From assembly GCF_004216475.1 (NCBI RefSeq), contig NZ_CP022303.1, positions 4,585,001 to 4,649,000 on the forward strand: a stretch of 64,000 nucleotides of DNA, given 5' to 3'. The position numbers and the translations under genes were made by a program. Under the pieces are notes generated by a model. The model did no database searches, was not told where the DNA came from, and was given only the letters and a program-made list of their open reading frames with translations. This DNA comes from Thalassococcus sp. S3 (GTDB taxonomy: Bacteria; Pseudomonadota; Alphaproteobacteria; Rhodobacterales; Rhodobacteraceae). This document shows positions 1 to 64,000 of the stretch, one piece after another. Each line of letters begins with the position of its first letter. The stretch's first letter is position 1.

Positions 1-1
1 C

Positions 2-343
2 AAACACGCGCCGCAAGGGGTGGCGGGCGGTGCGCAAGGCGCGCTGAACCGCTTCACCTTTGACGGGCCGGGGGTGCAGGGCGCGTTCGACCTGTCGCCG
101 CCGATGGTGTCAAAAATGACCGGGATCGAACTGGCCAAGGGCCAGCGCGTACGGCTGGAGACACCGGGCGGCGGAGGCTACGGCCCGCCGGGCGAACGGG
201 ACCCGGCGAAGGTCGCCGAGGATGTGGCCGACGGTCTGATCAGCGCGGAGGACGCGCGCGAGATCTACGGCGTGGTGCTGCGCGAGGATGGCAGCGTGGA
301 CGACGCGGCCACGTCCATCGCCAGAGGGGAGGCCGCGGCATGA
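2..343 (+). CDS. hyuB: Hydantoinase B / oxoprolinase beta-type subunit, C-terminal part (5' cut by window edge)
   Basis: Only the last 113 or so codons are present; the frame is open to the left edge, so the start lies outside the window. The visible part has the glycine-rich stretch PGGGGYG, typical of the C-terminus of HyuB/oxoprolinase proteins, followed by a DPAKVAEDVADGLIS tail that is also common in this family. HyuB works with HyuA in ATP-dependent opening of five-membered cyclic amides such as hydantoins or 5-oxoproline. The stop overlaps the hyuA start by four bases (ATGA), so the two are translationally coupled. The actual substrate cannot be read from the sequence. Confidence 0.85.
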   Translation, partial: KHAPQGVAGGAQGALNRFTFDGPGVQGAFDLSPPMVSKMTGIELAKGQRVRLETPGGGGYGPPGERDPAKVAEDVADGLISAEDAREIYGVVLREDGSVDDAATSIARGEAAA

Positions 344-2391
344 GCCAGACGATGCTGATCGGGATCGACGTGGGCGGCACCTTCACGGATGTCTTCACCA
401 TCGACCAGGAAACGGGCGCGGTGGGCGTGCACAAGGTCGCCTCCACCCGCGGGCGCGAGGCGGACGGGTTCTTTCGCGGGGTACAGGCGGGCACGTCCGA
501 TTTTGGCCGGATAGCAGCGATCATTCACGGCACGACCGTGGGCACCAACGCTCTTCTTGAGCGAAAGGGGGCCAAGACCGGGCTGATCACGACCGAAGGG
601 TTTCGCGACATCCTCCAGATGCGCCGCCGTGATCGACCCACGACCTGGGGTCTGTGGGGGCAGTACCGGCCTGTCGTCGAACGCCGCATGAGCGTGGAGG
701 TGCCGGAGCGGGTGCTGGCCGACGGATCGGTCCTGACGGAGCTGGACGAGGACGCGATGGCAGGGGCCGCACAGGCCCTCATAGACAGCGGTGCGGAATC
801 GGTCGCGGCAGTGTTCATCAATTCCCACGCCAATCAGGAGAACGAGGCCAAGGCGCGGCGGGTGCTGGAGCGGATCTGGCCCAACGCGCATATCTCGGTC
901 TCATCCGACCTGCTGCCCGAGATCCGGGAATTCGAACGCGCCTCGACCACGGCGCTGAACGCCTATCTGCAGCCGGTCGTGGGCAACTACCTGCGCACAT
1001 TAGACGCGCGACTGGAGGAGAACGGGTTCGGCGGCGAGTTCCTGATCGTGCAATCGAATGGCGGGCTGATGAACTCCGATGTGGCGGCCCGCACCCCGGT
1101 GCGCACAGCGCTGAGCGGGCCGGCGGCGGGGGTCTATGCCTCGGCCCATATCGCGGCGGAGGCGGGGTTCGACAATATCGTGACCTGCGATATGGGCGGG
1201 ACCAGCTTTGACATCTCGGTCGTGGCGGATGGAGAGGCGGCGCTGGCCGCGCAATCCTCGGTCGATTTCGGGCTGGTGATCCGCTCGCCCATGATCGAGA
1301 TCACGACGATTGGCGCGGGCGGAGGCTCCATCGCGTGGATCGACGCGGGTGGAATGCTTCAGATCGGGCCGGAAAGCGCCGGCTCCATCCCCGGGCCGGT
1401 CTGCTACGGCCAGGGCAATGATCGCCCGACGGTGACAGATGCAAACGTCGTGCTGGGCCGGATCAATGCCGACAGCCCCATCGGCGGGCAACTACAGACA
1501 CTGGACAAAACGGCCGCGGAAGAGGCCATCCGGGTCCATATCGCCGAGCCGCTGGGCATGGACGTGCTGTCCGCAGCGGAGGCGGTCATCGACGTGGCCA
1601 ATGCGCGCATGGCGGGAGCCATCCGTCTGGTCTCCATCGAGCGGGGGCATGATCCGCGCCGGTTCGCGGCCATGCCCTTTGGTGGCGGTGGCGCGCTGCA
1701 TACCTGCGCTCTGGTGCGGGAGATCGGACTGAAAAGCGCGCTGGTGCCGCGCTATCCGGGCATCGTATCGGCGTTGGGATGCGTGATCGCGGATATGCGG
1801 CAGGATTTCGTGCGGACACTGAACATGCCTCTGTCAGAGGCCGACCCGGCGGAGATCGCAGCGCAGATCCGCGACTTTGAGGCACAGGGGCACGCGCAGC
1901 TTGAGGAAGCCAAAGCAGAGTTTTCCGGCATCGGGATCAAGGTCACGCTGGACATGCTCTATGCCGGACAAAGCCATTCAGTCGATGCGGTGCTGCCAGA
2001 AGATCAGATCGACGGGCTCAGCCGGGAGCGGATCCGGGACGCGTTCGAGACGCGATATCTCAAGGCCTACGGTCGGCTTCTCGACGGGGTGGAGCCGATC
2101 ATCGTGAACCTGCGCACCGCCGTGATCGGGACACGTCCGAAATTCGACCTCTCGGTGCTGGCGCCCAAGGGCGATTTGAGTGTTGAAAGCGCCCGTACCG
2201 GCAGCCGCGCGGTGTTTTTTGGCGGGCAGAGCCACGAGGCGGCGGTCTATGCTCGGCTTGATCTGCCGGTGGGTGCAGAGGTTGTGGGCCCCGCGGTGCT
2301 GGAACAGCCGGATACCACGATCTGGATCGAGCCGGGCTTTGCCGCGCGGGTCGACCGGCTGGGCAATCTGATCGTGGCGCAGGGGGGCTGA
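340..2391 (+). CDS. hyuA: Hydantoinase A / oxoprolinase alpha-type subunit
   Basis: A full-length 683-residue HyuA-family protein. The N-terminal nucleotide-binding signature IDVGGTFTD is at about residues 9-17, GTTVGTNALLER follows near residue 65, the second acidic-glycine motif DMGGTSFDIS is near residue 284, and GGGGALH lies near residue 448. These are the ATPase elements of the actin/Hsp70-like fold of this family. It should act with HyuB on a cyclic amide in the cytoplasm. It overlaps hyuB by four bases and is followed two bases later by an isochorismatase-like gene, an arrangement expected for stepwise breakdown of a ring amide to an N-carbamoyl or amide product. Family assignment is firm; substrate is unknown. 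Confidence 0.92.
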   Translation: MSQTMLIGIDVGGTFTDVFTIDQETGAVGVHKVASTRGREADGFFRGVQAGTSDFGRIAAIIHGTTVGTNALLERKGAKTGLITTEGFRDILQMRRRDRPTTWGLWGQYRPVVERRMSVEVPERVLADGSVLTELDEDAMAGAAQALIDSGAESVAAVFINSHANQENEAKARRVLERIWPNAHISVSSDLLPEIREFERASTTALNAYLQPVVGNYLRTLDARLEENGFGGEFLIVQSNGGLMNSDVAARTPVRTALSGPAAGVYASAHIAAEAGFDNIVTCDMGGTSFDISVVADGEAALAAQSSVDFGLVIRSPMIEITTIGAGGGSIAWIDAGGMLQIGPESAGSIPGPVCYGQGNDRPTVTDANVVLGRINADSPIGGQLQTLDKTAAEEAIRVHIAEPLGMDVLSAAEAVIDVANARMAGAIRLVSIERGHDPRRFAAMPFGGGGALHTCALVREIGLKSALVPRYPGIVSALGCVIADMRQDFVRTLNMPLSEADPAEIAAQIRDFEAQGHAQLEEAKAEFSGIGIKVTLDMLYAGQSHSVDAVLPEDQIDGLSRERIRDAFETRYLKAYGRLLDGVEPIIVNLRTAVIGTRPKFDLSVLAPKGDLSVESARTGSRAVFFGGQSHEAAVYARLDLPVGAEVVGPAVLEQPDTTIWIEPGFAARVDRLGNLIVAQGG

Positions 2392-2393
2392 GC

Positions 2394-3008
2394 ATGCTGC
2401 TGGAGGATCGTACGAAAATCGCGCTTCTGCTGGTGGACATGCAGAACGACTTCCTCCACCCCGACGGCGCCTATGGACGGGCCGGTCAGGGCAGCGAGAT
2501 GATCGCCGCCCTGCCAGACCGGCTGGCGCCCTTGGCCGATGCAATTCGGGCGGCGGGGGGCTGGGTCATCTCCACGCAATTCACGCTGGTGCCCGGCAAG
2601 GGTGAGGAGCCGATGATCTCTCCGCATCTGAAAAAGCTCAGGCCGTTTCTGAAAAAGGGCGACTTCTGCCCCGGCGCCTTCGGTCATCAACTGATCGACC
2701 GACTTCAGCCTGCGGATCTGACGGTGGAGAAGGTGGCCTATTCCGCCTTCTACATGACGCGGCTGGAATGGGTGTTGCGCAAGTCAGGCATCGAACAGCT
2801 TGTGATCGGGGGGATCGTCACCAATGGCGGCGTCGCTTCTACCCTCAGGGACGCGCATGTACGCGACCTGTCGACCGTATTGCTGAGCGACGGGACCGGC
2901 GCCTTTACCGACGCACTGCATGACACCGCCGTGGCATCGCTGTCGGCCATCTCTCACGTGGCAACTTGTGCGGAGATCACGTCATCCCTATCGGACGCCG
3001 CTGCATGA
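2394..3008 (+). CDS. Isochorismatase-fold hydrolase lacking the usual catalytic cysteine
   Basis: 204 residues with the cysteine-hydrolase/isochorismatase fold: DMQNDF at residues 15-20 supplies the acid and K113 (in EKVAYSAFY) the conserved lysine. In most N-carbamoyl-amidase or nicotinamidase relatives the nucleophile sits in a T-N-x-C-V motif. Here the motif reads TNGGV (143-147), so glycine 146 occupies the Cys position. True isochorismatases such as PhzD and EntB also lack this Cys, so the gene may encode a non-cysteine hydrolase rather than a dead enzyme. It starts with ATG two bases after the hyuA stop, so it is probably in one operon and acts on a product of the hydantoinase step. The exact reaction is not predictable. 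Confidence 0.85.
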   Translation: MLLEDRTKIALLLVDMQNDFLHPDGAYGRAGQGSEMIAALPDRLAPLADAIRAAGGWVISTQFTLVPGKGEEPMISPHLKKLRPFLKKGDFCPGAFGHQLIDRLQPADLTVEKVAYSAFYMTRLEWVLRKSGIEQLVIGGIVTNGGVASTLRDAHVRDLSTVLLSDGTGAFTDALHDTAVASLSAISHVATCAEITSSLSDAAA

Positions 3009-3081
3009 AAACCGGCTCTCGCAACCACAAGACCAGAGGGCAAACTCTGCCGCCTTGCTGTGCCAAACGGAAAGCGATCCC

Positions 3082-3915
3082 ATGACAGATGCAAACCTCG
3101 CTTCGGAGCGCGCCGGCCCAACCAATCTTGGCCCGCTGGACCCAAAGAACCCGACCCCCCTTTATTATCAGATCTACCATCTCTACCGGCAACGCATCCT
3201 GACCGGCCAGCTTCAGAAAGGGGACAAGCTGCCCAGCGAAAGCGCGTTGGAGGCGGCACTTGGCGTGTCGCGGATCACGGCCAAACGCGCCATGGATGAG
3301 CTTGCAAAGGACGATCTTGTCACCCGCGAACGGGGACGCGGGACAACCGTCAAATATTCCGTTCCGACATCCAGTATGGAGGCCGATTTCTCGGGCCTGA
3401 TGGAAAACCTGATTGCGATTGGGGACAGCACGACAGTCGAGGTTCTATCCTTCACCTACGTGCCCGCTCCCGGCCCGATCGCGCGGGCGCTGGGGCTTGA
3501 CCCCGACGCAGAGGTGCAAAAGGCTGAACGGCTAAGGAAGAAAGATAATCAGCCCTTTTCCTATATCGTTACGCATGTCCCCGAGGAGATTGGGCGCAGC
3601 TTCGGGCCCGAGGATCTGAGCAATCGACCGATCCTGTCCCTGATCGAGGCCACGACGCCCGGCATCTCGGAAGCGGAGCAGTCGGTGACAGCCCTGGCTG
3701 CCCCGCCGGCCATCGCCGTGGTGCTGGGCATCCCCGAAAACGCGGCGGTTTTACGGGTCGTTCGGGTGGTTCGTGATCGCTTGGGTCGACCGGTCCAGCA
3801 TATCGAGGTGTATTATCGGCCGGATCTCTATCAGTTGAACATGCGGCTTTCGCGTGTCGAAACGGGCCCGGGAACGCGGATCTGGGCCGCAAGCACGACC
3901 GGAACGATGGAGTAA
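3082..3915 (+). CDS. GntR-family regulator, HutC/UTRA subfamily
   Basis: 277 residues from the ATG at 3082; the frame is open further upstream, but the GntR domain begins just after this start. The N-terminal winged helix shows the classic signature: PLYYQIYHLYR, then KLPSESALEAALGVSRITAKRAM and the wing RERGRGTTV. The C-terminal half fits a UTRA effector-binding domain (PFSYIVTHVP, then QHIEVYYRPDLYQ at the end). It follows the isochorismatase-like gene by 73 bases on the same strand, so it most likely senses a metabolite of the hydantoinase pathway and controls this operon, usually as a repressor relieved by a small ligand. The ligand is unknown. Confidence 0.9.
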   Translation: MTDANLASERAGPTNLGPLDPKNPTPLYYQIYHLYRQRILTGQLQKGDKLPSESALEAALGVSRITAKRAMDELAKDDLVTRERGRGTTVKYSVPTSSMEADFSGLMENLIAIGDSTTVEVLSFTYVPAPGPIARALGLDPDAEVQKAERLRKKDNQPFSYIVTHVPEEIGRSFGPEDLSNRPILSLIEATTPGISEAEQSVTALAAPPAIAVVLGIPENAAVLRVVRVVRDRLGRPVQHIEVYYRPDLYQLNMRLSRVETGPGTRIWAASTTGTME

Positions 3916-4062
3916 CCAGGAGCCTCCCGCAGGTCAGAGCGCGCAGCGATTGACCGGTGGGCCTTGCAATCATCAGGCCCTCAAGACAGGCAAAGCGTGA
4001 AGCGACGCAACTTTACCAGCCGCGCACCTCAGCCAGCGCAAGCAAGCAGTGCATCGCCCTCA

Positions 4063-5634
4063 CTACGCCCGGTAAGCGGGCAGCGGCGCACGATCCTGAA
4101 GTTCGATCATGCGACGCAGCATGATCTCTGTCACCGCCTGGCGCACATCAAGCGATGCGCCGACGTCATATAGGTTCTCCAGTTCGTCGGGATCCTCCTG
4201 AAGATCATAAAGCTCATCCCAGCCCTCCCCCTGCCGCAAGGACATCCGATAGCGATCCGTGACAACCGTCCGGATCCTCTGCGGTCGGTCGAAACCGGTC
4301 ATGACGCGCTGGCTATCTTCTTCGACGATGATCGCCTCTGGCGCCTTTGAACCGAAAAGATCGCGCCCCTGAATGCCATTGAACGGCTGGACCCCCGCGC
4401 GGGCCAGAACACTTGCCGCGATATCGATAGACGACCCTAATCCACGATCCACCGCCCCCGAGGCGGGGCGATGTGGATCCTGCCAGAGGAACGGCACCCG
4501 GATGATCCCCTGATAGTGCAACAGCAGCTTCAGCATCAGCCCGTGATCACCCATGTAATCGCCATGATCCGACGTGAAAATCACGACCGTATCTTCGGAC
4601 AGGCCCAGCGCCTTGAGATGCGCGAGAACCCCGCCGACCGCATCGTCAATCATCGTGATCATGCCATAGGTCAGGGCGATGATCGCGCGCGCTTCGCTCT
4701 CGTTAACGGCAAAGGGGTTCTGGTTATCGCGGGGATCGGTCCCGTCCCGCATGGCCTCGTACATCGCGCGGATCGGGGGGAGATCACCTTTCCCGAAAGA
4801 GCCCGGCAGCGTGATATCGGCGGGATCATACATGTCCCAATACCGACCCGGTGGGGTGAAGGGGTGGTGCGGATCCGGAAATGACATCTGCAGGAAAAAG
4901 GGTTCATCCTTGGGCGCGACCTCGGTCAGCCAGGCCTTGGCACGGTCGGCGATCCAGTTGGTGGAATAAAGCTCCTCCGGCACGGCGGTGCGCCAGGCCT
5001 GCGGGGCCTGGATGCGGTTGTCGGGCAATGCGTTCTCCGGCCCTGTCAGATTGTCGAAATCGGGTCGCTGACCCCGCGCCCAAAGCAGGTAGTCACCCGA
5101 TGCCTGATCCCCATGATCTGCAGCCACCTCGACATGATCAAAGCCATAGAAATGCCCGCGCAGCCGCTCTGCCAGCGGACGATCCCAGGTCGGGGCAATC
5201 TCCAGGTCGTAATCCGCCGTATGACGGTTGTTCTTGTAAGCGTCGCGCAAGTGCGGCGAGGGAGAAGTAAGGCCATCCCGCGCCTCGAACGTGTTGGTGG
5301 CGGGAAGACCGGTGAAGCTTTGCAGGTGGGATTTACCGATCAGACCCGTGGTATAGCCCGCATCGCGCAGCAACTCGACAAACGTCGTGTGGTCCTTTGA
5401 CAACGGGATCCCGTTGTGGCGCGCGCCGTGCACTGAGCACATCCGCCCGGTCATGATGGAGGCACGGTTGGGCATGCAGATCGGATTGGCCACATAGAAC
5501 CTGTCCCACCGCGTGCCGCTGGCAGCAATGCTGTCGATATTAGGCGTCTGGACGACCCGGTTGCCGTAACATCCAAGATGATCGGCCCGATGTTGATCGG
5601 TGATAATGAACAGGAAATTCGGGCGTTTGCTCAT
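4063..5634 (-). CDS. Sulfatase, formylglycine-dependent type
   Basis: 523 residues, a typical length for choline-sulfatase/arylsulfatase-like enzymes. The maturation motif CxPxR is present as CMPNR at residues 53-57, so C53 is expected to be converted to formylglycine by a maturase that is not seen in this window. Metal ligands are visible in ITDQHRAD (11-18) near the N-terminus and in TSDHGDYMGDHG in the second half. No signal peptide is apparent, suggesting a cytoplasmic enzyme acting on an imported sulfate ester; a phosphonate monoester hydrolase of the same superfamily is the main alternative. Its start overlaps the stop of the TRAP permease gene by four bases (ATGA), so transport and hydrolysis are likely coupled. 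Confidence 0.9.
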   Translation of the reverse strand: MSKRPNFLFIITDQHRADHLGCYGNRVVQTPNIDSIAASGTRWDRFYVANPICMPNRASIMTGRMCSVHGARHNGIPLSKDHTTFVELLRDAGYTTGLIGKSHLQSFTGLPATNTFEARDGLTSPSPHLRDAYKNNRHTADYDLEIAPTWDRPLAERLRGHFYGFDHVEVAADHGDQASGDYLLWARGQRPDFDNLTGPENALPDNRIQAPQAWRTAVPEELYSTNWIADRAKAWLTEVAPKDEPFFLQMSFPDPHHPFTPPGRYWDMYDPADITLPGSFGKGDLPPIRAMYEAMRDGTDPRDNQNPFAVNESEARAIIALTYGMITMIDDAVGGVLAHLKALGLSEDTVVIFTSDHGDYMGDHGLMLKLLLHYQGIIRVPFLWQDPHRPASGAVDRGLGSSIDIAASVLARAGVQPFNGIQGRDLFGSKAPEAIIVEEDSQRVMTGFDRPQRIRTVVTDRYRMSLRQGEGWDELYDLQEDPDELENLYDVGASLDVRQAVTEIMLRRMIELQDRAPLPAYRA

Positions 5635-7562
5635 GACGTCGGCTCGGATGATTGCGATATGGAACGGCCGGCGCGAATATCGACCGCAAGAAGGGCAAGA
5701 CCGATGGCGATGGCCGGCACATGGATCATCGGATCGGTGACAAGGCAGGCGAAGGCCACGACAAAGCGCAGGCCGATCTCGGGCACGGTCAACTTGCGGC
5801 GGTCAAAACCGGACAGAGCCGACGAAAACAACCAGATGCAGAAACAGGTCCGCGCCACGATCCAGACGAAGGGGAGCAGGCTGAACTCCTCGATGATGAG
5901 GATCGTGGGGTAGAAGGCAAAGATGAACGGAATGATGAACTTCGCCATCCCCAACCGGAACGACATGAAGGCCGTCATCAACGGGTTCGCGCCCGCGATG
6001 GGGGCAGCAGCATAGGCCGCGATTGCCACGGGCGGCGTCAGCGATGAAGCCACGCCGTAATAGAAGACGAACATATGTGCGGTCAGCATGGAAACGCCCA
6101 GCTCTTGGATCGCCGGCCCCATGACCAGAATGATGATCAGATAGGCGGGCAAGGTCGGCATCCCCATGCCCAGGATAAGCGCACCGACCATCGCCACCAG
6201 AAGCGCGGAAAACAGGCTCTCCCCCCGGATGGTGGCAATGACGTTGGCAAGCTTCAGCCCCAACCCGGTGCTGTCGAGGGACCCCACCAGAATACCGATA
6301 GCCGCAATCGCGATCAGCAGCGTCGCGCCGGATTCCGCGCCTTTCAGGAAAGATCGCCAGACCCGCAGCGGGTCGCGCCGGACGTCGGGGTTGATGACCG
6401 AAAGCGCCAGAAGCACGACCACAGCGTAGAACCCCGCAGCAGAGGTGGACAGGCCCGCCAAGAGGGACCCGATAACCACAAGGATCGGCCCGACGAACAG
6501 AACAGAGTTGATCAGGTCGGTGCGCGTGATGCGGTCATCGATGGTCAGGGGCTGGATCTCGATCCCCTGCCGCCGCGCCTCGACCGTGACGGCGGCGAAG
6601 AGACTGAAATAGTAAAAGAGCGCGGGCAGAAGCGCCGCGATGATGATGTTGAGATAGCCAACCCCCGTCAGGTCCGCCATCACCAGCGCAGCCGCCCCCA
6701 TGATCGGGGGCATGATTTGCCCACCCGAGGAGGCCGTCGCCTCGATCCCGGCTGCGAAGGTCGGGGTAAAGCCCCGTTTCTTGATCATCGGGATGGTAAA
6801 CGTGCCGGTGCCCACGATATTGGCCACGGTCGATCCCGACATCGTTCCGAACATGGATGACGCCAGGATCGCGGCATGGGCCGGCCCTCCGCGCGTGCGC
6901 CGTGTTGCAAGAAAGGCGAATTTCAAAAGCGTATCGCCCGCGCCTGTCCCTTCCAGCAGTACCCCGAAGATGATGAAAATAAAGACGGTGCTCAGCACGA
7001 TGTTCGTGATCGACCCGAAGACGCCCTTGTTCGTATTGTACCAAAGCGCCTCGGCGACCTCCGTCAGGGAAAAGCCCGAATGCGCAAGCAGGCCGGGCAG
7101 GTCCTGACCGTAAAGCAGGTATAAAACGCCGAAAGCGCCGACCCCGAAAAGACCCCAGCCCCAAAGCCGTCGGCAGAGTTCAAGAAAGACCACAAGGCCC
7201 GCCAGGGCAGGCCAGGCATCGCGCGCGCTGACATCGTAAAGCGCGGTTTCCATCTCGGTCTGCACGAAATGAAAGGACCAGATCGACCAGAGGCCGACGC
7301 CAATCAAACCCGCATCAATCACCAGATGAAGCGGCCCTGTCCGACGCCCCGCAAGCGTGCGCCGATGCTGGGACACGGCCACAGCGACAAAGAGGGCAAG
7401 CGCAAATCCTGCCGCGCGGTGCAGCTTGGGGTCGATCAGCCCGATGCCCGAACTGTAAAGCGTCATCACACCAAGCGTCAGGCATGCGGCCATCGAGGCA
7501 TAGGCGAACAGGCGTACGAATACGCCAGGGGTTGAGGCTTTTTCGATCATGGTGGATCCCAT
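5631..7562 (-). CDS. TRAP transporter permease, fused small and large subunits (TAXI type)
   Basis: 643 residues of almost continuous hydrophobic segments. The first third corresponds to the small (DctQ-like) part and the rest to the large (DctM-like) part, as in fused 4TM/12TM permeases of TAXI-type TRAP systems. Recognisable stretches include GTMSGSTVANIVGTGTFTIP, ASSGGQIMPPIMGAAA and GMGMPTLPAYLI, all characteristic of DctM-like proteins. It sits between the binding-protein gene (about 55 bases upstream) and the sulfatase gene (4-base overlap), forming a sodium- or proton-driven uptake system plus a processing enzyme. The first ATG (7562) is given; an ATG four codons in (7550) is equally possible because neither has a strong ribosome site. 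Confidence 0.92.
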   Translation of the reverse strand: MGSTMIEKASTPGVFVRLFAYASMAACLTLGVMTLYSSGIGLIDPKLHRAAGFALALFVAVAVSQHRRTLAGRRTGPLHLVIDAGLIGVGLWSIWSFHFVQTEMETALYDVSARDAWPALAGLVVFLELCRRLWGWGLFGVGAFGVLYLLYGQDLPGLLAHSGFSLTEVAEALWYNTNKGVFGSITNIVLSTVFIFIIFGVLLEGTGAGDTLLKFAFLATRRTRGGPAHAAILASSMFGTMSGSTVANIVGTGTFTIPMIKKRGFTPTFAAGIEATASSGGQIMPPIMGAAALVMADLTGVGYLNIIIAALLPALFYYFSLFAAVTVEARRQGIEIQPLTIDDRITRTDLINSVLFVGPILVVIGSLLAGLSTSAAGFYAVVVLLALSVINPDVRRDPLRVWRSFLKGAESGATLLIAIAAIGILVGSLDSTGLGLKLANVIATIRGESLFSALLVAMVGALILGMGMPTLPAYLIIILVMGPAIQELGVSMLTAHMFVFYYGVASSLTPPVAIAAYAAAPIAGANPLMTAFMSFRLGMAKFIIPFIFAFYPTILIIEEFSLLPFVWIVARTCFCIWLFSSALSGFDRRKLTVPEIGLRFVVAFACLVTDPMIHVPAIAIGLALLAVDIRAGRSISQSSEPTS

Positions 7563-7617
7563 CGCTTGGGAGGGTGTGGGCTGGCGAGGGCGTGATGTGC
7601 CGCCGCCAAACGCTTTG

Positions 7618-8631
7618 TCACGATCCCGGTCGCAGCGCGTCCGGAATTGCGACCCCGGCTTCCTCGTAGTACCGGATCGCGCCCGGATGCAGCGGTACGT
7701 TCACCGAGGTAAAGGCCGTCTCGTGCGTGACATCCTTGAGGAAAAAGGCCGTCGCATGGACCTGGTCGAGGTTGTCCCAAAACGCCTTTGTTGCGGCATA
7801 GACCACGTCATCGGAAACCCCTGCATGGGTGCCGACGAACTGGGTAAAGCCAAGCGCCGTGATCTCCCCTTCGGTCAGTTGCCCCTTATAGACATCGCCG
7901 TCAAACTGCAGCATGCCCCGTCCAGGCCGACCAAAGAGCGCCTGCATCTCTTCGCTGGCAACCTTGTCGTCGGGAATGGAAAGCACGCGGAATTCCCCCG
8001 AGAGACCGAACCGCTCGATATTGGCCGATCCGATTTCGGCGGGCCGGACCATCATGTCGATCTTGCCGTCTGCCAAAGCGGCATACCCTTCGCCCCAGCT
8101 CAGGCGAACGGCGGTGTAATCCTCACCCGCGACATATCCGGTCACGATCTTGATCAATGCTTCGGACGTGGCCGACGCCGATCCCGCCGGCGGGCCGGTA
8201 AAGACGGTCTTGCCCTTGATATCGCCCCACGTCTCGATCCCGGACCCGGCCAATGTGACCGGATGATATGCACCGGCCTTGAAACCGATGATGGCCCGAA
8301 TGTTCTTGGCAAGCTCTGGCGCCCCGTCCACCTTTTCATACATCCGCGCCTGGCCAGCCATCAGGTTGACCAGCGACGGAACGGTCGAAAAGAAGTCGAT
8401 ATCGCCCTTCGCCCCCTTCAGCATTGACCGGGTAAGCGTTTGACCCGCGTTCACCTGGATATTGACGTCGGCGGTCGCGGCCTGATTGGCAAACGCCACG
8501 AACATCGTATGGACCGGATCGCCAACCCCGGCCGTTTCGCCCTTGAAAATCTGCGCCGCAGCGGTTCCTGCCACGCTTGTCATCGCTGCCGTCACGCAGA
8601 CAGCCTTAAGCAGTGCTCTGAAATGAAACAC
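7618..8631 (-). CDS. TAXI-family TRAP transporter solute-binding protein
   Basis: 337 residues counted from a GTG at 8631, chosen over a longer upstream start because a strong GGAGG ribosome site sits about six bases before it and a good signal peptide (FRALLKAVCVTAAM...AAAQ) begins there. The mature protein has TAXI features: binding of a small solute in the periplasm, a GDIKGKTVFTGPPAGSAS motif, and a C-terminal segment (NVPLHPGAIRYYEEAG) typical of the family's end. It delivers the substrate to the fused permease encoded just downstream. Given the co-transcribed sulfatase, the ligand may be a sulfated or sulfonated organic acid, but that is inference. Confidence 0.92.
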   Translation of the reverse strand: MFHFRALLKAVCVTAAMTSVAGTAAAQIFKGETAGVGDPVHTMFVAFANQAATADVNIQVNAGQTLTRSMLKGAKGDIDFFSTVPSLVNLMAGQARMYEKVDGAPELAKNIRAIIGFKAGAYHPVTLAGSGIETWGDIKGKTVFTGPPAGSASATSEALIKIVTGYVAGEDYTAVRLSWGEGYAALADGKIDMMVRPAEIGSANIERFGLSGEFRVLSIPDDKVASEEMQALFGRPGRGMLQFDGDVYKGQLTEGEITALGFTQFVGTHAGVSDDVVYAATKAFWDNLDQVHATAFFLKDVTHETAFTSVNVPLHPGAIRYYEEAGVAIPDALRPGS

Positions 8632-8676
8632 GATATCCTCCCTGATTTCGGGAGAGCGTAGCAAAGGAGTTGCATA

Positions 8677-8687
8677 TGATATAATCA
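8677..8687. promoter_or_regulatory. Candidate LysR operator in the divergent TRAP/LysR gap
   Basis: The 86-base gap between the binding-protein gene and the LysR gene is A+T rich and contains the near palindrome TGATATAATCA. LysR regulators encoded next to a divergent target usually bind in such a gap at short dyads. This is a weak, single-site call. Confidence 0.3.
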
Positions 8688-8717
8688 AAGTTCAGGGACA
8701 ACGCATAACGAAATGAT

Positions 8718-9611
8718 ATGAAACTCGACCCCAAACATCTTGCGCAGCTCTCCGTCATCGTAGAGGCGGGGTCGTTCCAGTCCGCGGCGGACCGTCTCGG
8801 CCTGACCCAGCCGGCGCTCAGCCGCAACATGCGCAATCTTGAGGACCGGCTTGGCACGACGCTTTTCAATCGTGACGGGCGACGGTCGCTGCCCAATACG
8901 CTTGGCCTCAGGCTGGCACGCAACGGACTTGCTATTCGTCTGGCCGAAGAACAGGCAGAGATCATCGCAGGGCAGACCGCCAAGGGGGCCTTGGGCGAGC
9001 TGCGCATCGGCGCGCCCCCGATCGTATCAGGCCGGTTTCTGTCCGATGCGCTTGTCCGCTTCATCAAGCAGAACCCGCGTTGCAGCGTAGAGCTTCGGAC
9101 CGGACTGGTACACGAGCTTCGCAAGATGCTGGAGCGCGGTCAGATCGACGTTGTGATCGGCCCTGAAAGCCTGGCCGATCCTGTAAGTGGACTGACCTTT
9201 GCGCATCTCGTGGATGACCGGGTGGGCATTCTGTGTCGGGCGGGCCATCCGCTGAGGCGCCGCCGCACCATCATGCCTCCCGACCTCGAAGCGCAGATCT
9301 GGGTTGCGCATTCGCGCGGCAGCCTTCTGCGCCAGCAGACAGAGGCTGCGATGATCGCATCCGGCCTGCGTGAAGTGCATATCGGTTGCGAAACGGATTC
9401 GATCCGGTCCGTTCTGGAAATCGTGGCCGAGACGGATTTGATATCCACGATGCCCATGGCAACAACCACGCCCTATCTTGAGGATCGTCTTGCCTTTCTC
9501 CCCTTCGATCATCCCCGCTTTTCGCGGCCCATCGGTGTCATCAGGCGCAAAGACACACCGCAGAACCCGGCAGAGGACAGTTTCGTGTCCATGATGGCTC
9601 AGACCAGCTAA
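8718..9611 (+). CDS. LysR-type transcriptional regulator
   Basis: 297 residues. The N-terminal helix-turn-helix is clear (SFQSAADRLGLTQPALSRNM at about residues 18-37), followed by a periplasmic-binding-like effector domain starting with LGELRIGAPPIVSGRF. It is divergent from the TAXI/TRAP/sulfatase operon with an 86-base shared gap, the usual arrangement of a LysR activator with its target. Some TRAP- and tricarboxylate-linked LysR proteins respond to the transported acid, so it probably controls the operon on its left. Ligand unknown. Confidence 0.92.
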   Translation: MKLDPKHLAQLSVIVEAGSFQSAADRLGLTQPALSRNMRNLEDRLGTTLFNRDGRRSLPNTLGLRLARNGLAIRLAEEQAEIIAGQTAKGALGELRIGAPPIVSGRFLSDALVRFIKQNPRCSVELRTGLVHELRKMLERGQIDVVIGPESLADPVSGLTFAHLVDDRVGILCRAGHPLRRRRTIMPPDLEAQIWVAHSRGSLLRQQTEAAMIASGLREVHIGCETDSIRSVLEIVAETDLISTMPMATTTPYLEDRLAFLPFDHPRFSRPIGVIRRKDTPQNPAEDSFVSMMAQTS

Positions 9612-9746
9612 CCCACCGCGTCCATGACCGGGGCATTTGCATCGGCAAGACAGCGCTCCGCAAATCTCAGCGGTGCCATAAGCGCCGGTTCTGCGACTTG
9701 CTTTGCGACCACTGAAATCCGATCGGAGCGAACACGTGCCTGACCC

Positions 9747-12700
9747 CTACATCATTTCTTGCGTCACGGGTTGCTGATAAAGCACCAGGTCGTTGATAAG
9801 GCCATCGAACGGGTCTTGAACGGCTTGGGGATTGCCCGGTTCGCTGGCCCATCCCAGAGCGCCGACAACAATGTCTTCGTCGTTCTGGGCCATGGTGAAA
9901 CCTGTGTCTTCAACCGCGTCGACGCGCACGCCGTCGACAAACAGAAACGCTTCTCCATCCTCGAAGGTGATCAGGGCGCCATATTCGACATCCTGCTCTA
10001 TCTGGTGGCGCAGGTAATGGGACTCTGTTTCCGTCTGCAGACGGGCGATCAGCGTGCCCTCTTCGATATAGACACTGACATGTCCACCATCGCCGAAATC
10101 GCGAGCATCCTTTGAAAAAAGGCCCTGGCGGGCGTCAACGGTATCGGCGGTAAAGGTTATGCCGACCGCCCCGGCATCCACGGCGTATTGATCCGCATTG
10201 TCGACGATCGTGACATCGTCCCGGCCCTCAAACTGCGGGTCCCCGTTATATTCCCAGACCGGTGTAAGCGCGCTCCGATCATCATCCGTGATGGTGTAGA
10301 CAACCGGCCTGTCCGGAACCTGAACATCACCTTCATTCTGCTCTAAAAGGAGGCCGATTTGGCGGTCGCCATCAATCCGGTCATTGCCAGTCAGCGTCAG
10401 CCTTACGATTGCGGTGTCTTGACCCGCTCCAAAGGACACTGTCCCCGTCCCGAACGCGCCACCGAAATCCGCCGCGCCCGCCGGATTGTCGCCATATGGC
10501 TGCACGGAATAATTGACGCTCACGGCCCGGTCCAGGTCTCCGCTTCGACTGAGCACGATCTCGATCTCCCGCGGATCTGCGTTGCCCTCGACAAAGGTGC
10601 GATTGCCCTCGAAAGACTGTGCGAAGACACGCGTGTCTTCGTCTTCGATCGTAACGGAGTAGGCCGCCTCCCGTGTGCCGTTCTGGAACTGCGACCCGTC
10701 ATCGGACGTCATGACAACGTCGAATTGCTCGTCCCCCTCGGCCAGGCGGTCGCTGGTGATCTCGATCCGGGTCGAGGCGATGTAATTGCCGCCCGGTGCC
10801 TCTTCCACCACCATTTCCCCGGAAGCGGCCACGTAGTCCTCGCCTGCCAAAGCGGAGCCGTCCCGTGTTTCGAAGCTGATCTTGAGATCGCCGACCGGCG
10901 GGTTTTTGATGCTTACCGCGATCATCGCATAGACGCGGCCATCATCGCCTTCTTCGATCCGGACCGTGCCTGCGTTGGACAGCAAAAGCTGGTTTTCCGC
11001 CTCCATCGTTTCGAGATTGATCAGCCGGTTGTTGAAATGAACGTATTCGACATCGACCAGCGTCACAGATTGACCATAGCTCACAACACCGCCCGTTTTG
11101 GTCAAGAGATCGCTTTGGAAGACTTGATCCACCATGACCCGGTCCATTCCGGCGCCCCCGTCAAGAACGGCGCGGCCACCAGCGTAGACGATGCTGTCGT
11201 CACCGCCTGCGGCAAAGACATCGTTTGTCCCGCTTTGCACCACAACTCTGTTTGCCGCGTCGTTGGCGTGAATGACCTCTCCCTCCGCATCCTGCTGGAT
11301 GTAGGTCGCTTCGTCTAAGGCAAGCGTCGTCGCGGTCCGGCCATCCAAGGTTGTCGTCACAAGGCGTTCCTGACCGGACGTGACAGTCGCGTCGATCCGC
11401 GCGCTGGGTGTGCCGTCGTTGAAGACCGTGACAAATTCGACTGAATTGCTGGCTTCAAGACCAACATCCAAGCCGTCGATCTGACCTTCATAAACCAGAC
11501 CGAATGTCGTCTCGCTCAGATCATTTCCTTTGATGACATCGACCACCGTGCCGTTCAGCACCACCTCCACCCGGTCAACTCTGCTTTTGTCAATTCCCCC
11601 CGATCCAAACTCGGTCACCAGCTGATTTGGGTCGGTGAGATTGACCGCCGCCCCATCGGAATCGATCGCATTCATCATCTCAATGTCAGTCGATGAAATC
11701 GAAAACGCACGCACCTCGGCAATCTCGTGCAAGTCTTCAATGGGCAACGTCGGAATAGGTTCCGGCAACCCATCCCGCGGGGCCGGTTGGCCATCCGACA
11801 GGAAATAGGCGATGTTGCGACCGCCAAAAGCGGATGAGGCAAAGTAATCATACGTTGCCTCAACAGCCGGGGTGAATTCCGTATAGTCGCGGGTCGGTAT
11901 CTCTTGTGAAAAGAAGTTTGCCACGCCCTCGGCATCCAAATCCTCTGAAACCTGTAGATCCCCGGCAAAGGTGATGATCTTAAAGGTCGAGTATTCGGCG
12001 ATGCCGCTTTCGACCAGCGACTCAGTCAGCTGCTCATACGCATCGACAGCGGCCGCCAGCCGTGCCCCGTCCATCGAGTTCGACACATCCAGGACATAGG
12101 CGAAGTTATAGGTCACACGGGGCTCGACCCCGATCTGCAGCGCATAGTCGAGATCACCGTCGATCGTCCATGCGGGCAACTGCAGCGACATGTGCCCGTC
12201 GATACCGCCCGAACTGTTTTCGATCCGCTCGCTCCACGGTACGATCAGCCCGTCGGCGATCTTTGTCGGGTCGCCGGGATCCACCTTCAGCGGGGCAACG
12301 AACCCGTCCTGAAAGCGCGCGAGTTCCACGTCTTTGAGCAGATCGACGCCGTCATTGGCAGATCCCGGTCGGGCATGTTCGATCTGAAACACATATCCTT
12401 CGTCGTTGCCGCCCGGAATGACACTCAGATCGTATTCAGAGACAAGGCCACGATAGAGGGCGACGTCATTCCCAAGCCCCCCGTCCAGCCGATCCGACCC
12501 TCCTGCGCCCAGCATCCGGTCGTCACCGCCAAGGCCAATCAGGCGTTCCTTGAGACCGCTCCCGACCATGTCGTCATTGTCACGATCCGAGAATAAGATC
12601 CAATCAGTACCCACAAGCGTGTTTTCCGGCAGAGCGTCGATGTCCGGAGCACTAAGATCCGCAAGCAAACGTGCGGCAATCGCGCCATAATCGTCTTCGG

Positions 12701-13454
12701 TCAGACGTGAACCAAAATTGTATTGTCTCTCATTTGCATAGGTGTGTATGCCGACAATCAGAGCGTCCTCACCAGGTGCCCAACTTGACCAAACGCCGGA
12801 TCCGCTTTGTGAAACAGCAGCGTCAATCGTGTCGGAATACGACAAGGCATATGCGTCTGCGGCCCGCACGGTTCCGCTTGCTTCGAAAAGCGCCTTGAAG
12901 TCATTGGGGCGGGGGTTTCCGACTGTTGGAGTATTCGGTTTATCAAAAGGATAGCCCGCCGTCGTGATGTCGCGCCCCACCATTTCTGATGGATCAAGGA
13001 AGACCATCATGCCCATCGCTTGGCTTGCGGGCAGCAGCAGGTCCGAGCTCTGAACAAGCGCTAGGTCGTCCGGTTCCTGGCGGGTGATATCGTAATCGCG
13101 CAAATGCTCGGGATTGCCCACGATATTGTCTGGCTGTGCTGTCGATGGCAGTCTGCGATCCGGCATCGACGAGACATCGCTACTTGGCGTAATGCGTCCA
13201 CCCGTAGCCATCTCATCCGGGCTTGGTGAGAAATTGTGTGACGCCGTCAGCACATGATACGGGCTGATCGCGATTGCAGTTCCATTTGATAAGAATTCCC
13301 GCCCATCGTTCAGGTTTCGGCCCAGCAGCGTAAGTGCCATCGTGGCGATCTGCGGTTCGGTCGTCGGCGTATTGATCGGCCTACGATCATCGTGGCCGAT
13401 GATACCGGGATATTGGAGCGGGTCTGAGGGATTTTGCAGCGGTGTAAGGCTCAT
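9747..13454 (-). CDS. Large secreted multidomain protein: trypsin-like protease, RTX-like repeats, vWA, Calx-beta, LamG-like
   Basis: 1235 residues with no N-terminal signal peptide. Residues about 40-265 look like a chymotrypsin-fold protease with a complete triad: H73 in LTASHNF, D129/D130 in PDDLALV and S219 in QSGSGVW. Residues about 295-335 carry glycine/aspartate-rich RTX-like units (LGGDDRMLGAGGSDRLDGG), and a second set (GGDDSIVYAGG, LDGGAGMD) follows in the middle. A vWA domain begins near 450 with MIDAS residues DVSNS (456-460). Two Calx-beta-like units (SALAGEDY; DRAVSVNYSV) occupy about 850-1060, and the last 160 residues resemble a LamG/concanavalin sandwich. Lack of a signal peptide plus RTX-like repeats suggests type I secretion, but no ABC exporter is in the window. 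Probably an extracellular protease/adhesin. The order of domains is firm; substrate is unknown. Confidence 0.85.
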   Translation of the reverse strand: MSLTPLQNPSDPLQYPGIIGHDDRRPINTPTTEPQIATMALTLLGRNLNDGREFLSNGTAIAISPYHVLTASHNFSPSPDEMATGGRITPSSDVSSMPDRRLPSTAQPDNIVGNPEHLRDYDITRQEPDDLALVQSSDLLLPASQAMGMMVFLDPSEMVGRDITTAGYPFDKPNTPTVGNPRPNDFKALFEASGTVRAADAYALSYSDTIDAAVSQSGSGVWSSWAPGEDALIVGIHTYANERQYNFGSRLTEDDYGAIAARLLADLSAPDIDALPENTLVGTDWILFSDRDNDDMVGSGLKERLIGLGGDDRMLGAGGSDRLDGGLGNDVALYRGLVSEYDLSVIPGGNDEGYVFQIEHARPGSANDGVDLLKDVELARFQDGFVAPLKVDPGDPTKIADGLIVPWSERIENSSGGIDGHMSLQLPAWTIDGDLDYALQIGVEPRVTYNFAYVLDVSNSMDGARLAAAVDAYEQLTESLVESGIAEYSTFKIITFAGDLQVSEDLDAEGVANFFSQEIPTRDYTEFTPAVEATYDYFASSAFGGRNIAYFLSDGQPAPRDGLPEPIPTLPIEDLHEIAEVRAFSISSTDIEMMNAIDSDGAAVNLTDPNQLVTEFGSGGIDKSRVDRVEVVLNGTVVDVIKGNDLSETTFGLVYEGQIDGLDVGLEASNSVEFVTVFNDGTPSARIDATVTSGQERLVTTTLDGRTATTLALDEATYIQQDAEGEVIHANDAANRVVVQSGTNDVFAAGGDDSIVYAGGRAVLDGGAGMDRVMVDQVFQSDLLTKTGGVVSYGQSVTLVDVEYVHFNNRLINLETMEAENQLLLSNAGTVRIEEGDDGRVYAMIAVSIKNPPVGDLKISFETRDGSALAGEDYVAASGEMVVEEAPGGNYIASTRIEITSDRLAEGDEQFDVVMTSDDGSQFQNGTREAAYSVTIEDEDTRVFAQSFEGNRTFVEGNADPREIEIVLSRSGDLDRAVSVNYSVQPYGDNPAGAADFGGAFGTGTVSFGAGQDTAIVRLTLTGNDRIDGDRQIGLLLEQNEGDVQVPDRPVVYTITDDDRSALTPVWEYNGDPQFEGRDDVTIVDNADQYAVDAGAVGITFTADTVDARQGLFSKDARDFGDGGHVSVYIEEGTLIARLQTETESHYLRHQIEQDVEYGALITFEDGEAFLFVDGVRVDAVEDTGFTMAQNDEDIVVGALGWASEPGNPQAVQDPFDGLINDLVLYQQPVTQEMM

Positions 13455-14135
13455 GGGATAGTTCTTTCTCCTCGGGCGTATCGAAAGAAGTATTCAGGGC
13501 TGTTTTGCTTTGGGTCTTTCAGAGCGACCGAGGTCGGGACGCGAAATGCATCCTGCGATCAAGCACTCCTCTTAAGTACCGGTGCGATGCGGCTCCCTGC
13601 ATCGCCAACTCAAGATCAATCAATCCATCTTGAGCGACAGAGCTTGTAACACAGGACCGTAAATGTGTCTTCGGCGGGCCCCCGCCGTCGGCAACGAAAA
13701 GCCACTCACGAAGGGATGGGTCAGCCGCGGGGATCCCTTGTGTCCAAACCGTAAGGCCGACAGGGACAGATGAACTATGGCCTTACTTTCAATTGGTTGC
13801 CCCTGAATAAAACGTGCAGAATTTCGCCGGAAATATGACCCGAAGCCGTTGGGCCACGCCGTCGGCAGACCTTTGCCCAAGTTACCCAAGACGACCCGGT
13901 CTTGCGTTCTTGGCCTTTCGACTAAGTACGGGGTCTGCTCATCAATCCCGGGCGAGATCGACAGCAACATCAACGCCGCATTACGGGAAGATAAGGCGCC
14001 AACGACCGGTTGTGGCAGTGAAAGACAATGATGTGCTATGCGTGCGAAAAAGGCGGCGGTGGATGCCATCAGCTCGATCCGCTAGATCATGATCGTGGAC
14101 CCTTAGCAGCACCATCAATGAGAAGGAGCGGATAA
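13455..14135. other. Long gap without a recognisable gene
   Basis: 681 bases separate the protease/RTX gene from the SnoaL-like gene. The right end must hold the ribosome site for the latter. Several open frames exist on both strands (the longest about 149 codons on the minus strand, 13620-14069), but none resembles a known family and none has a convincing ribosome site. It may contain a decayed gene. No hairpin with a T run was seen. Confidence 0.5.
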
Positions 14136-14519
14136 TTGGCAGATCTGGCGACCAACAAACGTAATGTGATTGCCTTTTATGAACTGATGTTCAATGCATG
14201 CGAACCACGCAAAGCCATCGACACCTATGCGGGAGATGAGTACATCCAGCACAACCCGCATGTGCGCACCGGCAAGGACGGTTTCATTGACTATTTCGAG
14301 AAGATGGCGGCTGAGTATCCTGGCAAGCGGGTTGAGGTGAAACGCGCATTTGCAGAGGGCGATCACGTCATCCTGCATTGTCACCAGATCTGGCCCGAAG
14401 GCCTGGAATATGCAGGGATCGACATCTTCCGCTTGGATGAGGCGGGAAAGATCGTGGAGCATTGGGACGTGTTGCAGGAGCTGCCAGCCACCAGCGCCCA
14501 CACCAACGGCATGTTCTAG
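14136..14519 (+). CDS. SnoaL-like / NTF2-fold protein
   Basis: 127 residues with the compact NTF2-like fold of SnoaL-type proteins: FYELMFN near the start, then YAGDEYIQHNPHVRTGKDGF, and FRLDEAGKIVEHWDVLQE near the end, a very common signature of predicted ester cyclases. The start is a TTG at 14136, supported by AAGGAG eight bases upstream. Family members include polyketide cyclases, but most bacterial stand-alone versions have no known role. It stands alone, with long gaps on both sides. Confidence 0.8.
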   Translation: MADLATNKRNVIAFYELMFNACEPRKAIDTYAGDEYIQHNPHVRTGKDGFIDYFEKMAAEYPGKRVEVKRAFAEGDHVILHCHQIWPEGLEYAGIDIFRLDEAGKIVEHWDVLQELPATSAHTNGMF

Positions 14520-15026
14520 ATCGGGCGCCGCATTCTATCATCGACAGGGTTTCAATCGGAAAAGCGGCATGATCGGACAATCCCGCGGGAAAGCGACACC
14601 ACAAGCATAGTGACTTTTGTGAGGAGGCGCGGTGCAGTCTCGCGATGCCCCACCTCACCTTCATCCCAGAGCCCGGCAAAGATCGGGGGCGCCGCCCTTT
14701 TTCCCCTCTATAGGCTGATCGGTCAGCTTGCGATAAGGTGTTGAGATGGGACTGTAATAGATGAGTTGCCTACTTTGAAATCTCTGTAATCACATGGAAA
14801 TAAAAGACTTCTTTCTTCCACAATGGTGGCCCGGAACTTGGACGGATCGCTAATGGAACAGCCGCGCAGCCGAATTGAACACCCTTTGTGGCATCAACGG
14901 ATTATGCGGCCTTGGATGTCGGCAATCTATTGCTCAGCTTCGCAGCATCACATCACGCACGGGTATGTCGTTTTGACTGTCGAGTGGCTGCCGGGCTCAT
15001 CCATCTGTTGGAAGGCGGGATAGACC
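14520..15026. other. Gap without a recognisable gene
   Basis: 507 bases between the SnoaL-like gene and the phosphatase gene. A short GC hairpin followed by five T (about 14687-14702) could end the SnoaL transcript, but its stem is only four base pairs. The stretch 14740-14830 is A+T rich and may carry the promoter of the phosphatase gene. Nothing else is visible. Confidence 0.4.
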
Positions 15027-15671
15027 TTGGCAAGCTCACTGACCTACGTGGTCCCGGATCTTCACGGGCGAGCGGACCTTCTTGACCGGGCTCTTCACCG
15101 GATCCAAGGCAGCGCGCGCTTTGGAACGGTGATCTTCCTTGGAGACTACATCGACCGCGGCCCCGACAGCGCTGGCGTGATCGCCCGTCTCAGAGCAGGC
15201 CCGCCAACCGGCTGGATCTGGCATTGTCTTCGCGGAAATCATGAACAGATGGCGCTGCAGGCCCCGTCGGATGCGCAGATGATGCAAAACTGGCGGCGCA
15301 ATGGCGGCGATGCGGCGCTCGCCTCTTATGGCGGGGAAATCACTGCGCAGGACATGGCGTGGATGTCGGATTTACCCATGATACATGCCGATCCACACCG
15401 GGTATATGTTCATGCCGGGGTTCAGCCGGAATACAATCTCGATGAAATGCCCGAAGCGATCGCGCTTTGGCACCGTTATCCCCGCACCGCGGATGAAGGA
15501 TATCGGGGCCGCCATGTCGTGCATGGACATACACCGGTGCGTGACGGTCCGCTTCTTCTGGAATGGCGCAGCAATCTGGACTGCGGCGCCGTCTTTACGG
15601 GCCGATTGGCTGTCGGTGTCTTCGACGACGCCGCGTCTGGTGGTCCGGTCGATGTGTTGTGGCTGGAGTAA
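15027..15671 (+). CDS. Calcineurin-like (PP2A/ApaH-type) metallophosphatase
   Basis: 214 residues with all metal-binding motifs of the phosphoprotein phosphatase family: PDLHGR (D-x-H) near residue 10, GDYIDRG near 38, RGNHEQ near 72, VHAGVQP near 130 and VHGHTP near 170. Such proteins act as Ser/Thr phosphatases or as diadenosine tetraphosphatases. The predicted start is TTG at 15027, preceded by the purine-rich GGAAGGCGGGA. It is convergent with the response-regulator gene. It is the only recognisable Ser/Thr-type phosphatase in a window that also encodes the kinase PpkA, 36 kb away, but a functional link is speculative. Confidence 0.88.
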   Translation: MASSLTYVVPDLHGRADLLDRALHRIQGSARFGTVIFLGDYIDRGPDSAGVIARLRAGPPTGWIWHCLRGNHEQMALQAPSDAQMMQNWRRNGGDAALASYGGEITAQDMAWMSDLPMIHADPHRVYVHAGVQPEYNLDEMPEAIALWHRYPRTADEGYRGRHVVHGHTPVRDGPLLLEWRSNLDCGAVFTGRLAVGVFDDAASGGPVDVLWLE

Positions 15672-15689
15672 GCCTTTTCCTTCGTAATT

Positions 15690-16607
15690 TTAGTTGACCA
15701 CGGTGAACCGGCTCAGGCTGTTCACGAAATCCTCGAAAATGCTGACATCCCCGTCCTCACCGGCCTTTCGCTGGATCCTGTTCCGCATAAGTCGCGGGTC
15801 GGCGAGACGCCGGTGATGTTCCCGCATCGCCGTATTGACGGCCAGCCGAAATACATTCGGGCTGAGCGGCTTGATGGCAAAGCGATAAATGCGCCCGCGA
15901 TTGATCAGCTTGATGATCATATCACTGTCCGGGTTCGAGGTCAGCGCGACCACTGTGATCGCTGGGTCGATCTCCGACACCCGGGCCAGCATTTCAGAAA
16001 CGTCAATGCCTTCCACTTCTGTATTTGTTACAATGACGCCGATCTGTTCCTGCTGGATGATTTCAAGCGCTTCGCGAATGGTAGCCGCGGAGTGGACATG
16101 ATAGTCCTTGGTAAACATCTCAACGACTTCCTGCCGATCTGCATGAACACCATCAATCGTCAGAAGTTTTGACGCGATACTGAATTGCGGGTCTGTGTCC
16201 ACCTCACATATTTCGGTTTCCACCTCCTCAGGCTTTTGCTGAGTCTCGATCGCTTCGGCCACGATGGCCCGCAGTTCATTTTGATCCCATGGTTTGCTCA
16301 CGAAGCGGAACACTTCGCCTTCATTCACGGCACCGATGATCGCCACAAGATCGCTGTATCCGGTAAGCAGGATGCGGACCGTATCGGGCCAGCGTTCGCG
16401 GACTTGCGACAAAAGCTCGATGCCGGTCATATTTGGCATCCGCTGATCGCTCACGATCACCTTGATTTCCCGCGTTTCAAGGATGGCAAGCGCGTCCTGC
16501 CCGCTTTGCGCTGTATAGACATCATAGGTGTTGCGGAACATGATCTTGAGCAGCTTCACGATCCGTTCTTCGTCATCCACGAAGAGGACTGCCGGTTTTG
16601 CAGACAT
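15690..16607 (-). CDS. Response regulator with an active receiver and a degenerate second receiver
   Basis: 305 residues. The first receiver domain (1-125) is intact: acidic pair D11/D12, phospho-acceptor D54 in VSDQRMPN, switch residue T in LLTGYSD and K in VSKPWD. A second receiver-like unit spans about 145-265, but its acidic pair is lost and the acceptor position reads VTNTEVEG, so Asn/Thr replaces Asp; the lysine of AIKPLS is retained. There is no DNA-binding or enzymatic output domain. It is encoded 129 bases downstream of the histidine kinase gene on the same strand and is probably its partner, relaying phosphate or acting through protein contacts. Confidence 0.88.
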   Translation of the reverse strand: MSAKPAVLFVDDEERIVKLLKIMFRNTYDVYTAQSGQDALAILETREIKVIVSDQRMPNMTGIELLSQVRERWPDTVRILLTGYSDLVAIIGAVNEGEVFRFVSKPWDQNELRAIVAEAIETQQKPEEVETEICEVDTDPQFSIASKLLTIDGVHADRQEVVEMFTKDYHVHSAATIREALEIIQQEQIGVIVTNTEVEGIDVSEMLARVSEIDPAITVVALTSNPDSDMIIKLINRGRIYRFAIKPLSPNVFRLAVNTAMREHHRRLADPRLMRNRIQRKAGEDGDVSIFEDFVNSLSRFTVVN

Positions 16608-16736
16608 TTCTATTTACCTCGCCTTTTCGGTGAAACGGTGACTACGAAGGCGTGTCCCGATTTCGGTTTGCCTGATCTGTCGACGAACCGTGCACGCAAA
16701 GTCGTCGATTTCATCAGAGTAAATGCGCCTGCTATC

Positions 16737-18473
16737 TCAGGCTGCCTGAATGCTTTCATGGTCACCGATCATCTCCTTCCCTTCTTCCAATGTGCCCCGT
16801 CTTGGGAGCGTGATGGTGAATACGGTCCCCTTACCGACCACCGAATTGACAGAGATGGTACCGCCATGGTTCTCGATAATCCGGTAACAGATCGACAGCC
16901 CCATTCCGGTCCCCTCTCCGACGGCTTTGGTGGTGAAAAACGGATCGAAGATCTGCGCCATGATCTCTTCGGGAATACCCGGGCCGTTGTCGCGGATCTC
17001 GATCTTCACGAAGTCGGACGAGGTCATCTGCGTTCTCAAGACGATGCGACCCTGTTTATTCTGTTCCGAGAGGGCATGAACCGCATTGTTGATCAGGTTC
17101 AGAAAGACCTGCTTTAACTGCGTGGGGGCGCCGACGATGTCCGGGACGTTGTCATAATCTTTAACCACCTCGGCCACGTATTTGAGCTTTGAGCGCGCGA
17201 TCAGAAGCGCACTGTCGAGCGCCTCTTCCACAGAGAGCTTTTCGATACGCCCCCTGTCGAGCCTGCTGAAGTTCTTCATCGTGGTCACAAGGGTGGAGAT
17301 TTCCTCGATCCCGTGAAGACCATCATTGATCAGCATCTCCAACTCGGCGACGCCGTCTTCGGCACCATCTTCGACATCCGGATCCACCATCAGCTCGGAC
17401 CGCTCCAGCAGCTTTTCCTTAATAAGCTCGAAGACGGTTTTCACGTAGGCCAGCGGCGTGTTCACCTCATGCGTGATGCCGGCCACCATCTGTCCCATGG
17501 CCGACAGCTTCGCCGACTGGATCAGTTGGTCCTGGGCATCCTTGTTCGCCTTCTGGAGGGACAGCTTGTCCTGATCCATTTTGCGGAACCGTTGACGCGC
17601 CCGCCAGATGAGAAGGCTCAGACCCGTGAGCACAAGAAGGCCGAACAGAATGGCCGCGTCGCGGGTTCGCGTCCTGACCGCCTCCGAGGAGACCTGCAAC
17701 GCCGCGATCTTGTTCTGAAGCCGATCGAGAATGTCGCCGGTCGCAACACGGGGCACGGCCAGCATCAGTTCGCTGCCAAGCTGACGTTCACGCAGCACGA
17801 CATCGGCATGTGCCATCAGACGCCGGGTGCTGTCGGACAGCTCGGGGTATGTCTCCTGAATGACGGTATCGAGCAGCTGCAATTCGGTTTCCAACCGCTC
17901 ACGCAACGCCTCGGACGGCGTGATCATGTAGCTGGCGATACCGGTTGAGATCCGCGACAACAGATCGGCCAACCGAAACTGCACATCCGCCGAAAGCTCC
18001 TTCTCGCCGGAATGCTCGAAGAATTCCGAGACGGCGATGGGCAAGGTGCTCGCCGAATTGATCAGGATCGCATAGCTGGCCTTGACGCTTTCGGCCAAGG
18101 CCACCTTTTGATCGAAGGCGGCTGCATAATCCTGCAGGTCGCTCTGGAAACCGGTCAGCTCTCGGCTGTTCTCGGTCGCCTCTTCCAGATCGTTCATCAT
18201 ACTGCGCAACTGGCGGATCGGGTAGGAGACAGGGTCGAAATTCGGCATCAACCCCAGTTGCAGGGCCAGGATGTCGGAACTCCAGCTGGATTCCAGCGCC
18301 TGCAATTCGGCAAGGCCCGTGCGAAACTGCTCAAAATCCCTGTTGGAGGATTGGAGCAGCGTAAGCGCCGCAGCAAAGCCGAGCGTCAGTGCCGACAGAA
18401 CGGCGATGCTGATCGCCAATGCTTTGTTGTTAAATAACACTTTCGAAGTTTGCAGTGTGTCCCAGGCCGACAT
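16737..18473 (-). CDS. Membrane sensor histidine kinase
   Basis: 578 residues. A first membrane segment ([20 protein letters not shown]) is near residue 18, then an extracytoplasmic helical sensor region of roughly 220 residues, then a second membrane segment ([17 protein letters not shown]). The phospho-acceptor motif is [16 protein letters not shown], followed by the ATPase boxes [10 protein letters not shown] (N), DNGPGIP (G1) and [10 protein letters not shown] (G2). It autophosphorylates on His and should pass phosphate to the regulator encoded next. Its gene begins only seven bases after the di-haem peroxidase gene ends, so the kinase is co-transcribed with a periplasmic redox enzyme, suggesting that the sensed signal is peroxide- or electron-related (inference). 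Confidence 0.92.
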
Positions 18474-18480
18474 GCGTCTG

Positions 18481-19539
18481 TTACTCCCCCTCGGATTGAT
18501 GGGAGAGCTGGTCGAGCGGCACGCCGCGATACTCTCCCGTCAGCGCGTTCAGAAAAGCGACGATGCGATCGACTGTTGCATCGTCAATTCGGCGACCCAG
18601 CTGGTATTCAGCCATGATATCAATGGCTTCTGGCAGCGTCTCGACGGATCCATCGTGAAAGTAGGGGGCCGTCAAAGCAACATTGCGCAAGCTGGGAACG
18701 CGAAAGACGGGGCGCTCATCAGAGATCAGATTGCTTTTCGATGCACCCGGCGTCTCAGGACCCGCCGCAGCGGCTGCCGGTTCGCCGAACACGCCGAAGA
18801 CCTGCATCATGTTGCCGCCGACATTGATACCCTGATGACAGGCGACACATCCAAGCGACTTGAAGTCCTGATAGCCTTGCAATGCCGCGTCACTAAGCGC
18901 GGTCTGATCGCCGCGAAGATACCTGTCGAAAGGGGCGTTGGGCGTGGTCAGCGACCGCTCGTATTCGATTATCGCGTCAACGATGTTGGCCTGGCTCGGA
19001 GTATCGCCATAGACCTCCTGAAACGCCTCTAACGTTCCAGGATCAGCATTGAGCGTTTTCACGATCTGCGGCCAGGAGCCACCCATCAATACAGGATTTT
19101 CGACCACTGCCGTGACCTGTTCGGTCGGAGACAGGTTCCGACCGTCCCAGTTCAGCCGAAAGTTGAACGAGGTGTTGAAGATGCTCAGCGAATTGGTCGC
19201 GCTCGCCTCGCCATCAATTCCGGGAGACGTTGGAAAGCCGTCCGATCCCCCCAGACCGATCACGTGACACCGGGAACAGGCATGCTCCCCAGTTGCCGAC
19301 AAACGCGGATCGTTGAACATCGCCTCGCCAAGCGCGACCTTTGCCGGATCCAGATCCAGATATGTCGGAAGCGGACTGATCGGTTCTTCGGCCACGGCTT
19401 GGGGCGGCGACACCCATACGAAGAAGGCAAATGAGAGTGCAACGCGAGCCAAACGCGGCATCGGGCGGCCTGACGGGGCGCCGGTATGCGCCAGACGCTC
19501 GGTGGCGTTTCTCCGTAACCTTGGCGATTGCGTCATCAT
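18481..19539 (-). CDS. Di-haem cytochrome c peroxidase / MauG family protein
   Basis: 352 residues counted from the tandem ATGATG at 19539/19536, chosen because GGGAG lies just upstream and a signal peptide (VALSFAFFVWVSPPQAVAEE) follows. Two c-type haem motifs are visible, CSRCH and CVACH, spaced as in the CcpA/MauG family, with FNTSFNFRLNWDGR between them. It should be exported to the periplasm and either reduce hydrogen peroxide or carry out MauG-like oxidation. It leads an operon with the histidine kinase and response regulator, and is divergent from a membrane ferredoxin gene, so electron supply from that protein is possible (inference). Confidence 0.88.
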   Translation of the reverse strand: MMTQSPRLRRNATERLAHTGAPSGRPMPRLARVALSFAFFVWVSPPQAVAEEPISPLPTYLDLDPAKVALGEAMFNDPRLSATGEHACSRCHVIGLGGSDGFPTSPGIDGEASATNSLSIFNTSFNFRLNWDGRNLSPTEQVTAVVENPVLMGGSWPQIVKTLNADPGTLEAFQEVYGDTPSQANIVDAIIEYERSLTTPNAPFDRYLRGDQTALSDAALQGYQDFKSLGCVACHQGINVGGNMMQVFGVFGEPAAAAAGPETPGASKSNLISDERPVFRVPSLRNVALTAPYFHDGSVETLPEAIDIMAEYQLGRRIDDATVDRIVAFLNALTGEYRGVPLDQLSHQSEGE

Positions 19540-19893
19540 CGTCTCCCGTTCCTTTGCGATGGCAGGGGTATCTGCATGGAGCATGTGCACGCCGCGTTTC
19601 CCGCCTGGCTGGCTTCCGACATGCGGTGCCTGCCCTTTTTCATCGCCCATTCACGCGCTGAAACCACCATGCGTATTGGCTATGGCGGCATCAGCCATCG
19701 TTTGTTTGGAGTTGGACTTTCGCCTGCCATACTGCCCCCTGAAGGCAGCGGCTCTGTTCTGGTTTTGGGCAGGCCCTTCTTACCTAACGATTTGTTCCGT
19801 TTAGATAAAATCCGAATACTTGTCTGATGCGCTCGCGCGTTGAGGACTTTCGGCCTGCGATCCAAACCCTCTATCAACCAAGCGGAGTAGCCC
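19540..19893. other. Divergent control region between peroxidase and ferredoxin operons
   Basis: 354 bases separate the left-reading peroxidase/kinase operon from the right-reading ferredoxin operon, so promoters of both must lie here. I could not identify a confident operator or sigma-factor consensus by eye, and no short gene with a good ribosome site. Confidence 0.5.
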
Positions 19894-22800
19894 ATGTTCG
19901 CTCGCACCTCGGAACGCAGCATGTTCACTCTGAGATCAGCGCTGTTGCTTGCATGGCTGGGGCTGATCGCATCCTTGTTTTGGGACCCCGTCACGGCTGA
20001 GCTGACCCGGCCAGAAAACCTCTCCAGCCCGTTTCGGATCGATAAGCCCGTTGCCGAGATGCAGGGGCAGACCTACGATGTTCCGCCCTACGAGATGGGC
20101 GCGCGCATCTTCTGGACGATGGCCGTTCCTCTTGTGCCGCTGTTTCTGATGGTGTTCGGGCACGAGGCATGGCGCAGGATCTGCCCGCTCTCGATGGCCT
20201 CACAAATCCCCCGCTACCTGGGGCTGCGCCGGTGGAAGACAAAGGTCCAACGTCGCACCGGCAAACTTGACCGGGTCCTGGCGCTGATTGATCAGGACAG
20301 CTGGCTCGCCCGTAATGTCTGGTACTTCCAGTTCTGGCTTCTGTTCCTGGGCATCAATGCCAGGCTGCTATTCATAAACAGCGATCGCACCGCGCTGGCC
20401 ATCGCGCTCTTGTCCATCATCGTCGCTGCGATCGTGGTTGGCATTCTTTGGGGCGGCAAGACATGGTGTAACTACTTCTGCCCCGTAAACGTGGTGCAAA
20501 AGATCTATACCGAGCCGCGCGGCCTGCTGGAAAGTGCGCCACATCTGCTTCGTCCGCGCCTGCCGCAATCCATTTGCAGATCCTCCGGCCCGAACGGCGA
20601 TCAGACCGCCTGTGTCGCCTGCACCGCAAGCTGCGGCGACATCGATCTTGAGCGCTCCTACTGGGACGGCATCAGCAACCCACAACGCCGCAAGGTCTAT
20701 TATATGTTCCTGGGTCTGATCGTGGGCTTTTATGGCTATTACTATCTCTATTCGGGAAACTGGGACTACTACTTCTCTGGCTTCTGGACGCACGAGGCCG
20801 ACACGCTGGGCAAACTGCTCGACCCTGGATTTTTCCTGATGGGCCGCGAAGTTCCCATCCCGAAACTCGCCGCCGTTCCGATCACGATGAGCTTGAGTTG
20901 CCTGACATCCCTGATCATCGGCATGCTGGCGGAACGGCTTTACCGCTACATCCGGCGCAATGACACGATCACCGAGGCGGATATCATCAACCAGTGTCTG
21001 AGCGTCAGTGCATGGTTGTCGATCAACACATTCTACTTCTTCGGCGGCAGACCCAACCTTTTGCTGCTTCCGTCGCTCGCCATGCATGTGGTGGATCTTG
21101 TGATCGTCGCCCTGTCCACCATGTGGCTCTGGCAGGCCCTTCAATGCTCGCCGCTGAAGTATCAGCGCGAAAGCATGGCTTCGAGCCTGCTTGGCCAACT
21201 CAAGAAGCTGAAAGTCGATGTCAGTCGCTATCTTGGCGGACGGCCTCTGGACGACCTCAAACCGGATGAGATTTATGTTTTGACAAAGGTTTTGCCGGCG
21301 TTCTCGCATGAGCAAAAGCTGATGGCTTATCGCAACATCCTGGACGAGGCGATCACGCTGGGCACGACGGCGAGCCCCTCCTCGCTTCGATTGCTGCACG
21401 ATTTCCGCACACAAATGGATATCTCGGATGCCGAGCATTTACGGCTGCTGGAAGAATTGGGCGTGCCCGATACCAGCACCGCCGACATCGTGCAGCTCAG
21501 CGATGCGGAAAAACAGGCCTGCTTGGCGAATTACAGAGAGATCGTCGGGTCCAGCGTTGCGGAGCGCATTTCGACCGGACTGTCCCTTGACGCGATCCTG
21601 AATGATCGGACCTTTCAATCGACCATCGAGATCATGCAGGCCAGCCTTCAGATCACCGGTGCGGAACACCAAAGGGTGATCGCTGAACTCTGCGGCCCCG
21701 GCGGACGGCTCAGTCAGGCGATGCTTGAAACAAACGAAAGCCTGGCCGAGAAGCTTGCCGTGCGTCTGGCGATAGAGGCCACCGATACCGGCGACCCACT
21801 AACAGCCAGCCTTGTAGAACTCACACTGCGGGTTCTGGATACCCAGATTGCCGCCCTGCTGTCTCATGGCCTGTCGATATTGCGGGTTCTGCAGGATGCC
21901 CCGCCAGCCCGCTGGCATGCGGCGGATATGGCCGCATTGGCAGGCGATCTGCTGGATCGAATGATGCAGGGCGATGTAGCACCTGACCAAAGCATGACCT
22001 GGAAGACCACGCTGGCGCCTGAGATCGTGCAGATCCTGCAGGGCCACGATCCGCAAGACATCTTCCCGGAACCGATGGACCGGCCGGACGATATTCCGCC
22101 CCGCAATCTGCGGGATGTGGTCAGCGCCAGCTTTGACCGCAAAGCGAGTTTCGAAGTCCTTCTGAGCGACGACGACCATTTTCTTCTCGCCCTTGGGCTG
22201 ACACTCTACACCTACGAGGATCTCGAATGCGCACGCTCCGCCGCGGCACGTCTCATGCAGGAGGTGCCGGACGGCCATTGGCTCTTGCAGGACGTCTTTG
22301 ACCGGCTGACCGATCCCGATGCGGTGCGCCAACAGGACCAAAACCCAGATCTCGCAATCCGCGCTGAACTTACGCTTCCCGGTCAGCCGGTTCAGGTCAT
22401 GACCTTCCGCGATGGCCAATTGTCGGTCGGACGTGCACTGAGCAATGATATCGTCATCGCGCATCCCTCCGTTTGGGCCTATCACGGCGCGCTGAGGTTC
22501 AGCCACGGTGATCTACGGCTTGTCCGCGTCGGCTCTGCCGAGCTTGCCGTCAATTCCAAAGCCGTCCTTGATGAATCCACCATTCTACCGGCGGATGCGA
22601 CGGTCAGATTTGGGCCGCCCGGCGACAATGCTCCGTCGTTGAAACTGCACTGGGAAGAGGACGCCGCAAATGGCCGGATCCTTCCGCTGGAACCGGTGAT
22701 GCGGATGGCAATGTTGGGGCAGAACCGCCAGCTGCGAAATCTGCCAATACGAACATTGAGTGAGATCGCGGCCACCGCCCGGATCCGCCGGCAGGTTCTG

Positions 22801-23121
22801 GGTGACAAAATTCTTCCGAAAGACGCGGATATCTACAGCTATCTCGTCTCGTTCGGATCCGTCCGAGCCTTTGATCCAGGCGACTTCGAGACCGCGACGA
22901 CGCAGATCTTCGAGGCCGGTGACCTGATCGAACCATCCCTGACGCAAACGGGCTCTCCGATCGTGCTGGAGGTCGCAAGCGATTTCGCCTTGACCATCCA
23001 GCTTGAGGACCATCCCGAGCTTGCAGTAGCGCGCCAGAAAGCGGGCGCCAGCGTCAGGCGCCAGCCCACCCCTGCTATGGATGCAACGATTTTCGATGTG
23101 ACACCGGCCCATTCCGACTGA
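19894..23121 (+). CDS. NosR/NapH-like membrane ferredoxin fused to an FHA domain and a possible CNB-like end
   Basis: 1075 residues in three parts. Residues 1-420 form a polytopic membrane protein with iron-sulphur motifs: RRICPLS (C97), WCNYFCPVNV (C192, C196) and a cluster C228-x11-C240-x2-C243-x3-C247, resembling the membrane electron-transfer proteins NosR, NapH and RdxA/CcoG. Residues about 420-830 are helical with no family I recognise. Residues about 835-920 form an FHA phosphothreonine-binding domain (LSVGRALSNDIVIAHPSVWAYHG). The last 120 residues (LSEIAATARIRRQVLGD...YLVSFGSVRAFDPG) look like a degenerate cyclic-nucleotide-binding fold. It is followed 65 bases later by a flavin/[2Fe-2S] reductase gene, the likely electron donor. 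The fusion of membrane redox and phospho-reader modules is unusual. The 1-420 and FHA calls are good; the end is tentative. Confidence 0.8.
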   Translation: MFARTSERSMFTLRSALLLAWLGLIASLFWDPVTAELTRPENLSSPFRIDKPVAEMQGQTYDVPPYEMGARIFWTMAVPLVPLFLMVFGHEAWRRICPLSMASQIPRYLGLRRWKTKVQRRTGKLDRVLALIDQDSWLARNVWYFQFWLLFLGINARLLFINSDRTALAIALLSIIVAAIVVGILWGGKTWCNYFCPVNVVQKIYTEPRGLLESAPHLLRPRLPQSICRSSGPNGDQTACVACTASCGDIDLERSYWDGISNPQRRKVYYMFLGLIVGFYGYYYLYSGNWDYYFSGFWTHEADTLGKLLDPGFFLMGREVPIPKLAAVPITMSLSCLTSLIIGMLAERLYRYIRRNDTITEADIINQCLSVSAWLSINTFYFFGGRPNLLLLPSLAMHVVDLVIVALSTMWLWQALQCSPLKYQRESMASSLLGQLKKLKVDVSRYLGGRPLDDLKPDEIYVLTKVLPAFSHEQKLMAYRNILDEAITLGTTASPSSLRLLHDFRTQMDISDAEHLRLLEELGVPDTSTADIVQLSDAEKQACLANYREIVGSSVAERISTGLSLDAILNDRTFQSTIEIMQASLQITGAEHQRVIAELCGPGGRLSQAMLETNESLAEKLAVRLAIEATDTGDPLTASLVELTLRVLDTQIAALLSHGLSILRVLQDAPPARWHAADMAALAGDLLDRMMQGDVAPDQSMTWKTTLAPEIVQILQGHDPQDIFPEPMDRPDDIPPRNLRDVVSASFDRKASFEVLLSDDDHFLLALGLTLYTYEDLECARSAAARLMQEVPDGHWLLQDVFDRLTDPDAVRQQDQNPDLAIRAELTLPGQPVQVMTFRDGQLSVGRALSNDIVIAHPSVWAYHGALRFSHGDLRLVRVGSAELAVNSKAVLDESTILPADATVRFGPPGDNAPSLKLHWEEDAANGRILPLEPVMRMAMLGQNRQLRNLPIRTLSEIAATARIRRQVLGDKILPKDADIYSYLVSFGSVRAFDPGDFETATTQIFEAGDLIEPSLTQTGSPIVLEVASDFALTIQLEDHPELAVARQKAGASVRRQPTPAMDATIFDVTPAHSD

Positions 23122-23186
23122 CGCGCGTGTTTGGCGCCCACCGACATCACCCACCGCCGACCAATTGATACGATGAGGATTGAGAT

Positions 23187-24920
23187 ATGACGACGACACT
23201 CTCCCAACTTCAGGCCCATGACGCATCAAACGGCCTTGCGAACATTATGTTCTCGATCTTCGTCGCGATCGCTGACAGCGAAAATGACATTCAGCCGCAG
23301 GAGGTACGCCGTTTCCAGGCGTTGCTGAAAGATCCAAGCTGGACGGATAACGAAGACGCATTGGACGCTCTGCACATCATGCGGGCAGACTACGCGTCCA
23401 TCTGGGCAGCCTATGAGGCGGGCAGTCTCAAGGTCGATTTCGATACCCTGTCAGCGAGCTTGGCAGACCTTGATGCAGGCCTGGGTGAGACACGCGCGGC
23501 CTCGTTCAAACGTTCGCTGAACCGTTTTTTGCAACAGCTAGAGCTGGGAGGCAGCTATCCCGCTCTGAAATTCAACATGGGCGAGCAAAAAGGACGCGCC
23601 AAGGCACGCGCACAGGTCGAGAGCCTTCTGAGTGACGAAACGGCTGATGAAGCCGCTTCCGTACCAACCTCCGAGCCGCGGGAACGCCCAGCGCACCCGC
23701 CGGCCCAGGCGCTCGCAAGGACCGGCAACCGGGCGCTGTCGTCCACCAGATGTATCTGGCCTGCAACGAGGCTCGCGCCTCAGGGCGATCACCTGTGGCA
23801 AGGTGTGCGCACACGCGTTCGCTGTGTTGGGGTCAGGCAAGAAACCCATGACTGCAAAACCTATACGTTCCTTGCCGAACCTCTTGTGCTCTTTGATTTC
23901 AAACCCGGACAATTCGTAACCCTCGAATTGCCCATCGACGGACGGTTGCTACGCCGCAGTTACACAATTTCGTCCTCACCGTCGCGCCCGTATTCCCTGT
24001 CGATCACCGTCAAATGCGTTGAAAAGGGCTGGGTCTCCAACTGGCTTTTCAGCAACATGCAGGTCGGAACAGAACTGGATATACTTGGGCCGTCGGGCGG
24101 ATTTACCTGCGTCGATCATCCGGCTGATCGACTGCTGTTTCTATCCGGGGGCAGCGGCATCACTCCGATGATGTCGATGTTGCGCTGGCTCAACGATACG
24201 TCGACGGATGCGGACGTGGTGTTCATGAATAGTGTTCGCACGCCCCAGGACGTCATTTTCCATCAAGAGCTTCTGCATCTGAGCGCTGAGATGGGCGAGC
24301 GGTTGCAGCTCGCCATTGTGCCCAGCATTGTGCCAAACGGCCTGGCCTGGAACGGGCTTCACGGTCGGATCGATGAGGCGCAGCTTCGCAGCTTCGCCCC
24401 GGATTTCCTGGAGCGCGAAGTCTTTGTCTGTGGGCCAAACGGCTACATGGACGCCGTCAGGCAGATGTTGGACGGCCTGGGCTTTCCGATGGAGCGTTAT
24501 CACGATGAAAGCTTCGGAGGGTCTGTCTCAAAGATCCCCCCGCAGGCCCTTGCCCCGCAACAGCGGCCAAACAGCTTGCCCGCCGATCCGAAAGAGAGCC
24601 AGCCGATACGTCTGCCTGTCGCAACCGTAGAGACGACAAAGGAAAAGCCCAGGGCGGGCGCTGCCGAAGTGACGCTGGATGACACAGACGATGTCTTCTT
24701 GGTTCAACCCGGCCAGACGATCCTTGAAGCGGCAGAGCAAAACGGGATCACGCTGGACAGTGCCTGCCGGTCCGGAGCGTGCGGAACCTGCAAGATGCGG
24801 GTCCTCTCCGGTCAGGTCGATATGGAGGACACGGGCGCGTTGAGCGTCGAAGAGGTCAGCGAAGGCTACGTTCTGACGTGTCTTGGTACAGCCGAAGGCA
24901 AGGTCACTCTGACAACCTGA
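23187..24920 (+). CDS. TerB-like domain fused to flavin reductase and plant-type [2Fe-2S] ferredoxin
   Basis: 577 residues. The first 130 residues (IFVAIADSENDIQPQEVRRF...) are helical and acidic, like TerB/tellurite-resistance-type domains. From about 205 a ferredoxin-NADP-reductase module follows, with the FAD motif RRSYTISSS near 255 and the NAD(P)H motif GGSGITPMMSM near 320. The C-terminus is a plant-type ferredoxin with cysteines 526, 531, 534 and 565 (CRSGACGTC ... LTC). This is the arrangement of HCR/PaaE-like NAD(P)H reductases, expected to pass electrons from NAD(P)H through FAD and [2Fe-2S] to a partner. The adjacent membrane ferredoxin is the obvious acceptor. The TerB-like N-terminal extension is not usual for these reductases. 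A GAGG ribosome site precedes the ATG. Confidence 0.88.
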   Translation: MTTTLSQLQAHDASNGLANIMFSIFVAIADSENDIQPQEVRRFQALLKDPSWTDNEDALDALHIMRADYASIWAAYEAGSLKVDFDTLSASLADLDAGLGETRAASFKRSLNRFLQQLELGGSYPALKFNMGEQKGRAKARAQVESLLSDETADEAASVPTSEPRERPAHPPAQALARTGNRALSSTRCIWPATRLAPQGDHLWQGVRTRVRCVGVRQETHDCKTYTFLAEPLVLFDFKPGQFVTLELPIDGRLLRRSYTISSSPSRPYSLSITVKCVEKGWVSNWLFSNMQVGTELDILGPSGGFTCVDHPADRLLFLSGGSGITPMMSMLRWLNDTSTDADVVFMNSVRTPQDVIFHQELLHLSAEMGERLQLAIVPSIVPNGLAWNGLHGRIDEAQLRSFAPDFLEREVFVCGPNGYMDAVRQMLDGLGFPMERYHDESFGGSVSKIPPQALAPQQRPNSLPADPKESQPIRLPVATVETTKEKPRAGAAEVTLDDTDDVFLVQPGQTILEAAEQNGITLDSACRSGACGTCKMRVLSGQVDMEDTGALSVEEVSEGYVLTCLGTAEGKVTLTT

Positions 24921-24965
24921 TCCCAACAACGGCGCAAGGTTGACCCGCTGGATCGCATGACGGCG

Positions 24966-25910
24966 TCAGGCGTCGGTGATCAGGGACGCGATCTTGCTTC
25001 GGATCGCCGCGTGTATGCTGTTTCGGTGACAGCGCTCATGCCAGATCAGCGAGATCTGGTAGTCGGGAATATCATCACGATGGGGAACGAACGTGGCCAG
25101 ACCGTAGCGCTCGGCCAGCAGGGTCGCGGAACAATGGGGCAGGATCAAAACCGCGTCGGTATCGAGAACCAGACGGGCAGCGGTTTGCACGTCCGGCACG
25201 GTCAGGGTTTCTCTGCCTCGGGGACGTATAGCCTCTAGGCCATCATACACCTCTCCGAACCCGGTCTGGTAGGCCGTGCCGATCCGGATTGAAAGGAACT
25301 GGCCAAGCTCTGCAAAAGAGGTGCGTTGTTCCAGCGCGGGATGATCGCGGCTTACCAGACACCGGGACGAGATGACCGGAAGCGTGCGACAGAAAAAACC
25401 GGGGGGCGCATCGTCCGCGCGCCCGACGGCCAGATCAAGTTCCCCGCTCTCCAACCTGGGCATCACGTTGTTGTGCCCGATCAGCGGCAAAAAAACGGTG
25501 CTCGGAGAGATCTGGCGCAAATAGGCGCTGAGCGGGGCGGTCAGCAACAACGCCTGATGGTCCGGCAGCGCAAGCGCGAAACGGTCCGGCTCAGTCCTGC
25601 ATTCGTTGAAGATGTCGTAGACGTCTTCCAGCACGGTAACCAACTTGGCCTCGATCGAACGCGCAAGCGGGCTGAGTTCAAAGCTGCGGTCGGATTTGAC
25701 CAGCAGCGGATCGTCGAACATCTTGCGCAAACGTCCAAGCGCACGGCTAGTGGCGGGTTGGCTAAGCCTGACATCCCTGCCGGCATGTGTAACGTTCTTG
25801 CAGCGCAAGAGCGCGCTGAGCGTGACCAACAGATTTAAGTCGATGTCGCTGAGATTGCTGTCATCGAATTCTTCCAGTTCCCGATTGCTTGCAGGCATTG
25901 CTATCCTCAT
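24966..25910 (-). CDS. LysR-type regulator (NodD-like), second of a pair
   Basis: 314 residues. The helix-turn-helix reads LLRCKNVTHAGRDVRLSQPA TSRALGRLR at about residues 36-64, and the N-terminal IDLNLLVTLSALL signature puts it with NodD/LeuO-like LysR proteins. The effector domain follows. Its ATG overlaps the stop of the upstream LysR gene by four bases (ATGA), so the two regulators are made together. It is convergent with the ferredoxin-reductase gene. Targets are unknown; the closest divergent operon is the T6SS arm beginning at 27695. Confidence 0.9.
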   Translation of the reverse strand: MRIAMPASNRELEEFDDSNLSDIDLNLLVTLSALLRCKNVTHAGRDVRLSQPATSRALGRLRKMFDDPLLVKSDRSFELSPLARSIEAKLVTVLEDVYDIFNECRTEPDRFALALPDHQALLLTAPLSAYLRQISPSTVFLPLIGHNNVMPRLESGELDLAVGRADDAPPGFFCRTLPVISSRCLVSRDHPALEQRTSFAELGQFLSIRIGTAYQTGFGEVYDGLEAIRPRGRETLTVPDVQTAARLVLDTDAVLILPHCSATLLAERYGLATFVPHRDDIPDYQISLIWHERCHRNSIHAAIRSKIASLITDA

Positions 25911-26953
25911 CCAGTCAAGGCAACGTCCTGAGCACTGTTGTCGAGAGAAGCCAGGACAGCGTTCGAAATACTACCGACGAGCGCGGGGGTGTCGCATGTT
26001 GAGCGCTGACACCGCCAGACAAGGGAGATCGGCTGCCGCGCGATCACAACGGGTGGCGTCACAGCCGTCAGGTGCAGCAGCTTGGTCACCCAACTTGCGA
26101 CCGTGCGTGGCACGGTTAGGGCCAATCCGCCCTCAGCCGCCATGAAGGCGGCCGACGCCACGTCGGGTATCTCTACCAGATTGTTGCGGCTCATCCCGAT
26201 CTGCGACAATGCCTGCCCGATCTGAGGAAAGCTTTCCCGTCCGTTGGTCACCAGATTGACATGCGTGAGCTTTGTGAAATCCGCCGCCGCGATCCGTCCT
26301 CCATTCAGATACGCAGACTTGGGGGAGAGCAGGGTCACGAAGTCTTCCCAGAACAGGGCACGCGATTCGAGGTCAGGACCAAGATCGTCGAACTGACCCA
26401 GCAGAAAGTCGGCGGTCCGATTGGAGATGCGATCAAGCCCTTCGCTTACGCTGCCATGGGTCAGCATGCTCAACACGAAAGGCGATCCCCGTGTCGCCTT
26501 GTGGATCTCTGGCAGTATCGCAGGGGCGAGGTGAGAGCTGACCGACAATTTCACCTCGACCGCGGATGTGTCACGTGCCGCGACAAGCTGACGGATCTGG
26601 CTCATCGCAGCGGGGACCTTTTGTGCCAGATGTTCACCGTGAGAGGTCAGGCGCATCCCGGTCGAACTGCGCACCAGAAGGTCATCCCCCAAAAGATCCC
26701 GCAAGCGTGCGAGCGCCCGGCTCATTGCCGGTTGGCTTTGACCAAGCCTTTTGGCCGCATGCGTGACGTTCTGACTGATCAGCAACGCCTCAAGAGCGGT
26801 CAGCAAGTTGAGGTCGATCCCCGCCAACTTGCCGTCAAGATACTGTCTGCTGCGTCTGAGAGAACGAGGAGGGCGGATTTGCGCCGAAAAGCGTGGTGGA
26901 TCTTTCTGTTCGAAAGCATATTCCATCTGTCCGGTGTCTCTGCCAATCATCAT
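25907..26953 (-). CDS. LysR-type regulator (NodD-like), first of a pair
   Basis: 348 residues. After about 45 non-conserved residues comes IDLNLLTALEALL and the helix-turn-helix VTHAAKRLGQSQPAMSRALA. The sequence is clearly related to the following LysR gene (same IDLNLL start and R-L-x-Q-S-Q-P-A-x-S-R-A pattern), so the pair probably arose by duplication. The start could be ATG 26953 or the next codon, or the Met in GQMEYAF a few codons later. It faces away from tssK across a 741-base gap, so it is a candidate T6SS regulator (inference from position only). Confidence 0.9.
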   Translation of the reverse strand: MMIGRDTGQMEYAFEQKDPPRFSAQIRPPRSLRRSRQYLDGKLAGIDLNLLTALEALLISQNVTHAAKRLGQSQPAMSRALARLRDLLGDDLLVRSSTGMRLTSHGEHLAQKVPAAMSQIRQLVAARDTSAVEVKLSVSSHLAPAILPEIHKATRGSPFVLSMLTHGSVSEGLDRISNRTADFLLGQFDDLGPDLESRALFWEDFVTLLSPKSAYLNGGRIAAADFTKLTHVNLVTNGRESFPQIGQALSQIGMSRNNLVEIPDVASAAFMAAEGGLALTVPRTVASWVTKLLHLTAVTPPVVIARQPISLVWRCQRSTCDTPALVGSISNAVLASLDNSAQDVALTG

Positions 26954-27694
26954 ATGCTTGTATCAATCAAGCTCGTCCAAGAGCGGACATGCGTCTGCGG
27001 ATGTCGACCGCCGATCGCAGTAGCCATCCGCCCGACAAGGCAAAGAATGCTTTGAGATCATATCTTTAACCCCATTGCTGCCATCGGTTCTAAAACGTCT
27101 GAAAGGCGTCGAGGTGGTACGGAGCTGCGCAAATAAACGCCATTCACCGGTGCGGCTTCTGCAAATAAGGTTCCAGTTTGACGCTTTGCGCGCAAGTGGG
27201 TTCGAAATTAACTGCCGATATCTGTAAAAACTTCGCCCGCAAGTCGAACTGTTAGCGCGCGTAAAACCTAAACTCAAAGGCAAGCCACCGCTATGGTTGA
27301 AAGATGTCTGGGCTTCCGGCCCGAAGGACGGGCATCGAGGCCTGTGTGCTGATTCTCCGGGCCGAACAGAATTCACGGAATACTCCTTTAATGCCGTGCT
27401 CGTGGGAACATCCCAAGCTGAGCAAAGTGAGTGACCGAGCCGATGTCGCGAGACATCAACGCAGGTGTGGAGCGCTTGGGGGCAGCCTGAACCCTGCGTC
27501 GTGATCCTATGCATGGGCCAGCGTATTTTTCGTATGCACAATCGTTATGACGAAATACGCGCCTTCAGGATCGAAGTGCCTGATTTCCAGCATGCCAACT
27601 ATGCATGCAAGGTCCTGCCCCTGGCTCACCTAGGCTTTCCGCAGGCCCGACCTGCCGTTCCCCCCGTCGGTCCGTTTTGAAGGAGAAACCGCCG
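26954..27694. other. Long divergent gap upstream of the T6SS tssK operon
   Basis: 741 bases between the LysR pair and tssK. It must contain promoters for both. An open frame of about 192 codons on the minus strand (26963-27541) has no family resemblance and an unusual cysteine/arginine-rich composition, so I treat it as non-coding. The ribosome site of tssK (AAGGAG, 27680-27685) lies at the right end. No clear operator was identified. Confidence 0.5.
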
Positions 27695-29032
27695 ATGTCT
27701 TGGGACAATCGTGTCGTCTGGTCCGAAGGGCTTTTTCTACGACCGCAGCACCTCCAGCAAGCTGACCGTTATGCGGAACGGTTTGCACGGGACATGACGT
27801 CAGCCCTTCGCGGAGATGCCTGGGGCATTACCGAGCTGACCCTCAACCAGGAGATGTTGAAGCTTGGCAAAATCGGAATCGAAACGGCGGCCGGCATCAT
27901 GGAAGATGGCACGCCCTTCGCCATACCCGAGGATGCAGATCCCCCGGTTCCCTATTGCCCGCCCGAGCATCTGAAAAATGAGACGGTGCATCTGTGCCTG
28001 CCGCTTCGCCAACCCGGCATGCCGGACATTGATACCCGGTCTGATCCCGATCTGCCTTTGCGGTATGGCATCTCGGACGAAGCGCTGATCGACGTCGCAT
28101 CCACCGAACGCGACAGCGCCGAGATCGAGATCGCGCGCCTTCAATTCCGGATCTTGCCCGACAGTGCCGAACGCGATGGCTTTGTCTGTTTGCCACTCAC
28201 CCGGGTGACCGAAGCGCGGGCGAACAAGACGCTGGTTTTGGACAAGGGCCACGTTCCGCCCGTTCTGGATTGCCAGGCATCTGCGGTTCTGACGGGCTAT
28301 GTCACAGAAATCGCAGGCTTGTTGCACCACCGCGCAGAGGCGCTGGGGGGTCGGGTTGCGGCGTCCGGAACGCGTGGCGTGGCCGAAATTGCAGATTTTC
28401 TTCTTTTGCAGGTGGTCAACAGATACACTCCGGTTTTCGATCACTTTGGCACTGTGTCACGGCTTCATCCGGAACGGCTTTATATCGTCATGGCCCAGCT
28501 TGCGGGTGAATTGGCCACGTATGCGCAAGCGAACAAACGCAGCCCCAAGCTCACGCAATACGATCACGCGGATCTTGCGGCCAGCTTTCAGCCGGTGATT
28601 GCGTCGATCCGCACATCACTGAATGCCGTTCTCGATCAAAGCGCCCTGTCGATCCCGCTGCGCGAGCACAAATACGGCGTGCATCTCGCCGAGGTCACAG
28701 ATCGCAAGCTCTTTGCTCAGGCGACCTTTGTTCTGGCGGTCAAAGCGGATGTGCCGACCGAACGGCTGCGCCGCGACTTCCCCGCACAGGTAAAGATCGG
28801 GCCGGCCGAGCGGATCAAGGAACTGGTCAACGTGGCCTTGCCGGGCATATCGGTCGATCCGCTCCCCGTCGCGCCGCGTCAGATCCCTTTTCACGTGTCG
28901 ACCAGCTACTTCGAAATCGACCAGAAAAGCCCGCACTGGAAAGACATGCGGCATTCCGGCGGCCTGGCCATGCATGTCTCGGGTGAGTTTCCGGGGCTTG
29001 AGATCGCACTCTGGGCCATTCGGGGACAATAG
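27695..29032 (+). CDS. tssK: T6SS baseplate subunit TssK
   Basis: 445 residues starting with the hallmark TssK N-terminus MSWDNRVVWSEGLFLRPQHLQ. The ATG at 27695 is preceded by AAGGAG nine bases upstream; the frame is open further left, but that part is not conserved. TssK trimers join the baseplate to the TssJLM membrane complex. The C-terminal part (PFHVSTSYFEIDQKSPHWK, then LEIALWAIRG) is also typical. It is the first gene of the right-reading T6SS arm and is followed five bases later by tagH. Confidence 0.97.
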   Translation: MSWDNRVVWSEGLFLRPQHLQQADRYAERFARDMTSALRGDAWGITELTLNQEMLKLGKIGIETAAGIMEDGTPFAIPEDADPPVPYCPPEHLKNETVHLCLPLRQPGMPDIDTRSDPDLPLRYGISDEALIDVASTERDSAEIEIARLQFRILPDSAERDGFVCLPLTRVTEARANKTLVLDKGHVPPVLDCQASAVLTGYVTEIAGLLHHRAEALGGRVAASGTRGVAEIADFLLLQVVNRYTPVFDHFGTVSRLHPERLYIVMAQLAGELATYAQANKRSPKLTQYDHADLAASFQPVIASIRTSLNAVLDQSALSIPLREHKYGVHLAEVTDRKLFAQATFVLAVKADVPTERLRRDFPAQVKIGPAERIKELVNVALPGISVDPLPVAPRQIPFHVSTSYFEIDQKSPHWKDMRHSGGLAMHVSGEFPGLEIALWAIRGQ

Positions 29033-29037
29033 CGGTT

Positions 29038-30507
29038 ATGGAGGGCGACGTTCAGAAACCAGGTCTCCATCTCGCCGTGCAAAGCAAGACCGGAGAGCGC
29101 CCCGCCGGGCTTGATCCCGATGGCCGCATCTCCGTTATCTCAGGCCTCAGCGTGGGACGCGGCGAAGACAACGACCTGGTGTTGCCCGATCCCCGACGCG
29201 TGATTTCCAAACATCACTGCGTGATTTCCCAAATCGAAACCGGCCTCGTCCTCGTCGACCACAGCCGCAATGGGACGTTCCTCAACCGCGAGGCGGAGCG
29301 GCTGCAACAGGACACCCCCGTCCCGCTGGCCGAGGGCGACGTCATAAGGATCGGGGACTTTTCGTTGACCGTGCTTCAAGACAACGAAGAGGAGCAGGAG
29401 GTCAGCGATAAGATCCCTGAACCGTCGGCCGAACAGACTTTTCTTGGCGCGGTTCCGATGAAGCAGCCAGAGCTCGGTTTTGCGCCCACTTCCGAAAAGT
29501 CGCTGGAAACGGAAGATGCCGCAGACCTTTTCGCGGATCACCAGCGTGGACTGTTTGCCAGGCCTGATCTGCCCGCCGTGGCCGATCATCTCGACAGTGG
29601 GCGTGGCGCATTCGTGCAGCCCGGAACCTCCTCCGGCCCGATCCCGGACGACTGGAACCTCATGGATGAGCTTGGCCAAGGACACGATGTTTCATCGGAT
29701 ATGGCCAATGGCGCGTTTTCAGAACCTCTTTCACACGAAGCGGCGGTTGATCCATCTGATCGCAGGGACGTCTGGGCCTGGCCCACCGAGGACGACGCTG
29801 GATTGGAGAATGAGGGGTTGCGAAACGGATCCAGCCGCAAGGCCGAAGCACGCCCGACAAAGGCGGGGGATTGGGACGCAAACGAAATACCGGTGCTCCC
29901 GTCTCAAACGCCATCGGGCGTGACTGATGCGGCGGCTGAAAAAGCGTTCTCGGCTTTCCTTTTGTCCGCCGGTCTCGACAAGGCGGACATTCCCCAAGGC
30001 CAACATGTTGAAATGATGGCTCTCGCCGGCGCGATGTTGCGTGAGACTGTCACCGTGCTGCACCGTTTGCTGCAGGCACAAAGCAGGCTCCAGAACGGGA
30101 TCGGCGGCACGGCTGGCTCGCAAAATACCAATCCCCTGATGCTTTTCGGGACACCTGAAGAGGCGTTGCATATCCTGCTCCGCCCGGATCTTCCGGGGTT
30201 CATGTCCGGCGAAGCGGCGGCACAGCAGGCTGGATCTCAGATCGGCACGTTTCAGGAAGACCTCTCAACGATCATGCAGGACGCCCTTCAAAAGGCGCTG
30301 CACGACCTCTCACCTGGCGCGATATCTCCCGCAACCAAGGGGCCCAACGTCTTTTCCAATGGCTATCGCCGTCTTTGGGACGCTTACGACCGGACCCACA
30401 CCAGGATCAGAGGCGAGTTGGAAGCGGAGCTTCAAAAGCGATTTGGCTCCGGCGCTGCCCTCAGACTAGCCAATCCCGGCAAAACGGATGACCGTTATGA
30501 TGGATGA
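29038..30507 (+). CDS. tagH: T6SS FHA-domain protein TagH/Fha
   Basis: 489 residues. The N-terminal FHA domain (about 25-110) shows the binding residues SVGRGEDNDLVLPD, ISKHHC and DHSRNGTFLN. A long acidic linker of low complexity follows, and the C-terminal 190 residues form the TagH-specific domain (SAFLLSAGLDKADIP, LRPDLPGFMSG, YRRLWDAYDRTHTRI). In Agrobacterium and Pseudomonas the FHA protein binds a threonine-phosphorylated partner made by PpkA and promotes T6SS activation. The 3' end overlaps tssL by 20 bases, so the genes are tightly coupled. Confidence 0.95.
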   Translation: MEGDVQKPGLHLAVQSKTGERPAGLDPDGRISVISGLSVGRGEDNDLVLPDPRRVISKHHCVISQIETGLVLVDHSRNGTFLNREAERLQQDTPVPLAEGDVIRIGDFSLTVLQDNEEEQEVSDKIPEPSAEQTFLGAVPMKQPELGFAPTSEKSLETEDAADLFADHQRGLFARPDLPAVADHLDSGRGAFVQPGTSSGPIPDDWNLMDELGQGHDVSSDMANGAFSEPLSHEAAVDPSDRRDVWAWPTEDDAGLENEGLRNGSSRKAEARPTKAGDWDANEIPVLPSQTPSGVTDAAAEKAFSAFLLSAGLDKADIPQGQHVEMMALAGAMLRETVTVLHRLLQAQSRLQNGIGGTAGSQNTNPLMLFGTPEEALHILLRPDLPGFMSGEAAAQQAGSQIGTFQEDLSTIMQDALQKALHDLSPGAISPATKGPNVFSNGYRRLWDAYDRTHTRIRGELEAELQKRFGSGAALRLANPGKTDDRYDG

Positions 30508-31816
30508 AGACGAAACCATATTGCTGCCGCGTGAACCGGATACGTCTTCCCCTGCGCACCCCGAGCCACTGCCCGCCCTTCACATGGCCAGCGCCCCGGC
30601 AGAGCCGGTTCAGGACGAGACCTGGCACGAGTTGAACAAAGGGCGCCAGTCGCCGCTGATCCTTGCCGCGGCGCCGGTCCTGACGATGGCGGCGGCCGTC
30701 AAAACCGGCGCGACGGGTGATGATATCGGCGCTTTGCATCGCCGCGCTTTTGCCGAGATCGACGCATTCGAAGTCCGCGCCGGTAAACTTGGTCTCGCGC
30801 CCCGGGCACTCAAGGCCAGCAAATACGCGCTTTGCGCCACGTTGGACGACGTGGTGATGAATACGCCGCTTGGAAGCCGTTCGATCTGGACCTCCCATTC
30901 GCTGGTCGGCTCCTTTTTCAGCGAGACATGGGGCGGTGACCGCTTCTTTGACCTGCTTGACCAGATGAAGCGGGATCCCGGTGTGAATATCGACCTGATC
31001 GAGCTGCTTTATTATTGCATCAGCCTTGGTTTCGAGGGCCGGTATCGGATTTCCGATCGCGGCCAAGGCGAATTGATGGTCCTGCGCGAGGATCTCTATC
31101 GCCTCATCCGGTCCATCCGGGGAGAACCCGAGCGCGACCTGTCGCCCGTCTGGCGCGGCGCCAAACCGGACCGGCGGTCCGGACTTGTGGGGCCTCCTCT
31201 TTGGGCGACCGCGGGCATCGCCTTATGCGGCCTGGTTGCCCTTTACCTCGCCTTGTCGGCCCTGCTCGACTTCCGAATGCGTGAGACGGGCATCCGCTTT
31301 GCCGAAATGCCGCCTACCGGCTTTGTGCGTCTCATCCGGGAATCGGCACCACAGGCCGAACCCGCGGTGGTGATGCTGCCGGTAGACCGATTGCGCCGCT
31401 TTCTCGAAGCCGAAATTCGTGAAGGCCTGGTGACGGTCATCGAAGATGATCGTTCAATCACCGTGACCATCCGGGGTGACGGGATGTTCGAATCAGGCGC
31501 GCCGGATCCGCTGGCCGAATATGGCCCGCTGATGGACCGGATCGGCATCGCGCTCAACGGAGAGACCGGTGCGGTTGCCGTGATCGGACATACCGATTCC
31601 ATCCCCATGCGTTCGGCACGGTTCCCCTCCAATCTGGAATTGTCCCAGGCCCGCGCGGATGCGGTTGCGACGCTCATCCGCGAACCGATGGAACGCCCCG
31701 ACCGCGTGAGCACAAGCGGGCGCGGCGCGGACGAACCCATTGCGCCGAACACTTCCGAGGCCGGGCGGCGGCTCAACCGGCGCACTGAAATCGTTCTGCA
31801 AAAAGAACCGCACTAG
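30488..31816 (+). CDS. tssL: T6SS inner-membrane protein TssL with OmpA/MotB-like C-terminus
   Basis: 442 residues. A DotU/IcmH domain covers about 40-215 (IDAFEVRAGKLGLAP, LLYYCISLGFEGRYR), one membrane helix is at about 237-262, and an OmpA-like peptidoglycan-binding domain (IGHTDSIPM, NLELSQARADAV, GRRLNRRTEIVL) ends the protein. This extended form anchors the membrane complex to the cell wall. The N-terminal tail reads DEDETILLPREP: a single threonine (T10) after acidic residues with Leu at +3, which fits a kinase site read by an FHA domain. In Agrobacterium TssL is phosphorylated by PpkA at an N-terminal threonine and bound by Fha. The start overlaps tagH by 20 bases. Confidence 0.96.
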   Translation: MTVMMDEDETILLPREPDTSSPAHPEPLPALHMASAPAEPVQDETWHELNKGRQSPLILAAAPVLTMAAAVKTGATGDDIGALHRRAFAEIDAFEVRAGKLGLAPRALKASKYALCATLDDVVMNTPLGSRSIWTSHSLVGSFFSETWGGDRFFDLLDQMKRDPGVNIDLIELLYYCISLGFEGRYRISDRGQGELMVLREDLYRLIRSIRGEPERDLSPVWRGAKPDRRSGLVGPPLWATAGIALCGLVALYLALSALLDFRMRETGIRFAEMPPTGFVRLIRESAPQAEPAVVMLPVDRLRRFLEAEIREGLVTVIEDDRSITVTIRGDGMFESGAPDPLAEYGPLMDRIGIALNGETGAVAVIGHTDSIPMRSARFPSNLELSQARADAVATLIREPMERPDRVSTSGRGADEPIAPNTSEAGRRLNRRTEIVLQKEPH

Positions 31817-31825
31817 GAGCATGCT

Positions 31826-34800
31826 ATGCTGTTCATCCGCAAGCTATTGACCGACAAACGGGTCTGGTGCGTCGTCGCGATCTTGGTGATCATCGCGTTG
31901 ATTGGGACGATGATTTTTGGCGATGCGCTTGCCGACACGCCCCTTGACCGGTTTCAGTCCTACATTCTTGGCGGCCTGCTTTTGCCAATCGGTCTGCTCG
32001 CATTCGCGCTGTTTCGCGGAAGAATCGAACAGAATGTTCAAAACCGGGTTTCGCAGATCCTCAACGAAGGCGAGGGCTCAACCCCGAATGCGCGCATCGC
32101 CCAGGCATCGGCCGCTGCGGAAACCGACGAGATGCGCATACTGGACGCCAATCTGAAATCGGCGTTGTCCTCCCTCAAAAAACGCCGGTTCGGACGTGGG
32201 CATCGCCGCTGGCTTTATCAATTGCCCTGGTATGCGGTGATCGGACCGCCCGGCGCGGGAAAGACCACCGCGATTGCGCAATCCGGTCTGACCTTTCCGC
32301 TGGCTGACACCCATGGTCGCGGCCCGCTGTCGGATATCGGCGGCACCCGCAACTGCGAATGGTGGCTCACGGACGAGGCCGTTCTGATCGACACGGCCGG
32401 GCGTTACACCAGCCAGGAAGACCCTGCAGGACCCGAGCGTGGGGTTTGGCTCGGCTTTTTGAGATTGCTCAAAAAGCGGCGGCGCCGCGAGCCGATCAAC
32501 GGCATTATCGTCGCCATCAGCCTCGACGTGCTGATCGGGCCGGCGGCCTCCCGACGCGACTTTGCGCGACGCATCCGTCTGCGGGTGCGTGATATCTACG
32601 AGGAGTTGGGCCAACGTGTGCCGGTCTACACTCTGCTGACCAAGGCGGACCTGATGGCCGGGTTCGTCGAGTTCTTCGATGATCTGGGACAGGAGGGGCG
32701 CGAGGCGGTTTGGGGCATCACCTTCCCGACCGAAAAGGACGACGCCCCGCCGTCACAAAAGGCCACCGATCCGCTTGAAAGCTTTGAGCGGGAGTTTGAT
32801 CGGATCGTCGCGCGCCTTGACGCCCGCCTGCCCGACCGCATGCAGAAAGAGGCGGATGTCCCGCGCAGGCGGCTCGTTTTTGGATTTCCGCAACAGGTGG
32901 CAAGCCTGCGACCGGTGATCAGCGCGTTCCTGACGGACGCATTCGCATCGAACTCTTTCGAAGACCCGATCTTGCTGCGTGGTCTTTATATGGTGAGTGG
33001 CACCCAGCATGGTCAGACCATCGACCGCATCACGACAGAGGCAGCCGTCCCCATTGAGGCAGAAGGCGGACGGACCGCCGGTTCTCCTCAGCCCCGCAGT
33101 TATTTTCTGACCCGTTTGATGCGGGACGTCATCTTTACCGAGGCCAGTCTCGTCCGCAACGAACCTGGTTCAGCCCGCCGATTGGTCCGCCGGCAACTGG
33201 CGGGGCATGCCGGCATTGGCCTTGCCGCGTTGGCCCTGAGCGTGGTGATGCTGATGACCTACCGGCATTCCGTGGCACTTGCAGGACGCTTCGAAGCGGA
33301 GGCACAGGTCTTTTCGGATGAGGCGTTGCCCCTGCAACTCGAAGAAGTGGGCAGGTCGGATCTGCGTGATGTCGTTCCACTTCTGGACCGTCTCAGAGCT
33401 CTGCAGGACGATCTTGACGCCGACCTGAACGTCGCGACCACCGAGACCGCGGCCAGTTCAATGGATTTCGGCCTCGTTCGCGCGGGTGAGCTGGACACGA
33501 TGGCCGGCACGGCCTATCGCGACACGCTTTCCTCGGTATTGCTGCCACGGCTTTTGTTGCGCATCGAAGAGACGATGGACAGCCATGCGGATGATCCGGA
33601 ATTCCTTTATCACGCGCTAAAAGCCTATCTGATGCTCGGCGGGCGCGGCCCGCTTGAGCCGGACTTTCTGGCACATTGGATCGCACTGGACACCCGCGAG
33701 CGGTATGCCGACCCCGCCGACGCGGATCTAAGGGACCGCCTGGGTGGTCATGTCAGGGCACTACTGGCCACGTCCCTTACGGGCATCGGGCTGGATGACG
33801 ATCGGATCGCATCCGCCCGCGCCGCGCTTGGCGGGCGATCCGCCGCCAAGCGGGTTCATGACGCCATCGTCAAAAGCGCGGCGGCCACGGCTGCACCGAT
33901 CTGGCGTCTGGCCGATCATGCCGGACCAGATGCGGAGCGTATCTTTCTGGACCGGCGCGGGCCCGACACGATCACAAGTGTGCCAGGGATCTATACCCAT
34001 ACCGGGTTCTTCGATGTCTTCCTCAAAAGCCTGCCCGAGGTCACCGCACGTGAGGCTGCCGACGCTTGGGTTCTTGACCCGGATGCACCCACCGAAGGCG
34101 CGCCGGATCGAACGCGCGCCGCACAGCTAGCCGCAGACGCGACCGAACTTTACCTGCGTGAATTCGCGTTGATCTGGGACGAGACATTGGCTGCGATCGC
34201 CGTCCAACCCGTCAACTCGCTGGATGCCTCTTTGCGTCTGATGAACGTGTTGGCGGCCCCGACCTCCCCCATTCGCCTTGTGCTGATCTCCATCGTCGGC
34301 ACTACCGCGCTGGACCGTCCGCCCCAAGCCGCAACCGACGGCGCAGAAGAGACCGCCGCTACTCCGACAAAGCCACAGGCAAACCTCGATACGTTGTTTG
34401 CAAATAGCGGCGACAGAGATGGCCCGCAGAACCGCGCGGCCAAGTTTGCCGCTACGCATTTCCGCGGCCTCCGCGCCTTGGTTGAGGTTCCGCCAAACAG
34501 CCAGCAAGGGGCCACACCGCCCATCGATCAGATCATCACCGATCTGGGCGCGCTCTATCGCAACCTTCGTGATATGCAGGCCACTGACGCGGCGGGCCCC
34601 TTGGACAATGCGCAAGAGGCCGCACTGGTCACCAGCGAGATCGAAACGCGTGCTGCGTCGATTCCGGAACCCATTCAAAGCTGGATTACGGATGTGAGCG
34701 CGCAGTCGGTCAGCCAGTCCAGATCCGACGCGCGAGTCCGGCTGAACAGGCGCTGGCGCAGCGGGCCCGCGGAATTGTGCCAGCGGGTGACCAAGGCGCG

Positions 34801-35437
34801 CTACCCGTTCGACGGCAGTGCCCGCGCCGAAGCAAGTCTTGAAGACTTCGCCATGTTGTTCGGACCTGATGGCGGGCTGGACCGCTTCTTTCGAACCAAT
34901 CTCGACAATATCGTAGATCGCAGCGAGGAGACCTGGCGCTGGCGCGCGCTCGACGGTGTGGATGGGACGCTAAATGATCGCTCTCTGGCAGCGATGCAGC
35001 AGGCTGCCGAAATCCGCCGAGCCATGTTTTCGGGTGCAGCCCAGCGCCCGTCGGTGACATTCCAGGTCGTCATCGCGGCACTTGAGACCTCGGGATCCGG
35101 GGTCCGGTTTACTGTGGACGGTCAGGATTTTTCCTATCGCTCCGGCACGTCAAAATCGGCGCGGCTGCACTGGCCCGGTCCCGGCGGGCTGGGTCAGGCC
35201 TCTATCAGTTTCCCTCGCCGGTTTTCATCCAAGGAAGCTGGGCTGTCCAGCAAGGGACCCTGGGCGCTCTTTCGTCTTCTGGATCGGAGCCAGCAGCGCC
35301 AGGCGACCGATGGCAGACTGGATCTGACCTTCGTGCTGGGCGAGCGCCGGATCAAATTGCTGTTTCAAAGCGATGCCGAACGCAATCCGCTCGACCGCAG
35401 ACTGCTTTCCTCCTTTCAATGCCCGGAGGCGTTTTGA
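31826..35437 (+). CDS. tssM: T6SS inner-membrane ATPase-like protein TssM (IcmF)
   Basis: 1203 residues, usual for TssM. Two membrane helices lie at the start (VVAILVIIALIGTMIFG; ILGGLLLPIGLLAFALF) and a third near residue 460 (IGLAALALSVVMLMTY). The cytoplasmic part between them carries an intact Walker A motif, GPPGAGKTT (140-148), and DTAGRY for Walker B. The long periplasmic C-terminal half ends with the IcmF C-terminal domain (FSYRSGTSKSARLHWPGPGG). The ATG at 31826 has AGGAG seven bases upstream; a nearer ATG at 31821 is out of frame. The stop overlaps the tagF start. Confidence 0.97.
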   Translation: MLFIRKLLTDKRVWCVVAILVIIALIGTMIFGDALADTPLDRFQSYILGGLLLPIGLLAFALFRGRIEQNVQNRVSQILNEGEGSTPNARIAQASAAAETDEMRILDANLKSALSSLKKRRFGRGHRRWLYQLPWYAVIGPPGAGKTTAIAQSGLTFPLADTHGRGPLSDIGGTRNCEWWLTDEAVLIDTAGRYTSQEDPAGPERGVWLGFLRLLKKRRRREPINGIIVAISLDVLIGPAASRRDFARRIRLRVRDIYEELGQRVPVYTLLTKADLMAGFVEFFDDLGQEGREAVWGITFPTEKDDAPPSQKATDPLESFEREFDRIVARLDARLPDRMQKEADVPRRRLVFGFPQQVASLRPVISAFLTDAFASNSFEDPILLRGLYMVSGTQHGQTIDRITTEAAVPIEAEGGRTAGSPQPRSYFLTRLMRDVIFTEASLVRNEPGSARRLVRRQLAGHAGIGLAALALSVVMLMTYRHSVALAGRFEAEAQVFSDEALPLQLEEVGRSDLRDVVPLLDRLRALQDDLDADLNVATTETAASSMDFGLVRAGELDTMAGTAYRDTLSSVLLPRLLLRIEETMDSHADDPEFLYHALKAYLMLGGRGPLEPDFLAHWIALDTRERYADPADADLRDRLGGHVRALLATSLTGIGLDDDRIASARAALGGRSAAKRVHDAIVKSAAATAAPIWRLADHAGPDAERIFLDRRGPDTITSVPGIYTHTGFFDVFLKSLPEVTAREAADAWVLDPDAPTEGAPDRTRAAQLAADATELYLREFALIWDETLAAIAVQPVNSLDASLRLMNVLAAPTSPIRLVLISIVGTTALDRPPQAATDGAEETAATPTKPQANLDTLFANSGDRDGPQNRAAKFAATHFRGLRALVEVPPNSQQGATPPIDQIITDLGALYRNLRDMQATDAAGPLDNAQEAALVTSEIETRAASIPEPIQSWITDVSAQSVSQSRSDARVRLNRRWRSGPAELCQRVTKARYPFDGSARAEASLEDFAMLFGPDGGLDRFFRTNLDNIVDRSEETWRWRALDGVDGTLNDRSLAAMQQAAEIRRAMFSGAAQRPSVTFQVVIAALETSGSGVRFTVDGQDFSYRSGTSKSARLHWPGPGGLGQASISFPRRFSSKEAGLSSKGPWALFRLLDRSQQRQATDGRLDLTFVLGERRIKLLFQSDAERNPLDRRLLSSFQCPEAF

Positions 35438-36213
35438 TGACTTTGACAAGCGGTTCCAGCCACTTTCATGCATTCGGCAAACTGCCCGCACGTGCCGATT
35501 TCGTCGATACCGGCCTCAGTGCAGCCACCCGCAGAGCGATGGACGTCTGGCTGCAGGACGGTATCGCGGAAAGCCAGCGGGAATACGGGACATCCTGGCG
35601 TCAAATCTACCTCGAAGCGCCGATCTGGCGGTTCATTCTGCCTTGGGGCATGTGCGGCCCGGTCACCATTCTCGGCGTGATCAGTCCCAGCCACGACAGC
35701 GTCGGGCGATGCTATCCGCTGCTGATGGCGACCGAAATCCCCTCCCCCGTCAATACGATCGGCCTGATTGCGGGATCAAACCGCTGGTTCGGCGCGGTGG
35801 AGGCGCTGGCCCTGGATGCGCGTGATCCGACATTCGATTCCAGCGAGCTTTATCGCCGCTTGTTGCCGCGCTGGCGCACCGGCGAGGTAAAGCCCATCCG
35901 GACCTTCCCCACTTCGATCAGCGGGCGCGAGGGTCTGGCCGTCGAGTTACCGATGTTGTCCGCCGGGCCCGCAATGGCCCATATGCTGTGTAGAGAGGCC
36001 CCCGCCGAACGTGGGCTTTGGTGGACTGCGGGATCGACAAGAGTCCCGCCCATGCTGGCAATCATTCCAAAGCTGACATCGCCCTTGGGCTTTACCGCAT
36101 TTCTCGATGGAAAGTGGACACGGCACGGATGGGATCATCGCCCGCTGATACCGGACGCTCCCACCCCGGAGACCGGCGCGCCGGCCGTGGCCGACTGGGA
36201 CCGCGAAGCCTGA
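35437..36213 (+). CDS. tagF: T6SS-associated protein TagF
   Basis: 258 residues beginning at the ATG that overlaps the tssM stop by one base (TGATG), with GGAGG-like GGAGGC upstream. The start SSHFHAFGKLPARADFVDTGL is the TagF (DUF2094) signature, followed by APIWRFILPWGMCG and GVISPSHDSVGRCYPL. TagF represses T6SS post-translationally in Pseudomonas and Agrobacterium, in the latter as a fusion with the phosphatase PppA. Here it is a stand-alone TagF with no PppA part. Confidence 0.93.
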   Translation: MTLTSGSSHFHAFGKLPARADFVDTGLSAATRRAMDVWLQDGIAESQREYGTSWRQIYLEAPIWRFILPWGMCGPVTILGVISPSHDSVGRCYPLLMATEIPSPVNTIGLIAGSNRWFGAVEALALDARDPTFDSSELYRRLLPRWRTGEVKPIRTFPTSISGREGLAVELPMLSAGPAMAHMLCREAPAERGLWWTAGSTRVPPMLAIIPKLTSPLGFTAFLDGKWTRHGWDHRPLIPDAPTPETGAPAVADWDREA

Positions 36214-36263
36214 CTAAATTATCCAACCTGCACTGAACCGACCTAAGACCGGAGATCTTGATC

Positions 36264-37808
36264 ATGCCGAAACACATTAAGTCTATCGCCAACAAAGCGC
36301 TTGCCGACATCCGCAAAAGCGAGAGCAGGCGCAAGAAGAAGCCCAACTGGGCTGCGGGATTTGCCACTGCGCGCGTGGAGGGCGGCAAGCCGTCGGCCGT
36401 TGTCCGCCCCAGCCTGACAAAGGCCAAGTCCGATATCCGGAAATACGGTATCGAGAAGTCGACCAGCTCCAAAATCGCAGAGCAGACCGAAGGCTGGATT
36501 TGGTTTGAAGGCGGCCAGATCTTCATCGATATGAAGCGCGGCAGTTTCAGTGCCGCCCAGAAGACAATTCAGGAATACTTCAAGCATTTCAAAATCGGCT
36601 GCCCGACAATCCGCAGGGGAGAAGCGCTCACCGAAGATCAGATCGCCGCAAATGAACAAGACGATGAGGAGCCGTCGGAAGAGAACGACGATGTCTCATC
36701 CTCGTCCACCGATAACGCAGCGGTTCCGCCTCCATCCGCGGACACCGAAGCGTCGCCACAGCCCGCGACAAGCGAAATCGGTGAACCGGAACCCGCCGCA
36801 ATGAGCGAGACGCCGGCCGAAGAGGTGGCATCCGACCCCGTCGAGACCGATCTGCCCGAAGAGGACCGTACCGCCGCCGAAAAGACCGCCACGACGGTAT
36901 CCGGTCTGCTCCAAAAACTTTTCAAACGTCTTGACGTGCAAACGGAAACGGCCGCCGATGACCTGCGCCGCAAGGCCGAAGGCTATCTTCTGGAGGCGCT
37001 CGGAGAAGAAGAGAAGCCAGAGCTTCGCAAAGCCTTGCTGGAAACCGCGCCTTGTCGGCTACAGGTCGCCATGGCCCGACAGGGCCTCTTGCCACAACTC
37101 GGCGCCACGGCATCCGAAGACAATCCACTCGACTATTTTGATCCCGACGCCCCTGTTGCTCAAGGGGAAGTGGCTGATCACTTCTTCGATCTTGCATCTC
37201 GTGCCGCCCGCAACTTGGACAAAAACATCCATATCTCTCGAACACGGATCGAAGATCGCATCGCCTCAACCTTTGGCGCTGCAACAGATGCAAAGGGTAA
37301 GCTGGACAGTCTTCACAGATTGTCGATGTCGATCTTGCCTGTCCTGCAGCACAGGGCCAATCTGGAACTGCATTTCGGCATACCGAACGCATCGGAAGGC
37401 AGCCACGGCAATGCTCCGACGCGGAACAAACTGGCGCTTGTAAACACCCTTATGACATCGATCGGAGAAATCGAAAAATGCCGCATTGCGCATGAACGCG
37501 CGCTGCAAAAGGAGAGCGGCGAGACCCTCAGCAGCACCGAACACGCCTATTTCGACAGCCTGAGCCAAGGCTTGTCCACGCAGACCAACGCGCTTCTGGA
37601 GCAAATGAGCAACGATCCCAGCGGATCGGAAGACGTGGCTGGGGAGGCCAGCAGCACCTTGAAAGAACATATCGACAACCTGCGCAACTTCGTTAAGCCC
37701 AGGTTCGCAAAGTTGGACAAACGAGATAAAGCCCTGGGCAAAACCAACATCGTGGGCCGATATCTGAAATCACTTTCGAAGATCGAAGCACAACTCGCTG
37801 CATCCTGA
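36264..37808 (+). CDS. Unknown T6SS-locus protein (514 residues, acidic linker)
   Basis: No family was recognised. The ATG at 36264 is chosen over a TTG six bases upstream because GGAG lies nine bases before it. Residues 1-110 are basic with a compact segment GWIWFEGGQIFIDMKRGSF; residues about 125-205 are a low-complexity acidic/Pro/Ser/Glu linker; the last 300 residues are mostly predicted helix (TVSGLLQKLFKRLDV, ETAPCRLQVAMARQGLLPQL) and end with basic LKSLSKIEAQLAAS. No signal peptide or membrane helix. It is the last gene of the right-reading T6SS arm, 50 bases after tagF, and faces vgrG. Position suggests a secreted effector or accessory subunit; the sequence does not prove either. Confidence 0.7.
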   Translation: MPKHIKSIANKALADIRKSESRRKKKPNWAAGFATARVEGGKPSAVVRPSLTKAKSDIRKYGIEKSTSSKIAEQTEGWIWFEGGQIFIDMKRGSFSAAQKTIQEYFKHFKIGCPTIRRGEALTEDQIAANEQDDEEPSEENDDVSSSSTDNAAVPPPSADTEASPQPATSEIGEPEPAAMSETPAEEVASDPVETDLPEEDRTAAEKTATTVSGLLQKLFKRLDVQTETAADDLRRKAEGYLLEALGEEEKPELRKALLETAPCRLQVAMARQGLLPQLGATASEDNPLDYFDPDAPVAQGEVADHFFDLASRAARNLDKNIHISRTRIEDRIASTFGAATDAKGKLDSLHRLSMSILPVLQHRANLELHFGIPNASEGSHGNAPTRNKLALVNTLMTSIGEIEKCRIAHERALQKESGETLSSTEHAYFDSLSQGLSTQTNALLEQMSNDPSGSEDVAGEASSTLKEHIDNLRNFVKPRFAKLDKRDKALGKTNIVGRYLKSLSKIEAQLAAS

Positions 37809-37822
37809 CCCTCGGGGCTTGC

Positions 37823-37854
37823 GGGACCGGTTGCAGATCCTCCGCTCCGGTCCC
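37823..37854. terminator. Inverted repeat between convergent T6SS arms
   Basis: An 8-base-pair GC-rich dyad (GGGACCGG and CCGGTCCC around a 16-base loop) lies 15 bases after the unknown T6SS gene and upstream of the vgrG 3' end. There is no T run, so it is not a textbook intrinsic terminator, but its position between converging operons fits transcript ending or 3'-end protection. Confidence 0.45.
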
Positions 37855-38001
37855 ACGCGACGCTGAAGCAACTACGTTCAGCCAACGCGCATGGTGCAGG
37901 TCATGTCCTGTCTTTGGTCTTTCAGGACGCACCGTCACCGCGCGTGTTCCGGAAAGGCCAGCGACGGAAGCACGCCGACCCTTACCGAATGGCCGGCTTA
38001 C

Positions 38002-40011
38002 CTAATCCTTGATTTTCGCATCGAAAGGCGCGACGGCGATGGAGCCGGCCGATTTCGTCAACTGAGGGGTGGGCGTCGGCACCGGCATGGGTGTTGCCGA
38101 GACAGGTCCCATCCGCGACATCAAGCCAACGTTCGAGCCGATAATCGAAACGCCCTCCGGCCCAATCTCGATCCCCTGCGGACCGGTGGGACCGTGCACC
38201 GCCAGCCTGACGCAATCAGGTTTCACCTCCAGAAAGCTCGATGTCGGATTTCCCCTTGCAGATGCGCTCAGGGCATATTTCTCGCCCACGTTTACGCGGT
38301 ATATCTTGCCGACCTTGAGGTTGTGATCCTTTAGCGCTTTTAGCAGAACTTCTTCCTTTCCCGCATCGTCCTCAAAGCTCAGCTCGTTATGGTCGGCGGC
38401 GCGTCCGGGAACGGATTGGCTGCGGAAAACCGAACGTGTCGCGCGTGCCGGCAATGGTTCGGGCGGACGGTTGTCATCGTTGTAAACCGCGCCGGTCACA
38501 ATGGGCCAATCCGGATTTCCATCGTGAAACATTACGACCACCTCTTGCCCCTTGCGGGGCAGAACCAAGCTGCCAAAGGTCCGCCCGGCCCAGGGTTGAG
38601 CAACCCTGATCCAGGTGGAGTTCTGATCGTCCCGGTCCCAATGAAACCGAACACGAACACGGCCCCACCGATCTGTCGCGACAGTATCGGGTCCGATAAC
38701 CAAAGCCGTCTGTGGACCGTGGATGCGCGGCCAGGGCGTGCGCCGCTCTGGTCGAAACTTGGTACTGGCAATCTGTGCTTCCACGGTGGCGCGGTAGAGA
38801 AAGCGCGTCTCGTCTTCGGCCTCGACATCGCCGACCTCACTGCTCAGCTCGATCTGCTGACCCAGGGCCAGGAACTGCTGCTGGGAGGTCTGCTCGTCTG
38901 AATTGTCGGGCAAATCGTACGGATTGTTCGCCCGAAAGGTCGACCCTGTGGTCACCTGCCGCATGCTGCCGTCCACCTCGATCCGGTAGGCGCGGCTTGC
39001 CTGCTCTTGCGCCCTGATGCGAGCGTAGAACGCACCGTCACTGCGGCTTTCGAACCGTGCGGGAAAGGTGAAGTTCTCGTAAAACGCATCAGGCTTCGGT
39101 TCAGTCCAGGATGAGGTCACCCCTGCGGCCTGCGATCCTGCACCACCGGGCTGAATGCGCGCTTCGGTCTCCCGAATGTCCCCAAGTTGCACCTTTGGAA
39201 CGGGCTCAAGCGCGGTGAGCGGCGCCTTGGGCTTTTCGTGATCATAATCCTTGAGGCTGACGCGGCCCGAGGTCATGCTGACCGCCTCCCGCCACTCCCA
39301 GATCGAATCTGTCTTGTAGCGATAATCGCGCAAGTTCAGATGCGTTGGCACCACGTCCGGCATGCAGGGCATGTGATCTCCGGGATCGCTGACCAGCACC
39401 ATCCGGTGCCGCTTCTCCTCGTGCTGGAAGTAGTAATAAAGGCCGTCCTGCTCCATCAGCCGCGACACGAAGGCGAGATCCGTTTCGTCGTATTGCGTGC
39501 AGATCTTCCGCCTTGGCAAAGCGCCCCGCACCTTGACGGTGTAAAGGCCGCCATGCTCCCCAAAGATCGTCGAAAGGATATCCAGGCTGGTCTTGTCGTG
39601 AAAGATCCGGCTGTTGCGTCGATACCCGAGCAGCGAGAGCCAGGGCCGAAGCTCTGCGACGTAATGCGGCCGTCGGGTCTGCTGAAGCCCGACATAACGC
39701 ATCGAGGTGATGATGCCGTTGAAGAAGCGGACCGACCGCCGGTCCGCCATCATCATACCGACGGTCATGCTCTGCCCCGGCATCCTGCCGAAATCCCGCA
39801 CGGGTTTTCGGGTCACGAACTTGACCTCGTAGCAAAAGGGCTCCCCCAGCCGATCCCCGCCGCGCAGAGATCGAAGGGAAACGCCATCCAGAGGGAAAGG
39901 CGCCGCTGTCAACGTCGCATAGCGGTTGGCGCGAAGCAGATCTTCGGCCACCTTGGACATGTGAAGCGTTTTAGGCGCGGACGGGCGGGGTGTGCGGGAC
40001 TGAGAAGACAT
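38002..40011 (-). CDS. vgrG: T6SS spike protein VgrG (TssI)
   Basis: About 669 residues from the ATG at 40011; a TTG at 40032 overlapping the preceding stop (TTGA) is an alternative start, and neither has a good ribosome site. The gp27-like part is seen in CYEVKFVTRKPV, YVAELRPWLSLLGYRRNSRIF and QYDETDLAFVSRLMEQDGLYYYFQHEE. The gp5-like OB fold contains VIGPDTVATDRWGRVRVRFHW, VAQPWAGRTFGSLVLPRKGQ and the conserved DGNPDWPIVTG. The C-terminus stops shortly after the beta-prism (VGLMSRMGP), with no enzymatic extension. It is the last gene of the left-reading arm, after an unknown gene and clpV. Confidence 0.96.
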   Translation of the reverse strand: MSSQSRTPRPSAPKTLHMSKVAEDLLRANRYATLTAAPFPLDGVSLRSLRGGDRLGEPFCYEVKFVTRKPVRDFGRMPGQSMTVGMMMADRRSVRFFNGIITSMRYVGLQQTRRPHYVAELRPWLSLLGYRRNSRIFHDKTSLDILSTIFGEHGGLYTVKVRGALPRRKICTQYDETDLAFVSRLMEQDGLYYYFQHEEKRHRMVLVSDPGDHMPCMPDVVPTHLNLRDYRYKTDSIWEWREAVSMTSGRVSLKDYDHEKPKAPLTALEPVPKVQLGDIRETEARIQPGGAGSQAAGVTSSWTEPKPDAFYENFTFPARFESRSDGAFYARIRAQEQASRAYRIEVDGSMRQVTTGSTFRANNPYDLPDNSDEQTSQQQFLALGQQIELSSEVGDVEAEDETRFLYRATVEAQIASTKFRPERRTPWPRIHGPQTALVIGPDTVATDRWGRVRVRFHWDRDDQNSTWIRVAQPWAGRTFGSLVLPRKGQEVVVMFHDGNPDWPIVTGAVYNDDNRPPEPLPARATRSVFRSQSVPGRAADHNELSFEDDAGKEEVLLKALKDHNLKVGKIYRVNVGEKYALSASARGNPTSSFLEVKPDCVRLAVHGPTGPQGIEIGPEGVSIIGSNVGLMSRMGPVSATPMPVPTPTPQLTKSAGSIAVAPFDAKIKD

Positions 40012-40028
40012 GGATGATCCGATCAACC

Positions 40029-41624
40029 TCAAACAGGGTTGTCTCTGCCGGCATTCGGATCAGGAAGAAAGCGTCTCGCAATGATGGTCAGGCTGATGAT
40101 CCCGGCGATCAGGGTAACGATCTGAAATGGGGTCGGTATCTTGTGGCGCCTGATATCATCCTTCCGTTCATTGCGGTCGTAGTTGAGCTTGGCGATATCG
40201 CGGCAATGCTGCAAAATCTCGTTGGTGATTTCGGTGTCGGTCTTTTCGCCCTTAAAAAGCTGATGAATACTGGCGGCGGTCGTTTTCACGTATTGCTCCA
40301 GTTGCAGCATCAACTCCTTGTTTTCCGACAAGTGCTCTGTCTTGGACAGGACTTCGTTATATACTCCTTGCATCGCCTTTCCGGTTGCAATCATGTTCGC
40401 GCGGCGTTGGTCGGGTGAAACCCACTGATTGCGCGCATGATCCCATTCAACCCTCTGGGTGAAATCCCCGCCCTCTTCCCGGACGAAGCCACCGGTCATG
40501 GTTGCCATGTCCGGTTCGAATTCGACCAGAACCTGCCTTTGGTCCCGCACGATCATCGTTGCAAATTCACGCGCATCTTCGTCGCTGTCTTCATCATCAG
40601 AACGCACGGGTTCTTTGCCTTTGCCTTCAACCTGAGACCGCTTTTTTTCACGCTGCAGAACAACGATGTGCTCCGCCCCCGGATATCCTTCGGTCAAGAA
40701 TTGGTCGTAATTGCGTGCTTTTTTCCGGCTGATCAGAGCAGGCTGCAGCGCGATGTCGGTTTCGACTTGTTCTTTATACTTCGGGACAACATTGCCGTCC
40801 TTCCACCAGTTCGCGATGCTTTCGTTCAGATCCGGCTCCTCCGTTTTTTTAAGCCAAGGAAAGGTTCTCCTCGCGTCGCGCTGACTTTGGGCCATTCGCG
40901 CTTGTTGGTTCTTCGAACCACCAAGTTCCAGGTCCCGGCCGGCGTCTTGGGGAGCTTGAGGCGCAACCGCGCTCGAGGACGCCTCTGCGACCGAGGCGCT
41001 GGCTGCGCCGCCATGTCGCTGACGTAGCCCGCTCGACCCCGCAACCGCGGCTGCGGCGGGAGGTGCCGTCGGCCTTTCCGCAGGCGTTTCGGTCTGTTTC
41101 GCCGCCTCCGCAACGTCCGCGCCTTCCTCCGGACCGATTGCGATGATCGTCATCATCTCCGATAAGCGCAGAGCCGCAGCCTCGGGCGAAACATAGGGGC
41201 CTTCTGTCCCAGCAGCTGCGGTGGTTGGTTGCGCCTGGCTTCTGTCAAGCGCCTCACTGTATTCCAAGGCCTCCGCGACCATCGCACTCAACGCTTCAGC
41301 AGCAGATTGATCAGCGTCCTCCACGTCTGTCTCATCGGCAGGTAAAGGTATATCTTCGGGCCGGGTCTGAATAGCGACCGGACCCTCAGCGGTCTCGGAC
41401 GCACCTTTCCCAGGGACCTGTTCCACCGGAATAGCGGGCCCTTTACCCCTTTCTTCGGTCGAGGGACCCGCCGCGCCCTCACCCTGAGCAGAACCGGGGT
41501 CTGACTTTGCTGGCCAATCCTCTAGCTCAACAACATCCCCTCCGCCGGAGGTTTGCCCCAAGAGCTCGTCCAGGCTCTCACGTGATCTTCCCTTGTCTTT
41601 CTTTTCAAGTGTCGAAGCGCCCAT
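40029..41624 (-). CDS. Unknown T6SS-locus protein with C-terminal membrane anchor (531 residues)
   Basis: No family was recognised. The first 250 residues are low-complexity, rich in Ala, Glu, Pro and Gly. Residues about 255-345 contain a compact segment (FPWLKKTEEPDLNESIANWW, RKKARNYDQFLTEGYPGAEH), then another acidic patch (SDDEDSDEDAREF), a helical region likely to form a coiled coil (VYNEVLSKTEHLSENKELML), and a single hydrophobic helix at the extreme C-terminus (IVTLIAGIISLTIIARRFL) followed by a short polar tail. That layout resembles a tail-anchored membrane protein. The gene lies between clpV (2 bases away) and vgrG (stop near or overlapping its start), so it is co-expressed with both. 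It may be an effector, an effector carrier or a membrane-linked accessory protein. Confidence 0.72.
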   Translation of the reverse strand: MGASTLEKKDKGRSRESLDELLGQTSGGGDVVELEDWPAKSDPGSAQGEGAAGPSTEERGKGPAIPVEQVPGKGASETAEGPVAIQTRPEDIPLPADETDVEDADQSAAEALSAMVAEALEYSEALDRSQAQPTTAAAGTEGPYVSPEAAALRLSEMMTIIAIGPEEGADVAEAAKQTETPAERPTAPPAAAAVAGSSGLRQRHGGAASASVAEASSSAVAPQAPQDAGRDLELGGSKNQQARMAQSQRDARRTFPWLKKTEEPDLNESIANWWKDGNVVPKYKEQVETDIALQPALISRKKARNYDQFLTEGYPGAEHIVVLQREKKRSQVEGKGKEPVRSDDEDSDEDAREFATMIVRDQRQVLVEFEPDMATMTGGFVREEGGDFTQRVEWDHARNQWVSPDQRRANMIATGKAMQGVYNEVLSKTEHLSENKELMLQLEQYVKTTAASIHQLFKGEKTDTEITNEILQHCRDIAKLNYDRNERKDDIRRHKIPTPFQIVTLIAGIISLTIIARRFLPDPNAGRDNPV

Positions 41625-41626
41625 TT

Positions 41627-44248
41627 TTATGCTCCTGTCATTGTTTGCTGCGCCAAAAGGTCATCCGGTGACGCTTCGGAATAACGGATCACTCCGTCCA
41701 AGATATCGACGTTCAAAGTGCCGAGCGGTCGCCCTTCGATCTGGGCCGATAGCGCCCGCGCACTGAGTTCGGGTAAAACCGTGCCCGTGAGGATCGCATC
41801 TATCCGGCGCCCCCCGGCATCGCTGCCGCGCGCCTTTGCGGTGATGAAGTCTATGACCGATGCGTCGAACTTGACCTCGGCGCTGTGCACATCCCAAAGC
41901 CGGGTCGCTATACGCTCCAGCCTCGACATCAGGATGGTTCTCAGCAACGCGTCATCGAGCGGATAATAGGGTAGCGTGATCATGCGCCCGAGAAGCGCAG
42001 GGGGAAAGACATCGCGCAGGTCCGTCGCGATCGCATCTTCCAACTGGTCGGGAGAGGGCGCATCCGCCTGTAAGCACAGTGTCGAAATCGTGTCCGCGCC
42101 GACGTTGGAGGTTAGCAAGATCAAAGCGTTCCTGAAATCGACGAGGCGCCCTTCGGAATCTTCCATTCGACCCTTGTCGAAAACCTGAAAGAAGATCTCA
42201 TGCACATCGGGATGTGCCTTTTCGACTTCATCAAGCAGGATCACCGATCTTGGCCGGCGGCGGACAGCCTCGGTCAGAACCCCGCCCTGTCCATAGCCCA
42301 CATAGCCCGGTGGCGCGCCTTTGAGCGTCGCAACCGAATGCGCTTCCTGAAACTCGCTCATATTGACCGTGATCAGGTCCTCTTCGTTGCCCAAAAGAAG
42401 ATCCGCTAAGGCAAGCGCGGTCTCTGTCTTGCCGACACCCGACGGGCCGCAGAGAAGGAAAACACCGACGGGACGGTTCGCCTCCTCAAGCCCGGCCCGA
42501 CTGGTGCGCACGCGTCTTGCGATAGCCTCCATCGCGTGCCCTTGTCCCTTGACCCGTTCGCCAAGCCTGTCGGCCAGCGACAGAAGAACATGACCCTCGT
42601 CACGCAAAAGGCGCCCGGTCGAAATGCCGGTCCAGCTTTGCATGACGGCGGCGACCGTGGGCATGTCCACGCGATCAATCGCCAGGAACGCCTCCGTCGT
42701 TTTGTCGGACGGCGCGGGAATGGGCGTCACCACTGCTTCCCCACCCAGATCGGACGCTACGCCACGCGCGTTGCGCGCTGCGCGCACGGCGGCACGATCA
42801 TTCGACCAGCGCGTTTCTAACGCCGCCAAGTCCGCCTTGGCCGCGGAAAGGGCCTCTGCCGCGGCATCGCCTTCAGGCATCTCCGGCCCCGTTTCGCGGG
42901 CGATCAGCGCAGTCTTGCATTCCAGGGCGGCGACGCGGGTTCGCAGCGCATCCACCTCTTCGGGAGGGGCATATTCGCTCAGCGCGACCCGCGCGCAGGC
43001 CGTGTCCAGCAAACGCACCGCTTTGTCCGGCAATTGCTGGGACGGCAGATACCGATGCGAAAGGCGGACAGCCGCATCCACGGCCTCGCACAGGATATCG
43101 ACACCGTGATGTTCCTCGAGCGGGGCCACGAGACGCTGGAGGATGGCAATAGCCTCCTCCTCATCCGGCTCCTCTACCCCGATCACCTGAAACCGGCGGG
43201 CCAAGGCCGCATCCTTTTCGATGTGGCGTTTATATTCACCCCAGGTCGTCGCGGCGATTGTGCGCAATGACCCGCGCGCCAGTGCGGGTTTCAGCAGATT
43301 GGCGGCATCTCCGGTGCCTTCCTGTCCGCCGGCTCCGATCAGCGTATGGGCCTCATCGATGAAAAGGATGACGGGTTCGGGCGCGGTCTCGACCGCTTCG
43401 ATCACATCGCGCAGCCTTTTTTCGAATTCGCCGCGCATGCTGGCGCCGGCTTGCAAAAGGGCCAGGTCAAGCGCCCGCACCGTCGTGCCCTGCAAAGGCG
43501 GGGGCACGGCACCGGTGGCGATCTTCTGCGCGAACCCTTCGACAATCGCGGTCTTTCCTACACCCGCCTCACCGGTCAAAAGGGGATTGTTCTGCCGTCG
43601 GCGCAGAAGGATTTCGATGAGCTGCCGGATTTCCCGATCACGCCCTGTCACCGGGTCAAGATCGCCTGCCCGCGCGCGTTGGGTCAGATCGGTGGTAAAC
43701 CGGTCGAGAACGGCAGCCGTCGGGGCAACCGGCTTATCACCGCTGGCAGACGCACCGGCCTGCGGTGTTTCCGCCCCATCCTTTTTTGAAAATTCGGGCC
43801 AGACATCCAAGATATCGGCGGGCGCGATACCGGCCAATTCCGGCGAAGCGGCACGAAGCACCCTGTGCAGCTCCGGAGCATTGAGCCAGGCCAACAAAAG
43901 GTGCCCCGACCGTATCTCCCTTGCGTTCAATGCAAGGTCGGCGATCAGCCATCCCTGCGCAACGGTCTCTTCGATATGACCCGAGAAGTCGGTGACAGCG
44001 GTCGTACCGTTCGGCAGCCGGTCAAGCGCGCGCGCCAGGTTTTCGGTAACGCGGGGCAGATCAATACCCAGCCGACCAAGAAGCCAGGTCAGATCATTGT
44101 CCTGACTGGCCAGTATCCGGTCCAGCCAATGGACCAGCTCGACATAGCCGTGTCTGCGCGCCTGACAGAGGGCCGTTGCCTCCTCCAAGGCCTGATAGCA
44201 AAGCGGATTGAGTTTCGCGAACAAGGTCTTTCGAGTGAGGCCCATCAT
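41627..44248 (-). CDS. clpV: T6SS sheath-disassembly ATPase ClpV (TssH)
   Basis: 873 residues counted from the ATG at 44248, which has AGGAG seven bases upstream and overlaps the tssG stop (ATGA); the frame stays open upstream but that part is not conserved. The N-domain begins TRKTLFAKLNPLCYQALEEA, typical of ClpV. Two AAA+ modules are present: Walker A GEAGVGKTAI at 226-235 and Walker A GPSGVGKTETA near 600, with a Walker B VILFIDEAHTLIGAGG in the first and VILLDEVEKAHPDVHE in the second. It recycles contracted TssBC sheath. Confidence 0.97.
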   Translation of the reverse strand: MMGLTRKTLFAKLNPLCYQALEEATALCQARRHGYVELVHWLDRILASQDNDLTWLLGRLGIDLPRVTENLARALDRLPNGTTAVTDFSGHIEETVAQGWLIADLALNAREIRSGHLLLAWLNAPELHRVLRAASPELAGIAPADILDVWPEFSKKDGAETPQAGASASGDKPVAPTAAVLDRFTTDLTQRARAGDLDPVTGRDREIRQLIEILLRRRQNNPLLTGEAGVGKTAIVEGFAQKIATGAVPPPLQGTTVRALDLALLQAGASMRGEFEKRLRDVIEAVETAPEPVILFIDEAHTLIGAGGQEGTGDAANLLKPALARGSLRTIAATTWGEYKRHIEKDAALARRFQVIGVEEPDEEEAIAILQRLVAPLEEHHGVDILCEAVDAAVRLSHRYLPSQQLPDKAVRLLDTACARVALSEYAPPEEVDALRTRVAALECKTALIARETGPEMPEGDAAAEALSAAKADLAALETRWSNDRAAVRAARNARGVASDLGGEAVVTPIPAPSDKTTEAFLAIDRVDMPTVAAVMQSWTGISTGRLLRDEGHVLLSLADRLGERVKGQGHAMEAIARRVRTSRAGLEEANRPVGVFLLCGPSGVGKTETALALADLLLGNEEDLITVNMSEFQEAHSVATLKGAPPGYVGYGQGGVLTEAVRRRPRSVILLDEVEKAHPDVHEIFFQVFDKGRMEDSEGRLVDFRNALILLTSNVGADTISTLCLQADAPSPDQLEDAIATDLRDVFPPALLGRMITLPYYPLDDALLRTILMSRLERIATRLWDVHSAEVKFDASVIDFITAKARGSDAGGRRIDAILTGTVLPELSARALSAQIEGRPLGTLNVDILDGVIRYSEASPDDLLAQQTMTGA

Positions 44249-45315
44249 AGTGCGTCTCCTTGCATCTGTGTTCGGACATGCCCGCGCGTGCCAACGCGCG
44301 TCAGGTCGCGTGCGTGGTCTGGTGATCGCCGCTGGCCCAGCCATCCGGTCCAGCCCAGCCGCCCTGCCTTTCCCAAATGAACGGCAGGCACCTGATCGCG
44401 GTGCAGAACGAGGGTCAGCACCCAATCGAGCGCTTCGCCGACATAGTTGGAAACGATGGCGGAAAGCGCTGGCATCGAAGGGCCGGACGGCAGGAAACGT
44501 TCGTAGTTTGCCAATGACAGGGGACCAATCACCATCTCGAACCGGTGATGGTATGTACGCACCCTCTGACCCAACATCATCGGGGGGGCGGCGTCCCCTC
44601 TTGGCGGCACGCTCCCCAGCCTGCATCGGGACGATCGGGGCAGATCAACCCAGGACGGAACAAACTCGACGATCCGTACGGGTGCCGTGAAAAAGGTGCC
44701 GATGATCGCTGCCAGGCCTTCGGGGTTCCGGCTTTGATCGGACAAGCGGCCGATGAAGTGCCATTTCAGCAGATCGGGCATCTCATCCCGGCGCTCAAGG
44801 CTTTCCATCCCGTATCCGGCAAGTGACGCAGCCTGACGCCCAAATCGATCCTCATCCGGCCGGTCGTGACTGACAACCGGTTCGGCTTCGGCCCAGGCGC
44901 GAAAGAAAAAGGTCATGAGCCGGTGATGAAACATGTCCGCAAATGCGACAAAGCTGCTGTCGCGCGCATTGTGTAACCGCCCAAAGGCGTACTCAGACAA
45001 ATGCTGCGGCAGCGGCCCGTTCGGCCCGAACAGGCCAAACCCGAAAGCCTGAATTCGGGCCGGTGCATCGGGATCGGTTTGTGCGACGTCGGCAATCGGA
45101 CGGGGGGCAAAAGCAAGGGAGGGCTCTTGCCCCAGACGTACGCAGTCTTGCGCGGGGCGCGTTCCTTCGCCCAAACGCGGCAAGTCAGGCCTTAGGGCGT
45201 CGATCTTGCGCAGCATCTGGAACAGATCGAATGCCTCCGGCCTTGCCGAGGCCTTGGCGATCATCGTCTGCCACGCAGCTAGAGTGTCGCCTGCCGGCCA
45301 ATCATCACGGGCCAT
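44245..45315 (-). CDS. tssG: T6SS baseplate protein TssG
   Basis: 356 residues. The TssG/ImpH signature is clear: FDLFQMLRKIDALRPDLPRLGEG, then FGLFGPNGPLPQHLSEYA, DMFHHRLMTFFFRAWAEA, and a C-terminal RVGTRGHVRTQ. TssG pairs with TssF and TssK in the baseplate wedge. The start codon lies inside the 3' end of tssF (37-base overlap), with AGGAGAGG about 12 bases upstream, and the stop overlaps the clpV start by four bases. Confidence 0.95.
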   Translation of the reverse strand: MARDDWPAGDTLAAWQTMIAKASARPEAFDLFQMLRKIDALRPDLPRLGEGTRPAQDCVRLGQEPSLAFAPRPIADVAQTDPDAPARIQAFGFGLFGPNGPLPQHLSEYAFGRLHNARDSSFVAFADMFHHRLMTFFFRAWAEAEPVVSHDRPDEDRFGRQAASLAGYGMESLERRDEMPDLLKWHFIGRLSDQSRNPEGLAAIIGTFFTAPVRIVEFVPSWVDLPRSSRCRLGSVPPRGDAAPPMMLGQRVRTYHHRFEMVIGPLSLANYERFLPSGPSMPALSAIVSNYVGEALDWVLTLVLHRDQVPAVHLGKAGRLGWTGWLGQRRSPDHARDLTRVGTRGHVRTQMQGDAL

Positions 45316-47153
45316 CGCATTGCCTCTCCTTGTGTTTGCGTTGTCAGCACGGTTTCAGTGAAACTGTTGATCGAGACGTGACGCGCGAAAAAACGGGCGA
45401 GCACGGATGCCAAAGGGAAGATCCCGATCCCCTCGTATGCAGCTTCGTCCAGGCCAAGCGTGACTTCGATCCCGCGTGCAATCGCAGCCTGTCCGCCTGC
45501 GGGCAGGCGCCGGATAACGGGCGCTGTCTGCACGCTGACGACACCGGCGACCTGCTTGGCGCGTCCCGGACTGTCTGTTCCGGCATAAAGCGACAGTAAT
45601 TCGCGCAACGCATCGGCGCCTGCGCCAGCCTCCGTATCGGTGATCGAAAGATAATTCAGCGACAGATGGCTGATCAGTTTCCAGGCGACATCGCCTTCCG
45701 CGGCAGAGGGTCGGGGCGGTGTAGGCTGGGTCAGACACCGGACCGACCGAACGGGCGCACCGATCTCCAGGGCAAAGTCGCTTTCACCGTCTCCCGGCAC
45801 CAAAAGCATGGGCAGATCTCGGTTCGAACAGAGACACCGCAGCGAAAGCTGACGCAGCTCGGGGTCTGTCATTGGCGTGCCGGGTTCCCCGAGTGCCAGA
45901 AATGCCTCGCTCCCCAGATATCCTGTCCGAGCACCTTCGAGTTGAACCGTGCTCGACGGCAATCGTGCCTCGCGCCGGAGGGTATAACATCCGGCCGTGG
46001 CGTTTTCTCCGGGTGTCCCGGAGATACTGTAAAACGGGCGAAACGCGATGCGTTCGCCGTTGCTACGCTCCCCCGCCACCTCCAAAAGGGAATGCAGTTC
46101 AAGGTCCATCGGCCGCACCCGGTCAATCACAACATGATGATCGGGACGGCTGTCATCTATGCGAATGGGATCCGTCCGGCGCTCGAACAGATTGATGGCC
46201 GGGGTGGCAAACAAGCGGACACTGCGTTTTCCCAGCTGGCGCTCCAGCTTGGGTTCGGCCCGGTCCAGGGCAAACAGGATCTCGATCTCACCGCTTTCCG
46301 AGGATTGGATGGCATCGCCTAATCCGGTCAGCTCGGCAAAAAGCACCCGTTCGGGCAGAGTGAAATATTCCTGCAAAAGCCGGTAGCCTTCAAAGGCGCG
46401 AGGCATGGGAGGCAAAAGCGCCTCTTCGGCCGCGTCAAAGGTCTGCCTCAGACAACCGGGCTGCAAGATCTCCTGCCATGGGACCGGCCGGTCGACCGGT
46501 CGCACGACGATGCCACAACAATCCGCCATCAGACGTTGCAAAAGCGCACCGCCAATCCCGCCATCTGACGGGAAGTGCAGGTTCAGGGAGTTCAAGGCGA
46601 GCTTGCCGAACGTGACACCGTTCGTAGTTCTCAGCCGCAGCCGGATGACCGCGCGTATCTGCTTGCGCAACGGCAGATCAAGTGACGAGATCTGGCTTGC
46701 TGCCTGAAAATACTCGAGCGCCTTTACTTCAATCGGCCAGAGATGGACGTCACGGGCCGTACGGAATTCACAGGCCGTTATCGTGCCCGGAACCACCTCG
46801 CTGATCAGGCGCGTGTCGCGTGGAACAAGCGCGCCACGTTCCATCCGCCCGGTCTCTGCATCCGGCTCAAATTCGACCACGCTCATCGACGGGATCGGGG
46901 CCAGAAAATGGGGATAGACCAGTTCCAGCAGATGCTGGGTGAAGTCCGGGAACCGTGCCTGCAGCTTCAGTTGCACACGCGCGGCCAGAAACGCGAACCC
47001 TTCGAGCAATCGTTCGACGTAAGGATCGGCGACCTCGCTACTCTCCATCCCCAACCGTCCGGCGATTTTGGGGTAGGCGCGCGCAAATTCCGCGCCCATG
47101 TCCCGCATATAGGCGAGTTCTTCATTATAAAGGCGGAGGAATTCAGGCGTCAT
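45279..47153 (-). CDS. tssF: T6SS baseplate protein TssF
   Basis: 624 residues from the ATG at 47153, which overlaps the tssE stop (ATGA). The start MTPEFLRLYNEELAYMRDMG and the following AEFARAYPKIAGRLGM are diagnostic of TssF/ImpG, as is VERLLEGFAFLAARVQLKLQ. With TssG and TssK it forms the wedge of the baseplate. It overlaps tssG by 37 bases at the other end, so the E-F-G-ClpV genes form one tightly coupled unit. Confidence 0.97.
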   Translation of the reverse strand: MTPEFLRLYNEELAYMRDMGAEFARAYPKIAGRLGMESSEVADPYVERLLEGFAFLAARVQLKLQARFPDFTQHLLELVYPHFLAPIPSMSVVEFEPDAETGRMERGALVPRDTRLISEVVPGTITACEFRTARDVHLWPIEVKALEYFQAASQISSLDLPLRKQIRAVIRLRLRTTNGVTFGKLALNSLNLHFPSDGGIGGALLQRLMADCCGIVVRPVDRPVPWQEILQPGCLRQTFDAAEEALLPPMPRAFEGYRLLQEYFTLPERVLFAELTGLGDAIQSSESGEIEILFALDRAEPKLERQLGKRSVRLFATPAINLFERRTDPIRIDDSRPDHHVVIDRVRPMDLELHSLLEVAGERSNGERIAFRPFYSISGTPGENATAGCYTLRREARLPSSTVQLEGARTGYLGSEAFLALGEPGTPMTDPELRQLSLRCLCSNRDLPMLLVPGDGESDFALEIGAPVRSVRCLTQPTPPRPSAAEGDVAWKLISHLSLNYLSITDTEAGAGADALRELLSLYAGTDSPGRAKQVAGVVSVQTAPVIRRLPAGGQAAIARGIEVTLGLDEAAYEGIGIFPLASVLARFFARHVSINSFTETVLTTQTQGEAMRWPVMIGRQATL

Positions 47154-47662
47154 ATCTCGCCCTCGCCTCGACATTCTACAACGCGGATCGTGGGCGTTTC
47201 AGGATCGATTTCGGTGCGCATGATCATCCGGAGCGGCATGGGCTGCGCCCAGAGATCGGCGACGATGCGAATATGCACAGCACTTCCCGCGCCCTCGTTG
47301 CTGACGGTCGAAACCTCGATGCTATCCGGCATCAAACGGCTTTCGAACCGCCGCAAAGAGCGGGCAATGGATTGACGCAGCGCGTAAAGGTCCAGCCCCT
47401 CACGCTCCAGCCCGTCCAGCGCGGGGGCACCATAATTAAGCGTGCTGGACATGACCTCGGGATAGGTCGTCAGATCAACACTCAGTTCCAGCGCATCGGC
47501 GTTCAGAAGCCAGGAGATATCGCGCAGGATCACCTGCCGCAGACGCGCCAGCGAATAGGTGCTTGCGTCGGCAACTTCGCTCGCCGTGCCCGGAGAGTCG
47601 TCGGTCAACCGGTCCAGCAGAGACGGCTGGACCATATCCCTTTTCTTGGCGACTTGCGGCAT
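47150..47662 (-). CDS. tssE: T6SS gp25-like baseplate protein TssE
   Basis: 170 residues from the ATG at 47662, chosen over a GTG three codons upstream because GGAG is then about nine bases away rather than overlapping the start. The sequence has the gp25-like core: SLLDRLTDD, LRQVILRDISWLLNA, SSTLNYGAPALDG, and IARSLRRFESRLMPDSIEVS. It triggers sheath assembly at the baseplate. It lies 30 bases after hcp. Confidence 0.93.
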   Translation of the reverse strand: MPQVAKKRDMVQPSLLDRLTDDSPGTASEVADASTYSLARLRQVILRDISWLLNADALELSVDLTTYPEVMSSTLNYGAPALDGLEREGLDLYALRQSIARSLRRFESRLMPDSIEVSTVSNEGAGSAVHIRIVADLWAQPMPLRMIMRTEIDPETPTIRVVECRGEGEI

Positions 47663-47692
47663 GACGATCACTCCGGCGCGGCCCCAAAGCGC

Positions 47693-48223
47693 TTAGCGCG
47701 CCTTGATGGTCTTGCTGTTGTTGTTGTCGATCTGGTTCCAGGTGCCGTTGCCGCCCTGCGTCAGCTTCCCGTCTTCGCCCTGGATCTGATATTCGACCGT
47801 GCAGACGCCAAACTTGAAGGTGACGTTCTCTTCGGGGGCCGGATCGCCATAGGTCCATTCAACCTTTTCGACCGCCAGCATCTGAAAGGTCCAGACCAGG
47901 TATTCGTTCAGCTCACCGGTTCCGCTGCCCGTCGCCTTGCGCAGTTTCAGCTTGACGTTGTTGAAATGGCAGGCGCGGCCACAAGCCTGCAACAAATGCG
48001 GCGACGCTTTGTCCACCTGTTTTTTGATATTGAATGCCTCGAACTCCGCTTTACCAGCGCCGGCACCCATCGTGTGCGGGCCGATATTCAACTTGTTCTC
48101 AAGCGAAAAGCTCCAGTTGTCGGTCAGCATGATGGCGCCGTTATCCGACCCGACACGGGATTCACCCTTGGGCCAGACCCCGTCCACACCCTGCGTGAAC
48201 ACCAGATATGCGTCATGTGCCAT
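47693..48223 (-). CDS. hcp: T6SS tube protein Hcp (TssD)
   Basis: 176 residues, typical of Hcp. It starts MAHDAYLVFTQGVDGVWPKGES and contains NWSFSLENKLNIGPHTMGAG and a C-terminal half with WTFQMLAVEKVEWTYGDPAPE and CTVEYQIQGEDGKL. Hcp hexamers stack into the inner tube and are secreted. It sits between tssC (54 bases upstream) and tssE (30 bases downstream). A small GCGC-TAA-GCGC dyad overlapping its stop codon, followed by TTT, might attenuate transcription into tssE, but its stem is short. Confidence 0.96.
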   Translation of the reverse strand: MAHDAYLVFTQGVDGVWPKGESRVGSDNGAIMLTDNWSFSLENKLNIGPHTMGAGAGKAEFEAFNIKKQVDKASPHLLQACGRACHFNNVKLKLRKATGSGTGELNEYLVWTFQMLAVEKVEWTYGDPAPEENVTFKFGVCTVEYQIQGEDGKLTQGGNGTWNQIDNNNSKTIKAR

Positions 48224-48277
48224 GATTTACTCCATTCGATTGCGTTGTGATGAGCTTCTGCGGTCAGGAACGACCGC

Positions 48278-49789
48278 TCATTCGTTTCCCGCCGACGGCA
48301 GGCGTGAGACCAGGCGAAGCGACACGGTCAGTCCCTCCAGCTGGTAATGCGGTCTCAGAAAAAACCGGGCACTGTAGGCGCCGGGATTGTCTTCGATGTC
48401 TTCGACAACAACCCTGCCGGCCGAGAGCGGCTTTTCAGCCTTGCTGTCTTCGCTCGCCAATGTCGGAGACGGATGAACGTATTGCTGCAGCCAGTTATTC
48501 AGCCATTCCTCGACCTCGTGCCGCTCCTTGAACGAACCGATTTTGTCGCGGACCATGCATTTGAGGTAATGCGCGAACCGGCTTGACGCGAAGATGTAGG
48601 GCAGCCGCGCGCTCAGCTCCGCGTTCGCAGAGGCGTCCGGATCGTCGTATTTGACCGGTTTGTTAAGGGTCTGCGCGCCCAGGAAAACACCGTATTCCGT
48701 GTTCTTTCGGTGCAGCAGCGGCAAAAGCCCGGCTTTGGACAATTCCGCCTCGCGGCGATCGCTGATCGCGATCTCGGTGGGGCATTTGAAGTCCACTCCC
48801 CCATCGTCGCTGGGAAAGGTGTGCACCGGAAGATGTTCGACCAAACCACCGGATTCCACACCGCGAATACGGGACAGCCAGCCGTATTTCTTGAACGACC
48901 GCGTGATGTTGACGCCAAGCGCGTAGGCCGCGTTGCACCACAGATATCGGCTGCTGTCCCCGCCATCCACGTCCTCTTCAAAGTCGAAATCATCCACTGG
49001 ATTGGTCTGGGCGCCGTAAGGCATCCGCCCAAGGATGCGGGGCATTGTAAGCGCCAGATAGCGGGAATCCTCGCTTTCCCTGAGAGAGTTCCAAGCGGCG
49101 TGTTCCGGGGTCAGGAAGATCTTGGTCAGGTCGCGGGGATTGGCCAGCTCCTGCCAGTTGTCCATCCGCATAAGCCAGGGGGCCGCCGCTGACAGGAAAG
49201 GCGCGTGCGACGCGGCAGCGACGCGGCTGAGATTGGACAGCAGTTCAACATCGACGGGTGTGTGATCGAAATAGTAATCCCCGATCAGACAGCCAAAGGG
49301 CTCGCCGCCAAGCTGGCCGTACTCCTCTTCATAGATACGTTTGAAAAGGGGGCTCTGATCCCACGCGATACCTTTGTATTTGCGCAAGGACCGCGACAGC
49401 TCCTTCTTGGTCACCGGAAGAACCCGGATCTTCATCGTCTCGTCGCTTTCGGTGTTGTAGACGAGGTGATGCAGGCCGCGCCAAGCCGATTCCATCTGCT
49501 GAAATTCGTCGTGATGCATGATCTCGTTGATCTGACCGGTCAGCTTTGCATCAATCGCGGCAATCAGCTTTTCGATGGTCGGAATGACCTCCTTGCCGAT
49601 GAGTTCCTGCTGGTCCAGGGCGGCGGACGCGAGGGTACGAACCGCGCGCTCCACCCCCTCCCGCGCCTGGTCCGACCGTGAGCGGAATTCCCGTTGCAGC
49701 AGGGCGTCGAACCCGTCTGCTTCAACAAAGTCGACCGTCGGTGCCGATCTGACCTCGGCGACTGCAGCTTCTGCTTGCTCGTCCATCAC
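48278..49789 (-). CDS. tssC: T6SS sheath large subunit TssC (VipB)
   Basis: 503 residues. TssC signatures: FQQMESAWRGLHHLVYNTES near residue 95, KIRVLPVTKKEL, EYGQLGGEPFGCLIGDYYF, and the C-terminal LSAGRVVVEDIEDNPG and YQLEGLTVSLRLVSRLP. With TssB it forms the contractile sheath. The start overlaps the tssB stop by four bases (ATGA). Confidence 0.97.
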   Translation of the reverse strand: MMDEQAEAAVAEVRSAPTVDFVEADGFDALLQREFRSRSDQAREGVERAVRTLASAALDQQELIGKEVIPTIEKLIAAIDAKLTGQINEIMHHDEFQQMESAWRGLHHLVYNTESDETMKIRVLPVTKKELSRSLRKYKGIAWDQSPLFKRIYEEEYGQLGGEPFGCLIGDYYFDHTPVDVELLSNLSRVAAASHAPFLSAAAPWLMRMDNWQELANPRDLTKIFLTPEHAAWNSLRESEDSRYLALTMPRILGRMPYGAQTNPVDDFDFEEDVDGGDSSRYLWCNAAYALGVNITRSFKKYGWLSRIRGVESGGLVEHLPVHTFPSDDGGVDFKCPTEIAISDRREAELSKAGLLPLLHRKNTEYGVFLGAQTLNKPVKYDDPDASANAELSARLPYIFASSRFAHYLKCMVRDKIGSFKERHEVEEWLNNWLQQYVHPSPTLASEDSKAEKPLSAGRVVVEDIEDNPGAYSARFFLRPHYQLEGLTVSLRLVSRLPSAGNE

Positions 49790-50340
49790 TCGGTCTCCGT
49801 GTCGGGCGCTGTTTTGGCTGCGTCTGTTGACCCTTCTTCTTCCTCTTCACCCCCGGGCGTGGCAGCGAGAGTGCGCAGCAGCTCCGGATCAGACAGAAGC
49901 TGGCCGACAAGCTCCTCAGCGCCCGCTTTTCCATCCATGTACGTCAGCAGGTTGGACAACTGACTTCTCGCGTCGAGAAGCTTGGCAAGGCTGTCCACGC
50001 TTCTTGCGACGGATGCCGGCGAAAAGTCCTCCATGCTTTCAAAGGTCAGATCCACGAACATGGCTTCCTCGCCCGTCAGAGTGTTGGGGACCTGCATCGC
50101 CACCCTCGGTTTGAGGGCCCGCATCCGTTCATCAAAGTTGTCGACATCGACCTCGAACATCTGCCGCTGGTCCAGCTCGGCCAATGGCATCTGTGATCGG
50201 CCCACCAGATCTGACATGACCCCAACAACAAATGGCAGTTGGATCTTTTTTTCCGAGCCATATGTCTCGACGTCATATTCAATTTGCACTCGGGGCGCGC
50301 GATTTCGCGCGATAAATTTCTGACTGCTTTCTTTCACCAT
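49786..50340 (-). CDS. tssB: T6SS sheath small subunit TssB (VipA)
   Basis: 184 residues. It carries the TssB motifs RAPRVQIEYDVETYGSEKK near the start, LPFVVGVMSDLVGRS, and FVDLTFESMEDFSPASVAR in the middle. An acidic tail follows. It pairs with TssC in the sheath and is bound by ClpV after contraction. It lies 37 bases downstream of tssA and overlaps tssC by four bases. Confidence 0.97.
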   Translation of the reverse strand: MVKESSQKFIARNRAPRVQIEYDVETYGSEKKIQLPFVVGVMSDLVGRSQMPLAELDQRQMFEVDVDNFDERMRALKPRVAMQVPNTLTGEEAMFVDLTFESMEDFSPASVARSVDSLAKLLDARSQLSNLLTYMDGKAGAEELVGQLLSDPELLRTLAATPGGEEEEEGSTDAAKTAPDTETE

Positions 50341-50377
50341 TTCTACGGCTCCTGATTGAAGATATTAGCGGAGAGAA

Positions 50378-51403
50378 TTAAGCACTTTCCTGTTCTTCCC
50401 CTGGAGAGTTCTGAATACCGGCCAAATGGCGGAATTGAGGTGCCCCATCAGGTGCAAGCTCCTCCATGAGAGCCATGAAATCCTTGGAAACGAGATTTCG
50501 GGCGCGATTCAGCAAAAGCGGGATCGGACTGGCAGGCTCATTCAGACGGTACCAGCGACAGATACGATCAATCGTTTCGACGATGTCATCGCGGTTCTGG
50601 ATCTCGCGGCGACCGCGTCCCGCGGATCCGCCTGTCTGCCCCTCCTCCGCGCCCCCGTCGCTTGCGGGTTCCGATGTCTCAGGCACCTCCGAGCAATAAG
50701 GCGTAACCAAAGCACGCATTTGGGACAGGACGGTGTATATGGGCGCAAAATCGGGCGCCTCATGCGAGGAGACATGGTTGAGGACAGCCGTTTCCAGACG
50801 GTTCAGCGCGTCTTCGCATTCGGCAAGATGGCCTGCTGTCAGGTCGTTGTTTTCCGTTGGCCCCTCGGCAAAGGCGCCTTCGATGCGCTGCAGATCCTCA
50901 TGCGCGTCCTCGTCATGACGTGCCGTGTTCCAGTCCCGTATCGAGAAACGTCCAAACCTTTGTGAATCAACAAGGATATGATCGCGTAGCGCGCCTAGAA
51001 GCCCGTCGGGATCAACCACTTCAGACAAGGCATTGATACGGATCGTTTCATCGGTCTCATCATCCTCCGGACAAGGGTGGATGTCTGTCCAGAAGGTATC
51101 GACAAGGCTCGCCATCCTTGAAAGCGCAGCTGCAAAGCCCTCAAGGCCCTCCAGTTGCAGCGCTGCCCGGCTGAGCAACAGCTCAAGCCTGATGTCGTGG
51201 GATCGCGCCGCCAGTTTTTCGGCAAGGGACAGAACGGAAGCCCAATCCGGTGGTTCGCCAGGCACCGATGCGCCGTCGGTCTGCTGGCCTGGTTTGCCGC
51301 GCGCCATGATCTCAAGATCGAGAAATTCCAGATCGTAGTCCAGCGGCTCACCGCAGGGCGGATCATCCTCGATCGGCGCAACAGAGATCTTGTCCAGGGC
51401 CAT
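50378..51403 (-). CDS. tssA: T6SS protein TssA (ImpA N-domain)
   Basis: 341 residues. The ImpA N-terminal domain is seen in PIEDDPPCGEPLDYDLEFLDLE, WASVLSLAEKLAARSHDIRLE and FWTDIHPCPED, which are TssA hallmarks. The C-terminal third (RDDIVETIDRICRWYRLNEPASPIPLLLNRA in part) matches the short TssA class that caps the sheath or primes baseplate assembly. It is the first gene of the left-reading structural arm. Confidence 0.95.
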   Translation of the reverse strand: MALDKISVAPIEDDPPCGEPLDYDLEFLDLEIMARGKPGQQTDGASVPGEPPDWASVLSLAEKLAARSHDIRLELLLSRAALQLEGLEGFAAALSRMASLVDTFWTDIHPCPEDDETDETIRINALSEVVDPDGLLGALRDHILVDSQRFGRFSIRDWNTARHDEDAHEDLQRIEGAFAEGPTENNDLTAGHLAECEDALNRLETAVLNHVSSHEAPDFAPIYTVLSQMRALVTPYCSEVPETSEPASDGGAEEGQTGGSAGRGRREIQNRDDIVETIDRICRWYRLNEPASPIPLLLNRARNLVSKDFMALMEELAPDGAPQFRHLAGIQNSPGEEQESA

Positions 51404-51700
51404 CTAAGTCAGCTCTCCAAATCAGGACCGTGCCAAAAGCGGCCTCGCCTGTTTCTTGTCTGATCGTATCTATCGGAACGCCTTGGACCTAAATGCAGAT
51501 TTGGTATGGAAGCATAGTGCAAGCTCGGCGTATTTCTGCCAACGTATACAGATACCTAAATCTATGATGCACAATTCAGGATATTTAGATGCACGATATT
51601 TCGCAAATACCAGGGAATACGCACCTTTAAGCATGCGGAAATTCGAAATTGACGATGCATCTTTATTCGCAGCAAGACCTATTGCACGAACCAGGGCACG
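51404..51700. promoter_or_regulatory. A+T-rich gap upstream of tssA, likely promoter of the left T6SS arm
   Basis: 297 bases between the end of ppkA and the start of tssA. It is clearly richer in A+T than its surroundings (51500-51670), as expected for a promoter driving tssA to vgrG. I could not pick a unique -35/-10 pair or an operator by eye. No gene is visible here. Confidence 0.45.
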
Positions 51701-52990
51701 TCAGCGCATGCATTGATGTCGATGAGACAAGAAACGGGCGCGCGCACCGGCGTCCTCTATCTGATCGGCAAGCTCGACCCACACCTCATCGATGGAGAGG
51801 CCCTTTTCCAGCGCCCGGCGTAACAACGTGCCCGCAATGGGCCCCACATACTGCGCAAGCGCGGCCCGCATATCGGCCAGAATCTCGGTATCGACTTCAG
51901 CGTCTGTCGCTCTGGCGGGCTGAACCGACGCGAGGTAGGGCGAAACGTCCGTAAGAAACGCCTCGTTCGCGCGCGGATCGTCAATGGCATCTGCCAACAT
52001 CTTGCACAAGTCCTCGATGCTGCGAGCCTTGTCGGAGGCTTTGCGCACCAGCACACCCGCGATGGGTCCGACATATCTGGTAAGGCGGTCTTCAACACCG
52101 GCTAGAACATCGGCGTCAAAGGGCATCGACGACGGAACCGGAACGGTCAGGGACATCCTGCCTGGCACATGCGGCCTGCATGCGACCTGCAATGCCTGGC
52201 TCATCTCGCTCGCCGAAGCAAAACGCCGCTCTCTGTCGGTATCCAGCGCGCGGCGCAAGACGTCGCGCAAAGGATCGGGGACGTCATCGACATCAAGCGA
52301 CGGATGTTCGTTGTGTGCCACACGCCGCATGATCTCGGTGGCGCTGCCCGAACCGAAAAGACGCCGACCGGTCAGCATCTGGTAGAATATGACACCCGCG
52401 GAGAAGAGATCCGCCCGCGCATCGACGGGATCACCACGCGATTGTTCGGGTGACATGTAGGACGGCGTGCCGGCCAGAACCGGCATACCCGCCTGATCCG
52501 ACTGGGCAAGGCTTGCGATGCCGAAGTCGGTCACCTTCACCAGATCCTCATCGTTGATCAGGATGTTGGCTGGCTTTACGTCGCGATGCACGATGCCGAG
52601 CTTGTGCGCGGCATCCAACCCGTCAAGAATTTGCGTCATGAGCGGAATGGCACGGCTGGGCGGCAAACGCTCTTTGCAAAGCATCACATCCTTGAGTGTC
52701 GCGCCCTCGACATGTTCCATCACGAAATATGGCCGGGCGTCCTGCATCGCGAAATCGAACAATGTCACGATGTTGGGGTGCGCGCAGCGCCCGGCGGCCT
52801 GGGCCTCGATGCGGATCTGTATTGACCTGTCGGGCCCCTTTTCAGATGCCAGCAGATCCGGGTGAATCAGCTTGATCGCGACCTTGCGATGAATATCGGG
52901 ATCGAATGCGGCATAGACGGTGCCCATGGATCCGCTGCCCAAAAGGCCCGTGACCTTGTAGCGACCAATATGCTCGGGGTGGCCGTCCAA
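51701..52990 (-). CDS. ppkA: T6SS Ser/Thr protein kinase PpkA, cytosolic form with tandem C-terminal repeats
   Basis: 429 residues. The kinase domain (10-270) is complete: glycine loop GSGSMGTVY, ATP lysine K40 in VAIKLI, HRDVKPAN (135-142), DFG (155-157), and GTPSYMSPEQ. The start is TTG at 52990 with AGGAG six bases upstream. The C-terminal 135 residues hold two copies of one unit (about 296-346 and 371-421), each with YVGPIAG, then L-V/L-R-K/R-A and a later A-R-x-F-L-type end. No membrane helix is visible, unlike many PpkA proteins. It probably phosphorylates TssL for recognition by TagH. It is the last gene of an operon with a membrane haem sensor, 15 bases away. Confidence 0.94.
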   Translation of the reverse strand: MDGHPEHIGRYKVTGLLGSGSMGTVYAAFDPDIHRKVAIKLIHPDLLASEKGPDRSIQIRIEAQAAGRCAHPNIVTLFDFAMQDARPYFVMEHVEGATLKDVMLCKERLPPSRAIPLMTQILDGLDAAHKLGIVHRDVKPANILINDEDLVKVTDFGIASLAQSDQAGMPVLAGTPSYMSPEQSRGDPVDARADLFSAGVIFYQMLTGRRLFGSGSATEIMRRVAHNEHPSLDVDDVPDPLRDVLRRALDTDRERRFASASEMSQALQVACRPHVPGRMSLTVPVPSSMPFDADVLAGVEDRLTRYVGPIAGVLVRKASDKARSIEDLCKMLADAIDDPRANEAFLTDVSPYLASVQPARATDAEVDTEILADMRAALAQYVGPIAGTLLRRALEKGLSIDEVWVELADQIEDAGARARFLSHRHQCMR

Positions 52991-53005
52991 GTTTGCTCCT
53001 CGCGT

Positions 53006-53893
53006 TTAGACATCCGGCTCCAGCAATTTCATCGCGTTGACGAAACTGCGGCGCATTCGCGTGAAGGACTGTGCCAATGAACCGATTTCATCGTTGCTTC
53101 TGATCTCGACGGTTTCACGATCGAGATTGCCCAGACTGACATCATCCGCCATCTCCGAGATCTGCCGCAGAGGCGAAAGCACCAGGCGGTGCAGCAACAG
53201 GTTCAGGATCAGCGCCAGCACTCCGAAAATAACGGTCAGACCGATTGCAACATCGCTCATCCGTTGACCGACACGGTCCAGTGCCACCTGCATCGGAACC
53301 GAAACAATTTGTGCCGCGACGATTTCATCCATCTGCCAGCCAAATCCATTGTCCCGGCCATATACCGCCACATAGCCCGCTGGCGCAGCTTCGGGGGTGG
53401 AGTGACAAGCCAGACAGCCTTGGTTTTCGATCCGGATGGGACGGGCGACAGACAGAATGCGTTGCCCCGCCTCCTCACGCTCGCGCACGAGTTCCGTGAG
53501 ATCGGGGTCATTCCGGAATTCCGTGATGATGTTGGCCTGCCAGGGATCGGACCGGTTTGCGGGGTTGGTCGGGTTGATCGCCGGAAACTCCACCGAGTAA
53601 TTCGGAAAGCGCTCCTGAAGGTTCCGGAATGTCGTATGCGCGGACCAGAACGGGACGGATTGTGGAAGAAACGTATCCTCCATCTGCATGGCCAAGAGCG
53701 GTGTGATCTCTCTTGCGGTGTAGTCACGGATCACGTCGGACTGTTCCGACATGATCGCCACCTCCTGCATGATCTGCTGACGCGCGTCCTGGTAGAGCAG
53801 CAGATAGGACAATCCGGTTGAGACGACCAAGGCGACCACGAAGGTCCCCAGCATCATCAAATTGAATTTGGCGCTTAGTCCCATGGCTCTCAC
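53006..53893 (-). CDS. Membrane c-haem sensor (DUF3365/Tll0287-like) with HAMP domain and no output domain
   Basis: 295 residues. Membrane helix at about 12-34, a periplasmic domain of about 180 residues with one covalent haem motif CLACH (160-164), a second helix at about 214-236, then a HAMP domain (VLSPLRQISEMADDVSLGNLD) and about 20 more residues. This is the input half of a redox or gas sensor of the DUF3365 type; the output half (methyl-accepting, kinase or cyclase) is missing. The likely start is GTG 53893, overlapping the upstream stop (GTGA), or ATG 53884. The ppkA gene follows 15 bases downstream, so the kinase may act as the separate output part (inference). Confidence 0.85.
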   Translation of the reverse strand: MRAMGLSAKFNLMMLGTFVVALVVSTGLSYLLLYQDARQQIMQEVAIMSEQSDVIRDYTAREITPLLAMQMEDTFLPQSVPFWSAHTTFRNLQERFPNYSVEFPAINPTNPANRSDPWQANIITEFRNDPDLTELVREREEAGQRILSVARPIRIENQGCLACHSTPEAAPAGYVAVYGRDNGFGWQMDEIVAAQIVSVPMQVALDRVGQRMSDVAIGLTVIFGVLALILNLLLHRLVLSPLRQISEMADDVSLGNLDRETVEIRSNDEIGSLAQSFTRMRRSFVNAMKLLEPDV

Positions 53894-54936
53894 TCGCTGC
53901 GTTGAAGAAGGCGCCGGATCTCGCTCGTCGTCAGCAAGCCTGTCGGCGCAGCGCCGGCTTCTATTTGAAATGCGGTAATTGCATCGCGCGTTTGCGGGCC
54001 AAATACACCGTCGATCTGGCCGTCGTAATACTGCAAGCGTTGCAGTTCGAGTTGAATGAAACGCCGATCCGCTTTGGTCAGCGTGGTGTCCTGCTCGTCC
54101 ACTTCTGGCGGTCTTTGCGGCGATGCAGGCACAGGTGGCTCGGACGTCTCCGGACCGCTACCGCCGATCAGCGGATGATCTATGCCGGGGGTCTTGAATT
54201 CGCTGTAAGATAAGGACGCGGTCTGAACGGTCGCGGAAAGCTCACCCAATAGACCGGCAACCGACAGATCCGCATCGGCGGCCTCGATCACGCTTGCAGC
54301 AGCATCCCCCAATACCCCCGGCGCTGCCTCGCCGGCGGGGATTGCGATGGCGGATCCGACTGCGGGTTCGAGATCCGGCATATCCTCGAACGGCGAAGGG
54401 CCTGTCGGATCTTCATCTGGCCTGTGCGCGATATCAAACAAAGCTGGCCCGATCCGCATTGCATCCGTGAGCGCGCGCAGGGGAATGCCCTCGGCAAGGA
54501 TATCGGCATCCCGCACAAGCCGGACAGAGCTGGGCAGAAGAAAGGTCTGACCCGAGTAAGTGGCTGAATATCCACAGAAATAGAGAAGCGAGGCGGATGC
54601 GGTACGCTTTTTTGCCAGAGCGCGGAATGATATAAGCGCGGCTGAAAACTCGCCCGAGGTCGTGTCATTCGCCACGATCACCTCAAAGCCCACATGCTCC
54701 AGCGCTCCGGCCAGCGCATGCGCCGACGCGCCGCATTCAGGGTATCCCGGAAGCGCCGAATACCCAGTCTCCGCCACGACCAAAGCGACCGGAGCTTCCG
54801 CAGCTTGAGATTGTTGAGCCGGAACAGCCTCGGAGGTGCCCAGAGACCCGAGCGTGAAGGCGAAAAGCCAAGGCGCTGCGGCGATGATCCAGGGCGCACC
54901 GGAGGTCTTTGGGCATAGAGGCAGCAAGACAGTCAC
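53890..54936 (-). CDS. Caspase-like protein lacking its catalytic pair, with C-terminal peptidoglycan-binding domain
   Basis: 348 residues. A hydrophobic N-terminal segment (WIIAAAPWLFAFTLG) acts as signal or anchor. Residues about 48-190 follow the caspase-like (peptidase C14) fold: ALVVAETGYSALPG, a beta strand SLLYFCGYSATY where active enzymes have a G-H-G motif, and ALFDIAH where they have D-A-C. So both His and Cys are replaced (Tyr123; Ala at the Cys site). A Pro-rich linker follows, and the end (RRFIQLELQRLQYYDGQIDGVFGPQTRDAI in part) is a PG_binding_1 domain. It is probably periplasmic, binding cell wall. It opens the operon with the haem sensor and PpkA, suggesting a role in sensing envelope damage for T6SS control (inference). 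Confidence 0.75.
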   Translation of the reverse strand: MTVLLPLCPKTSGAPWIIAAAPWLFAFTLGSLGTSEAVPAQQSQAAEAPVALVVAETGYSALPGYPECGASAHALAGALEHVGFEVIVANDTTSGEFSAALISFRALAKKRTASASLLYFCGYSATYSGQTFLLPSSVRLVRDADILAEGIPLRALTDAMRIGPALFDIAHRPDEDPTGPSPFEDMPDLEPAVGSAIAIPAGEAAPGVLGDAAASVIEAADADLSVAGLLGELSATVQTASLSYSEFKTPGIDHPLIGGSGPETSEPPVPASPQRPPEVDEQDTTLTKADRRFIQLELQRLQYYDGQIDGVFGPQTRDAITAFQIEAGAAPTGLLTTSEIRRLLQRSE

Positions 54937-55206
54937 CTTCTGGTTCCATGAACTGTCTGCATACTGTCTGCATCAGGCGGGTGAGGCGAATGCTTAAACC
55001 TTATGGTGCCATATCAGGATGGACGGAAACGACCTTGTTCGTCGGGCTGATGGAGGGTCTTTTCCGCTTGCTCGGACTGCGATCATCCGCATCTCAGGAT
55101 CCCTTTCCCTCGGCCGGTGATCTGCCGTCTCCAACGATCCGCGCGCTTCGGGCGCACAGTGTTTTCATCGGGCAAGATCGCAGAAGGTGACGAAAAAAGG
55201 CAGGAA
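54937..55206. other. Gap between the T6SS regulatory operon and the stress region
   Basis: 270 bases without a recognisable gene. It must hold the promoter for the caspase-like/haem sensor/ppkA operon at its left end. No clear operator or terminator was seen. Confidence 0.4.
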
Positions 55207-56226
55207 CTACGCAGCCTCTGGCGGACGACGGCGCCAACGGGATGGGGAGATCACGCCTGGCTGCATCAGGACCCCGAACCATAGCAACACCGGCAAGGCG
55301 ACAATCGCACCGACCGGACCCCATAGCCACAACCCGAATACAATCGACAGAAAGACCGCCAAGGGACTTAGCGCCAATCGTTGACCGACCACCATGGGGG
55401 TGACGAACTGCGCCTCGGTCAGGTTGATCAGCAGAAAGGCGGCTGGGGGCAGCAACGACATCGGTCCCGAAAACTGCACCACGCCGGCCATCAGCAGGCC
55501 CAGCACGATCATCATCGGGCCCAGATAGAGGATGAAATTCAACAGCCCGGCTGCCAGTCCCCAAAGGGGGGCATAGTCGACACCGATTGCCATCAAGACG
55601 AATGTCGTAACAATGCCAAGGCCGGTATTAACAAGGGTCACAGCGCCAAAATAGCGCGACACCGCCCTGTCGGCCCGCTTCAACTGGCTCTCCAGCGGCC
55701 CCGTTGCCGCGTAAAGATCGTCTCGCGTCAGCACAAAGAAAAAGAGCGTGCCCATGAAGACAAAAACCTGCGCCGCAAAGTTCGGGGCCAGCCAAAGCGC
55801 ATCGCTCACCGACGGGATGCTCCCTTGCGGTTCAAGCGCATCCGCCCCGACCGAGTTTTCTATTTCCTGACTGATGGTTTCGATGCCGCGCATCAGATTG
55901 GATATCATTGCAATCCATTCTTCAGCGGCGAGCTTAAGGCGAGGCAATTGTTCAGCGAGGGTTGTGAGCAGCGGATCGGCCAGCATGATCAGCGCGCCCA
56001 TGAAACCTGTGGTCAGCAGCAGCAGGAACACAGCGATCGCAACCCTTGGCACGCCTGCTTTCGTCAAACGCTCGGCCACGGGTGATACGACGATCCCCAG
56101 AACGAGAGCAAAGACGATGGGCGCGAATATCGACTGCGCGAATTTCAGGGCAGCCGTCAGTGAAATCGCGGCCAGGATAAGCAGCGCGATCCTGACAGCG
56201 CGTTCACTTAGAAGATTCTGCAGCAT
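55207..56226 (-). CDS. PerM / AI-2E-family transporter-like membrane protein
   Basis: 339 residues with about eight predicted helices. Family features include FAPIVFALVLGIVVSPVAERL near the start, LPPAAFLLINLTEAQFVTP and LAVFLSIVFGLWLWGPVGAI near the end, all typical of the AI-2E/PerM family. Members have been linked to export of small molecules or Na+/H+ exchange; the role here is unknown. It follows the DUF3618 gene by six bases and is the last gene of an operon that begins under an EcfG promoter at 57888-57912. Confidence 0.9.
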   Translation of the reverse strand: MLQNLLSERAVRIALLILAAISLTAALKFAQSIFAPIVFALVLGIVVSPVAERLTKAGVPRVAIAVFLLLLTTGFMGALIMLADPLLTTLAEQLPRLKLAAEEWIAMISNLMRGIETISQEIENSVGADALEPQGSIPSVSDALWLAPNFAAQVFVFMGTLFFFVLTRDDLYAATGPLESQLKRADRAVSRYFGAVTLVNTGLGIVTTFVLMAIGVDYAPLWGLAAGLLNFILYLGPMMIVLGLLMAGVVQFSGPMSLLPPAAFLLINLTEAQFVTPMVVGQRLALSPLAVFLSIVFGLWLWGPVGAIVALPVLLWFGVLMQPGVISPSRWRRRPPEAA

Positions 56227-56232
56227 TTTCAG

Positions 56233-56991
56233 TTACGACCGGACAGCGCTTTGGTCTCCCGATGTCGCGTCCTGCAATGTCGCCGATGCCGCTGCATGAG
56301 CCTTGTTCATCTCCTCTCGCAGTGTGGCCTCGGCTGCCCTCATCAGCGCATCGCGGCGCTCTCCCAAAAGCGCATCTTCGCGCCGCGTCGATGGCAAAAG
56401 CGCTCCGATCAAAGCACCCAGACCGAAGGCAACGGCGCCAACCGCAAGGGGTTGGTCATCCATGAATGTCTTCGATCTTGATGAGAGTTTGGCGACACTC
56501 GCTTCGACACGCTCCTGTGCCTCCACCGCGGCACGGCGTGTTTGCAACACACGTTTGCGCGCCGGTGCGGGCAAGCTCTCCAAACCCTTGTCCATTGCTT
56601 TTCTCAGTTGCGAAGCAGAATACTTTTCCTGTGTCATGCCTGACATCTCCTTCTTGATCGCCGCATCCGCCGAAGCGACGCGGTCGTCAAAACCGATCAT
56701 GGATTGTTTTGGGGGGACAGCGGTGCGCGTCGGCGCGGGCTTTGACGCACGCGCGCCCGTTCCGGTCAGCAGCAGCCCGATGCCAGCGCCCACCAAGGCA
56801 AACGCCGCGGGGTTGTTTTGTGCCGCATGCCAAGCCTGGCGACCGATCTCGCCACCATATTCGTGCGCAATGTTGGAAATGTCCGCCGATGCGCGGTCGG
56901 GTCTCGTCACTTCCGTCAGCATGTTGAGTGACTGACCCAAGGCGGCGCGATCCCGCTCAACCTGTGTCTCGATGTCCTGAATCTCACGCAT
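56233..56991 (-). CDS. DUF3618 envelope-stress protein
   Basis: 252 residues from the ATG at 56991, which has GAGG seven bases upstream. The N-terminus (IQDIETQVERDRAALGQSLNML) is the DUF3618 signature, followed by a hydrophobic segment (NPAAFALVGAGIGLLLTG) and a later one (PLAVGAVAFGLGALIGALLP). Members are typically encoded with DUF1469 holin-like and YqjD-like proteins. It overlaps the holin-like gene by eight bases. Function is unknown; the pattern suggests an inner-membrane stress protein. Confidence 0.8.
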   Translation of the reverse strand: MREIQDIETQVERDRAALGQSLNMLTEVTRPDRASADISNIAHEYGGEIGRQAWHAAQNNPAAFALVGAGIGLLLTGTGARASKPAPTRTAVPPKQSMIGFDDRVASADAAIKKEMSGMTQEKYSASQLRKAMDKGLESLPAPARKRVLQTRRAAVEAQERVEASVAKLSSRSKTFMDDQPLAVGAVAFGLGALIGALLPSTRREDALLGERRDALMRAAEATLREEMNKAHAAASATLQDATSGDQSAVRS

Positions 56992-57379
56992 GGCTTGCCT
57001 CTTTGATGGTATCAATGTCGCGGGAGATATTCGCTGCCGTTCTAGATGGGCTAAGCGCCTCCGCGCTCAGACGCGACTTGCCCACGATAGACAAGACAAG
57101 CGCAACGATCAGCAAACCCGCGCCCACCAGAAGAGCGGCAACAACGGCGGGAACCCCCACCATGGCGAGTGCCGCCACCAGCGCGGATGCCAGAACGTTC
57201 AGTGCCACCAACGCCAATAGTGCGGCGATCCCGAAAAAGACCAGCCCAACGGTGGCCCGCGACACATTGCGTTTCATCTCTGCCTTGGCAAGCTCCAGTT
57301 CGCCCTGGACCAGAGAAGACAAGTGCCGCACCGTCGAAGCGAGATGACCCGGCGCATCGCGTAAATCATGATGCGCCAT
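56984..57379 (-). CDS. Holin-like membrane protein (DUF1469 / phage-holin superfamily)
   Basis: 131 residues from the ATG at 57379, chosen for its AAGGAG ribosome site nine bases upstream; the frame extends further left but with no conservation. LSSLVQGELELAKAEMKRNV is the family signature, followed by two membrane helices (VGLVFFGIAALLALVALNVL; GVPAVVAALLVGAGLLIVAL). Despite the family name these are chromosomal envelope proteins, not phage lysis proteins. It overlaps both neighbours slightly, so it is part of one operon. Confidence 0.85.
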   Translation of the reverse strand: MAHHDLRDAPGHLASTVRHLSSLVQGELELAKAEMKRNVSRATVGLVFFGIAALLALVALNVLASALVAALAMVGVPAVVAALLVGAGLLIVALVLSIVGKSRLSAEALSPSRTAANISRDIDTIKEASHA

Positions 57380-57854
57380 TGCTGCGATCTCCTTGCGGCC
57401 TGGCAATGTCGTCCGGGCCGTGCGGGGTTTCACGTGTCCAAGGATCGTTGAAAGCCTGTTGCGATGCTGCTTCCGCCGGCGATCTGGCCTTAAGAAAACG
57501 TGTGGCGGCAAAACCAATGATCGCCGCACCTGCCAGAAAAATGGCAGGGTTTTCGCGGGCGAAGTTCGATACCTGGCGCATGGAGGAGGAGACATCTGTG
57601 GTGCGCAGCGAATGCGCGAACCCTTCGATCTGATCGGCAACCTGCTGAACAGCTTGTGCCTGAACGCTCCCCGCTGGAAACTGTTCGGCTGCGGCGTCTG
57701 CCGCATCAGCAGCTTCCTGCACGCGTTGTGCCGCCGAACTGCGCGCGTCCTCTTCCCTCTGCTGCAACTCGCGTCGGGCAAGGTTTGCTGCCCGGTGGCC
57801 AAGGTCAGAGGCTGCCTCACGTGCTTCAGTCCCTAAGTCCGATCTCTCGGTCAT
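57366..57854 (-). CDS. Small helical membrane-linked stress protein
   Basis: 162 residues from the ATG at 57854 (AGAGGAG seven bases upstream). It is mostly helical and Ala/Glu/Arg rich (ARRELQQREEDARSSAAQRV), with one hydrophobic stretch near residue 120 (NPAIFLAGAAIIGFAATRFL), a glycine-bearing helix like those of ElaB/YqjD-type proteins. It is the first gene of the operon with DUF1469, DUF3618 and PerM-like genes, and its promoter matches EcfG (57888-57912). No specific function is known. Confidence 0.8.
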   Translation of the reverse strand: MTERSDLGTEAREAASDLGHRAANLARRELQQREEDARSSAAQRVQEAADAADAAAEQFPAGSVQAQAVQQVADQIEGFAHSLRTTDVSSSMRQVSNFARENPAIFLAGAAIIGFAATRFLKARSPAEAASQQAFNDPWTRETPHGPDDIARPQGDRSNGAS

Positions 57855-57887
57855 AGCCAAACTCCTCTTATTAACCATCATCGAAAC

Positions 57888-57912
57888 AACGCGCTGCGAT
57901 GACTAAGGTTCC
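57888..57912 (-). promoter_or_regulatory. EcfG-type general stress promoter (GGAAC-N16-CGTT)
   Basis: On the minus strand GGAAC is followed after exactly 16 bases by CGTT, the alphaproteobacterial EcfG/SigT consensus. The first gene begins 34 bases downstream of the CGTT element. The site also lies just after the intrinsic terminator of the upstream operon. Confidence 0.85.
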
Positions 57913-57917
57913 AAAAG

Positions 57918-57949
57918 AAAAAACCCGGCTTGAAGACCGGGATTTTTCC
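57918..57949. terminator. Intrinsic terminator, two-way
   Basis: CCCGG and CCGGG form a five-base stem around an eight-base loop; on the minus strand it is followed by TTTTTT, and on the plus strand by ATTTTT. It ends the DUF1328-YqjD-like transcript before the next EcfG promoter. Confidence 0.85.
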
Positions 57950-57969
57950 AAAACGGCATATCGTAACGG

Positions 57970-58245
57970 CTAATCACGCTTCGCCAGAATTAAGCCGACA
58001 AGCAAGCCTAGGCCGGCTGCGCCAGCAAGAGCAATCCCCGGGTTATCGCGAACAAATTTACCGGTTTGCTGGGATATCCGATCAATTTCATCTGACCCTT
58101 TAGCCAGCGCGACATCAAACTCGTCTTTCACTTTTTCAACAGCTGCAGATATGTCGGAAGACATATTCGATTCTTTATCTTGCTGACTGTTTGTCACAGA
58201 TACTTTTTTACTGCTGCATTCAGTATTTGGAATAGCTTCGGCCAT
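57970..58245 (-). CDS. YqjD/ElaB-like small membrane protein (DUF883)
   Basis: 91 residues from the ATG at 58245 (GGAG six to seven bases upstream). A helical region (AAVEKVKDEFDVALAKGSDE) precedes one C-terminal membrane helix with glycine spacing (NPGIALAGAAGLGLLVGLIL) and a charged end AKRD, as in the ribosome-binding YqjD/ElaB family. It follows the DUF1328 gene by 37 bases and is followed by an intrinsic terminator. Confidence 0.85.
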   Translation of the reverse strand: MAEAIPNTECSSKKVSVTNSQQDKESNMSSDISAAVEKVKDEFDVALAKGSDEIDRISQQTGKFVRDNPGIALAGAAGLGLLVGLILAKRD

Positions 58246-58282
58246 TTCTTTCTCCAATTTCGGTTTTTAGCTCAAGCGGTCG

Positions 58283-58444
58283 TCAACTGCGCAAAGCGCG
58301 TGCCACCAGAGAAACAAGAAACAGGACGACAAATACGACGAACAGAATTTGCGCAATCCCTGCCGACGCTCCGGCAATACCGCCAAAGCCCAAGATACCG
58401 GCAACCAGCGCAACGATGAGGAAGGTCAAAGCCCAACCAAGCAT
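58283..58444 (-). CDS. DUF1328 small membrane protein
   Basis: 53 residues, almost all hydrophobic: it begins [20 protein letters not shown], then [15 protein letters not shown], then [15 protein letters not shown]. This matches the DUF1328 (YtjA) family of stress-linked two-helix membrane proteins. The ATG at 58444 is preceded by GGAG with seven bases of spacing and by a perfect EcfG promoter. It is short enough to be missed by gene finders using a 60-codon cut-off. Confidence 0.92.
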
Positions 58445-58490
58445 GAGATATCTCCATTTGTGAGCGCTCCAGAGCGCGATCTATGTAGTT

Positions 58491-58516
58491 AACGCCTTGC
58501 CGGGCAAAAGAGTTCC
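58491..58516 (-). promoter_or_regulatory. EcfG-type general stress promoter (GGAAC-N17-CGTT)
   Basis: On the minus strand GGAAC is followed after 17 bases by CGTT, fitting the EcfG consensus. The DUF1328 start lies 46 bases downstream, giving a short 5' leader. Confidence 0.85.
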
Positions 58517-58612
58517 CCCGTTGCCCAGGACTGCTTGGTTGAGCCTTATTTTTATTTTGTTTTCAGCCTCTAAGCTTGTGCATGTGCTGCCCGGGCCTTT
58601 CGCTTGGTTGTC

Positions 58613-58644
58613 ATAACAAACAGGGCCACCCAACGGCGGCCCTG
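58613..58644 (-). terminator. Intrinsic terminator of the PRC-barrel gene
   Basis: CAGGGCC and GGCCCTG form a seven-base stem with a ten-base loop; on the minus strand it is followed by TTTGTTA. It lies 20 bases after the PRC-barrel stop codon. Confidence 0.75.
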
Positions 58645-58664
58645 CAGATCAAGAAGTTCTGATG

Positions 58665-59144
58665 TCAGTTCCAGAAACCTTCATCGACGCCTTCCATCGA
58701 CTCCAGCTGCTCTTCGCTCAGCCGCGTCACGAACGCGTATGATTGGTCATCGACGGCGACCAGATTGACATCTTCAACGGGGATCATGACATGCTTGTCA
58801 CCGATGTCGAGAAAACCGCCAACTTCAGCCACGATACCGATCATTTGCCCTTTTTTGGACAGCACGATATCTTCGATTTGGCCAATTTGGCTCCATTCAT
58901 CGCTCACCGCGTCATGCATCGGCGCCATCGACCAGGAATCCCACGAGTTGTCGTTTGCATTTGTGGTGTAAACAGTACCGCCTGTGATATCACGCGAACG
59001 AATAAGTTCAGCGGTATCCATTTCGTAAGATGCACTCTCAGCCGCTTTCGCAGCCTCGGTTTCCGTTTTCGTCGTCATATTGCCGGCGAAAGCGGAAGTC
59101 GCAGCGAGTGCAATGGCGACGGCAGTTGTCGTCATCAGTTTCAT
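58665..59144 (-). CDS. Exported PRC-barrel domain protein
   Basis: 159 residues from the ATG at 59144 (GGGAG eight bases upstream). It starts with a signal peptide (KLMTTTAVAIALAATSAFAG) and has a PRC-barrel core (QIGQIEDIVLSKKGQMIGIV, VGGFLDIGDKHVMIPVEDV) and a short acidic end. Exported PRC-barrel proteins are common stress-induced proteins in Alphaproteobacteria; their binding partner is unknown. It has its own EcfG-like promoter and terminator. Confidence 0.88.
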   Translation of the reverse strand: MKLMTTTAVAIALAATSAFAGNMTTKTETEAAKAAESASYEMDTAELIRSRDITGGTVYTTNANDNSWDSWSMAPMHDAVSDEWSQIGQIEDIVLSKKGQMIGIVAEVGGFLDIGDKHVMIPVEDVNLVAVDDQSYAFVTRLSEEQLESMEGVDEGFWN

Positions 59145-59175
59145 TTCAAGTCTCCCATAATATCTACGAAAAACA

Positions 59176-59200
59176 AACAGATGAAGACGATTAAAGTTCC
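59176..59200 (-). promoter_or_regulatory. EcfG-like promoter of the PRC-barrel gene
   Basis: On the minus strand GGAAC is followed after 17 bases by GTT (TGTT rather than CGTT). It lies 32 bases before the start codon. It is close to the consensus, but one base weaker than the other sites. Confidence 0.6.
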
Positions 59201-59384
59201 AGTAAAATGATGTCATTTGGAATTTTAACTCCCAAGCGCTGACTTTCCGATCTTGACGACCCTTGAACCTACGGAAGCCAAGGTAAATCCATCTTCTAAC
59301 GATCCTGCAGGAACGCGCCTCTCATCCCTTGGCCCCGGTTGGGCCGGACTGCATCCGCAAGCGCCTGATCTTCGCTGAAATCGC

Positions 59385-60884
59385 TCACACGATGTCTTCG
59401 GTCACGCCTGGCAAGTGCTGTTGATAGTCCTGCATCTTTTCCGCGTCATGAGACACCAGAAATCCGTTGCGCCGTTCCGGCAAGCTGACGGTGTTTCGTT
59501 TCACAGCCGTCTGCCACCAGGCCGCAGCCGTCTCGATGGCGCGGCCCTCCTCGGGCAGATCGCTCCACCAATGGGCGCAACAGGCCCGCCACAGCTTATC
59601 GATCCGGTCCCGCTCGGTGATGCGCAGCGCCGTTTCCGTATCCCACCGCATCGACCGTCCATTCAGGTTGGCCGAGCCCACCATCGCGAAATCATCATCG
59701 CAGATCAGCACCTTGTTGTGCACGTGGATGATGGGAGAGCCAGCCAGAACGCTCACCGCATCGCGCGCGGCCATCCGGGGCAGAACTGGCGTGGCGATGC
59801 ATCCCCGCCCGTCGAATGCCGCCTGAACCCGCTGGACGTTCTTGGCGCCAAGCGCCATCCCATAGCGCGCATCGAGCCCCAGATTGCCTTCAAATGCCAC
59901 GTCTTCCGGCACGGCCGGAAGCACCAGGATCAGGGACAGCTTCGCTCGGTCCTCCGCCGCCGCGATCAGCGCATCCGCAATGATGCTTGAGCGCAGGAAC
60001 TGAGTTTCAATGTAGATCAGGTGCCGCGCCTTTTGGAAGGCTTGAACATGATCCTCCTCGATCTCGCGCAAAAGGGTGCGGGGGGACAACGCCCAGACAT
60101 TTACTCTGCGCGGGGCCGAAAGCGTGCGCCGGATATGCCGCCCCGGCCGCGCAGGTTTGCGGCCAGAGATCTCATCCAGAAACGTGTCCAGATGTTGGGC
60201 GGCCTCTTCGGCCTCATCGCCTCGCAGAAGCAGTTGAACATCTGACCACGTCGCTGCAGCGATACAGTCGTGATCGGGGGTATCGAAGCGGCGGGGATTG
60301 AGATCCAGGCCGCCGATATAAAGAACCTGGCGATCTATCACTGCCATCTTCTGGTGATGCGACACGGTGTTCAGCGTCGGCAAGGCCTGCGGATCAAGCC
60401 CGATTGCCTGACGCTCCAGACGCGCCTTGTTCAGCGTGCGGAGCCGCGCGCGCATTTTGGCCAGCACGGTTGGCAGGAATGTCAGCCACGGCAATACACC
60501 TGCCCGCGCCGGATGCATCGACGGAACAACGATGAACCGCTCCGCGGCTTCGGGGCCCAACACTTCGGCCAAGGCCGCCGCTTGGCGCATGGTGCGCCAC
60601 GTTGTTTCGTGCAGGGGCGTCGCCATGACGGGGTCAAAGTCGCTGACAACCAGGCGAAAGCGTACCCCCCTGCGCACCACATGTTCGATCAGATCAAACC
60701 ATGTGTCACCGATGGCCCGCGCTTTCTCACTGATCAGCTTGGTGGAGAAGTCGAAGATGCGAAAACCGCCAGAGATCTCCTGCTCTGCATCCAACACGGC
60801 AGCCTCGAAGGCCGGCCAGGCCTCTTGAGCGGTGGTAAGGACCGAGAAATCGTCGTTCTTCGGCATTGGGGACTTTTGCGACAT
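59385..60884 (-). CDS. Phospholipase D-family protein, two HKD motifs
   Basis: 499 residues with both HxKxxxxD motifs: HQKMAVID near residue 178 and HNKVLICD near residue 390, the second followed by GSANLNGRSMRWDTE. Two intact motifs make an active phosphatidyltransferase or phospholipase likely. There is no clear signal peptide or membrane helix, so it differs from classical membrane cardiolipin synthases; the closest relatives are soluble PLD-like proteins. It stands alone between the PRC-barrel gene and the small membrane peptide gene. A T6SS-type PLD effector is possible but has no support beyond family. Confidence 0.88.
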   Translation of the reverse strand: MSQKSPMPKNDDFSVLTTAQEAWPAFEAAVLDAEQEISGGFRIFDFSTKLISEKARAIGDTWFDLIEHVVRRGVRFRLVVSDFDPVMATPLHETTWRTMRQAAALAEVLGPEAAERFIVVPSMHPARAGVLPWLTFLPTVLAKMRARLRTLNKARLERQAIGLDPQALPTLNTVSHHQKMAVIDRQVLYIGGLDLNPRRFDTPDHDCIAAATWSDVQLLLRGDEAEEAAQHLDTFLDEISGRKPARPGRHIRRTLSAPRRVNVWALSPRTLLREIEEDHVQAFQKARHLIYIETQFLRSSIIADALIAAAEDRAKLSLILVLPAVPEDVAFEGNLGLDARYGMALGAKNVQRVQAAFDGRGCIATPVLPRMAARDAVSVLAGSPIIHVHNKVLICDDDFAMVGSANLNGRSMRWDTETALRITERDRIDKLWRACCAHWWSDLPEEGRAIETAAAWWQTAVKRNTVSLPERRNGFLVSHDAEKMQDYQQHLPGVTEDIV

Positions 60885-61046
60885 GGATCACTCGGCCTGG
60901 TGACGTTTGTTGACAATAAAGGGAACCAGACACGGAAAAGCCAGTCCGACCGGGCAAGTGAAAAGCGGCGCGTCGCATCAGTGGCAATGATACGGCAGGG
61001 CGCCGTGGATGTCTGTCATCTCACCCGAAATGCCAACGCGATCGCA

Positions 61047-61166
61047 TCAGGACTTGGACAATGCGCAGATCGGTTTGGATATGTGGACGGCGAGGGCGAT
61101 GATCGGAGGGAACATCGCGACAAGAAGCGCTGAAAAGATCAAATCAGGCATGGTGGTTTCTTTCAT
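61047..61166 (-). CDS. Putative small membrane peptide (39 residues) under a stress promoter
   Basis: 39 codons from ATG 61166, or 34 from ATG 61151. The peptide is one hydrophobic helix (LIFSALLVAMFPPIIALAV) with a short polar end (HISKPICALSKS). A purine-rich AAGAGG lies ten bases before the first ATG. A perfect EcfG promoter ends 21 bases upstream, so the transcript would start almost at the ribosome site. No family was recognised. Support comes from promoter placement, composition and ribosome site, not from homology. Confidence 0.6.
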   Translation of the reverse strand: MKETTMPDLIFSALLVAMFPPIIALAVHISKPICALSKS

Positions 61167-61187
61167 TTGCGAAAAACCTCTTTCAGG

Positions 61188-61213
61188 AACGTTTCGGCAT
61201 CCAGTGAGGTTCC
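61188..61213 (-). promoter_or_regulatory. EcfG-type general stress promoter (GGAAC-N17-CGTT)
   Basis: On the minus strand GGAAC (61209-61213) is followed after 17 bases by CGTT (61188-61191). The same bases read on the plus strand give GGAAC-N17-GGTT, so weaker two-way use is possible. Confidence 0.8.
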
Positions 61214-61353
61214 TTGGGCGGTCCCCATACCGCCTGCCGCCCGGAGGTGAACGTGAAAGAGGCCTCATTTGCCTCGCATCGCGGCCAAACGCATTCCACT
61301 CGATCCGGAAAACACATAACAAAGGTTGTGCAATACGACATAGAGAGCAGGAT

Positions 61354-62673
61354 ATGGTGTCGATCGCAGTCATAGGATCCGGCATCTCTGGCAGTGGCGC
61401 TGCATGGGCGCTGCATTCCTTCTCCCCTCATGACGTGGTGCTTTATGAAAAACGGGATCGGCCTGGTGGACATTCCGCCACCGTGGATATCGACTATGAC
61501 GGGACGCCCACTGCTGTCGACACAGGCTTTATCGTTTACAATCAAGAGACTTATCCAAACCTGACCGCGCTTTTTGACCACCTCGGCGTCGCGACGGAGT
61601 GGAGCGATATGAGCTTCGGGGTCTCCGTCGGCGATGGCGCTCTGGAATGGAGTGGCGATCGCTTTGAGGCGCTGTTTGCCCAGCGGCGCAATCTTGTCTC
61701 GCCGCGTTTCTTGCGCATGCTCTGGGCCATCTTGCGGTTCAACCGGACCGCTTTGGCAGATCTAAGGCGCGGTGCCCTGACCGGGCTGACACTTGGCGAC
61801 TACCTGAAGGCCGGACGTTACCCACCGAGTTTCATCGAGGACTATCTTGCCCCCATGGGCGCGGCGATCTGGTCCACGCCGGATGCTCAGATCATGATGT
61901 TCCCGGCGGAAAGCTTCGTACGGTTCTTCGCGAAACATGGATTGCTTCAGATCCGCCCGCCGGAGTGGCGCACGATAACAGGCGGTAGCCGAAACAGCAT
62001 TGCCAAGTTAACCGGACCTTTGGGCGACGGACTGTTTCTGGGCCGGCAGGCGACCGAAGTCAGACGGCAGGGCGGCGGGGTCATGGTGACGGATACCACA
62101 GGCCAAAGCCGCCAGTTTGATCACGTCATCCTCGCCACCCACAGCGATCAGGCTTTGCAGGTCCTGCAAGACGCCACCGCAGCCGAGGCGTCGGTGCTGT
62201 CCAACGTCAGGTATCGCCCGAACACGGTCTATCTGCATCGCGATGCCCGCCTGATGCCGCGTCGGCGCAAGGTTTGGTCGGCCTGGAACTACATGGCATC
62301 GGCCCGCGCGGGTGGTGATCGCACCGGCCTCTCTGTCTCTTACTGGATGAACAAGCTCCAGAATATCGACCCCGCCTTTCCTGTCTTCATCACACTGAAC
62401 CCGCCGGTTCCACCCGCTCCGGACAAGCTGTTTCTGAAGACCAGCTATGACCATCCGCAGTTTGATGCAGCGGCCCTTGCCGCGCAGCAACGCCTGCCTG
62501 AGATACAGGGCTCAGGCCGCATTCACTTTGCCGGGGCGTGGACCGGGTTCGGCTTTCATGAGGATGGGCTTCGGTCGGGCCTGATGGCCGCTGAGGCCCT
62601 TGGCGCACGCATACCCTGGCAGGTAGAGGACGGACATTCGCGATGCGCTTATCCCAACCATCTTTCCATTTGA
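61354..62673 (+). CDS. FAD-dependent oxidoreductase (amine-oxidase/desaturase-like fold)
   Basis: 439 residues from the ATG at 61354; the frame is open upstream but the dinucleotide-binding fold starts right here (IAVIGSGISGSGAAWAL, G-x-G-x-x-G), followed by YEKRDRPGGHSATVDI. Later segments YNQETYPNLTALFDHLGV and FAGAWTGFGFHEDGLRSGLM are typical of the NAD/FAD-binding proteins found next to Cfa-type methyltransferases. It lies 28 bases before the cfa gene. Related pairs modify membrane fatty acids; here the oxidoreductase may oxidise or desaturate a methylated acyl chain (inference). Confidence 0.88.
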   Translation: MVSIAVIGSGISGSGAAWALHSFSPHDVVLYEKRDRPGGHSATVDIDYDGTPTAVDTGFIVYNQETYPNLTALFDHLGVATEWSDMSFGVSVGDGALEWSGDRFEALFAQRRNLVSPRFLRMLWAILRFNRTALADLRRGALTGLTLGDYLKAGRYPPSFIEDYLAPMGAAIWSTPDAQIMMFPAESFVRFFAKHGLLQIRPPEWRTITGGSRNSIAKLTGPLGDGLFLGRQATEVRRQGGGVMVTDTTGQSRQFDHVILATHSDQALQVLQDATAAEASVLSNVRYRPNTVYLHRDARLMPRRRKVWSAWNYMASARAGGDRTGLSVSYWMNKLQNIDPAFPVFITLNPPVPPAPDKLFLKTSYDHPQFDAAALAAQQRLPEIQGSGRIHFAGAWTGFGFHEDGLRSGLMAAEALGARIPWQVEDGHSRCAYPNHLSI

Positions 62674-62701
62674 CCCAAGCACTTGATCTGGCGGATCTCT
62701 C

Positions 62702-63982
62702 ATGCAGAACGGTGACGACATGACCCTCATTGACCCGATCCCTCTGCCCGCCCAAGACGCCCAGCTTCTGACCGCGGAAAATCGCAAGGCATTGACCCGG
62801 CATCTTCCCGCAATGGTGCGGCAAGCGCTTGGCATTCTGACGACGCTTGAATATGGGACCCTGGATATCGCCCTGCCCGGCGGCGCGTGCTTTCGCATCG
62901 AGACATCGACCCCTCAACCGTCGGCGGACATCACGATCCGATCCTACGATTTCATAGCCAAGGCGATCCGTCGCGGCGATATCGGTGTGGCCGAGGGCTT
63001 CATGGACGCGGAGTGGTCTTCAACCGATCTGACCCGCTTCCTCGAACTCTTCTGTTACAACGCGCATCTCATTCACGAGCGGATCGACAGCAATCCCATC
63101 GCGCGGCTTATGCTGCGCTTTCAGCATTGGCTTAATCGCAACACCAAAACCCAGGCCCGCCGAAACATCGCGGCCCATTATGACCTGGGCAATCCCTTCT
63201 ATGAGCTTTGGCTCGATCCTTCGATGACCTACTCGTCCGCCCTTTACCAAACGGGCGCCGAAGATCTTGAAACCGCCCAGCGCGCCAAGTACGCGGCCCT
63301 CGCTGACGCAGTTAGAGTTCAACCTGGCGAACGAGTGCTAGAGATCGGTTGCGGCTGGGGCGGCTTTGCCGCTTACCTCGCCAAAGAGCGTGGGGCGCAA
63401 GTTACCGGCCTGACCATCAGTCAGGAACAGCTGGAGTTCGGGCGAGCCCACATAGAGCGCCTGGGCCTCGCCGGCCTTGTCGATCTACAACTACGGGACT
63501 ACCGGGCAGAAGATGGAAAATACGACCGGATCGTCTCGGTCGAGATGTTCGAGGCGGTGGGAGAGGCATACTGGCCAGACTTTTTCGATATGCTTGCCCG
63601 CTGTCTCAAACCCGGAGGACGCGCAGGGCTGCAGGTTATCACGATCCAGGAGAAGTACTTCGAGCATTACCGACGCGGGACAGATTTCATACAGCACTAC
63701 GTCTTTCCGGGGGGCATGCTGCCAACGCCGACCCACCTTCGTACCCTTGGCCATGAGGCGGGGTTGGACCAAATTTCGGAGCGGGTGTTTGGTGAAAGCT
63801 ATGCCCGCACCCTCAGTGAATGGCGCGCCGCGTTTCTTCAGAACTGGGACGAGATTGCGCCAATGGGCTTTGATGATCGTTTCAAACGCCTCTGGCTTTA
63901 TTACTTTCACTACTGCGAAGCCGGGTTTCGCGCTGGCAATATCGACGTGCGGCAGGTGATCTACGACCACGCGCAAAACTGA
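62702..63982 (+). CDS. cfa: Cyclopropane-fatty-acyl-phospholipid synthase family methyltransferase
   Basis: 426 residues. The SAM-binding motif is VLEIGCGWGGFAAYLAKE, followed by GLTISQEQLEF, VSVEMFEAVGEAYWPDFF and QHYVFPGGMLP, all Cfa hallmarks. The upstream signature AAHYDLGNPFYELWLDPSMT is also present. The enzyme transfers a methylene or methyl group from S-adenosylmethionine to unsaturated acyl chains in membrane phospholipids. ATG 62702 is used; ATG 62720 is an alternative. It pairs with the FAD oxidoreductase gene. A DUF1365 gene often found between such genes is absent. Confidence 0.93.
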   Translation: MQNGDDMTLIDPIPLPAQDAQLLTAENRKALTRHLPAMVRQALGILTTLEYGTLDIALPGGACFRIETSTPQPSADITIRSYDFIAKAIRRGDIGVAEGFMDAEWSSTDLTRFLELFCYNAHLIHERIDSNPIARLMLRFQHWLNRNTKTQARRNIAAHYDLGNPFYELWLDPSMTYSSALYQTGAEDLETAQRAKYAALADAVRVQPGERVLEIGCGWGGFAAYLAKERGAQVTGLTISQEQLEFGRAHIERLGLAGLVDLQLRDYRAEDGKYDRIVSVEMFEAVGEAYWPDFFDMLARCLKPGGRAGLQVITIQEKYFEHYRRGTDFIQHYVFPGGMLPTPTHLRTLGHEAGLDQISERVFGESYARTLSEWRAAFLQNWDEIAPMGFDDRFKRLWLYYFHYCEAGFRAGNIDVRQVIYDHAQN

Positions 63983-64000
63983 GCCGTATTTGTGCAGGAA

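Follow-up and report, generated by a model that had tools for sequence, protein, structure and literature searches.

Related systems

In the PpkA-Fha-PppA pathway of type VI secretion (T6SS), the kinase PpkA acts on Fha, or on TssL in Agrobacterium and Vibrio alginolyticus. According to the accessible text of PMC10482370, PpkA is membrane-associated and receives its input from TagQRST in P. aeruginosa or from RtkS in S. marcescens, and the activator of Agrobacterium PpkA is an unknown protein. The phosphosite of Agrobacterium TssL is Thr14, which is bound by Fha; the accessible text of the paper describing this A. tumefaciens system (PMC3953482) mentions no haem sensor.

The window analysed here, i.e. 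the whole stretch of 64,000 nucleotides, resembles the PpkA pathway (PMC10482370) in that a Hanks-type kinase is encoded within a T6SS cluster that also has genes for an FHA protein, TagF and TssL, and the proposal made below likewise places a periplasmic input upstream. As in A. tumefaciens (PMC3953482), TssL has an N-terminal threonine that could be read by Fha. However, the kinase of the window is soluble and its putative input is a c-haem Cache-HAMP protein. Receptor kinases of the PknB/Stk1 type share the kinase domain, PknB being the nearest PDB match for this part of the protein, but they carry the sensor within the kinase chain, whereas the window encodes a separate sensor protein with a putative HAMP relay.

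The haem domain of the sensor was renamed sCache_heme in a preprint of February 2026 (PMC12889525). In the accessible text of this preprint, a HAMP-only protein from P. azotoformans shows tight binding of nitric oxide (NO) and gives no stable complex with O2, and stand-alone Tll0287-type proteins with Cys/His ligation are described as redox-like. The P. azotoformans protein has the same layout as the sensor of the window (two transmembrane helices, a c-haem Cache domain, HAMP, no output domain and no axial Cys); its partner is not named in that text, in which the words 'serine' and 'type VI' are absent. No paper joining DUF3365 or Tll0287 with type VI secretion was found among the open-access papers searched.

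The haem sensor and the kinase probably form a two-protein switch which puts the T6SS under the control of an extracytoplasmic gas, e.g. NO. Little is known about activators of T6SS kinases beyond P. aeruginosa and Serratia, and with this module two clearly delimited proteins become a candidate, the ligand of which can be tested. HAMP sensors of the sCache_heme family that lack an output domain would gain a likely partner and, if the proposal is true, the module would exemplify trans signalling from HAMP to a kinase of the Hanks type.

Organization of the module

Three genes make up the module:

53890..54936, minus strand: degenerate caspase-like (Peptidase_C14) and C-terminal peptidoglycan-binding protein of 348 aa, probably secreted (Pfam)
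53006..53893, minus strand: sensor of 295 aa with TM1, a c-haem Cache domain (Tll0287/DUF3365) containing CLACH, TM2 and HAMP (Pfam)
51701..52990, minus strand: soluble Hanks-type Ser/Thr kinase of 429 aa with two C-terminal YVGPIA repeats (Pfam, motifs)

The first-pass annotation had described three touching or overlapping genes with these domains, which was confirmed by the open reading frames and Pfam at 51701..54936 on the minus strand. The caspase-like and sensor genes overlap by 4 bases, and a gap of 15 bases separates the sensor from the kinase, where GAGGAG, a good ribosome-binding site, precedes the TTG start. A promoter scan revealed nothing.

The sensor matched the Tll0287-like family PF11845 with 112.1 bits (cut-off 24.1) and HAMP with 48 bits, and Pfam detected no output domain C-terminal to HAMP; the HAMP protein with a putative c-haem domain (CLACH) and without an output domain, as first annotated, is borne out. 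A test for the Tll0287-like Cache fold was positive. Two hydrophobic stretches are located at about residues 5-35 and 211-243. The only two cysteines of the protein, at 160 and 163, both belong to CLACH, and haem is predicted from this CXXCH motif to be attached there. No other protein of the genome matched PF11845.

The kinase matched Pkinase with 179 bits and contains no hydrophobic stretch. Its motifs are intact (GSGSMG at 18, VAIK at 37, HRD at 135 and DFG at 155), the YVGPIA repeats start at residues 306 and 381, and relatives of the kinase carry a precomputed assignment to PF26309.

Conservation of the sensor-kinase pair

Genome samples, which overlap one another, were searched with the sensor protein at E 1e-20. 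Matches were obtained in 7/385 genomes of the class, 18/76 of the order of G102, 8/39 of the family of G391, 7/17 of the order of G184 and 16/398 of the phylum, most of the phylum matches being distant proteins that themselves have long frames. Eight plasmid records also contained a match, and the module is present on large plasmids. A scan of genome contigs yielded just two loci, and no full-length sensor match was found in 36 relatives of the same family.

Flanks were read for the close copies (200 bits or more), 48 of which are distinct when the identical L139 and L188 are counted once. In 46 of these the kinase gene lies immediately 3' of the sensor gene, the exceptions being L097 and L118 (cyanobacterial plasmid); among distant sensor rows, a kinase was present in 2/17. 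The operon as a quirk of one genome was therefore rejected. Sensor and kinase distances correlated with r 0.93 over 43 copies, a value in which shared species history is still included.

The pairing was also examined from the side of the kinase, in 60 chosen genomes comprising 37 with the sensor and 23 with TssB and without the sensor. Of the 39 kinase matches of at least 210 bits, 37 adjoin a sensor, including that of G498, whose contig begins within the sensor gene. The remaining two are a second kinase of G535, 3.7 kb away, and a second copy in G492 consisting of the caspase-like gene and the kinase. On plasmids, all four strong kinase matches were located in sensor records. None of the 23 TssB-positive, sensor-negative genomes reached 210 bits, which led to rejection of the kinase as the usual T6SS kinase; their best match, with 170 bits in G051, is a kinase frame of 684 aa adjoining TssM.

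These results show that sensor and kinase are a co-inherited split module, which is the strongest result of the analysis, and the two very probably act together. The suggestion that sensing and kinase parts are separate proteins belonging together is supported by the 46/48 close copies and 37/39 strong kinase matches. The name 'cytosolic PpkA' could be retained in part: the protein is soluble, but it belongs to a module-specific kinase family and its identity as PpkA is unsupported. Because it has no membrane segment of its own, it is treated as PpkA-like in its putative working, not as a classical PpkA. A soluble kinase is, however, no special feature of this T6SS, as the 684-aa kinase of another alphaproteobacterial T6SS, that of G051, also lacks a hydrophobic segment.

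Some details of the sequences bear on how the two proteins might communicate. The HAMP-end residues R279, M280, R281, R282, S283, N286, A287 and L291 are invariant in 35 rows. P0217, one of 120 listed kinase relatives and a lone sequence starting within TM2, combines TM2-HAMP and the kinase in a single chain. CXXCH is present in 42/43 rows, with CATCY in the exception L043; CATCY in the T6SS-linked sensor of G370 means loss of the haem histidine.

Association with type VI secretion

The following T6SS genes of the window are relevant to the module:

50378..51403, minus strand: TssA (ImpA_N), nearest T6SS gene 3' of the kinase (Pfam)
49786..50340, minus strand: TssB (Pfam)
48278..49789, minus strand: TssC (Pfam)
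29038..30507, plus strand: TagH/Fha, FHA-domain protein and candidate phosphothreonine reader (NCBIfam TIGR03354)
30488..31816, plus strand: TssL, with N-terminal DEDETILLP, Thr10 being a candidate kinase target (NCBIfam TIGR03349/TIGR03350)
31826..35437, plus strand: TssM (NCBIfam TIGR03348)
35419..36213, plus strand: TagF (NCBIfam TIGR03373)

The kinase gene is separated from TssA by 297 bases. TagH retains GR (40-41) and SKHH (57-60). The N-terminus of TssL reads MTVMMDEDETILLP, and T-[IVA]-x-x-P was found near the N-terminus in all eight module-linked TssL proteins visible. By analogy with Thr14 of A. tumefaciens, Thr10 is a plausible candidate target of the kinase, which is suggestive. 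The genome contains two TssB genes, the second 1.66 Mb away, and therefore has a second T6SS, whose TssL carries DDETPRIVLP. Because the control is limited to this one T6SS without the module, the TssL motif may be a shared trait of T6SSs of the FHA type. No PP2C phosphatase was present in the subset of window ORFs scanned, and a PP2C gene follows the kinase in two Caballeronia loci. A di-haem peroxidase and iron-sulphur proteins are encoded in the outer T6SS flank of the window (15.7-25 kb). These redox genes were rejected as members of the module, as they represent a separate cassette, which Rhizobium and Agrobacterium plasmids carry in the absence of T6SS.

T6SS genes were found in the fetched flank of 11/48 close copies, from Alpha- and Betaproteobacteria: the window, C13 of G391, G102, G530 (VgrG only), G531, G763, Skermanella rosea, three Caballeronia and Paraburkholderia aromaticivorans. 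Since several of these are close kin, the independent cases number fewer than 11. In Caballeronia and Paraburkholderia the sensor-kinase pair abuts tagF or adjoins tssB, and T6SS genes also flank the distant sensor of G370. The fetched flanks of the other 37 copies, many of them short MAG contigs and some extending the full 10 kb per side, contained no T6SS gene, and in Rhodovulum P5 there was none within 15 kb of the module. On the sensor tree (12/52 rows T6SS-linked), the T6SS label requires at least 3 changes, compared with a mean of 10.9 for shuffled labels, none of 500 shuffles being as low as observed. Beyond generic genes no other recurrent neighbourhood was found at the non-T6SS copies, the widest being an ABC-transporter ATPase at 5 loci.

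At the genome level, TssB is present in 27/36 genomes with a close copy and absent from nine, including the near-complete G454, G456 and G761. In the class sample, the counts of which take in the source genome and two distant sensors, TssB was found in 5/7 sensor-positive genomes vs 65/378 others (p 0.003). In the order of G102 the figures were 16/18 with the sensor vs 8/58 without (p 8e-9, or 2.5e-6 with genome size included). Simulations on an rpoB tree covering 43 of these 76 genomes, with 33 left out for want of a usable rpoB, reached the observed association in 0/4000 runs for both traits and 7/4000 for T6SS alone. Without the contaminated G464 the numbers were 5 and 13 of 4000, and without six near-copies a weaker 120 and 158 of 4000; the Pagel test gave p 0.06 on an rpoB tree with two reversed rows. 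Two smaller groups showed no significant difference in TssB (7/7 vs 7/10, p 0.23, and 3/8 vs 8/31, p 0.66).

The first-pass annotation had raised an occurrence of the sensor mostly without ppkA or T6SS, and neither was cleanly the case. The kinase nearly always accompanies the sensor and TssB occurs in most genomes with a close copy, but T6SS genes flank a minority of the copies. Nevertheless, the T6SS link extends beyond the window: it recurs in distant lineages, and one order shows it as co-occurrence at the level of genomes. In loci with the linkage, control of the T6SS is likely, the T6SS being one context among others, and at the window locus the T6SS is reasonably likely to be the target.

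Proposed mechanism and alternative explanations

In the 295-aa protein, the c-haem Cache domain on the periplasmic side would bind a small ligand, most likely NO, and binding would shift TM2 and HAMP. The signal would then pass in trans from the HAMP end to the soluble Ser/Thr kinase of the next gene, with the peptidoglycan-binding pseudo-caspase possibly anchoring or tuning the sensor on the wall side. At the window locus the output of the kinase would set T6SS assembly, the simplest route, modelled on Agrobacterium PpkA, TssL and Fha, being phosphorylation of TssL near Thr10 followed by binding of TagH. While the genes, their domains, the intact kinase motifs, the co-inheritance of the pair and the recurrent T6SS linkage are shown, we infer haem attachment, NO as ligand, signalling from HAMP to the kinase, the target and whether the effect is positive or negative. 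To the split receptor kinase with NO input and T6SS output as a whole we assign a probability of roughly 0.55.

It was considered whether the module could be of general purpose, with its main target elsewhere and its T6SS position owed to shared mobile or accessory regions. Its occurrence on large plasmids would fit, as would the T6SS flanks in only 11/48 close copies, the 9/36 close-copy genomes lacking TssB and the lack of significant co-occurrence in two of the three groups tested. On the other hand, T6SS is the sole recurrent neighbourhood found; the linkage also appears in distant sensor branches, one order has strong co-occurrence, and in Caballeronia and Paraburkholderia the pair lies immediately beside tagF or adjoins tssB. 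A general-purpose module is accordingly rated as rather unlikely. An operon shared without contact between sensor and kinase, in which the HAMP dimer would have a histidine kinase, the pseudo-caspase or another protein as partner, appears very improbable given the near-constant pairing with one kinase family, the invariant HAMP-end residues in 35 rows and the HAMP-kinase chain of P0217, even though the caspase-like gene co-varies in its distances with both sensor and kinase (r 0.95 and 0.97, 26 copies) and one G492 copy has the caspase-like gene adjoining the kinase with no sensor.

As to the ligand, the haem domain could instead be a redox or electron-transfer sensor gating the kinase by the periplasmic redox state, as suggested by the redox-like stand-alone Tll0287-type proteins (PMC12889525) and by the peroxidase and iron-sulphur proteins in the outer T6SS flank. 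However, the redox-type proteins in the accessible text of that preprint are Cys/His-ligated and lack HAMP, whereas the window sensor has HAMP and no axial Cys, and the flanking redox genes form their own cassette, found without T6SS on the Rhizobium and Agrobacterium plasmids. A redox sensor is thus improbable, and, of the 'periplasmic redox or gas signal' first put forward, redox is a weaker guess than NO. NO is favoured because the protein of the same layout binds it and because the window sensor is without a third (axial) Cys; by this analogy, the chance that NO is the ligand is about even. More tentatively, the split receptor kinase may represent a new class, in which HAMP relays a haem signal in trans and the T6SS of several proteobacterial lineages is armed or disarmed by NO that neighbours or hosts produce or that stems from denitrification; this wider reading is somewhat less likely than not.

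The caspase-like protein

The caspase-like gene is the first of the module. Its product matched Peptidase_C14 with 24.5 bits (cut-off 21.4) and PG_binding_1 with 46.2 bits; the signal peptide was called by eye alone. The protein database contained five homologues besides the protein itself, and Peptidase_C14 was matched by a relative with 37.9 bits. Because the structure model is poor (mean pLDDT 45.7), the caspase-like fold is supported by Pfam alone. In an alignment of 24 rows inspected by eye, the catalytic His is retained in one (L003) and the catalytic Cys in none. An active caspase was rejected, as the His-Cys dyad is absent, and judged by these residues the protein is a pseudo-enzyme. 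Of the 'cell-wall-binding caspase-like protein' annotated initially, both domain matches stand, but the catalytic residues are missing.

By a distance rule, a caspase-like or peptidoglycan-binding gene lies upstream of the sensor in 25/48 close copies, a count that misses the one of L082; in L003 and L107 this gene is on the other strand. The upstream gene had no Pfam match in two other betaproteobacterial loci, and in Caballeronia zhejiangensis it is FecR-like.

Variant gene orders and sensor sequences

The module is not arranged in the same way at all loci. At locus L192 (G492:C41, 5827-8870) the kinase gene directly follows the caspase-like/PG-binding gene, with no intervening sensor, and on two Caballeronia plasmids (L120 and L121) the gene order is FecR-like, DUF3365 sensor, kinase, PP2C phosphatase and tagF. 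The sensor, kinase and phosphatase genes of these plasmids form a compact set bordering a T6SS. In genome G370, the T6SS-linked sensor of locus L043 carries CATCY at the haem motif, usually CXXCH (CLACH in the window), by which the axial histidine is lost; a kinase frame of 908 aa adjoins this sensor gene.

A second T6SS cluster is present in the genome of Thalassococcus sp. S3 itself (L112-L113, C1:2961001-3001000), in which neither TagH nor the module kinase was found by similarity to the window proteins.

Neighbouring genes of the window T6SS

Two window proteins of 531 aa (40029-41624) and 516 aa (36258-37808) gave no match in a Pfam scan. They adjoin VgrG and TagF, and are possible T6SS cargo or accessory proteins. 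A redox cassette also adjoins the T6SS.

Members of the redox cassette (all within window 15690-26953)
Response regulator
DAHL histidine kinase
Di-haem cytochrome c peroxidase
Membrane protein of 1075 aa (Fer4_5 and FHA domains)
FAD/2Fe-2S reductase
Two LysR regulators

Rhizobium etli 8C-3 and Agrobacterium fabrum carry a block resembling this cassette, without a T6SS, on plasmids.
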